IMG/VR virus record: IMGVR_UViG_3300021964_000348
Span: 1-29,393 of that record
Length of the DNA stretch: 29,393 nucleotides
Origin: a virus
Reading direction: 5' to 3' (one strand)
Part shown: in pieces, positions 1 through 29,393 of the stretch
Position numbering within the stretch: position 1 is the first letter of the stretch
How the letters are laid out: the number at the start of each line of letters is the position of its first letter
Notes under the pieces: model-generated
What the model saw: the letters and a program-made list of their open reading frames with translations, nothing else
Database searches by the model: none
What the model was told of the DNA's origin: nothing
Translations under genes and position numbers: made by a program

Positions 1-250
1 CCATAGTGACTGCCATTGCAGGTCCATAACAATTTATAATTTGAGAATCAAAATTAAATCTACCTATGCCTGTTTCAACTTTAGGCAATGATTCGCCGTA
101 GGTCCAACTTTCGCCAATAACCAATAGAATATTTTTCTTTTTTCTTTTTATATGAAATTCAGAGAATTTGGCTTCGTGCTCTACCCAATCAGGTTTAAGA
201 TTTTTGTCATTATAGAAAATTTTTATATCTGTATATTCTTTAAACTCCAT
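1..250 (-). CDS. SGNH/GDSL-hydrolase-like protein, N-terminal part (runs off window edge)
   Basis: An open frame begins with ATG at 250-248 and continues to base 1 with no stop, giving about 83 residues. After a charged N-terminus with a Lys/Arg run comes a hydrophobic strand, NILLVIGESWTYGESLP (about residues 46-62). A beta strand ending in G-E-S-W-T-Y-G resembles block I of SGNH/GDSL hydrolases, where the Ser is the nucleophile. The catalytic Asp/His block would lie outside the window, so activity cannot be confirmed. The start overlaps the end of the radical SAM gene by 11 bp, which suggests translational coupling in the same leftward operon. An esterase or deacetylase acting on a glycan would suit the neighbouring glycosyltransferases, but that is inference. 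A non-enzymatic relative remains possible. Confidence 0.72.
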   Translation of the reverse strand, partial: MEFKEYTDIKIFYNDKNLKPDWVEHEAKFSEFHIKRKKKNILLVIGESWTYGESLPKVETGIGRFNFDSQIINCYGPAMAVTM

Positions 251-1604
251 TACAGTCCTCATAAAATTTTTCTAATTCTGGAAATGTTTTTACAAAATTT
301 GTATTACGTCTTCGATCATATTCAGTAAACCAATTAAAAAAATCTCTCCGACCGACCGTCAATTTTTCAGCAGTATATTCAGTAGTAGCCATGTAATCAA
401 CAACACGTCTAAATCTTTCATATTCCATTGTGCTAAATTTATTTTTATCGATATCGTCAATGTTATCAAAAATAAATTGTAAATGTTTTTTCATATACGG
501 AACAAATTCATCCTTGGGTAATATATTCATATCATATTGTAATGGTTCCTTAAGATAAGGAGTATCAAATCTGATTCGCTGCCATTTAGTTTGATCATCA
601 CTGTTATATCTAACACGCCATTCCAAAATTTTATTAAGAAGTTTATCAAAATTAGTAACTGTTAGAACATTAAAAGTAATCATAAAAGATACAGGTAAAT
701 TTGTTTTTGTTAGATAGGTATCAAAATTCTTTTCCCATAATTCTAAATCCAGTCCTGTTCTAATGTATTCTGCTTGGTGTCCCCAAGTATCTAAACTAGT
801 AAACAGCATGAAACTTTTAATTTTACCTTCGTCTAATAATTTATTAACTTTTTCAGTTAATCTTTCTACTAAAATGGTCTTGATGCCTAAATTACTATTA
901 ATATTAATTTCTAAATTAGGTTTAGGATCCTTATCTAATTCATCAAACAATCTCCATGTGCTTTGCTGTAGTAATGGTTCACCACCTGTAATTCTTAAAA
1001 TTGTAAGTGTCTTTGAAACTTCAGGCCACCATTTCCACCATGCCTTCACATAAGGATTAGTTTCTTCCTCGTAAATTTTTAAATAATCAATATCCTGTCT
1101 ATGATTTTTAACCATATCGTATGGACCAAATTTTTCAATCTCTTTAAAGTAAGCACTTGATGCCTTAGGCATACAATATCCGCATTTAAAATTACACTCG
1201 TTACCGAATGATATTTCTATATACTGTGGATTGACATCTCCCATTGGATCTGCTTTAATTTCTTTATATCGGTCAGGTGTATAAATTGTATAGTTACGCT
1301 CTTTTCGATCAGATATATAATCTTTTCCTAAACATTCAACATTCCAACAATACTGACAGCCACTTGGTTTTTCGCCATGTATCATTTGTAAACGTTCTTG
1401 TTTTTTCTGTGGAGTATTGTGTAAAAGACTCGGATTTTCTTCTAATCCTTCTAATGGAATCTTATGAGGCGTAGGATGATAGCAACTATGAGTTTCACCT
1501 GTTTGTAAGTAGATAGTTGTGTGGTGCCACTTAGCCATGCAGAATGTAGGTGAAATACTATCCATCATCGGTTCATAACTTAGTATTCTATCCTTGTCTT
1601 GCAT
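240..1604 (-). CDS. Radical SAM protein with N-terminal auxiliary Cys region (twitch/SPASM-like)
   Basis: This 454-aa protein carries the radical SAM signature CNFKCGYC (Cys137, Cys141, Cys144), which binds the 4Fe-4S cluster that cleaves S-adenosylmethionine. An RITGGEPLL stretch (204-212) supplies the GGEP SAM-contacting motif. Ahead of the core is a second Cys-rich part: FC22, SC41YHP, GC83QYC86WNVEC91. That pattern resembles the Cys ligands of SPASM or twitch auxiliary clusters, but it sits N-terminal to the core. Phage proteins of this layout are usually named twitch-domain radical SAM proteins; the substrate is unknown. The ATG at 1604 has a GAGGAA ribosome-binding site inside the end of the preceding gene (17 bp overlap). 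Location downstream of glycosyltransferases suggests peptide or sugar modification, unproven. Confidence 0.88.
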   Translation of the reverse strand: MQDKDRILSYEPMMDSISPTFCMAKWHHTTIYLQTGETHSCYHPTPHKIPLEGLEENPSLLHNTPQKKQERLQMIHGEKPSGCQYCWNVECLGKDYISDRKERNYTIYTPDRYKEIKADPMGDVNPQYIEISFGNECNFKCGYCMPKASSAYFKEIEKFGPYDMVKNHRQDIDYLKIYEEETNPYVKAWWKWWPEVSKTLTILRITGGEPLLQQSTWRLFDELDKDPKPNLEININSNLGIKTILVERLTEKVNKLLDEGKIKSFMLFTSLDTWGHQAEYIRTGLDLELWEKNFDTYLTKTNLPVSFMITFNVLTVTNFDKLLNKILEWRVRYNSDDQTKWQRIRFDTPYLKEPLQYDMNILPKDEFVPYMKKHLQFIFDNIDDIDKNKFSTMEYERFRRVVDYMATTEYTAEKLTVGRRDFFNWFTEYDRRRNTNFVKTFPELEKFYEDCNGV

Positions 1605-2631
1605 TAAATTGTTCCTCTAGCCATTTAAAATCATTTATTAACTTAAGATCGGATCCGTCAGAAAGACCAAACTCCATGCCGGCCTTAGCACCATCTAGAG
1701 CATACTTACCAAACTCTCTATCATGTCCTACAGTTGTCCAAATCTCAAGTCTCTTTTTTGTTTCTTCTTCGTTTTGTCTATCAATTGCTCCGCTACTTAA
1801 TTTGACACATTCTCTAAATGCACTTTTCCATGTATTAAACGGATCAGTATTAAAAGCAGTCATGTTTGAAACTGTTTCCATGGCTTTAAAATGTTTACTA
1901 ATGCTAGTTGTCATATCAGTAGTATTTGTATTCATATTAATAGTTAGGTCTCTTGGAAATAGTTTAACACCACCATAGCCATATTGCAAGTCATTTATTG
2001 GGTTTCTACTTCTCCAAACATGGACATGTTTTCTTTCATATACTGGAACATAATAATTAAAGTTAAAATCTTTTTCAATTTCTGCATCAGCATCAACTAT
2101 CCAAAACATTTCAGTGTTAACTTGTTTTGCTGCTTCGATGTGTGCTTGATGGATTCCTTTTATATCTTTTATCCAAATTGCGTTTGGTGCTTTTAATAAT
2201 AATTTTTCATAATTTTTTTCAGCAAATTTTTCTTTATATGAAATGAAAGCAATATCAAAATTTTGAGAGGACGGAGTTGATGCTTTAATCTCTATAGGTT
2301 TTTTGTTTACATAAAATCTGCTTTTAAATTCTCTATCCGAAACAGTTATCTTCTTCGGAAACAGACAGATACCGTCGTATGTATCATTATTAAGGAATAC
2401 ATGAATATAAAAGTCGTCCCATTTGGTTGCTCTATATTTTAACAGGTCAAAATTATCACAAACTTCTAAATCGTCCCATACCACCCAAAACATATTTGTG
2501 AATGATTTATTTTTAAGTATAGAAAAAGAATTACAATTATCTATCTTCTGTGCATTAGGAAATCTTTGCTTAAATTTGCTCCAAGCATTCTCATTGACTT
2601 TGTGTGTGCTAATGAAAAATATATCATACAT
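1588..2631 (-). CDS. GT-A-like (VDAD motif) phage protein with internally duplicated halves
   Basis: This 347-aa protein has a C-terminal half (about 124-347) with a strand ending in FWIVDADAEI (177-185). This DxD-type motif is typical of nucleotide-sugar-binding GT-A folds. It is followed by YGYGGVKLFPRD (217-228) and a helical part including RLEIWTTVG. The next upstream gene encodes a clear paralog with VDADN, YGNGGLKL and RLRMWSTVG at matching places. The N-terminal half (1-120) looks like a degenerate second copy: FWVVWDDLEV (48-57) and GICLFPKK (87-94) parallel FWIVDADAEI and GVKLFPRD, but the DxD is altered. It overlaps the upstream gene by 8 bp and the radical SAM gene by 17 bp. Glycosyltransferase activity is inferred from the motif only; the acceptor is unknown. 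Confidence 0.75.
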   Translation of the reverse strand: MYDIFFISTHKVNENAWSKFKQRFPNAQKIDNCNSFSILKNKSFTNMFWVVWDDLEVCDNFDLLKYRATKWDDFYIHVFLNNDTYDGICLFPKKITVSDREFKSRFYVNKKPIEIKASTPSSQNFDIAFISYKEKFAEKNYEKLLLKAPNAIWIKDIKGIHQAHIEAAKQVNTEMFWIVDADAEIEKDFNFNYYVPVYERKHVHVWRSRNPINDLQYGYGGVKLFPRDLTINMNTNTTDMTTSISKHFKAMETVSNMTAFNTDPFNTWKSAFRECVKLSSGAIDRQNEEETKKRLEIWTTVGHDREFGKYALDGAKAGMEFGLSDGSDLKLINDFKWLEEQFNARQG

Positions 2632-3526
2632 AACGTTGACTAAAATATGTGCTGCCTAAATTGATTGATTCTTCATAAAGATCCATAACATAACGACTCA
2701 TGTGAGGATCTAGATCAGGATAATTGAACCCTAATTGGTCTCTTAATTCACTTCCTAATCGTTTTATTTCTTGTTCGAGACCAAACCCATCCTCGTAATC
2801 TCGACATTGTTCATTATACAGTTCACGCAATGCTTCAAAATCTCTTACCTGCACATGATCCCAATTAGTGCAATTTGTTAAGTATGTTCCTAGTCTTGCA
2901 CCATATATTGCAAACAGTCCATTTTCCACATGACTGCCTACTGTGCTCCACATTCTTAGTCTATGTAAATTATGCCACCAAATTTTATTATTGATCTCTT
3001 GTGCTGGAACTTTTAGACCTTGGTCTAATATCATTTTAACACCTTCACGAAAACCTGCACGCCATGACATAAATGGTGTTGCATTTATCACAGTGTCGCT
3101 ATATGTCTTAGGAAAATTTCTATAACCTGTTTCCCAACAAAAGTCAACCTGAGCTCTTTCACTTTCACTATTTTCATGTGTCTTCATATTCAACACATGA
3201 TCTTTATTCCATAATTTTAATCCGCCATTACCATAACGCAGGCCATTTACTACATTTCTGCCGCACCAACTATATGCTCGTATTTCTTCATTTGACATAT
3301 CTAAATCTAAATCAAAAAATTCAGGATATACTATATTATCTGCATCAACTGTTAACAACCACTCAGTTTCACTTTGCTCTGCTGCTGCTTTATGTGCATG
3401 ATCGCTTCCTTTTACTCCGTGTATGCGTTGTGCCCACGGAACCTTGTTACACAGATCGGCATAATGCAAATCTGCATTAGGTTCGTCATAACTTAAAAAG
3501 AAAACGTCAAACTCTGCTACTTTCAT
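2624..3526 (-). CDS. GT-A-like (VDADN motif) phage protein, paralog of the next gene
   Basis: This is a 300-aa protein. The N-terminus (EFDVFFLSYDEPNADLHY) forms a Rossmann-like first strand. It is followed by RIHGVKGSDHAHKAAAEQS and a hydrophobic strand ending in VDADN (60-64), where Asp61 and Asp63 form a DxD-type motif. YGNGGLKLW, TPFMSWRAGFREGVKM and RLRMWSTVGSHVENGLFA are shared, with substitutions, with the 347-aa product encoded immediately downstream, so the two arose by tandem duplication. The C-terminal 60 residues (QEIKRLGSELRDQLGFNYP and onward) have no partner in the paralog. The ATG overlaps the previous stop as ATGA and the gene ends 8 bp inside the next, both consistent with translational coupling. 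It is likely a glycosyltransferase or a nucleotide-sugar-binding relative. Confidence 0.78.
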   Translation of the reverse strand: MKVAEFDVFFLSYDEPNADLHYADLCNKVPWAQRIHGVKGSDHAHKAAAEQSETEWLLTVDADNIVYPEFFDLDLDMSNEEIRAYSWCGRNVVNGLRYGNGGLKLWNKDHVLNMKTHENSESERAQVDFCWETGYRNFPKTYSDTVINATPFMSWRAGFREGVKMILDQGLKVPAQEINNKIWWHNLHRLRMWSTVGSHVENGLFAIYGARLGTYLTNCTNWDHVQVRDFEALRELYNEQCRDYEDGFGLEQEIKRLGSELRDQLGFNYPDLDPHMSRYVMDLYEESINLGSTYFSQRYV

Positions 3527-4164
3527 ACTTCTTCAACCATATAATTTTTAAATAATCTTTTAGTGTAGATGCTTACGAACTCATTATGGTCAACATCAAA
3601 GGTTACAGATTTTCCTATAAGTTCCTCAATAGATACACTTAATGTGTTATAAACAATATGAGGATCGTTATATGCAGTAATTGTAAAATCTAATTTGGTT
3701 TGTCCATCCCAAAATATTTTTCTCTGTGTTATAGGATGAAACTTTTTATCTTGTTTGTGCGTTCCGCCAAATTCCTCAGATAACTTAACAACCATTTTTC
3801 CTTTTGCTCTATCATAAATGATATAGATATCAGGTTTTTCAATTTCTGACCACTTCTTTTCAATAATTCTGTGAAGAACATCATCAATAGTAAAAAGACT
3901 TTTTGTTTCTATAATTTCTAATTCACCTTGTGAAGGATCTACAAAGCATTTATGAATATTAATTTTACCTGCAATAATATCTTCAGCAATATCACTTTTT
4001 ACACTAATAATATTCTTATACTTTTCTTCATTTACTGATGTTTCCGGTCCGACCGAAAGTAATCTTCCCGAGTCTGCATCAAAGGCTGCGTTATATTTTA
4101 CCTTTTCGTATGTCTGACTAGCAAGCCATTCGTCAAAATCTGGTAGAACTAATTCTTCTGCCAT
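3523..4164 (-). CDS. Hypothetical phage protein, 213 aa, inside the glycosyltransferase cluster
   Basis: I do not recognise a family. The 213-residue product is acidic at its N-terminus (MAEELVLPDFDEWLASQ) and mixed alpha/beta by appearance, with no signal peptide, transmembrane segment, Cys cluster or DxD motif. The middle (IYIIYDRAKGKMVVKLS, about 115-130) and the stretch FWDGQTKLDFTITAYNDPHIVYNTLSV look like beta hairpins, which would fit a structural or adaptor protein as well as an enzyme. It starts inside the end of the upstream glycosyltransferase (16 bp overlap) and ends in an ATGA junction with the VDADN gene, so it is co-translated with them. Context suggests a partner of the glycan or modification enzymes, or a small virion protein carried in the same cluster. 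Confidence 0.75.
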   Translation of the reverse strand: MAEELVLPDFDEWLASQTYEKVKYNAAFDADSGRLLSVGPETSVNEEKYKNIISVKSDIAEDIIAGKINIHKCFVDPSQGELEIIETKSLFTIDDVLHRIIEKKWSEIEKPDIYIIYDRAKGKMVVKLSEEFGGTHKQDKKFHPITQRKIFWDGQTKLDFTITAYNDPHIVYNTLSVSIEELIGKSVTFDVDHNEFVSIYTKRLFKNYMVEEV

Positions 4165-4991
4165 GCTATTTCCTCCAATATGTTTACTGTTTCTGATGTA
4201 ACTTTGTTCTTTTCAACATAATGAACTATGTCATGTTGTTGATAGTTACCAATTTTTAAATTTGCACCTCGATCAAAATAAAATCCAACATGATCAGTGA
4301 CTGAATCTGCTGGCCACGGCCAATTTTGTATCATTCCTTTTAAATGAACCACTCGAGGAAATTCTAAATCATAAGCAATTTCGTTAGTTATGTCTAAAAT
4401 TTTTGCTGCAAGTGCAAATGCTTCATCTGTTCCGACTATCTTTGGTGTATATCTTGTTAAAAAATTGTTAGAAAATTCAACTGGATTCTTTATAATTGCT
4501 CTTTGTAGGGTAAAGAATTCTTTTGATAAGTTACTATCTTTAACAAAAAATGTATAAAAGGAATATAAATTAGGTAATTCATTGGCTGTAAAACATTTTC
4601 TATAATAATCATCGGTAACTATTTCACCTCTATAGGTATAAGACTTGTTTGCAATGTATAATTCACAATTTTCTACAAAATAATCAATCCAATGGCTGTA
4701 ATCTCTCATAAACAACATATCAGCGTCTAGGCATACAGTATAATCAAAAGGACTAAGTTGATCCATAAATGATCTACCATCCCAGTGTTCTTCTTGATCC
4801 CATTCTATAACATGATCAAACACCCAGGTCGATGTATAATCTTTAATTTTTTTCTTATCGTTGATTACAAGTGCTACTTGATCGTAACCTGGTTTCTGTG
4901 TATTCTTAATACTTAAAGCCAGTGCATATGCGAGTTTAGAATAATTAGTTTCTTGATTCTCAGATACAACAATTAAATAACCAAAGTTCAT
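4149..4991 (-). CDS. Glycosyltransferase, GT-A fold (GT8-like)
   Basis: This 280-aa protein has the layout of a small GT-A glycosyltransferase. The N-terminal strand GYLIVVSENQETNYSKLAYA is followed by SIKNTQ and VALVINDK. The strand-loop FDYTVCLDADMLFM contains the metal and nucleotide-sugar-binding DxD at Asp89 and Asp91. TPKIVGTDEAFALAA (about 182-196) resembles the D.E acceptor region, and VVHLKGMIQNWPW (214-226) recalls the H..G...W end motif of GT8 enzymes such as glycogenin and LPS galactosyltransferases. It is paralogous in layout to the 285-aa gene directly upstream, which it joins by an ATGA overlap. The donor sugar and acceptor cannot be told. It could decorate virion proteins, phage DNA or host surface polymer. 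Confidence 0.82.
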   Translation of the reverse strand: MNFGYLIVVSENQETNYSKLAYALALSIKNTQKPGYDQVALVINDKKKIKDYTSTWVFDHVIEWDQEEHWDGRSFMDQLSPFDYTVCLDADMLFMRDYSHWIDYFVENCELYIANKSYTYRGEIVTDDYYRKCFTANELPNLYSFYTFFVKDSNLSKEFFTLQRAIIKNPVEFSNNFLTRYTPKIVGTDEAFALAAKILDITNEIAYDLEFPRVVHLKGMIQNWPWPADSVTDHVGFYFDRGANLKIGNYQQHDIVHYVEKNKVTSETVNILEEIAWQKN

Positions 4992-5845
4992 GCTAACTCC
5001 ATCAATGCATTACTATTTCTAAGAATACTCTGCTTATTCATAACATGCAGATCATTACTGATCTTAGCAGCACAATAATTTCCATCTGATCTAGGAGAAG
5101 CAAGAACTATTAAATTATTATTATCTATATGACTGAGATAATCTTTGTCGGTAATCGATAATATGTCAGGAAGTGTATATTCGTTATCTGTCTCGAACCC
5201 ATACATAATATGTTTAGCAATACTAAAAGAGATATCGTTGCGATAAATTCTATCATCAAATCTAAAAAGGTTAGCAAATGATTTATAATTTTCTCTAATA
5301 TGTTCTACAAGATCAAAAAAAGTTTTTGTATTTTCGTTTTTTGTAAACATCACAGTTGTTGCCCAAAGCAATTTTATACCTGTGTCTGAAATATATTTGT
5401 CGTGGTATCCTGTTCTGTCATCACCAAATATGTCATTATACTTTCCTGAAATCATTAAATCACAATCAACATTCCAATAATTGTTTAATGTGTTAGACAT
5501 TATTAAATAGTCACTATCAATTAGAAGAGTTCTGTCATATGGTGTTAAGTCCCAAACATTACTTCGATTAGAATTATTAAATAGTGCAGGAGTTTTAGTT
5601 TGACCATCATAAAAATTTCTCATATTAATTTCTTCTGGTCTTTTTGTTATAATAATTCGATCAAAGATATCTGCTGCCGTCTTAAAAATTTCAGATTCTT
5701 TCATCCAATCAATAGTTGATGGATCAGTTATTAAACTAACAGGAACTGATAAATTCTTATTTGCTAGTTTTGCTGCAATAATTGCTAACTTAGCATAATC
5801 ATTTTGCCTATTATTGTGTGCAAAAATTACGATACCTTTTTTCAT
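4988..5845 (-). CDS. Glycosyltransferase-like protein, GT-A fold
   Basis: A 285-aa product begins KKGIVIFAHNNRQNDYAKLAIIAAKLA, the first beta-alpha unit of a GT-A domain, followed by VPVSLITD. The motif TLLIDSDYLIM carries a DxD-type Asp110-Ser-Asp112 after the strand, as in its downstream neighbour's CLDADMLF. The region RNDISFSIAKHIMYGF (about 207-222) is the counterpart of the neighbour's GTDEAFALAAKI. There is no C-terminal HLKG-type block; the end reads ISNDLHVMNKQS, in which His is the only candidate metal ligand. Its last four bases (ATGA) overlap the start of the next gene, and one base separates it from the 116-aa gene upstream. It is probably a functional glycosyltransferase, though the weaker C-terminal motif leaves room for a non-catalytic paralog. 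Confidence 0.78.
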   Translation of the reverse strand: MKKGIVIFAHNNRQNDYAKLAIIAAKLANKNLSVPVSLITDPSTIDWMKESEIFKTAADIFDRIIITKRPEEINMRNFYDGQTKTPALFNNSNRSNVWDLTPYDRTLLIDSDYLIMSNTLNNYWNVDCDLMISGKYNDIFGDDRTGYHDKYISDTGIKLLWATTVMFTKNENTKTFFDLVEHIRENYKSFANLFRFDDRIYRNDISFSIAKHIMYGFETDNEYTLPDILSITDKDYLSHIDNNNLIVLASPRSDGNYCAAKISNDLHVMNKQSILRNSNALMELA

Positions 5846-5846
5846 T

Positions 5847-6197
5847 TTAGGATTCCAACAGTTTTTCTACTGATCGACTCTTTTTTAAATCTAGATATTG
5901 TTCGTAATACTCGTTAGTTGCTGTAAAATACCTATCAAAAATTTCTTCTCTAAATGACAATAGGTCTTGAATTAAGATGGGATTTTCATTTACATCTAAT
6001 ATCACTACGTTTTCGGATCTATCCTTGTAGATAAGCATTTCTACAAAATTTAGCAATTCCCTATTAATTTTGAAAATGCCACCGTTAATACCGTAGGTTA
6101 ATTTGGCGTCGATCTTTTCCTTAAGAGATTTTCTTTGGATAGAAAATGTTTGTCTATAGTTAGAAAAATCAAGTGCTTTTTTGAACTCTTCCTGCAT
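5847..6197 (-). CDS. Conserved-type phage hypothetical protein, 116 aa
   Basis: This short protein is rich in charged residues and probably mostly helical at its two ends, with a central beta part. It starts MQEEFKKALDFSNYRQTFS and contains INGGIFKINRELLNFVEML and VVILDVNENPILIQDLLSF, closing with EYYEQYLDLKKSRSVEKLLES. I recall similar small proteins near structural genes of marine T4-like phages, but no function is known to me. The ATG at 6197 is preceded by GGAGGT only three bases upstream. The gene is first in the left cassette, with a GATAAATA late-promoter-like site 28 bases before the ATG, so it may set expression of the whole glycosyltransferase/radical SAM block. One base separates it from the next gene. 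Confidence 0.78.
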   Translation of the reverse strand: MQEEFKKALDFSNYRQTFSIQRKSLKEKIDAKLTYGINGGIFKINRELLNFVEMLIYKDRSENVVILDVNENPILIQDLLSFREEIFDRYFTATNEYYEQYLDLKKSRSVEKLLES

Positions 6198-6200
6198 ATT

Positions 6201-6206
6201 ACCTCC
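6201..6206 (-). promoter_or_regulatory. Ribosome-binding site GGAGGT
   Basis: The minus strand reads GGAGGT, then AAT, then ATG (6197). This is the strongest Shine-Dalgarno match in the window, though its spacing is short. It supports the chosen start of the 116-aa gene that leads the left cassette. Confidence 0.6.
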
Positions 6207-6225
6207 AATAATTATAGTAGCATAT

Positions 6226-6233
6226 TATTTATC
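6226..6233 (-). promoter_or_regulatory. Candidate late promoter (GATAAATA)
   Basis: Minus-strand GATAAATA matches the T4 late-promoter consensus TATAAATA at 7 of 8 bases. It lies in the 60-bp gap between the 332-aa structural gene and the 116-aa gene, 28 bases ahead of the ATG, leaving room for a leader with a GGAGGT ribosome-binding site. The same octamer recurs in the next intergenic gap. A+T-rich DNA yields chance matches, so this rests on position as well as sequence. Confidence 0.5.
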
Positions 6234-6257
6234 GGTATGCTAGGAGGTGAGAAAGAT

Positions 6258-7256
6258 TTATGGTGTAGGAGTTATTGAACCTATTGTTACTGTTGGTGAT
6301 TCAACTGTAAAGTTACCCGATCCTGGTGGTTCCAAAACACCGGTAGGTTCTGTAGTAATTACAGTAAGAGACATAGTTCCATCAACGGCATCAGGTCCAA
6401 AACCTCCTGGACGAACTGGCGTTCCTGTTTCTGTAGGACCACCCTGAGCAACGTGATCGTCTATCCACTGAACGTAAAATTCCATTGTTCTAGATATGCC
6501 TGCACTGTTATCTGTAACACCAGGACTATCAAATGTTCTCGCATCAATTATCCAACTGTTTAAGGCATAAGGTGACGATGCTGTTACACTACTCCAGGTT
6601 TGCCTAACATTGCTTAATCTAAAATAGTTTGTTCCGTCGTTTGGATTAACTCCTGTTCCTGGGTTATTTCCTCCAAACTGTCTAGATCCTGCCGTGCTTA
6701 AAAGACTTGTCCAGCTCGTGTTTTGATTTGTAGAAGAACCTCCAGATCTTGAACTTGTAAAATCAATGCTACCGCCAGCATTGAAAAAATGTCTAGCATT
6801 TTCTGATGTTGTAAATGATACTGTAACTGTTGTATAAAGGGCATCGGTCCATTCAGCGCCATACACGCCGGGCCAACTTTCTTGAACTGTTCCATGGTTA
6901 ATTGTTTGACGTTGTCCTGAAACAGCAAGTGATCGTCTATTATTATCAATACTGGTTACAACATTTGCCCACCAATCAATAGGTTCGTCAGATACGCTAT
7001 ATCTAATACTTTTACCCAATGTTTGTTCGTCAACATTTGCAGGATTGCCATTAAAAAGATGCTTGTAAGCATTAATGATATCATATCTTAAAGCCGCATA
7101 CTCATTTACTGTTACAACATTTGATAAATCAACCTGTGAACTTAGAACAGGTTGGCCATAGCCATACTGTCCACTTCCACTTCCAAGAATCGCAGAGATA
7201 TCCTGCTGTATAGCATTATAGTCAACTGCTTTAATTTTTTGATTAATACCTGCCAT
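6258..7256 (-). CDS. Virion structural protein (paralog of the 297-aa gene upstream)
   Basis: This 332-aa protein is rich in Ser, Thr, Gly and Asn, as in phage tail or fibre proteins. It starts AGINQKIKAVDYNAIQQDISAILG and contains YGYGQPV, EYAALRYDIINAY, ENARHFFNAGGSIDF (about 152-166), TSWTSLLSTAG and VQWIDDHVAQGG. Each of these blocks has a counterpart in the 297-aa product encoded upstream, so the pair is a tandem duplication. The C-terminal part has a Pro/Gly-rich linker (GGPTETGTPVRPGGFGPDAVDG) and ends GSITPTP. ATG 7256 has a GAGGT site upstream and a late-promoter-like octamer 15 bases before it. No enzymatic motif is visible. A role as a tail or baseplate accessory protein is inferred from composition and neighbours. 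Confidence 0.83.
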   Translation of the reverse strand: MAGINQKIKAVDYNAIQQDISAILGSGSGQYGYGQPVLSSQVDLSNVVTVNEYAALRYDIINAYKHLFNGNPANVDEQTLGKSIRYSVSDEPIDWWANVVTSIDNNRRSLAVSGQRQTINHGTVQESWPGVYGAEWTDALYTTVTVSFTTSENARHFFNAGGSIDFTSSRSGGSSTNQNTSWTSLLSTAGSRQFGGNNPGTGVNPNDGTNYFRLSNVRQTWSSVTASSPYALNSWIIDARTFDSPGVTDNSAGISRTMEFYVQWIDDHVAQGGPTETGTPVRPGGFGPDAVDGTMSLTVITTEPTGVLEPPGSGNFTVESPTVTIGSITPTP

Positions 7257-7271
7257 GCTTTACCTCAAATT

Positions 7272-7279
7272 TATTTATC
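7272..7279 (-). promoter_or_regulatory. Candidate late promoter (GATAAATA)
   Basis: Minus-strand CCGATAAATA lies in the 45-bp gap before the 332-aa gene, with ATG 15 bases downstream of the octamer and GAGGT between them. The preceding two bases (CC versus AC) and the octamer match the site at 6226-6233, which argues for a shared element. It is one mismatch from the T4 late consensus. Confidence 0.5.
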
Positions 7280-7301
7280 GGCCTCACAAACAACTACCTT
7301 A

Positions 7302-8195
7302 TTAAGTGAGTGTAATGCTGGCTAGTGAATATGTTGGTGATGTAATATCCCAAGCCGTATTAAAGGGAGATAGAACCGTAGTTCCTTTAATTTCACTCAC
7401 GAATATTTCCAATTTACCGTCTACTAAATCTCCTGGTGCTGGTGCACCTAAATCAACATAGTTATCAATAAGTTCTAATGATATTGTAAGAACTGTTGCA
7501 GTTCCTAACGAATTATCTGGAACATCAACTTTTGCTTTTAAACCGTAATAGTTAGCACTATATGGAGTGCTGCTTGATTTTTGAGAATAGGTTTGAAAAC
7601 TATTAGTGAGAGAATAATAGTTAATTGGGTTTTCTGGCCTTGCTGAAAAATCAATAATTACTTCGTCGATTAAATTTTTCCATGCGTTAGACTGTTGAGT
7701 CGGCGATAAGGCATTAGGTGTAAAATTTGTTGTTATTCTTATTTTTCCGCCTGAATTAAAAAAATGTCTAGCATCATCAGCATCAGTCCAGGTAACTGTT
7801 AATTCAGTAGTAGCACTTGAACTCCAGGTGCTTGATGTATCGTCTGACACTTTGGGTGTTGATCCAAATTGACCTACAGCAATATCAAATCTGTTATTAG
7901 TAATCACATCAGAATAATAATCATAATTTTTGAGTGCATCGCCAGCATCATCTGTAATTACAGCATTTAACGGAATATCAGTAAGTGGAGGAGAAGCATT
8001 TCCTGTTTGATGAAGAATGCAATTATAGATATCAAATCTTAGTGCATCCCATTGGCCTTTTTCAATAACTTGCCCTGCTGTAACTGAATTGCTATAGACA
8101 GTTTGTCCGTATCCTTTTGATCCGGCACCGTTGCCTAATATGTTTACAACTTTTGTTCTGATGCCATTGATATCACTAGCAAGAATATCAGCCAT
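7302..8195 (-). CDS. Virion structural protein (paralog of the 332-aa gene downstream)
   Basis: This 297-aa product has the same block order as its downstream neighbour: ADILASDINGIRTKVVNILG, KGYGQTVY, QWDALRFDIYNCI, DDARHFFNSGGKIRI (about 138-152), AWKNLIDEVIIDF, SSTPYSANYYGL and LELIDNYVDLGAP. At DNA level the ARHFF blocks share the run AAAAAATGTCTAGCAT (plus-strand view), so the duplication is not very old or the block is constrained. The ATG overlaps the preceding fibre stop by one base (TAATG), a standard coupling arrangement. It ends with tandem stops TAA TAA. It lacks the Pro/Gly linker of its paralog. A virion role is inferred from composition and from placement among fibre genes; the exact position in the particle is unknown. 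Confidence 0.83.
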   Translation of the reverse strand: MADILASDINGIRTKVVNILGNGAGSKGYGQTVYSNSVTAGQVIEKGQWDALRFDIYNCILHQTGNASPPLTDIPLNAVITDDAGDALKNYDYYSDVITNNRFDIAVGQFGSTPKVSDDTSSTWSSSATTELTVTWTDADDARHFFNSGGKIRITTNFTPNALSPTQQSNAWKNLIDEVIIDFSARPENPINYYSLTNSFQTYSQKSSSTPYSANYYGLKAKVDVPDNSLGTATVLTISLELIDNYVDLGAPAPGDLVDGKLEIFVSEIKGTTVLSPFNTAWDITSPTYSLASITLT

Positions 8196-9955
8196 TATAA
8201 AATCACCGCTTCAATCATTTTAGTTCCTTCAACATCACTACCTTCTAAAGCAATAGCAAATACGTTTGGTGAATCATCTGATCTTACTGCCGCGCCCTCG
8301 TCGCCTGCTACAAGTCTATCACCTTTTGCTACCGTTCCTGTTACTTTAACAGGAACTCTTCCTTTAAGTGCAACATATTGTCCGCCTGATAAATGTGAAT
8401 TCATCATAAACGCAGGACTTTGGGATATTACACCTATTGCTTTATCTCCGGATGATGAAGCAGTTACTTCTCTGAACCCTCCAACGGAAATTACTGTGCC
8501 ATAATCATAATCTTTATCTGTTAGATATTTTTCTGCAAGGTCAGCATATCTCGCTGCCGTTGCTGTTCCATCAAAAAGGTTAGCACGTAGGTCTCCTGAT
8601 GAAGTTCTTGCTGCAATTGAACTATTCGCCGGAATAGTTTTTGCAGTTTTATAAATCGGATCCGTATCAACTGCACCGTCGTCAATTTTAACTCTATCTG
8701 TTTTATCAGATATTCCAATAAACTGAGTAGCAGTGATGTTACCTGAAGAATTTCTAATCGGAATCGACGCAACTCCACCTGGCACTGTTTCAGATGCCGC
8801 TAAACTGTTAAGCAAACTTGAATTAGATGCATTACCAGTTAAGTCTCCGCTCACGTTACCAAATAGTGTTCCTCTTAGTGTTGCGCCTACATATCCAATT
8901 TCTTCAGCAGCAGCATCGATCATCTTCTGTGCTGAATTAGAAAATAAATCTCCAGTGTGTGATCCGGTAGTATTTCCAGTTACATTACCTGTTAGGTCTC
9001 CATAATAGTCTGCTGCATACACATCTTTCCAACGAAGACTAGTTTCGCCTAAATCAAACTCATTGTTTAATCCTGGTCTAAAACCAGTAATTGTAAATTC
9101 ACCTGCTTTATTTCTAGTAACACCTGCGTTGACTAAGAAACTAATTGGTTCTCCAGTGATACTTTCAAATACAATGTCGTCACCATTTTCAATAATTACT
9201 TTAAGATCATTTTGATCTCCAAGCGTATAACCGTTATCATCAAATCTAATAGTCGAAGTAAATGCTACTTCGCCTTTTTGTAAGAAGTTATCTGCTGATA
9301 CTCCTCCAAGTTTTAAACTGTTTGAAGTTGTTCCCCAGTAAACAAAGTCATCACTTGTAATACCGTTAGAATCTGTATTAACTAAAGTAAACCCTTTCTT
9401 AACTAGGGTAAAACCTTCAATAGGATTAACAGTAGAATTTAAAGTAAATGCTGTTTGCGAAATTATTCCAACTGTTCGACCACCTGCAATCATTTTTAAG
9501 ATACTATGATTTGTGTTTCCGGTATCTTTAACAACTTGTGCAACAACACCACTAGTTCCAAGATCTGGTGATGCTTCAGGACCAACTAATACAAATTCTG
9601 CGCCTGACCATGCATATAATTGTTTTGCGGCAGTATCCCACCACATATCTCCAGTTCCAAGACCGCCGGGTGCAGTATCACTTACTTCAGCACCTGATGC
9701 AGATTTAAACTTAGTTCCATCGTAAAACTTTAATTTTTTGTTGCCACTGTCATACCAAATTTGGCCTTCTATTACTTTTGGGGGACTGGTTGTGTTTGAA
9801 AAGTTTTCTAATAGATGCAGAAAATTTTCATTTTGAACTTCGCCATAGCCAGCATAGTTTTTACCTACAAATCGTAAATCTGTAGTTGTATCGATAGTTC
9901 CGTCGGCTACTGACGTTAAAAAAGTTCCGTTAAATTTATCTACTTGGTATGCCAT
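8195..9955 (-). CDS. Tail-fibre-like protein with GYGE N-module and YADLAEKY C-terminal domain
   Basis: This 586-aa fibre paralog starts with the module shared by four genes here (about 1-130): NYAGYGEVQNENFLHLLENF, VIEGQIWYDSGNKKLKFYDG, GDMWWDTAAKQLYAWSG and LVGPEASPD. Such modules probably attach the fibre or build its shaft. The middle has Gly/Asn/Thr repeats (GDLTGNVTGNTTGSHTGDL, GNVSGDLTGNAS) typical of trimeric beta-helical fibres. The C-terminal 115 residues (about 470-586) begin ARYADLAEKYLTDKDYDYG and continue with GVISQSPAFMMNS and VALKGRVPVKVTGTVAKGDRLV. I know this C-terminal type from phage fibre tips; it may be related to intramolecular chaperone or peptidase G2-like domains, but that is unsure. 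A site AGGAAAAACGCAAAATG and an AATAAATA element precede the start. Confidence 0.88.
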   Translation of the reverse strand: MAYQVDKFNGTFLTSVADGTIDTTTDLRFVGKNYAGYGEVQNENFLHLLENFSNTTSPPKVIEGQIWYDSGNKKLKFYDGTKFKSASGAEVSDTAPGGLGTGDMWWDTAAKQLYAWSGAEFVLVGPEASPDLGTSGVVAQVVKDTGNTNHSILKMIAGGRTVGIISQTAFTLNSTVNPIEGFTLVKKGFTLVNTDSNGITSDDFVYWGTTSNSLKLGGVSADNFLQKGEVAFTSTIRFDDNGYTLGDQNDLKVIIENGDDIVFESITGEPISFLVNAGVTRNKAGEFTITGFRPGLNNEFDLGETSLRWKDVYAADYYGDLTGNVTGNTTGSHTGDLFSNSAQKMIDAAAEEIGYVGATLRGTLFGNVSGDLTGNASNSSLLNSLAASETVPGGVASIPIRNSSGNITATQFIGISDKTDRVKIDDGAVDTDPIYKTAKTIPANSSIAARTSSGDLRANLFDGTATAARYADLAEKYLTDKDYDYGTVISVGGFREVTASSSGDKAIGVISQSPAFMMNSHLSGGQYVALKGRVPVKVTGTVAKGDRLVAGDEGAAVRSDDSPNVFAIALEGSDVEGTKMIEAVIL

Positions 9956-9979
9956 TTTGCGTTTTTCCTAGTTCACTTG

Positions 9980-9987
9980 TATTTATT
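9980..9987 (-). promoter_or_regulatory. Candidate late promoter (AATAAATA)
   Basis: Minus-strand CGAATAAATA sits in the 37-bp gap between the 154-aa gene and the 586-aa fibre gene, 24 bases ahead of the fibre ATG, with AGGA between them. It has one mismatch to the T4 late consensus TATAAATA. Confidence 0.48.
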
Positions 9988-9992
9988 CGTTT

Positions 9993-10457
9993 TTACTTCA
10001 TAAGCATCAAGCATGCCCAATTTCTTTCAACACCGGCTGTGCTAATAGAGTGCGTATTTTTAAGAGAAAATTCCACTCCTTGCCCTCTCTGTAGCGTTAC
10101 TACTTGACCATCTATAGTAATACTGTTATTATCTGTAAGACTGTAAGCAATTATAGTTCCTGCTACAGTTTCGCCATCCCAGGCATTCATTTCATCTAAA
10201 AAACCTGTATTTGCAGGAAATTTAATAAAATATCCAATGACTGCTTTGTTTATGTCTTCTTCTGCAAAATAAGATTTGAAGGCTGATCTTTGTGTTCTAT
10301 TCCAACCCTTCCATTTAGAAACTTCATACTTGCTTAGGTTTCCGTAGTTATTAGCACCTAATCTAATAACGCCTGATACAAAATCAACATTAGATTTTAA
10401 TGCATCTAGTGCTGTTAAATTTTCCGAACTTAATGCTGTTTTTAAAATGTGTGCCAT
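9993..10457 (-). CDS. Hypothetical protein, 154 aa, possible cupin-like beta fold
   Basis: I do not recognise a named family. The N-terminal 75 residues are helical and include GVIRLGANNYGNLSKYEVSKWKGWNRTQRSAFKSYF. The rest looks like alternating beta strands: AGTIIAYSLTDNNSITIDGQVVTLQRGQGVEFSLKN, then THSISTAGVERNWACLMLMK. A strand, turn, GQVVTLQRGQGVEF and final NTHSI arrangement recalls the end of small cupin or jelly-roll barrels, but the HxH metal motif of metal-binding cupins is absent. It follows the 2OG oxygenase gene after a 5-bp gap and precedes a late-promoter-like site, so it closes a three-gene group between two fibre genes. A role in the virion or with the oxygenase is possible; neither is shown. 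Confidence 0.72.
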   Translation of the reverse strand: MAHILKTALSSENLTALDALKSNVDFVSGVIRLGANNYGNLSKYEVSKWKGWNRTQRSAFKSYFAEEDINKAVIGYFIKFPANTGFLDEMNAWDGETVAGTIIAYSLTDNNSITIDGQVVTLQRGQGVEFSLKNTHSISTAGVERNWACLMLMK

Positions 10458-10462
10458 AATAC

Positions 10463-10933
10463 CTACTCGTAAAGATATACCAATGAATATCTTTTGTTGT
10501 TTACTGGTGCAACACTATGCACCGGCCCTATTCCGTCAATACAAATTCCTTGACCAACAGAATCTTTAATAAATTCGTTGTCTTCGATCATCACACCATC
10601 GTTGCTATCTTGTAATGAAATAACTAAATTTTTTCTATAATGATCAACGTCTCTATGCTTACCTAGGTAATCACCTACGTTGTATCTATTTATTGCTATT
10701 TCCGCAAGCCTGTGTTCTTCAAAATTAGGTGCAATTGATTTTAAAAATTCAATCATATGTTTTGGCATCTGTGAATGTCCACAGAAATCATATGCACACG
10801 ACGAATTCTCTACCTGTCTAGGTGGAGTAAGTTGTGATCTTCTAACCCACCTTGCTTCTTCAAGAGTTTCGGCATATTGCTTTGCTCTTAGTGCAGTAAC
10901 TTTATCAAGGTATTTAGATATCACGTATGTCAT
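10463..10933 (-). CDS. 2-oxoglutarate/Fe(II)-dependent dioxygenase
   Basis: A 156-aa product with the double-stranded beta-helix signature of 2OG-Fe(II) oxygenases. INRYNVGDYLGKHRD supplies His93 and Asp95 of the HxD pair, IGPVHSVAPV supplies the distal His139, and KRYSLVYLYE provides Arg148, which would bind 2-oxoglutarate. These enzymes hydroxylate protein, nucleic acid or small-molecule substrates; several marine phages carry them near tail genes, target unknown. The frame is open back to 11077, but a well-placed AGGAG lies 7 bases before ATG 10933, and upstream residues merely shadow the preceding gene, so I start at MTYVISKYL. This gives a 20-bp overlap. Location between fibre genes suggests, without proof, hydroxylation of a fibre protein. 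Confidence 0.86.
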   Translation of the reverse strand: MTYVISKYLDKVTALRAKQYAETLEEARWVRRSQLTPPRQVENSSCAYDFCGHSQMPKHMIEFLKSIAPNFEEHRLAEIAINRYNVGDYLGKHRDVDHYRKNLVISLQDSNDGVMIEDNEFIKDSVGQGICIDGIGPVHSVAPVNNKRYSLVYLYE

Positions 10934-11420
10934 CCCCATACTCCTGTATAGCACCCTCATATTTTTCTGCAATATCTGCATCAATATCTTCAGTGCTTTT
11001 ATATTCAACCTGTGAATTATTTTTAAAGTATTCTTTTCTAATGCCATTAGCACGTCTGACTTCAACAATAAAGTCATTCATTTCTTTCAATTCTTCTACT
11101 TCAATGCCAGCATTGTCTGCTAATCTTTCAATTGCTGAACCTAGTATGCTCAATTGATTTTCTAAAGGATATTTGTCTGTAATTCTATTTCTTGCAAGTG
11201 TATTGAGAGCATCCTCTGTCATTAAAAGAGTTGCATTCCTGTCATAAATTTCGTAACTATCGTAAGTTCCTCTTACGTTTTCATTATCTAAATCTATTTC
11301 AATTTCTCTATACAAATAAAGATCGTGATTTAAAAGTGACTGATCTTCAACCATTCCTAAAACAGTTGTAAACTTATTGTTTAGTTTGTTGAATTGCGCA
11401 AGTGCTGTTTGTCTATTCAT
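10914..11420 (-). CDS. Hypothetical protein, 168 aa
   Basis: The product is highly charged and predicted by eye to be largely helical: MNRQTALAQFNKLNNKFTT, then YLYREIEIDLDNENVRGTYDSYEIYDRN, then long helices such as QLSILGSAIERLADNAG and EVEELKEMNDFIVEVRRAN, with an acidic tail EYGDDIRDI. I recognise no family and see no catalytic motif, Cys pair or membrane segment. The frame extends nine codons upstream to a GTG at 11447 inside the preceding fibre gene, but the internal ATG at 11420 lies just after that fibre's stop codon and gives a more natural start, with AGGA about 11 bases upstream. It overlaps the oxygenase gene by 20 bp. It could be a chaperone or assembly protein for adjacent fibres; that is only a guess. 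Confidence 0.75.
   Translation of the reverse strand: MNRQTALAQFNKLNNKFTTVLGMVEDQSLLNHDLYLYREIEIDLDNENVRGTYDSYEIYDRNATLLMTEDALNTLARNRITDKYPLENQLSILGSAIERLADNAGIEVEELKEMNDFIVEVRRANGIRKEYFKNNSQVEYKSTEDIDADIAEKYEGAIQEYGDDIRDI
10941..10945 (-). promoter_or_regulatory. Ribosome-binding site AGGAG deciding the oxygenase start
   Basis: AGGAG on the minus strand is 7 bases before ATG 10933 and only 1 base before ATG 10939. This spacing favours the start at 10933 over the longer frame beginning at 11077. Confidence 0.55.
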
Positions 11421-11425
11421 ACCAA

Positions 11426-11433
11426 TATTTATC
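11426..11433 (-). promoter_or_regulatory. Weak late-promoter-like octamer overlapping a stop codon (GATAAATA)
   Basis: The same GATAAATA octamer as in two gaps further left spans the TAA stop of the 697-aa fibre gene. The next ATG is only 5 bases downstream, which would make that transcript nearly leaderless. It may be a real initiation site for the following genes, or a chance product of the stop codon context. Confidence 0.28.
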
Positions 11434-13522
11434 CTACCGTTAACCACGTGCCATTAGCCTGCTTCTGAACAGTCTGTTTGTATCTATCATAAACGGTAGC
11501 ATTACCACCGTTACCGTTTCTTGGTGCGTTGTAAACTCTTTCATTCCAGAACGCAACCTTTGTTCCTGTAGGAAAACTCGCATACGTGGCCTGCACATTG
11601 GCTAGTGTTGTTGCACCTGCCCAATAAGGATTTATTCCTTGTGTTGCAGCATCCACATACTGTTTAGTTGCTGCGTGTAAATTTGCTGTAGGGTTAGAAT
11701 GTAGCGTTAAGAATCCAGTCATTGTATCGCCGGATTTTAAAACGTTATTTGTTGCAGTTGTAGCAGTTGTAGCATTACCTGTTAAGTTTGCTGTAATTGT
11801 TCCTGCACTAAAGTTTCCACTTGCATCTCTTGCCACTACCTTGCTTGCAGTATTTGCACTTGTTGCATCCACATCAAATTGTCTCGATGCTAACCCGTCA
11901 TAACTTGTTCCATTAAGATAAGCACCTGGTATGAGATCTGCTACTGCCGGAGACCCCCAATAAGGCGCACCTCCAGTGCCGCCGGTATGCAGTATTTCAC
12001 CTGCGGTTCCTGCAGGAAGCAACGCAGTTGCTCCAGACGCAGTCTGGTAAGCAAAGGAGCCTGCGGCTCCGCCCGCGATATTTGCAGCGGTTGTTGCTAG
12101 AGTGGCTGTATCAGCGTTTCCTTGTAAACTACCTATGAAAGTATTAGCATGGACATTATCCCATTCTAAATTAGATTTTCCTAAATCAACATCTCCATTA
12201 GTTGTTGGAACCAGTGCACCATTGGCTCCTGTTCCTGCCGTTACCGAAACATCAGGAGATATAATTTTTATAGAAGAAGTATCGGTTCCATCATCTACTG
12301 TAATTGTTAATTGTCTAGTGGCTGTTAAACTGGAGTTTGTTCCTGATGACGCAATGGTTAAATTACTGTTTACTAAAATATTTCCAACTACTTCTAAACT
12401 TATGAGGTTGCCTACCTGCTGTAAATTACTGTTTATAACATTTGTTGCTAGAGATATCCCTGTCAGTGTATTTGCCGCTGCTGGAACTGTAATGTCATCC
12501 TGTCCATCAAACGCAACACCGTTGATATTTCTCGCTGTTCTCAATTTTGTTGCACTGAAAGCATTACCACTTAGGCTAGGTCCAACAAATGAATTTGCCT
12601 GTATTACGTCAAATCTTGAAGTTCCTGTTGTGGCAGTTACATTACCGTATAATTCTCCTGAAAGATTAGCAGTGATTAGTCCTGCTGCAAATCCTCCGGC
12701 TGCATTTCTTGAAACAATTGTTCCTATGCTGTTTGCCGAAGTTGCATTAACGTCCCATGTAATATCGCTGCTACCATTAAATGAACTTCCTGTAATGTAA
12801 TCTCCCGGTCTCAACGGTTCTGTTGTTGAAGAAGTTATCGTGATGTCTCTGGTTCCATCAAATCCGGTTCCATTAATTTTTCTAGTTGTTTGTAATTCTG
12901 ATGCCGTGTCAGCATTTCCGTGTAGGTTACCCTTAATAAATGTATTGCTGTTTAGTGTAATTCCTGCATCAAGTTGATCAAATCCTGCTCTCGTGTTGGT
13001 AGATCCTAATCTAAATGGAACTCCTGTAACAATGCCAACGACCGTGCCATCGACCGTTAGTTCTATCGCGGCATGATTAATTGCTGTGTCCGATACCAAG
13101 GTTGTGCTTCTTGCTCTTGTCGTATCAAACCCTTCAGCCGTTTCTGGACCTATGAATACCCAACCTGAACCATTATAGGTATGCAATGTATTGTGTGGTG
13201 TCTTTAACCAAAATGCGCCTGTTGGAGGATCAACTGGTGGGGTTCCGGACAGTTTTGCCGCTCCAACCTCTACCCACTTATCACCGTCCCAAACTTTGAT
13301 CACATTTACATTAGTGTCAAACCATAATTGGCCGGCTATTGGTGTTGATGGGGCAGTGTTGTGTGCAAAATTTTCTAATAAAAACAGAAAGTTTTCATTC
13401 TGTGCTTCACCATATCCAATATAATTTCTACCAACAAGTGTAATACTGCTGTCATTGTTTACGGTAGCATCCTGCAACGTTGTAAACGCTGTTCCGTCTG
13501 TCTTATTAATTACGTATGCCAT
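11429..13522 (-). CDS. Long tail-fibre-like protein with internal repeats
   Basis: This 697-aa fibre paralog opens with the shared N-module (about 1-130): NYIGYGEAQNENFLFLLENF, PIAGQLWFDTNVNVIKVWDG, TGAFWLKTPHNTLHTYNG, FIGPE. The long middle is made of Gly/Ala/Thr/Asn-rich beta repeats with recurring TARNINGVAFDG-type units and LTGNATTATTATN-type spacers. One unit of about 55 residues (PGDYITGSSFNG...GLITANLSGELYGN) recurs near the end (PGAYLNGTSYDG...GTITANLTGNAT). HAATKQYVDAATQG (about 616-629) is the linker usually found just before a fibre head in T4-like phages. The final 70 residues (YWAGATTLANVQATYASFPTG onward) form the probable tip. AGGAG lies 7 bases before the ATG. It is likely a distal fibre subunit, possibly for host recognition. 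Confidence 0.87.
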   Translation of the reverse strand: MAYVINKTDGTAFTTLQDATVNNDSSITLVGRNYIGYGEAQNENFLFLLENFAHNTAPSTPIAGQLWFDTNVNVIKVWDGDKWVEVGAAKLSGTPPVDPPTGAFWLKTPHNTLHTYNGSGWVFIGPETAEGFDTTRARSTTLVSDTAINHAAIELTVDGTVVGIVTGVPFRLGSTNTRAGFDQLDAGITLNSNTFIKGNLHGNADTASELQTTRKINGTGFDGTRDITITSSTTEPLRPGDYITGSSFNGSSDITWDVNATSANSIGTIVSRNAAGGFAAGLITANLSGELYGNVTATTGTSRFDVIQANSFVGPSLSGNAFSATKLRTARNINGVAFDGQDDITVPAAANTLTGISLATNVINSNLQQVGNLISLEVVGNILVNSNLTIASSGTNSSLTATRQLTITVDDGTDTSSIKIISPDVSVTAGTGANGALVPTTNGDVDLGKSNLEWDNVHANTFIGSLQGNADTATLATTAANIAGGAAGSFAYQTASGATALLPAGTAGEILHTGGTGGAPYWGSPAVADLIPGAYLNGTSYDGLASRQFDVDATSANTASKVVARDASGNFSAGTITANLTGNATTATTATNNVLKSGDTMTGFLTLHSNPTANLHAATKQYVDAATQGINPYWAGATTLANVQATYASFPTGTKVAFWNERVYNAPRNGNGGNATVYDRYKQTVQKQANGTWLTVG

Positions 13523-13540
13523 CTAACGCTCCTAGTTTCC

Positions 13541-15436
13541 TTACGGTAATACAACTTCTGAAACAAATGACCAAGCACCTGCCGATAGTTGGAAAGTCTT
13601 AATTACTCTTGTTGTTGTTACAACCGGAGCAGGCACTGTTGCATTTGCTATTGAAATGTCAATAAGAGCAGGTGCAGTTCCGGTCGGTGTTACAAAATCA
13701 GCCGTCTGCTCAGTCACTAACGGATTGATGCTTAGGCTTCCTGTTGAATTACTAATAGTTGTGCAAAGTATTCTTGCAGTAACACCGTTTCTATATTCCG
13801 CTGGTGGTGCAAGATTTGCTAGAATCTGTGAAGCAATATATGTGTTTGGTTTACCATCCGATAAATCCATAGAAAATGCTAGACTTCTAGTTTCTATGAC
13901 GTCATCAACATATTCCTTGCTTGCAGCATCTGTTTGATCAATAGGATCGGCCAATCCAGTAATTCTAGGACTGCCAATTAATGCAATATTACCAGTTCCA
14001 TCTGCTTCTAATTCTAGATCATCATTATTTGCAACTGTTTCAATCTTGTTATTTTCTAACCTTAACTGTGTTACCGGAGGAGCACCAGGTCCGATGTTAA
14101 CCACGTTCTGTGTTCCAAAAGAAGTAACACCTGGAATGCTAGTAATTCCACTTCCTAATGAAGTTTCGTTAATTACTGAAACACCATTAATCTTAAATTC
14201 TTTTCCTGATCTTAGATTTATATCTTCTGAACTATTCCAGGCTTTGCCTTTTAGATCAGGTCTTCTACTTGCAGCAGCCGTATCTACATCAGCCCAAACA
14301 AAAATATGATCATAAAGATCATCTCCCGAAGCGCCAACTGTTCCTCGTAGTATGATTCCACCGCCATCTGCAATACTGTTAGAATTAGTTACAGAATTTC
14401 CGGTTTCTGCCATAACAATATTTTTATTTTCTACCGTTAGATCTTCTGTTTTGATTGAAAGAACTTCTCCATCGTCAATGGTCAATGTTCCTCTGATAAT
14501 GGTGTCTCCTTTAATTTCGAGACTACCTCCCATAATAACATTACTATCGGTATATGGCTCATAAATTTTTACTGTTCTGCTCGTAGCATCTACTACCACT
14601 GCATTTTCCTGTAGCAGTCCTTTTCTAACGTTTAATACAAGTGTCTTATCTGAGGCGGAGTTAGTTAAAAATACGTTACCATTGCCGTCAACATATAAGT
14701 TACCTTGGTCACCTGCTCCAAACACTACTCCTAAATTGGTATTAATTCTTACCTGTCCTGCAAATGAGTTTGAAGTATCTCTTCTAGCATATGTTGTTGC
14801 ATCAATGCTTCCGAGTTTTTCTGAGTTTGTTGCGGTAACATCGAATTTCATACCAGAAAGCGTTCCTTGATTGAAGCCTGGGTTAATATCTCCGCTATAT
14901 CCTGCTATTGCATTCTTAGGTGTAAATGCATCCTTTGAAAAAATTCCTAATAACACTCCGTTATTGTAAAGAGAAGTTATTACTCGTGTTTGGTTAAGAC
15001 TATCTAAGATACTAAAAACTTGTAATCCACTCAATCCTTGTGCTTCTGAATAATCAGGTCCTAACAGAATTGTGTTTTCACCGTCAAAGAAATATAACTG
15101 CTTCTGTGTATCGTTGAACCAAAGATCTCCAACTCCTAATGTGCTTGGTTGTGTTGCTGAGATCGTAGCAGAACTTACAGGAACAAATGCTGTTCCACTA
15201 TAAACTTTTAATTTATTTTCAGTTCCGTCAAACCAAATTTGTCCTTTGATAGGATTTACTGGACTCGTTGTTCCTGAAAAATTTTCTAATAATTTAATAA
15301 AGTTTTCATTTAGTGCTTCCCCAAAGCCGCTGTAGTTTTTACCAATAAGAGTAATATCAGTTGATAGTGTATCAACTTGGCCATCTGCTACTGTTGCTAT
15401 AATTGTTCCATCTGTTTTATTAATCTGATAAGCCAT
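13541..15436 (-). CDS. Tail-fibre-like protein
   Basis: This 631-aa protein starts with the shared fibre N-module: NYSGFGEALNENFIKLLENF, PIKGQIWFDGTENKLKVYSG, GDLWFNDTQKQLYFFDG, LLGPD. After it come beta-rich repeats (residues about 180-330) and a short block EGLTI-like (GDTIIRGTLTIDDGEVLSIKTEDLTVENKNIVMAE) of the kind seen in T4-like fibre shafts. DQTDAASKEYVDDVIETRSL (about 500-520) is the linker that precedes a fibre head, leaving a C-terminal domain of about 110 residues ending WSFVSEVVLP. The gene follows its upstream paralog after three bases; the junction TAATAGATG is identical to the one before that paralog. A host-contact role is inferred from the family. Confidence 0.87.
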   Translation of the reverse strand: MAYQINKTDGTIIATVADGQVDTLSTDITLIGKNYSGFGEALNENFIKLLENFSGTTSPVNPIKGQIWFDGTENKLKVYSGTAFVPVSSATISATQPSTLGVGDLWFNDTQKQLYFFDGENTILLGPDYSEAQGLSGLQVFSILDSLNQTRVITSLYNNGVLLGIFSKDAFTPKNAIAGYSGDINPGFNQGTLSGMKFDVTATNSEKLGSIDATTYARRDTSNSFAGQVRINTNLGVVFGAGDQGNLYVDGNGNVFLTNSASDKTLVLNVRKGLLQENAVVVDATSRTVKIYEPYTDSNVIMGGSLEIKGDTIIRGTLTIDDGEVLSIKTEDLTVENKNIVMAETGNSVTNSNSIADGGGIILRGTVGASGDDLYDHIFVWADVDTAAASRRPDLKGKAWNSSEDINLRSGKEFKINGVSVINETSLGSGITSIPGVTSFGTQNVVNIGPGAPPVTQLRLENNKIETVANNDDLELEADGTGNIALIGSPRITGLADPIDQTDAASKEYVDDVIETRSLAFSMDLSDGKPNTYIASQILANLAPPAEYRNGVTARILCTTISNSTGSLSINPLVTEQTADFVTPTGTAPALIDISIANATVPAPVVTTTRVIKTFQLSAGAWSFVSEVVLP

Positions 15437-15439
15437 CTA

Positions 15440-17596
15440 TTATGTTCCTATTGTTTCGTATGCTGGAGGTCCAGATCTAATTATGTAATTTAATGTTTGG
15501 AAGGGGTTCATTATACCTACCGGTTGTCCAAGTGTAGCATCTGATGGTGCTTTGATATCTCCACTGTTAGGCAAATATTTTGCTTCACCAGGGTTATTTG
15601 GACCAAACCCTGGAACTGTTTCCGGTCCCGTTCCTGCTGTTGTTCTTCTAAATCCATAAAACTGATTACCATCAGCATCTAACATGTCGTGTTGGTGATC
15701 AGGAAGATTAGTTAATGTAAGAGTAGTTGAACTTGAACCGCTTGTTGCAGCCAATGTTTCTGCTTCTGTTCCTGATACTCTTGCTGGACTCGGAGTTCCT
15801 CCACCGCCGTCAACAAATCCAGCAGCGTCTGTTGGAACCTGTTGGTTGTTATCCATATTATGCTTACCTAAAGGAAATCTACCTCGTAGGTCTGGAAGTC
15901 TAAAAGTTTTTCCATTAGCACCATTTAGTGCAGCAGATGTATTGTATCTTGTTCCAATTACATCATATAACTGTTGATATTTTAAAATTTCTGTTTCCGA
16001 ACCGTCGCATAGCAAATAACCATATGGAGCACTTGCTCCTGCATACGGCATGATAGTTCCTATAGGAACTCCTAGATCTCCTACAAATGTATCTCTTGAT
16101 TGCTTTAAAAGTCCTGAGCTTCCACCTGATTCTAAGGACGCTCTATAAACTAATACTTGGTCTTCTCTTAATGAAACATTTGGCGTTGGTTCTGATTTAC
16201 TTTTAATAATGTTCGCTGTAAGTTGTGTATTAAAAATCTTACTATAACTTCCAACTTGTCCATCAAATTGTAAAGCAGGTGCAATCACGTCTCCTGTAAT
16301 AGAAAAACTTGTAACATTTTTTAAGTTTGTTGCAGTATTTGCATTACCCGTAATATTACCGCTAATTGTTCCTTCAATTTCATCTGCTTTAATTTTCTTC
16401 GCTACAATATTGTTCCAGCGATTTGATGTATTACCTATATCGTATTGATCGCTAGCGGAAGGTATTATATTAGTCGTTGTTGTAAGTCCAGAAACTGTAA
16501 GTGTGGTTCCAACTCTTAGATTTTTAGATATAGCAACGCCGCCTGCTGTTCTAATACTTCCTGTTTCTAAGTTAATAGAATCGTTTGTGTTAGTTACAAC
16601 CAAAGCGCCAGTTAATCCAAAATCCCCATCTACATCTAAAGTTGCTTCAGGAGAAGCAACATTTATTCCTATTTTATTATCAAGCACACGTAAAATTGTG
16701 CTAGGAACACCGTTTCTGTTTATCTGTAAATCTAAAGAACTACCTGCTGCTGAATTATAAATTTTTGCAGAAGTTGCTGATGTTGTTAGTGTAAAATTAT
16801 TATCGATACCAATAACTAAACCTTGGTTATTTCTAATATTAAAACTTTCTTCTGTTGTATTAACCGTATCACTTCTTAAAAATTTACTTGCTGCAATTTC
16901 TTGACCTGATATATTAAGAGCATCTGCATTTTTAGCAGTTCCTAATAACTTAGGTAAAAATCCGCCTAAGAATATTCCAGAAAAAGTTTCTTCCTCGTCA
17001 GCATTTGCTGCGGTTGCAATGTTGATTCCTGAAAAAATTCTATCAAATCCTTGTATTTGAATTTTAGGAGTAAAAGTATCCTTAGAAACAATCACAACAG
17101 GAATATCTGCAATATAAAATATTAAAACATTTTTATCAAGGTTATCTTGATCGATAATTTTTTCAACTGCTGGTCCATAACGTAGACCGTCGATAGCACT
17201 TTCACTAGGTCCTACCAATAACCATCTTGTTCCTGTATAAATTCTTAACTGTTGATTTGTTGTGTCAACCCATAGTTCTCCAATTTTTGAAGTTTCGACA
17301 CTAGGTTCGGTTGGTCCTTTTTGAATGTTTGATGCTGCTTTCCAATTAGTATTATCGTATAACTGTAGAACACCATTAGTAGTATCATACCACAACTGTC
17401 CTTCTACTGGATTCACTGGTTGATTGGAACTAGCAAAATTTTCTAGAAGTTTTAAAAAGTTTTCAGCAATAATTTGTCCATAACCTGTAACATTTCGTCC
17501 AGGAAAAGTTAAACTTGTGTCCTGACTAGAAGTATTATCAAATACCGTAATTGGACTCTTGTTTTCGCTATCTGTAAAATTTACAATATATGGCAT
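15440..17596 (-). CDS. Tail fibre protein with phage tail collar domain
   Basis: At 718 aa this is the longest of the four fibre paralogs. The N-module is more divergent: GRNVTGYGQIIAENFLKLLENF, PVEGQLWYDTTNGVLQLYDN, IGELWVDTTNQQLRIYTG, LVGPSES. After beta-rich repeats, a phage tail collar domain is clear at about 505-585: PIGTIMPYAGASAPYGYLLCDG, the aromatic and Gly pattern of the family, then FRLPDLRGRFPLG. A following Gly/Thr stretch leads to LTNLPDHQHDM (about 630-640). The His-x-His there resembles metal-binding sites of short-tail-fibre receptor domains. The last residues are NPFQTLNYIIRSGPPAYE. By comparison with T4 gp12-type fibres it probably anchors the phage to the cell surface; the identity with gp12 is not claimed. 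GAGGT precedes the start. Confidence 0.9.
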   Translation of the reverse strand: MPYIVNFTDSENKSPITVFDNTSSQDTSLTFPGRNVTGYGQIIAENFLKLLENFASSNQPVNPVEGQLWYDTTNGVLQLYDNTNWKAASNIQKGPTEPSVETSKIGELWVDTTNQQLRIYTGTRWLLVGPSESAIDGLRYGPAVEKIIDQDNLDKNVLIFYIADIPVVIVSKDTFTPKIQIQGFDRIFSGINIATAANADEEETFSGIFLGGFLPKLLGTAKNADALNISGQEIAASKFLRSDTVNTTEESFNIRNNQGLVIGIDNNFTLTTSATSAKIYNSAAGSSLDLQINRNGVPSTILRVLDNKIGINVASPEATLDVDGDFGLTGALVVTNTNDSINLETGSIRTAGGVAISKNLRVGTTLTVSGLTTTTNIIPSASDQYDIGNTSNRWNNIVAKKIKADEIEGTISGNITGNANTATNLKNVTSFSITGDVIAPALQFDGQVGSYSKIFNTQLTANIIKSKSEPTPNVSLREDQVLVYRASLESGGSSGLLKQSRDTFVGDLGVPIGTIMPYAGASAPYGYLLCDGSETEILKYQQLYDVIGTRYNTSAALNGANGKTFRLPDLRGRFPLGKHNMDNNQQVPTDAAGFVDGGGGTPSPARVSGTEAETLAATSGSSSTTLTLTNLPDHQHDMLDADGNQFYGFRRTTAGTGPETVPGFGPNNPGEAKYLPNSGDIKAPSDATLGQPVGIMNPFQTLNYIIRSGPPAYETIGT

Positions 17597-17599
17597 CTA

Positions 17600-18265
17600 T
17601 TATACCTCACTAAATCCAGTTAGACTTTGAACTCTAACTGTATAGTCAATTTGTAGCAACCTGTTTAATGATTTTTGAACAGGATGAAATACTACATGTG
17701 TTAATAATTTTCCAGATCCGTTTGGATCATAACTTTTTAAACCAAGTTCGTCAAAAACAAAATTTCCATCTAAATTAACACTGTTATCAAATGCTTCCTG
17801 ATCGTCTGGTTCTCCATAGTCAAGTAAACATGAAATAATAATGTCACTATATGTTGATCCGCTAATGTGTCTAATTTCCATCTTGTTTCTTGTAGGATCT
17901 GTATTAGTGGTTGCATTTTGATCAACTACTTTTGAATATGTTTGATTATATAGGCTTGAATTAATTCCTACTGTATTAGGAGTTAAATATGTAATTAAGC
18001 CTGTAGGATCTACAGTGGTTCCGCCTGATCCAAAAATCATCTCATATACTGTGCCAAGACCTTGATTTGATAAACTGTTTACCATTGCCACACTCATATT
18101 TTCATAGTGTATGGCGTTTCTTTTGTCCTGAAAAACTTCACCAGATTCTGGATCAAAAATCTTAATATGACCTTCAAAGTGAAATCCTCCTGTTTCATTA
18201 ACAGCAGGCTTATTATTTTGTTCTTTTTGTGTATCTTTTGGCATAGTTTTCTCTTCGGTTTTCAT
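17600..18265 (-). CDS. Phage virion structural protein, about 221 aa
   Basis: After a polar N-terminus (KTEEKTMPKDTQKEQNNKP) the protein runs GGFHFEGHIKIFDPESGEVF, then KRNAIHYENMSVAMVNSLSN, YEMIFGSGGTTVDPTGLITYLTPNTVG and LLQIDYTVRVQSLTG. I recall this type as a virion structural protein of marine T4-like phages, without a defined place in the particle. The frame is open to 18328, inside the giant gene. Starts at 18265 or 18244 are more natural because they avoid the overlap. An AATAAATA element ends four bases before 18265, and a GAAGAG stretch lies six bases before 18244. If the promoter-like element is real, 18244 (214 aa) is the better start. Stop and next start read TAATAGATG. Confidence 0.82.
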   Translation of the reverse strand: MKTEEKTMPKDTQKEQNNKPAVNETGGFHFEGHIKIFDPESGEVFQDKRNAIHYENMSVAMVNSLSNQGLGTVYEMIFGSGGTTVDPTGLITYLTPNTVGINSSLYNQTYSKVVDQNATTNTDPTRNKMEIRHISGSTYSDIIISCLLDYGEPDDQEAFDNSVNLDGNFVFDELGLKSYDPNGSGKLLTHVVFHPVQKSLNRLLQIDYTVRVQSLTGFSEV

Positions 18266-18269
18266 AGTG

Positions 18270-18277
18270 TATTTATT
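18270..18277 (-). promoter_or_regulatory. Candidate late promoter (AATAAATA)
   Basis: Minus-strand TGAATAAATA covers the end of the giant gene and the 7-bp gap before the 221-aa structural gene. It is one mismatch from the T4 late consensus and resembles the 9980-9987 site. With the motif at about -10, a start codon at 18244 would have a leader of about 20 bases; ATG 18265 would be near +1. Confidence 0.45.
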
Positions 18278-21200
18278 CAGGTAATCTGGTTGACTTAGCA
18301 GCAATGAACTGACTAATCGGTGATTCATTCGCTAATAAGGTTATTCCAGTGGTTACCGTTGTTTCTCCTCTATCATACCAGCTCTTTCCTTGGCGTTTAA
18401 TTATGGTAATTCTAGTTCCTGCTGGTGCCAATTCTGTTAATCTTACATATGGATTCACTCCGTCGACAGAAAATTCTGCTTCAACTTCCTTGTCGCCTGC
18501 TGGACTTGTTGCTCCTAATGTTTCGTCAAACACTACTAATGGTGTTTTTCTTAGTCTTCTTCCTCCCACAAACACTTCGATTGTATCGCATCTACTGTAT
18601 CCTGTCGGAATAGTTGTAGTATTCCAAGTTGTTGTGGCTGCGAGTGGAACATAATCTAAAGGACCGATCAATAAACTACTACCGTCACTAACAAAATCTG
18701 TTCTCTCCTGTGTCTCTGTATATGGTATATTTTCACTAATGCTTAAATCTACAACATACGAGCCAGCACTGTGCAGTTCTTTAATTGCAGTTCCTTGCAC
18801 ACCTCTTCTAAGTTGCGTTAAAGTATTTCCTGATTTTTCAAAATATTCAATTCTTTCGTTATTAATAACAATTACACCAGGAATATTTCTTTCCTTTATA
18901 GGATTAAACAAATTAGAACTATTTGTAAGTGTTATTTCTGTATCATAATAATTTAAATCATTTGCTAGTTTTACCTCTGTTGTAACATATCTTTGGAATC
19001 TATATATGTTTAACATATCTTTATTCACTTCGTATGCACTAGGAAGTCTAAAAACTTCAGATCCAAACGATACTATGGTGATCAAATCATCCACTGAAGT
19101 ATTGTTTTCTATATAAACTACACCTCTAGGTAGTTCAACTCGATAGTCAATATCTTGTTTTAGCCTTTGACCATTTAAATATACCCAAACATAACTTGCT
19201 GATAATGGATTGAACGGAAGTTCATATACCACCTTTCCTCCTGTTACTTCATCAGATACAATTCTTAATGAAGGATATTCACTAAACCAAGTTACATTAA
19301 TTTTATCATTTTCTGTTAAACTAACTGAATTATCAATAACTAAATTTCCGCCATCGATTGTATATTCGCTACGTAGATTATTTTCAATCTTAATGATATC
19401 TCCTACCGTCAATATTCCCGGCACAATTGTTAATGTTTTTCCTGCACCATCATAAGTATAATCTTGAATGAATGTTCTTTGAATACCATTGACATAAACA
19501 GTAACATTGGCTGAAAGAATTGCGCCTGCTGACTCCTCAGGATCTAAACCAAGTATAAATGAGTTGTTTGTTCCATCATAGGTTGCATATGTTGTATCAA
19601 CACCTCGTAATTTTGTTCCGTCGACATCAACTATCATAGACGAAACAGAACTTTCTCTGTTAAGTTGAACAAAATTATCAAGATCATAACTTCTTGTGCT
19701 ACCATCATGAACTATTGTTTGGTTGTTTACCCTAACAACTGCTTCTAAACTAGAATCAACATCGGTTGCTGCACCTAAACAGACAATTTTAATTGTAGAT
19801 CTAAATGTTGGTTTATTAGCAAATTCAATCAACGTTCTATTTTCTGAATCAACAACACCAGAACTATTCTTAAATATTACATCTGTATCAACTCCATTAA
19901 CAGTAACAAATACATTTGTCGTTTCATTATAATTTGCATTAGTTAAAAACAATGATGTATCGCCGTCTGCTAAAAATTCTTGATAATCTAATATTGCTAC
20001 ACCGCCGATGCCTATAGATAAAATTTCTACAATGCTATCTGCCACTGGCGCCGTATTAAACTCAACTGTATTGTTAATAAGATCAACCGAATAATTTGTA
20101 GAAATTAATTGTCTAATTCCATCTACATACACAATTACAGATTTATTTTCTAATACATTTTGACCAATATCAAAAGTAATTGTAGATCCATCTGATTTGC
20201 TAACTTTGCTCAATAATGTTGAAGCACCACTACCAACTGTATTGAAAACTTTTATGCTGAGACTATCTAATATCTGTCCTGGAATATTTTCTTCTGGTGC
20301 TGGAACTTGATCAGGTCCTATGTATGTCCCGCCGTCGATATTGATGTCTTCGGCATTTGTTCCTGTTGCTGTTACATAGGCTCCTTCGACTCTTGATAAT
20401 GTTCCGCCGGTAATATTTGTATCAACAATGTTAGGATCATTAATTGTAACCGATCCATCGCTTTCAACCGGACGGAAAATTAATATATCTCCGTCATTGA
20501 CTGTGATATAGATACCTATATCCACAATATTGTTTGATCCGTCACCTATAAATGTAGGCATTTGAGCGTGTGGATTCGGAGAAGTTGAAGAATCATTACC
20601 GCTAAAGAAATACGGATCGTCAATTCTAACAATCTTAGGAGACTTAACTTCTTCTGAATATTTTAAATTATCAATAGTTGGTAGTTGCTCTTCGCCTGCA
20701 CGTTTTAGATAAACATTTATTTCTTGTCCGTTAGCCGGAACATAAGGTAATGTCACAAATTCGGTGCTGCCATCACATACGTGATAATAGTCTGAACTAG
20801 ATTCTACACTATCCCAACTGTCTGTAAACCAAGGAAGTGCATCCCAACCACCCGTAACATCAAATGTTGTTCCTTGAATTTGAACTCCACCAAAGTCAAT
20901 TCCAGTCATAAGTTGGTTTAATTCTTTACCTATCATTCCAGAGGTTGGATTATAAATCTTATTGATTCTATTTACACTATCATATATTTCATCATTTTTA
21001 TCATAAGTGATTTTAATAGTGTCGCCTGCTTCTGGTGGAAGTTTAAATATTATTTTACCTTTTAATAAGGAAAAAGTATCAACTGAAGATTTATACAATG
21101 AAATATCATATTCATTTCCTAAAACAAGTTGATTATTTTTAGTAATACTAATTTTTGTCTTGTCCCTAGTTGGGGCGTATTTTAGATCAAAAATAGCAGT

Positions 21201-24200
21201 TGTTCCCGAAGCAATGAATGTTTGGCTATCTGAAAATTGAGAATATAATCCTTCTTTCGAAATTCTATCAAATTTTACAGAAAGAGCAAATGTTCTAGGT
21301 TTAGAATTTCCAAGAATCGGAACGGCTTTGGCAATATCAGTTGAAGTTCCATTTCCTCCTACTAATGTAACTGTAGGAGTTTTAGTGTATCCGCTGCCTT
21401 GATCTGTGACTCTTATTCCGGAAACCTTACCATTTGAAACAAACGCAGTTGCCTTGGCTCCTGTTCCGTTACCTTCAATAACTACTCTAGGTGAAGATAC
21501 GTAACCCGAACCGCCCGATGAAATGTTAATTGAAATGATTCCGTAACCAATATTATCTGCCCACCATTTCCATGGATATTGATTTATTTCATCACTGTTA
21601 TTATTTACAATGATATTTTTGCCCTGCGATAGGTTATAGACTACTGGTAAATCAAAATCAGTTGTGCCAGAGTAATTTGTATCAGTATTATTATATTTGC
21701 TGATATACTCTCTAACGGTAGTTCTATAAGGTTTAATTTCATTTACATAATCAAGATAACTTGTAAGACTATCATTTTTATATGTAGGTCTTTGATCAAG
21801 CTCTCCGACATTATGTGTTGCATTTAAGAAACTAGTTTTAAATGCCCAGTCAACATATGTCTGTTCATAGAAAACATATCTTACACTTTCAAAATACAGA
21901 TAATTCCACTCAACAAGATAGTTTCCAATTAGTATATCTTCCTTAACGGCCTTAAAGATATTTCTTAATTCTTGTGAAGGTTCAATATCATATAAATCAA
22001 CGTCGAAAGATCTATTATTATCAAATCCTACTCCACTTGTAGCAATATCATATAAATCTGTTGATAGAGCAATAGTTCCTCTATATCTGCCAACTAGCTC
22101 GTAATTACCTAATAGTTCTAATGACGATTCTGCTATTTTTCTAAATACTGCCCAACCGCCAGATCCGTATTCTTTAATTCTAAGTAAATCACCTATGGCT
22201 ACTTCTATAGATGGTTCAACTGATACATCTGAAATTTCTTTAATTATTCTGGTTGTCGGTGAATAGCCTGTTTTCCACCAATCAATATATGACCAATACT
22301 TAGTTGTATCAAACCCTTGTGATGCACTTCTAAAGAAACTCTTTCTAATATCATCCCAAGCATAGATTGACCAGTAATTGTTTGCTGTTGAATCTGAATT
22401 TACAAGAACACTAAATCGTCTTGCAATTGCTTCTGCATAACTGTATTTTTTACCCTTGTTAGTAACTGCAACAGCAGTAATTCTACCCTGACTATCAATG
22501 TGCGAAATAGCAGTTGCACCTTCTCCGTCACCAGTTATTGTGATACTAGGACCTAGATAAACTCCAGGAACTTCAGGATCAAATAATTCAGTAGGCTTGT
22601 AACCAAATCCCGGGTCTACAATTGTAATCGAACTTACTTCATTATCAATTACATTAACTGATAATACTGCTTGCTTTACTCTAACCGTTCCTACGGTTTG
22701 TAAATCTTGATAGGTATCAACCGAGGTATCCCACAATTGTAAAGAAACATTCGGAGAAGGATTAATTAATGATAAATTCTCAAAATTAATACTATCTGCA
22801 AATGCTTCTTTAAGTAAAACTTTATTAACGTGCTCGATGAAAATTTTCAAAATAGGCTTTCGATCAATAAACATGCTCTGTCTAGGTCTATATGATACAC
22901 CATACTTTTGTTTTTCAGGAAGATCAGGATCCGGAACTCTGTTACCTTGACTATCGTATCCTACTAAACTATCTAACCATTTAGTTTCTAATTTTTGTGC
23001 AGGTATACTATTTTCGTCACCTTCGGTTAATAGTTGGTATTCGTTATGAACATTATTAATGAAATTTGTTGTAGTATAATATTCAATATTTAATATAGAA
23101 GTATCCTGATTTACAATACTTGTATAATTGTAAAATAGTATCTTATTGGCGTCTGCAAGGGCAACAAAAGTATTACCAAGACTAGAAGGATTAGAAATAA
23201 GAGATGCAACAGATGATGCTGACTCTGTTCTTCCTGTAGTGTTTGGTATTATAGTTTTATTACTAACCCAATAATAGTATTTTGTTTCTGTGGGTTCACC
23301 TGTTAACACATTATAAATTACTTTAGAAGAATATACAGTATCATCATTATACAAAGGTTGTCCTGAGATTCCAATTTGTAATCCTTCTGTAGTGTCTGCT
23401 ACTGCCGACCATTCAGACGGTAATAATTTTGATTCAACCCATTCATAAACATCAATGCTGGCTCCTTCTGCTAGTCTACCCCAATTAGATAATCTATATG
23501 CAGTATCCCCTTGTTCGTAATATAACCACTTAGCAGTTGAAAGATTCCACCATAATTTTCCGACATTTTTTTCATACCATGCAATTTGAGGATCTGTCGT
23601 AACTCCATCAATACCATTTGTATATACAGCAGGATCATATAAAGTTTTATAACTGATATTTCTTTCTGCTGCCGCTAAAACTTTGAGTTTTGCTGGATCT
23701 ACAATTTCTAAATCCTGAATCTTTACATCAGAGTTAGTATCGTATAAACTTACTCGTTTTACAAATTCATTTCGAACAACAGGCGTTTGTGAACTGATTA
23801 CAGTTAAAGGATTAACATTAGGATCTTTTCTAAATAATCTAATTGTTCCCGTTCTATCACCATCAAATGCTATTGTGTTACCGTGCGGTGCTGGTGCAAT
23901 GTAATCAGGAGAACCTACAACAATAACATTTCCTGCACAATCTATACTAGATCCAAACGATTCATTCAATGAAAGATCTTCGTCTAATCTTTCAGATAAG
24001 AAATATGTATTATCTTTTTTCTCAAATACATAAACTGCTCCGGCATATCCTGTATAAGCATTAAATCCTGTTTGGCTCTCATCAAATGTTGTTTGAGAAT
24101 TATCAAATCTTAATGGTGAAGAATATGGTGCATTCTTAGCACCTATGACTATCTTTCCGGTATCTGGAGAAATACACAAGCTCTGTCCAAAGTATTCGTT

Positions 24201-27200
24201 TGGATATTGATTAAAACTTTCAAGTTTTTGTTTTAATCTAAATCTCTGTTGTGTTGAATCCGATTCATACTTAAACACATATGCACTGCCCTGATTTTGA
24301 TAATTTTTATCTGCTTCTGGGCTTGAAATCACAAGTGTATTTCCTGACCAATCTAATGCTAACGTGAAAGCAAATTTATCACCACTGCTTATCGTTTCAG
24401 TAGTATCTAGGTCACTTAATTCTTGTAAACTATCTGCTGTAATTGTTTGAATAAGTTTATAACCAGTAGTTTCTTTTTTGTAGACAAATGCCTTACCAAC
24501 CGCTTCAGATGTGCTATCTCCTACTGGTATCCAAGGTAGTCCGTCTTCTGGGGACTGTCCATAACTTCTAATACTGCTATCAGGACCAACTGCAAATGCT
24601 CCTTCATTAACTAACTGATGATAGCCACCTTGATATTTTACAACATCATTTTGTGTATATTCGTAATTTGCTTGCCAAGGTCCTTTATAATTGTTAAAGA
24701 ACTGACCGTCAGCATTCGGTGCTCCTACTACTAGAAAATCACCTGCATAATTTAAATCTAACGAATTACCAAATAAGTCTCCTTCTTTAATTAATTCTGC
24801 AACTTGATCGTCTGTGAGTAATCCGCCGCCTAGAGTCGAACCGTCGTCTTCAATGGCAATACTCTGTGGTAGAGAAAAACTAGTATTTGTAGGTTCTAAT
24901 CTGATCCAATCGTTAGAGTTTACATCAATGCTACTTCCGTCTCCAGCATTGTCAGAAAGTGCTTTCCAAAGATATCCTTCATGATATACTACACTATCTT
25001 TAGGATAATAAGTTTCTTCTAATACTACACCGGTTCCAATTCCAGACTGTGTAGCAACAAATTCTCTTCCCACTTCACTAACTTCAGCACCGATATCAAC
25101 AAAATCTGTTGTTCCAACTTCACTAATTGTATATGTTCTACCCGGAACGATATCAACTGCATCTATCAAACCACCATTGCGATATTCACCCCTGTAGTTT
25201 TCGTTATGATCAAATACCCAGCCAGCACCTTTAATATTTTTGTAAAGATAAACTTTTCCTCTTATTTCGTTGTTGCCCGGAGCAGACACTACCATGTAAT
25301 AATCGTTTCCGTTTTTAGAAATGCTTACTTTCTTTCCAAAGTATTTGTCACTAGCAGGAAATGGGCTGATAAAATTATCAACTAAGTTCCATTGCTGTGC
25401 AGAATACTCATAAATTGAAATCATTCCTTGCTGAGAATAGCCATCATTATTGCTTCCTGATTCTAGTGCTTGAACATTATTTGTTAATGTCCATTCATTA
25501 CTGTATACATTAATAGAACTACCGTCGCCTATAATTTCTGTAGTTGCTGTCCATAAGTTACCAGCATATAAAACAATGTCTCCGGATGCATAATTTGCAT
25601 TAGGACTGTAAACTCCTTGGTAATTTGATCTAACACCACTAGCAGCAGGAGATCCAATTACTAACCATTTGTAGTCAGGACTGATTGCTAATTCCTCTCC
25701 CCAAGATCCTCTTACTGAATCAACTAATTGAGGAAGAGGTTGTAATATTTGTTTAAGTTGTAAATGATTACCTTGTTCTACATAACAAACTACATAGCCA
25801 CTCTGAGGCATAGATGTTATTGTTTGTTTTTGCAGGTCAGCATAAAGAACTTTAGTTCCGATACTTCGTGGTTCTGAAACACCGAAATTATCAACTAACT
25901 TCGGAAAATATTGAATGTTCTTTTCTACAACTTCCCAAAGACCTTGTGAATTTTTATCAACAAATAGTTTTCCTTTTTGTTTTAATAAAGCAACTGTTTC
26001 AGGATTAATACTGTCATAATTTTCATATCTTGCTTCTTCGAAGAGTAATGGATATGATATTGTGCTTACATCAATAGTTTCAGTCGGATTCTTACCTTCT
26101 ATTTCAAAAGTTACTGTTCTGTCTGTGACTGATTTAATCTGATAAATTCCTTTAAAATCATCTAGAGATTCAGGTATACCGATGAAATCATCTATTGCTA
26201 AATTATGATTCTTTTCGAATCCAACTGTAACAGTATTTGCTTCTGTAGAAATTGTGCTAAAAGGCAAATCAACAATATATTTTGCTCTTAAAACAGTCCA
26301 TTCTTGTTTATCAAATGTTATCCAGATATGAGAATTATTCGTTATCAAACTAATATCTAGATTTAAAATATCTTCTCTAAATTTAACTGTAAATTCAGTT
26401 TGACCTACTTTAACATACCCTGCTGTTCTATCAGGCAACGAATTTACAGTTGGATTAATATTTGTTGTATATGGTGTTGGAGCATAATCAAAATCTTCTT
26501 GTGCTACTCGATAATATCTATCAATAAAGAAATCATTTTTATTTTCTACCACAAGCACAGGTTGAGGATTCATCTTAAACGAATCAGTTTTTAATTTAAG
26601 TTCGATATTATATGCTTGATCAGTTCCACCAAACTCTCCTACCTTAAACGCCCATTCTTCGCTTAATGTTACACCTTGACCTTTTGCTCGACCGATTTTA
26701 TCAAATAATTTTGTGACTGCATTACTAGTTCCTTTTTCTCTAATAAACCCTTGATATAATCTTAACTGTGTAACTTCGTCTTCTGCAAGATTCTGTAGAT
26801 ATTCTCTAGATTGATAACCAATAGTATGTCTAGAAAGTTCTCGCTGGCTCTGGCCTAATCCTTCTGATGTAACATCAAAATAATCACCCATCTGATTTAT
26901 TCTATAATCATAATTAGGTATTAATTGCTTGACTGGATCAGAATCTAAAATAGTCCATCTGTTATCATTAAAGTTTGCCTGACTTGTATGATTTTGTTTG
27001 CTAGTATATCTTTTAGATTTATATAAAACAATATCTCCTAGTCGATAATCTTTATATGGCTGCCAAGCATCAATTGTTACATTATCGAAAATAAAACCTG
27101 GGCTAGTATAATCTCCGTCCCAATCAACTGTTCTAAACCCGATTGATTTAATTCTTTCTTGTCTGTAACCCGTTGGCTTACTAAAAATAACATCGTTGAA

Positions 27201-29369
27201 TACTGTTTTATCGTTGAAAACCGTTACGTGTTCTTTAAGAACATAGTTAACCTTTAAATAATATATTCCAGCGGTGGTATTAGTGGTTTCGATTTTAATT
27301 GTTTGATACGATCTCATAACATTTATATTTTTAATATCCAACGGCTCTCCGTTGTCTTTTAAAATATTATAATCATAAAAACCGTCCAATAGGTTATCAC
27401 CGACACCGACTTGCTTTTTAATTTCTAAAGATACTGCTCCAGGACTTAAAGTTAATAACGAACCTTTGGCCCAGTTTTGTTGTGTCCAGAACATAAATTC
27501 TTTGCTGGCTGTAACAAAGTCTTGCACTACTCTATTTTCAGGACTATAATTTTCAAATACAAATCCTTGTGATTGTAGCCATGCCTGATACCCTAACAGA
27601 AAATCCACAACATCTTGAATTTGATATAAAACTGTTCCGTAACTTAACTGTTCAGTATTAATTGTGTTAAACTGTCTTCTTCTTTGTGCCACTGTTGCGC
27701 CAACAGATGGCAATTCTGGAAGTTTTCTCCACTGGTTGGATTCAAAAGTTTCGGAACTTGTATGTGTTTGTATTGCTCTATAAAAAGCATCTCTGTATTC
27801 TACAATTATTCCATTATTATAATTTTTTCCAGGTTCCCAATATGTAAATCCTTCACTTACACCGCCAACTGAGATAACAGGATCTTTCTGATTTATAACT
27901 GGAGCAAAGTAGTTGAAATAAGGATTAACATCATCATATCCAGTAACTATCCATCCTCCATCAGTTTTTTCTAAAATAACACCACTATATGTTAAACTTA
28001 ATATAGGAGAACTTACATTAAAGATAATATCATAATTTTCATTTGGTATAAAAATACTTGAACTTGAAGAATTTGGATTTTTGCTGTCTAATAGATATTT
28101 TTGCTGTTGAGTATCAACAAATCCTGATAGTCTAGAAGTTAATCTTACATTAATATTACCAAGCATTTCTTGTGCATCTAATAACGATCTTCCTGATGCT
28201 TTAATATAAGATGCCAGATAGTTTGCTAAACCAGAAGTTTGTAAACTTCCAGTTACCGGTAACTGTAAATCTTTCTTTGTTAACAGAATATTTGTTTGCC
28301 TGTCAACTATTTGATTAACCGCATTTCTTTTAGTATTTGACCTATCAAAATTTGAAATAATAAATTCAAAAGGTCTTAGTAAACTTAGTGCAATTATTTT
28401 AACAAAAGGAAATTCAGAACTAGATCTGTATGCATATTCGACAGGATTAATATCACCTAATTTAAAGTCTCCTTTATTATTAATTAAAGTAAAACCTTTT
28501 GCCAATCCTGATTCTAACGGACTTAATAACTTACCATCTTTATCAACTGGAATGTGTTCAATTATAGATGGTCTCGCATATCTGTCATGAATACCAGCAC
28601 GTTCACCGTGTCTAACTCTACCGTCTCTGATATCCTCCCAAAGAATTAAGTTACCACTTGTATAAGGTGCTACACCATATTCTTTGTCCCACCAAGTTGG
28701 CTTTTCACTAAAACCTAAAATTTCCCAAGGACAACGATGTGGTCTATCTGTATCATAAAACCATTGATATACTCCTCTCCAATAGCCTGGTAGATTAGCA
28801 GTTCCATCTGGAGTTGACATATTTGAATAGGTGTATGTAAAAGGTGCACCTTCTTCGTAATACGTGTTTGTTGTATAAGATAGATTGGTATTTGCTACCC
28901 ATCTTAAAAACTCTTGATTGGTTACAGAATCTTGTTCTATTTTGTTAAACAGAGCATTTCCATACCATCCACCAAAGTTTGCATCTATATCAAATACATT
29001 ATGATCATATTCTTGTTTTATATTATTATAAATTCTATATTCAAGTTCCAATAACAAATCGTCTCTAAAATCACCGTATGCTATTGTTATACTTCCGTCA
29101 TGTCCTTGAATTACCTCTTGGGGTTCTCTATAGGTATCATCAATAAACTTCATTGGAGTATATTTTTTATACAAACCAATCGAAGTCGGCGTTGGTGGAA
29201 TATGACATGCTGCTGTAGAAACATATTCTCTAATTTCTATGTAATCTCTTTCAACTAAATCTACAGTTAAATTAACATAACTGAAAGCACTATTAAAATT
29301 ATAATCTCTACCGTGTAACAGTTGCCTTCCATTAATATAAACATAAACCGCACGTCTGCTTAAGGTAGT
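18273..29369 (-). CDS. Giant virion/tail structural protein with beta-propeller, CBM-like and VNG-type repeats (5' end uncertain)
   Basis: About 3,700 codons are open; residues here are counted from TTG 29174, the first usable start codon. Coding resemblance continues upstream to 29369 (RRAVYVYINGRQLLHGRDYNF, VPPTPTS-like HIPPTPTSIGLYKKYTP), where an in-frame TAA precedes it, so the true start lies beyond or the stop is an error. Domains in order: a conserved N-terminal part (about 1-440, with YTYSNM and WFYDTDRPHRCPWE); five short carbohydrate-binding-like modules near 445-480, 702-740, 1186-1228, 1388-1424, 1497-1548; FG-GAP-like beta-propeller blades about 1145-1783 (VIGSPAAS, VVGAPNAD, VIGAKNAP); GSGY repeats about 2178-2245 and 2545-2612; then VNG-type beta modules to about 3590. 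This suggests a very long tail or baseplate-attached fibre that binds surface glycan. No transmembrane segment is visible. Confidence 0.88.
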   Translation of the reverse strand, partial: TTLSRRAVYVYINGRQLLHGRDYNFNSAFSYVNLTVDLVERDYIEIREYVSTAACHIPPTPTSIGLYKKYTPMKFIDDTYREPQEVIQGHDGSITIAYGDFRDDLLLELEYRIYNNIKQEYDHNVFDIDANFGGWYGNALFNKIEQDSVTNQEFLRWVANTNLSYTTNTYYEEGAPFTYTYSNMSTPDGTANLPGYWRGVYQWFYDTDRPHRCPWEILGFSEKPTWWDKEYGVAPYTSGNLILWEDIRDGRVRHGERAGIHDRYARPSIIEHIPVDKDGKLLSPLESGLAKGFTLINNKGDFKLGDINPVEYAYRSSSEFPFVKIIALSLLRPFEFIISNFDRSNTKRNAVNQIVDRQTNILLTKKDLQLPVTGSLQTSGLANYLASYIKASGRSLLDAQEMLGNINVRLTSRLSGFVDTQQQKYLLDSKNPNSSSSSIFIPNENYDIIFNVSSPILSLTYSGVILEKTDGGWIVTGYDDVNPYFNYFAPVINQKDPVISVGGVSEGFTYWEPGKNYNNGIIVEYRDAFYRAIQTHTSSETFESNQWRKLPELPSVGATVAQRRRQFNTINTEQLSYGTVLYQIQDVVDFLLGYQAWLQSQGFVFENYSPENRVVQDFVTASKEFMFWTQQNWAKGSLLTLSPGAVSLEIKKQVGVGDNLLDGFYDYNILKDNGEPLDIKNINVMRSYQTIKIETTNTTAGIYYLKVNYVLKEHVTVFNDKTVFNDVIFSKPTGYRQERIKSIGFRTVDWDGDYTSPGFIFDNVTIDAWQPYKDYRLGDIVLYKSKRYTSKQNHTSQANFNDNRWTILDSDPVKQLIPNYDYRINQMGDYFDVTSEGLGQSQRELSRHTIGYQSREYLQNLAEDEVTQLRLYQGFIREKGTSNAVTKLFDKIGRAKGQGVTLSEEWAFKVGEFGGTDQAYNIELKLKTDSFKMNPQPVLVVENKNDFFIDRYYRVAQEDFDYAPTPYTTNINPTVNSLPDRTAGYVKVGQTEFTVKFREDILNLDISLITNNSHIWITFDKQEWTVLRAKYIVDLPFSTISTEANTVTVGFEKNHNLAIDDFIGIPESLDDFKGIYQIKSVTDRTVTFEIEGKNPTETIDVSTISYPLLFEEARYENYDSINPETVALLKQKGKLFVDKNSQGLWEVVEKNIQYFPKLVDNFGVSEPRSIGTKVLYADLQKQTITSMPQSGYVVCYVEQGNHLQLKQILQPLPQLVDSVRGSWGEELAISPDYKWLVIGSPAASGVRSNYQGVYSPNANYASGDIVLYAGNLWTATTEIIGDGSSINVYSNEWTLTNNVQALESGSNNDGYSQQGMISIYEYSAQQWNLVDNFISPFPASDKYFGKKVSISKNGNDYYMVVSAPGNNEIRGKVYLYKNIKGAGWVFDHNENYRGEYRNGGLIDAVDIVPGRTYTISEVGTTDFVDIGAEVSEVGREFVATQSGIGTGVVLEETYYPKDSVVYHEGYLWKALSDNAGDGSSIDVNSNDWIRLEPTNTSFSLPQSIAIEDDGSTLGGGLLTDDQVAELIKEGDLFGNSLDLNYAGDFLVVGAPNADGQFFNNYKGPWQANYEYTQNDVVKYQGGYHQLVNEGAFAVGPDSSIRSYGQSPEDGLPWIPVGDSTSEAVGKAFVYKKETTGYKLIQTITADSLQELSDLDTTETISSGDKFAFTLALDWSGNTLVISSPEADKNYQNQGSAYVFKYESDSTQQRFRLKQKLESFNQYPNEYFGQSLCISPDTGKIVIGAKNAPYSSPLRFDNSQTTFDESQTGFNAYTGYAGAVYVFEKKDNTYFLSERLDEDLSLNESFGSSIDCAGNVIVVGSPDYIAPAPHGNTIAFDGDRTGTIRLFRKDPNVNPLTVISSQTPVVRNEFVKRVSLYDTNSDVKIQDLEIVDPAKLKVLAAAERNISYKTLYDPAVYTNGIDGVTTDPQIAWYEKNVGKLWWNLSTAKWLYYEQGDTAYRLSNWGRLAEGASIDVYEWVESKLLPSEWSAVADTTEGLQIGISGQPLYNDDTVYSSKVIYNVLTGEPTETKYYYWVSNKTIIPNTTGRTESASSVASLISNPSSLGNTFVALADANKILFYNYTSIVNQDTSILNIEYYTTTNFINNVHNEYQLLTEGDENSIPAQKLETKWLDSLVGYDSQGNRVPDPDLPEKQKYGVSYRPRQSMFIDRKPILKIFIEHVNKVLLKEAFADSINFENLSLINPSPNVSLQLWDTSVDTYQDLQTVGTVRVKQAVLSVNVIDNEVSSITIVDPGFGYKPTELFDPEVPGVYLGPSITITGDGEGATAISHIDSQGRITAVAVTNKGKKYSYAEAIARRFSVLVNSDSTANNYWSIYAWDDIRKSFFRSASQGFDTTKYWSYIDWWKTGYSPTTRIIKEISDVSVEPSIEVAIGDLLRIKEYGSGGWAVFRKIAESSLELLGNYELVGRYRGTIALSTDLYDIATSGVGFDNNRSFDVDLYDIEPSQELRNIFKAVKEDILIGNYLVEWNYLYFESVRYVFYEQTYVDWAFKTSFLNATHNVGELDQRPTYKNDSLTSYLDYVNEIKPYRTTVREYISKYNNTDTNYSGTTDFDLPVVYNLSQGKNIIVNNNSDEINQYPWKWWADNIGYGIISINISSGGSGYVSSPRVVIEGNGTGAKATAFVSNGKVSGIRVTDQGSGYTKTPTVTLVGGNGTSTDIAKAVPILGNSKPRTFALSVKFDRISKEGLYSQFSDSQTFIASGTTAIFDLKYAPTRDKTKISITKNNQLVLGNEYDISLYKSSVDTFSLLKGKIIFKLPPEAGDTIKITYDKNDEIYDSVNRINKIYNPTSGMIGKELNQLMTGIDFGGVQIQGTTFDVTGGWDALPWFTDSWDSVESSSDYYHVCDGSTEFVTLPYVPANGQEINVYLKRAGEEQLPTIDNLKYSEEVKSPKIVRIDDPYFFSGNDSSTSPNPHAQMPTFIGDGSNNIVDIGIYITVNDGDILIFRPVESDGSVTINDPNIVDTNITGGTLSRVEGAYVTATGTNAEDINIDGGTYIGPDQVPAPEENIPGQILDSLSIKVFNTVGSGASTLLSKVSKSDGSTITFDIGQNVLENKSVIVYVDGIRQLISTNYSVDLINNTVEFNTAPVADSIVEILSIGIGGVAILDYQEFLADGDTSLFLTNANYNETTNVFVTVNGVDTDVIFKNSSGVVDSENRTLIEFANKPTFRSTIKIVCLGAATDVDSSLEAVVRVNNQTIVHDGSTRSYDLDNFVQLNRESSVSSMIVDVDGTKLRGVDTTYATYDGTNNSFILGLDPEESAGAILSANVTVYVNGIQRTFIQDYTYDGAGKTLTIVPGILTVGDIIKIENNLRSEYTIDGGNLVIDNSVSLTENDKINVTWFSEYPSLRIVSDEVTGGKVVYELPFNPLSASYVWVYLNGQRLKQDIDYRVELPRGVVYIENNTSVDDLITIVSFGSEVFRLPSAYEVNKDMLNIYRFQRYVTTEVKLANDLNYYDTEITLTNSSNLFNPIKERNIPGVIVINNERIEYFEKSGNTLTQLRRGVQGTAIKELHSAGSYVVDLSISENIPYTETQERTDFVSDGSSLLIGPLDYVPLAATTTWNTTTIPTGYSRCDTIEVFVGGRRLRKTPLVVFDETLGATSPAGDKEVEAEFSVDGVNPYVRLTELAPAGTRITIIKRQGKSWYDRGETTVTTGITLLANESPISQFIAAKSTRLPE
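18400..20160 (-). repeat. Array of VNG-type beta modules in the giant protein C-terminus
   Basis: Units of the form xVxVYVNGxx....DYTx....xLTI....GDxIxI occur as KSVIVYVDGIRQ (about 20110), NVTVYVNGIQR (about 19490), SYVWVYLNGQRL (about 19180) and TIEVFVGGRRLR (about 18570). A related unit, RRAVYVYINGRQLLHGRDY, is at the other end of the protein (about 29357-29230). Each unit has a central Gly and a following Asp-Tyr or equivalent and ends with a hydrophobic strand. Confidence 0.6.
23825..25740 (-). repeat. FG-GAP-like beta-propeller repeats in the giant protein
   Basis: At least five blades share a pattern of FG.S, a Gly/Asn/Ser turn, a hydrophobic strand ending VIGSP or VVGAP, then a Tyr-rich strand such as VYVFEK or SIYEYS. 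Examples are YFGKKVSISKNGNDYYMVVSAP, DLFGNSLDLNYAGDFLVVGAP, YFGQSLCISPDTGKIVIGAK and SFGSSIDCAGNVIVVGSP. Calcium-type D-x-N-x-D loops of integrin blades are weak or absent. Confidence 0.6.
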
Positions 29370-29393
29370 TTAATCAAATTGTTCTGAAAGACT

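Follow-up and report, generated by a model that had tools for sequence, protein, structure and literature searches.

What would a chain of predicted glycosyltransferases and a radical SAM enzyme, lying directly behind the distal fibre genes of a virus, modify? Few cases of phage protein glycosylation are known. The question is raised by one end of a 29,393-nt stretch (the window) of the IMG/VR virus record IMGVR_UViG_3300021964_000348, which is part of the genome of a T4-superfamily jumbo phage without a close cultured relative, the T4-type portal being the marker checked for T4-type affiliation. Eight chained genes, in the order g116, GT285, GT280, g213, VDAD1, VDAD2, rSAM and an SGNH-like fragment, occupy positions 2-6197 on the minus strand behind distal fibre genes and one T4-type late-promoter motif (Table 1). 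Every open reading frame named in an earlier note on this DNA was found in its place on that strand, and g116 and g213, which fall within the same span, were absent from that note.

Table 1. Features of the module and of the adjoining fibre genes in the window
Feature	Positions	Strand	Description	Basis
SGNH-like gene	2..262	-	SGNH-hydrolase-like, 5' part, cut by contig end (3'-open)	full-length homologues
rSAM	240..1604	-	N-terminal-twitch radical SAM enzyme (NF033640)	NCBIfam match, CxxxCxxC
VDAD2	1588..2631	-	VDAD1 paralogue with extra N-terminal region	sequence comparison
VDAD1	2624..3526	-	GT-A-fold predicted glycosyltransferase, VDADN invariant	sequence and structure model
g213	3523..4164	-	mostly beta protein	structure model and sequence searches
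GT280	4149..4991	-	predicted GT-A-like glycosyltransferase, LDADM motif	sequence, weak phrog_1903 match
GT285	4988..5845	-	predicted GT-A-like glycosyltransferase, GT280 paralogue	D-x-D in all relatives
g116	5847..6197	-	small conserved protein, first operon gene	GT285 follows in 75/75 relatives listed
Late-promoter motif	6226..6233	-	GATAAATA, T4-type	36 nt before g116 start
fib332	6258..7256	-	distal fibre/tip-type virion protein, 5' of module, Ser+Thr 22%	homology, gene position
fib297	7302..8195	-	fib332 paralogue, homologue of PA5oct YP_010678854.1	homologue ESI-MS/MS-listed
Fibre protein	8195..9955	-	N-terminal region common to other fibres	sequence comparison

Read from its promoter motif and gene overlaps, the module appears to be one late-type, translationally coupled transcription unit. 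Adjacent frames are chained by overlaps of 4-23 nt (GT280/GT285 4, g213/GT280 16, VDAD1/g213 4, VDAD2/VDAD1 8, rSAM/VDAD2 17 and SGNH fragment/rSAM 23 nt), as previously described, with a 1-nt gap in window coordinates at the GT285/g116 junction instead, and frame overlaps occur in 76-100% of adjacent module gene pairs across the relatives listed. A T4-type late unit was defined by the motif [N]ATAAATA shortly 5' of the first gene and none internally, and this is the arrangement found: in the 90 nt before each module gene, GATAAATA is the sole site of this kind. Among the relatives listed, it is kept in 52 of 64 unique upstream regions of g116, always 32-38 nt before the start, and it is missing from all 427 regions 5' of other module genes, with a background of 0.014 per 90 nt, which agrees with the single late-promoter-like site first noticed. 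The exact T4 sequence TATAAATA occurs nowhere in the window and was dropped as promoter motif, the conserved sequence being GATAAATA. Because of the late motif and the gene position, a role in early host takeover, which the earlier note had also disfavoured, is rejected.

Relatives were collected as loci baited with VDAD1 or GT280 (best 80 per search), 87 being left once dereplicated; such sampling under-represents solitary or strongly diverged copies of module genes, and the matches listed include one solitary homologue outside the phage module, which is bacterial. Over these 87 loci, the module order is nearly invariant, beyond chance, and no scattering of the genes, the outcome that the earlier note had set against its own proposal, is seen. 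Among the loci listed, g116 precedes GT285 in 75/75 dereplicated relatives, GT285 precedes GT280 in 83/84, GT280 precedes g213 in 82/86, g213 precedes VDAD1 in 83/83, VDAD1 precedes VDAD2 in 81/84 and VDAD2 precedes rSAM in 74/75, while the gene 5' of g116 is of the fib332/fib297 type in 64 of 66. The order is also kept in very distant MAG-binned phage contigs in which VDAD1 identity is 45-51%. The unit comprises an invariant core, running from the fibre-type gene through g116, GT285, GT280, g213 and VDAD1 to VDAD2, plus a tail that varies between relatives by gain or loss of rSAM copies and of genes for SGNH-like proteins, 2OG oxygenases and sugar-nucleotide enzymes (of the UDP-glucose/GDP-mannose dehydrogenase and dTDP-glucose 4,6-dehydratase types). 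What stands of the original interpretation is the late, coupled chain behind virion-type genes; the view of six genes as one system does not, given this division into core and tail.

The clade that carries the module is a large aquatic one of widespread, uncultured, giant bacterial viruses of lakes and oceans. Searches by tblastn of 50,697 phage records returned zero matches to VDAD1, VDAD2, GT280, GT285 and g116. When module profiles were compared with the cultured phages HTVC008M (a pelagimyophage), P-SSM2, S-PM2, Phosso, Atu_ph07, GAP32 and Vibrio K566, the only match was that of rSAM in Vibrio K566; two partial profile matches in the cultured phages tested (E 0.057 and E 0.0096) were taken as chance.

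GT280 is a paralogue of GT285 (hhalign E 7.5e-11), and the GT-A-like label of both rests on sequence together with an invariant DxD, present in 83/83 GT280 and all GT285 among the relatives listed. Likewise, VDAD1 is paralogous to the C-terminal part of VDAD2 (E 4e-38), which has a double-domain form in some relatives; DxD is kept in 88/88 VDAD1 of the relatives listed and is present in VDAD2. The earlier note had already called the VDAD pair paralogs. Searches of Pfam and NCBIfam placed none of the four in a curated or named glycosyltransferase family, and PDB sequence-profile searches of the module proteins gave nothing usable save MoaA for rSAM. The structure model of VDAD1 (pLDDT 77.5, moderate confidence) shows a GT-A Rossmann-like fold at residues 1-150 with Z of about 9-11. 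Its top Foldseek match in the PDB (2p73/2p6w) is a PBCV-1 enzyme titled as involved in major capsid glycosylation, and its BFVD matches are mostly viral glycosyltransferases. This PBCV-1 glycosyltransferase (A064R; PDB 2p6w/2p72/2p73) shares the GT-A fold and serves capsid glycosylation; however, it belongs to a eukaryotic virus, and the likeness, over an alignment of about 130 residues with 18% identity, is at fold level only. The model also aligns with IspD and MobA, nucleotidyltransferases that share this Rossmann type, at Z 10-11, compared with about 9.7 for glycosyltransferases. The VDAD paralogues are best read as two further predicted GT-A glycosyltransferases.

The reading tentatively preferred, at a little short of an even chance, is that the module serves a large clade of aquatic T4-superfamily jumbo phages as a late-expressed unit for glycosylating the virion, with distal fibre proteins as the most likely target and host-surface modification as the main rival. 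It is favoured by the conserved order, the coupling, the single late motif, the retained DxD and the GT-A fold of VDAD1, and weakened by the alignment of VDAD1 with IspD/MobA-type nucleotidyltransferases and by the pLDDT of its model. Further support comes from Pseudomonas phage PA5oct, whose record marks homologues of fib297, g242 and the giant structural protein as detected by ESI-MS/MS and in whose genome the module was not found; the genes adjoining the module, which had been described as directly downstream of fibre genes, are thus of a type with an MS-listed virion homologue. Moreover, GT280 diverges in step with the fibre genes next to it (rho 0.60-0.62) and rSAM less so (rho 0.21-0.32), no membrane-span-like stretch is found in any module protein, and the core is conserved like structural genes: between the window and one relative (G001), identity is 72% for GT280, 69% for VDAD1 and 69% for g116, the same degree as in structural genes (77-43%). 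Under this virion reading, one T4-type late promoter would drive the coupled chain, and four soluble GT-A glycosyltransferases, as two paralogue pairs, would build a short glycan. The acceptor would most likely be a distal fibre or baseplate-tip protein of the fib332/fib297 type made simultaneously, fib332 being a candidate, while g116 and g213 would accompany either the acceptor or the enzymes. Twitch radical SAM enzymes, SGNH-like acyl hydrolases, 2OG oxygenases and sugar-nucleotide enzymes may tailor the sugar or the protein, the lineage-variable tail thereby giving each lineage its own decoration, and such decoration would alter the adhesion, stability or recognition of fibres.

Soluble GT-A enzymes are equally able to extend lipid-linked host-surface glycans, which counts against the virion reading. 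Late in infection, the operon might alter a glycan of the host surface (O-chain or capsule), which would keep progeny from being caught by debris and block the adsorption of competitor phages, as proposed for glycosyltransferases of the pelagimyophage host recognition cluster (PMC7029224). This possibility is somewhat unlikely. The sugar-nucleotide and SGNH-like enzymes of the tail are typical of O-chain pathways, but the module has no membrane protein, flippase or polymerase, and its late promoter, its fixed fibre linkage in very divergent phages and its two small partners, which belong to no enzyme family, are unlike a swap-in host-surface gene.

rSAM belongs, as the earlier note held, to the radical SAM enzymes: it matches the NF033640 twitch family over model positions 1-398 of 398 (319.8 bits, cut-off 170), a family here fixed behind a glycosyltransferase core, and scores under the cut-off of Pfam Radical_SAM. 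Its CxxxCxxC (C137/C141/C144) and C22, C41, C83 and C86 are all invariant in 15 relatives. Radical SAM modification of fibre or companion peptides could be the key chemistry, with the GT-like proteins secondary, since a radical SAM gene follows the core in 74/75 relatives (loci listed) and two cultured relatives, Atu_ph07 and Phosso, have in the same slot radical SAM/SPASM genes that resemble peptide maturases. Such a division of roles is improbable, however: rSAM is of the twitch family rather than the SPASM peptide-maturase type, the fibre proteins of the window have 0-1 cysteines each and no core-peptide-like tail, and the GT core is conserved more strongly than rSAM. In Atu_ph07 and Phosso, the slot lies after the giant baseplate protein, the g242 homologue and one fibre, and besides the radical SAM/SPASM genes it encodes a protein whose C-terminus is conserved and rich in Cys and His; the Atu_ph07 protein AUZ94952 has a CHSSCHASCH tail. 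A broader and rather unlikely proposal is that T4-superfamily jumbo phages use the slot behind their distal fibre genes as a dedicated adhesin-maturation locus, with a GT core and radical SAM tailoring in one branch and radical SAM peptide maturases with a core-peptide-like virion protein in the Atu_ph07/Phosso branch, radical chemistry making unusual residues or sugars on adhesins.

The GT-like proteins might also be former enzymes that now serve the virion as structural or sugar-binding components, which would suit their strict linkage with structural genes and with the small partners; this is very improbable given the DxD metal/nucleotide-sugar motif in all the VDAD1, GT280 and GT285 sequences listed. 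Phage glycosyltransferases often glycosylate the bases of the phage's DNA, as in DNA glucosylation of the T4 type (discussed in PMC12619734). Such a role is hardly credible here, in view of late expression behind fibre genes, a module without a base-hydroxymethylating partner, and Pfam, NCBIfam and PDB sequence searches that found no resemblance to known families of DNA glucosyltransferases.

The literature search on the operon found only two aquatic-phage reports. In pelagimyophages, which are T4-like aquatic phages, glycosyltransferases cluster with radical SAM cassettes next to the tail-fibre genes (Zaragoza-Solas et al. 2020, PMC7029224); unlike the module, with its fixed order and one late promoter, that host recognition cluster is a large non-syntenic island between VrlC and gp14. 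Moraphages, which are aquatic jumbo phages, have four glycosyltransferase orthogroups in their core (Perez-Hernandez et al. 2025, PMC12619734), and these putative enzymes could equal the four of the module, a likeness by description (size, aquatic origin, count); the accessible part of that account mentions neither an operon nor a gene order, a promoter or a radical SAM linkage, all of which the module has. Mycobacteriophage Che8, as cited there (Freeman et al. 2023, via PMC12619734), links phage glycosyltransferases to virion protein glycosylation, as proposed here, in another phage type with another gene organisation and with a weak structural match (Foldseek E 1.2e-3). The novelty is lower than supposed in the earlier note, which saw here its best candidate for an undescribed system, because fibre-adjacent clusters of this sort (PMC7029224) and core GT orthogroups (PMC12619734) are known. 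What is new is a defined, conserved, single-promoter unit; the NF033640 family and fibre-adjacent GT/radical SAM clusters were already known. If the virion reading is true, some of the commonest aquatic jumbo phages bear their own complete, conserved fibre-glycosylation operon. The module bears on phage protein glycosylation and on the role of many phage radical SAM genes, and its four glycosyltransferases, two partners and adjacent candidate acceptor form a compact unit that would allow both to be tested once it is expressed in a laboratory host.

Among the smaller genes, g116 has no match in the cultured phages tested. The homologues found for g213 are solely uncultured phage proteins, and its best fold comparison (Z 5.1, not significant) is with a common beta sandwich; it is possibly a companion or virion protein. 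The SGNH-like protein, truncated in the window, matches no Pfam or NCBIfam model. SGNH hydrolases are marked by Ser (block I), Gly/Asn and Asp-x-x-His (block V); the blocks conserved among full-length homologues of the protein are GESWxYGE, one resembling GNxN and, at the C-terminus, HP..xxH.

The window, a viral record of 29,393 bases, is a piece of a larger phage and carries all its main genes on the minus strand, where a module of eight chained genes follows the structural and fibre genes with ends that abut or overlap by a few bases; its last gene, SGNH-like, is incomplete because the contig end interrupts it. The giant structural protein and g242, its neighbour, are related to counterparts in Rak2-like and Atu_ph07-like jumbo phages of the T4 superfamily, and a 280-kb relative contig (G001) bears a T4-type portal together with the entire locus. 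A tblastn search of 50,697 records of cultured phages gave no match to any core protein, yet hundreds of sites on IMG/VR contigs code for them, at least 597 by the VDAD1 profile. Elsewhere on G001, likeness by eye to tryptophan halogenases and a carbamoyltransferase was noted. Within the window, the gene between the fibre genes labelled "DNA endonuclease" by PHROG is more likely an oxygenase, as judged from a sub-threshold Pfam match to 2OG-Fe(II) oxygenase (E 5e-5) and an HxD...H pattern. Four fibre proteins cross-match in a homologous N-terminal region, as if they might dock at one common site.

Features of the window and of related loci
Feature	Coordinates	Strand	Remarks
Giant structural protein (3633 aa), g242, three long fibre proteins		minus	structural and fibre genes, in this order
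2OG-oxygenase-like gene, g154, fibre (586 aa)		minus	next in order
Distal fibre-type proteins of 297 and 332 aa, related to each other		minus	then
g116, GT285, GT280, g213, VDAD1, VDAD2, rSAM, SGNH-like gene start		minus	module, in this order
Motif before g116	window 6233-6226	minus	GATAAATA
Gene labelled "DNA endonuclease"	window 10463-11077	minus	phrog_2297
Fibres sharing an N-terminal region	window 8195-17596	minus	586, 697, 631 and 718 aa
Atu_ph07 cassette	L159:23424-31073		behind baseplate/fibre genes
Phosso cassette	L158:22665-30814		behind baseplate/fibre genes
Solitary VDAD1 homologue	L165:7992-9299		435 aa
Halogenase- and carbamoyltransferase-like stretches	G001 88747-90270, 142638-144332, 147657-149297		

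Gene order was compared across 87 loci collected with VDAD1 and GT280 as bait and dereplicated at 95% VDAD1 identity, a search that retains best matches and so tends to overlook copies that stand alone or have diverged strongly. In these loci g116 is followed by GT285 (75/75), GT285 by GT280 (83/84), GT280 by g213 (82/86), g213 by VDAD1 (83/83), VDAD1 by VDAD2 (81/84) and VDAD2 by a radical SAM gene (74/75), with overlaps between adjacent genes in 76-100% of cases; a gene of the distal fibre type (fib332/fib297) directly precedes g116 in 64 of 66. VDAD1 relatives also occur on five bacterial or archaeal genome contigs. Those called Neomarinimicrobiota, Bdellovibrionales and Pacearchaeota (L162, L163, L164 and L166) are plainly jumbo-phage-like module contigs binned into cellular genomes. 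They keep the order from fibre gene through g116, GT285, GT280 and a g213-like gene to VDAD1 at 45-51% VDAD1 identity, so the core is old and stable; in the Neomarinimicrobiota and Bdellovibrionales contigs, the radical SAM gene follows VDAD1 without VDAD2 between. A homologue on a Rhodobacteraceae MAG contig stands outside any phage module and is a possible cellular relative of the family. Downstream of the core, the content varies: radical SAM genes number one to four, sometimes on the opposite strand, and SGNH-like, 2OG-oxygenase, sugar-nucleotide dehydrogenase or dTDP-glucose 4,6-dehydratase-type genes appear by lineage.

In 52 of 64 unique upstream regions, the start of g116 is preceded at a distance of 32-38 nt by the motif ATAAATA, with G, A or some other base in front of it. 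Among 427 unique starts of other module genes, none has the motif in the 90 nt upstream (background rate 0.014 per 90 nt). In the window, NATAAATA also precedes fib332 (as GATAAATA) and fib586 (as AATAAATA), while the exact T4 form TATAAATA is absent. Such a placement fits a T4-type late promoter that heads the module's own operon.

With 320 bits against a cut-off of 170, the radical SAM protein clearly belongs to the N-terminal-twitch family NF033640 of NCBIfam; no meaningful Pfam or NCBIfam match was obtained for the other module proteins. GT280 and GT285 are paralogous, as are VDAD1 and the C-terminal part of VDAD2; no sequence similarity was found between the two pairs. VDAD2 is about 350 aa in the window against 537-555 aa in several other lineages (L072, L077, L096, L104, L124 and L143), where an additional VDAD-type region is present. 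Residues 1-150 of VDAD1 are modelled with a GT-A-type fold (AlphaFold, pLDDT 77.5). DxD motifs are kept throughout. The top Foldseek match is a PBCV-1 enzyme of major-capsid glycosylation (E 6.7e-5), and matches among predicted viral structures are mostly viral glycosyltransferases. Because a second structural aligner scores IspD/MobA nucleotidyltransferases (Z 10-11) and glycosyltransferases (Z about 9.7) alike, a glycosyltransferase is the preferred, though not the sole, reading of the predicted fold.

What the comparison shows is a single late-type promoter motif, a chain of coupled genes, a core that does not vary, DxD motifs that are kept, one member with a GT-A fold and a constant position behind virion genes; the module's enzyme activity, sugar, acceptor and biological effect are inferred. 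The best reading is that its glycosyltransferases would add sugar to tip or distal fibre proteins; g116 and g213 would act as partners, and the enzymes that vary downstream would carry out tailoring steps. In Pseudomonas phage PA5oct, the fib297 homologue is recorded as ESI-MS/MS-detected and adjoins the giant protein, g242 homologue and fibre, likewise MS-detected. The structural operon stops at this point, and the region gave no match to g116, g213 or radical SAM profiles; the whole PA5oct genome gave none to GT280/GT285 or VDAD1 profiles. Identities between the window and G001 for GT280 (72%), VDAD1 (69%) and g116 (69%) lie between the extremes seen for the fibres and g242 (77-43%), the radical SAM protein being least conserved (40%). 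Across 31 loci, GT280 distances track those of adjacent fibres (rho 0.60-0.62) more closely than radical SAM distances do (rho 0.21-0.32). The main rival, that the module alters the host surface late in infection, has been proposed for pelagimyophage glycosyltransferases (PMC7029224). However, the module lacks membrane components (no membrane-span-like stretch in any of its proteins) and is strictly coupled to fibre genes, although neither point is decisive.

Unlike the conserved order found here, the pelagimyophage fibre region, with its glycosyltransferases and radical SAM cassettes, is non-syntenic (PMC7029224). The core of aquatic jumbo "moraphages" includes four putative glycosyltransferase orthogroups, which could be the same genes as GT280, GT285, VDAD1 and VDAD2 (PMC12619734). 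Given these reports, the kind of system is already known; what is new is that the glycosyltransferase genes form one operon with a conserved order and a single promoter.

In place of this module, the cultured relatives Atu_ph07 and Phosso carry a different chained cassette in the same slot, comprising a cupin-like gene and several radical SAM/SPASM genes, together with a protein of ~300 aa that has a conserved Cys/His-rich C-terminus, [FY]CH[ST]SCHASCH[NS]SRSRR. This cassette resembles a system in which radical SAM enzymes modify a peptide within a phage protein. Its presence in this position suggests that the slot behind the fibre genes may generally serve virion-protein maturation. In Vibrio phage K566, a cultured marine jumbo phage, several relatives of the window's radical SAM gene are clustered, and this phage is a possible laboratory model.

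Follow-up and report, generated by a model that had tools for sequence, protein, structure and literature searches.

Chitin-binding-type modules in the core and on the propeller of a giant phage baseplate protein: docking pieces or sugar binders?

Introduction

What might modules that resemble the chitin-binding domains of enzymes be doing in a giant protein of a phage baseplate, and is the holding of sugar even their main business? The question is raised by a stretch of DNA of 29,393 nucleotides (IMG/VR virus record IMGVR_UViG_3300021964_000348), the whole of which is here termed the window. A sequence-only reading of it had picked out five segments with a CBM5/12-like pattern, three of them set in or between the blades of a beta-propeller, and considered that a propeller studded with glycan-binding inserts would be an unusual receptor-binding design. 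The modules and the propeller fare well below. Their use is another matter, and the answer tentatively put forward is that they may be docking or clamp modules of a wedge protein.

A giant gene after gp6

The source of the window is an uncultured virus of bacteria and the gene concerned encodes a giant tail-baseplate protein, of which the fragment present, P0001 (18273..29153, minus strand, 3626 aa; the codon of residue n begins at window position 29153-3(n-1)), is a candidate for the gp7-position baseplate wedge protein. Its IMG/VR relatives have ~4,600 aa and start ~1,030 aa further upstream and, since in most of the complete rows residue 1 or 2 of P0001 is aligned with residue 1,021-1,045 of the relatives, roughly four fifths of the gene, counted from its 3' end, lie in the window. 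The contig ends 21 bases beyond an in-frame stop (29370-29372), at a point where the frame of the relatives is open and runs on upstream for about 1,000 codons. As both flanks of this stop are homologous to those open-frame relatives, either the sequence is faulty here, at the edge of the contig, or the gene is truly interrupted; among the relatives it is found intact. A near-DNA search of the phage collection with the window gave zero matches.

Part 1 of the conserved core (residues 4-866; 26556..29144, minus) is common to RaK2, PBECO4, PA5oct-like phages, Atu_ph07 and others, and part 2 (residues 1783-2500; 21654..23807, minus) is C-terminal of the propeller insert. The AlphaFold2-type model of residues 1-880, m392753e1ba4f, made with 46 relatives, has pLDDT 78.9 and pTM 0.65. 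Further on, at residues 2536-2615 (window 21309-21548), there is a repeat block of the type 'GGSGY..(S/T)P.V.I.G.GTGA.A', which has matches among the PHROGs for head closure and for baseplate wedge; it is seen again in proteins of Atu_ph07 and Phosso, including inside their insert at the place of the propeller.

Which baseplate protein is it? The order hub lysozyme, gp25-sized ORF, gp6 wedge, giant protein is found in RaK2, PBECO4, BF and Hallingskeid, and the order wedge gene, giant gene in PAC2, Atu_ph07, Phosso and Vibrio 2.275. In the reference relatives the gp6 wedge gene is immediately followed by the giant gene (gp6 itself would lie beyond the end of the window), and in some annotated ones gp10-like or fibre genes come after the giant gene. 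From T4 gene order, the place directly after gp6 is what we take to be that of gp7, and it is because of gene order that a gp7 identity is proposed: P0001 may belong to a contractile, T4-like phage of the jumbo type and be its baseplate wedge protein at the place of T4 gp7, a claim held jointly with the docking or clamp reading below and just as tentatively. Profile searches of the PDB with the core and with the N-terminal part gave no gp7 chain, and gp7 was not among the matches listed by the fold search of residues 1-880. As the alignment tool used, VIA, re-ranks Foldseek's list only, the missing fold match is not evidence against gp7; as profile and fold searches both missed it, the claim is of 'gp7-position' and not of 'gp7 homologue'.

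The neighbouring position also has modules in some phages: of the wedge proteins at the gp6 position, that of Vibrio phage 2.275 bears three CBM5/12 modules and those of Atu_ph07 and L110 one each, the ORFs in question being L013 4695-8558, L012 4883-8479 and L110 2762-6406. Elsewhere in the window, four fibre-like ORFs (8195-9955, 11429-13522, 13541-15436 and 15440-17596) have in common an N-terminal block of the 'NENF..LLENF' type, one of them with a collar domain (65.8 bits) and another with a sub-threshold Peptidase_G2 match. Radical SAM-like and 2OG-Fe(II) oxygenase-like ORFs (240-1604 and 10463-11077), both below Pfam cut-offs, lie by the tail genes.

Five modules and their fold

All five segments that had been quoted lie in minus-strand P0001, within a range that was right to a few residues at each end, and their pattern is above chance, whole P0001 scoring 61.9 bits with Pfam CBM_5_12 (E 5.7e-17, cut-off 26.2). 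Modules 1 (residues 436-480; 27714..27848, minus) and 2 (residues 695-738; 26940..27071, minus) are inserts in the conserved core, outside the propeller, and exceed the 26.2-bit cut-off singly, with 33.0 and 35.5 bits. Module 3 (residues 1179-1225; 25479..25619, minus) and module 5 (residues 1490-1546; 24516..24686, minus), in the strand 2-3 loops of propeller blades 2 and 4, are singly below it, with 23.6 and 18.3 bits. Module 4 (residues 1379-1421; 24891..25019, minus), in the linker between blades 3 and 4, when taken alone has no CBM_5_12 match in Pfam and is counted as a module because its orthologues in relatives match. Over all five sites, 43 of 49 sampled module sequences match CBM_5_12 at E<=0.1, and the profile of these 49 (alignment A7, from 215 modules), when run against the PDB, retrieves chitin-binding domains at 7e-9 to 4e-7, with deacetylase DA1 at 6.9e-9 and ChiA1 at 1.3e-7. 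The GDGSSI-type stretch attributed to three modules is indeed in modules 3 and 4; module 5 has PDSSI instead.

In the model of residues 1-880, module 1 is best matched by VIA to modules of chitin oligosaccharide deacetylases (Z 7.2-7.4; 3wx7_A at Z 7.4, rmsd 1.2 A over 45 residues), and to ChiA1 1ed7 at Z 5.2, rmsd across its chitin-module matches being 1.2-1.4 A over 40-45 residues. The best match of module 2 is the Milano tailspike N-terminal module (8fqc_P1, residues 74-118; Z 8.1, rmsd 1.3 A over 45), followed by the 7-7-1 tail fibre 9rkv_M (Z 7.7), these spike domains superposing at 1.3-1.4 A; the same list has the Anabaena CIS cap 7b5i (Z 6.6), the T4 head 7vrt (Z 5.6) and the vertex protein gp24 1yue (Z 4.9). 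By the tool's own note Z values of 7-8 are modest, yet the small domain is nearly fully covered, the rmsd is low and the sequence profile agrees. The three-stranded CBM5/12 fold is seen in modules 1 and 2 by VIA superposition and in modules 3-5 by DSSP within the larger model, and on models and profiles together the modules are predicted to be of CBM5/12 fold.

How many has the whole protein? Counted with our own profile in relative ORFs of at least 4,500 aa, there are six modules in 37 of the 48, seven in 7 and five in 4, and in 46 of the 48 one module starts before residue 330, i.e., upstream of the content of the window.

A propeller with domains in its loops

The seven-bladed FG-GAP / integrin-alpha-like beta-propeller (residues 1102-1788; 23790..25850, minus) bears modules 3-5. 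FG-GAP_2 matches P0001 with 66 bits (Pfam cut-off 23) in 3 stretches, and an AlphaFold2 model of residues 1060-1800, made with 50 relatives, has mean pLDDT 80 and pTM 0.80. Its DSSP strands, read with the sequence, give seven four-stranded blades in a closed ring. In model numbering, to which 1059 is to be added, blades 1-3 are at 43-78, at 95-109 plus 184-203 and at 217-255, and blades 4-7 at 405-419 plus 495-513, at 539-586, at 594-615 plus 647-663 and at 677-689 plus 701-729; module 3 is at 120-166, module 4 at 320-362 and module 5 at 431-487, with block pLDDT of 67-87, 64-77 and 72-86, respectively. The proposal that modules are 'in or between blades', two of them splitting a blade, is thus borne out by the model, with module 3 in blade 2, module 5 in blade 4 and module 4 between blades 3 and 4. 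The blades close around the inserts, all seven being formed in the AlphaFold2/DSSP check without the module segments, and the inserts are separable from them: natural relatives that lack them keep the propeller.

By VIA-align the propeller is most like the head of integrin alpha-L (5e6u_A; Z 34.6, rmsd 3.1 over 358 residues), and integrins also make up most of the other top matches, among which there are some WD40 propellers with Z of about 31. In the alpha-I integrins the I domain is inserted in a propeller loop of the top-face type. Judged by loop type and not by coordinates, modules 3-5 would share the face that is of the integrin-ligand type; in integrins the 2-3 and 4-1 loops form the top face, one 3-4 loop being described as bottom-face in the part of the source available (PMC4563375). 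Directly before module 4 there is a 'TYTI...GTTDF' mini-domain (residues 1330-1377; 25023..25166, minus), closely alike at this place in 7 of 51 aligned sequences, which alignments suggest is a second mobile cassette. Domains of the 'TYTI..GTTDF..GTG.V' type are also seen inside module 3 of L089 and inside module 5 of L020.

FG-GAP_2 is plentiful in one reference phage, the Sinorhizobium phage Phosso (PV764938), where 42 matches are spread over several other ORFs, some as long as 3,182 and 3,702 aa, at 48-69 kb and 92-94 kb.

Cassettes present and absent

Nine of 60 matched phage records were examined as reference jumbo phages. Module 2 is cleanly absent in all nine, with continuous flanks, and module 1 is absent in the same clean manner in five (RaK2, PBECO4, BF, Hallingskeid and Vibrio 2.275) and present in PAC2, Atu_ph07, Phosso and SCTP-2. 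In those five, core segment 1 leads directly to segment 2 without the propeller, and a search for FG-GAP in them gave no match. Among 47 aligned cores, 45 have module 1 and 33 have module 2, which leaves 14 without the latter (alignment A5, in which 46 of 49 kept relatives, from 65 spanning ORFs, are used, L009, L125 and L133 being dropped as their stretches are too long). Among 51 aligned propellers, module 3 is in 51, module 4 in 49 and module 5 in 51 (alignment A2, with 50 of 74 region-spanning relatives, out of 86 matched ORFs, after a redundancy filter); in L085 and L086 module 4 is the only one missing.

A bare propeller, lacking modules 3-5, is found in seven relatives, L131, L134, L148, L150, L154, L156 and L170, which were chosen by eye, as rows with 1-2 modules plus propeller matches, and so are not a random set. 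There the site of module 3 has 41-61 aa as against 97-99, that of module 4 has 62-100 as against 146-197 where the module is present, and that of module 5 has 29-42 as against 88-99. From alignments and models, it appears that the scaffold was undisturbed when a lineage gained or lost cassettes, and a stepwise build-up of core, module 1, module 2, propeller and modules 3-5 would be consistent with the pattern of presence and absence. Recent shuffling of modules between sites was considered too and is ruled out: for 215 of 215 modules the nearest neighbour is a module of the same site, and so each site has been inherited as such, not reshuffled.

In majority identity the modules, at 0.57-0.61, appear about as conserved as the blades, at 0.55-0.71, with module 1 as the exception. 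Within the clade of the window module 2 has 0.733 as against 0.731-0.753 for the core, and module 1, with 0.596, is below the 0.73-0.75 of the core. There are invariant Trp and Tyr positions, and the last aromatic is nearly so: in module 1 it is W in 27, Y in 9, F in 7 and L in 2 of 45 occupied positions, and in the other modules W throughout.

Arrays of such modules also occur at the start of fibre-like ORFs. In L179, at 6477-11897 and 11970-19001 (contig G002, 68-87 kb), two adjacent ones begin with 7-8 tandem CBM5/12 modules, after which come a segment that by eye is beta-helix-like and then propeller repeats of the WxSVAYGNG type.

Discussion

What, then, are the cassettes for? The reading to which we incline, at somewhat less than even confidence, is that they are baseplate docking or clamp modules rather than glycan binders. 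A wedge protein at the gp7 position would have been enlarged by bolt-on domains, with a seven-bladed propeller inserted between two core segments and with CBM5/12 cassettes, five in the window and usually six in full-length relatives. The propeller would be a platform at the baseplate rim, and from its outer face cassettes would project that hold, by protein-protein contacts, the N-termini of tail fibres or tailspikes, or else neighbouring parts of the wedge, direct sugar binding being secondary or absent. The closest virion structures of the module fold, in Milano, in the 7-7-1 spikes and in the T4 capsid, act as a protein-protein clamp. In the accessible part of PMC10811340, the receptor-binding proteins of most of the contractile phages studied attach to BW3, the equivalent of T4 gp7; the contact with BW3 in Milano is made by spike-domain residues 100-115, which end at the last Trp of the domain. 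In T4, as the part seen of PMC3185693 has it, adjacent subunits of the capsid are bridged by a chitin-binding-like insertion domain. In these phages it is the spike or the capsid that has the domain (Milano gp124, the N-terminal domains of the 7-7-1 fibre, the insertion domain of gp23/gp24), whereas in P0001 it is on the wedge protein. Weighing against docking, the best matches of module 1 are modules of chitin-metabolism enzymes, the near-invariant last aromatic would also fit a sugar-stacking residue, and within the clade of the window module 1 is conserved less well than the core.

In ChiA1 the conserved aromatic has a sugar-stacking role, and quite possibly, though this is thought the less probable, the modules are true CBMs that hold a host surface polysaccharide, be it GlcNAc-rich LPS, capsule, peptidoglycan or chitin, with the three on the propeller face forming a multivalent adhesion head of the baseplate, reminiscent of the inserted I domain of integrins. 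The scores of modules 1 and 2 above the CBM_5_12 cut-off, the 1.2 A fit of module 1 to modules of chitin enzymes, the match of the pooled profile to DA1 and ChiA1 and the last aromatic are all what true CBMs would have, and the propeller's best match is to a ligand-binding head. The two fibre-like ORFs of G002 that start with 7-8 tandem modules might be cited in the same sense, but the arrays are N-terminal, which in Milano is the tail-binding end, and so they can be read either way. In phage phi11 a baseplate propeller is used for a GlcNAc receptor, according to the part of PMC4901313 available. However, the modules appear to evolve no faster than the blades, which is unlike a fast-evolving receptor binder, and P0001 sits at the baseplate-wedge (gp7) position and is not an identified receptor-binding gene. 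Domain D2 of TSP1 of phage CBA120 also matches 1ED7, and its authors, in the portion of PMC3966878 seen, state that sugar binding by such head domains had never been reported. Rather unlikely is the still more specific proposal that a propeller on the wedge, with three sugar-binding cassettes on loops of the ligand face, is an independently built integrin-like adhesion head, added stepwise to a bare propeller, with six cassettes in the whole protein; if true, there would be up to 36 binding sites around the six-fold baseplate.

Need the modules have a partner at all? They could be largely neutral spacers or rigid surface bumps in permissive loops, retained as their loss is not easy. The clean presence or absence at loops with flanks unchanged is what this would lead one to expect, as is the hopping of 'TYTI' domains, which use these loops too and are seen even within modules 3 and 5; such a role is nevertheless improbable given the long retention of modules 3, 4 and 5 (51, 49 and 51 of 51), the six modules in 37 of 48 ORFs of at least 4,500 aa and the invariance of Trp and Tyr. 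That the resemblance to CBMs is a chance pattern, the segments being simply propeller strands, has in its favour that modules 3-5 are singly below the Pfam cut-off or unmatched, and is so improbable that it can be set aside: in the model the ring of seven blades, of four strands each, is closed with none of these segments needed, modules 1 and 2 can be overlaid on modules of known structure, and the Pfam and PDB profile scores together with the seven bare-propeller relatives rule it out.

Parts of the assembly were already known. The PAC2 protein is annotated as a 'chitin-binding type-3 domain-containing protein' and the gp6-position protein of Vibrio 2.275 as 'carbohydrate-binding module family 5/12', and a separate Sinorhizobium phage protein is described as integrin-like in the part of PMC11242549 at hand. 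The giant virion structural proteins of jumbo phages (PHROG 10938; RaK2 gp465, PBECO4 gp538, Atu_ph07 gp180, PAC2 XAI93979) are like P0001 in the core, with 22-34% identity, and in their place after gp6, but of the nine reference proteins all are without module 2 and five without module 1 and a propeller match. The integrin alpha-subunit propeller likewise has seven FG-GAP blades and domains in loops of the top-face type (2-3 and 4-1); it differs in that identity is 18% and P0001 has three CBM5/12 inserts, is of a phage baseplate and has no beta subunit. With the CBM5/12 domains of ChiA1 (1ed7) and of deacetylases fold and profile are shared, but the putative CBMs of P0001 are embedded in a virion protein. 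There are propellers on baseplates in phi11 gp45 and PhiKZ gp131C; that of phi11 gp45 has five blades and is part of an RBP trimer, and CBM inserts are not mentioned in the available part of that paper (PMC4901313). In the CC-licensed PMC literature, as far as its text was accessible, no description was found of CBM modules set in a phage propeller. What appears to be new is the combination, a wedge-protein propeller with CBM5/12 loop cassettes together with natural bare versions of it.

The relatives provide a natural series, from the bare core, through the addition of module 1 and of module 2, to the bare propeller, the propeller with three modules and the one from which module 4 has been lost, which lets the effect of each domain on the phage baseplate be tested. 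The matter bears on whether the many domains of phage virion proteins that are annotated as 'chitin-binding' hold sugar or fasten proteins to one another and, if such domains do clamp, both the annotations and the receptor predictions built on them mislead.
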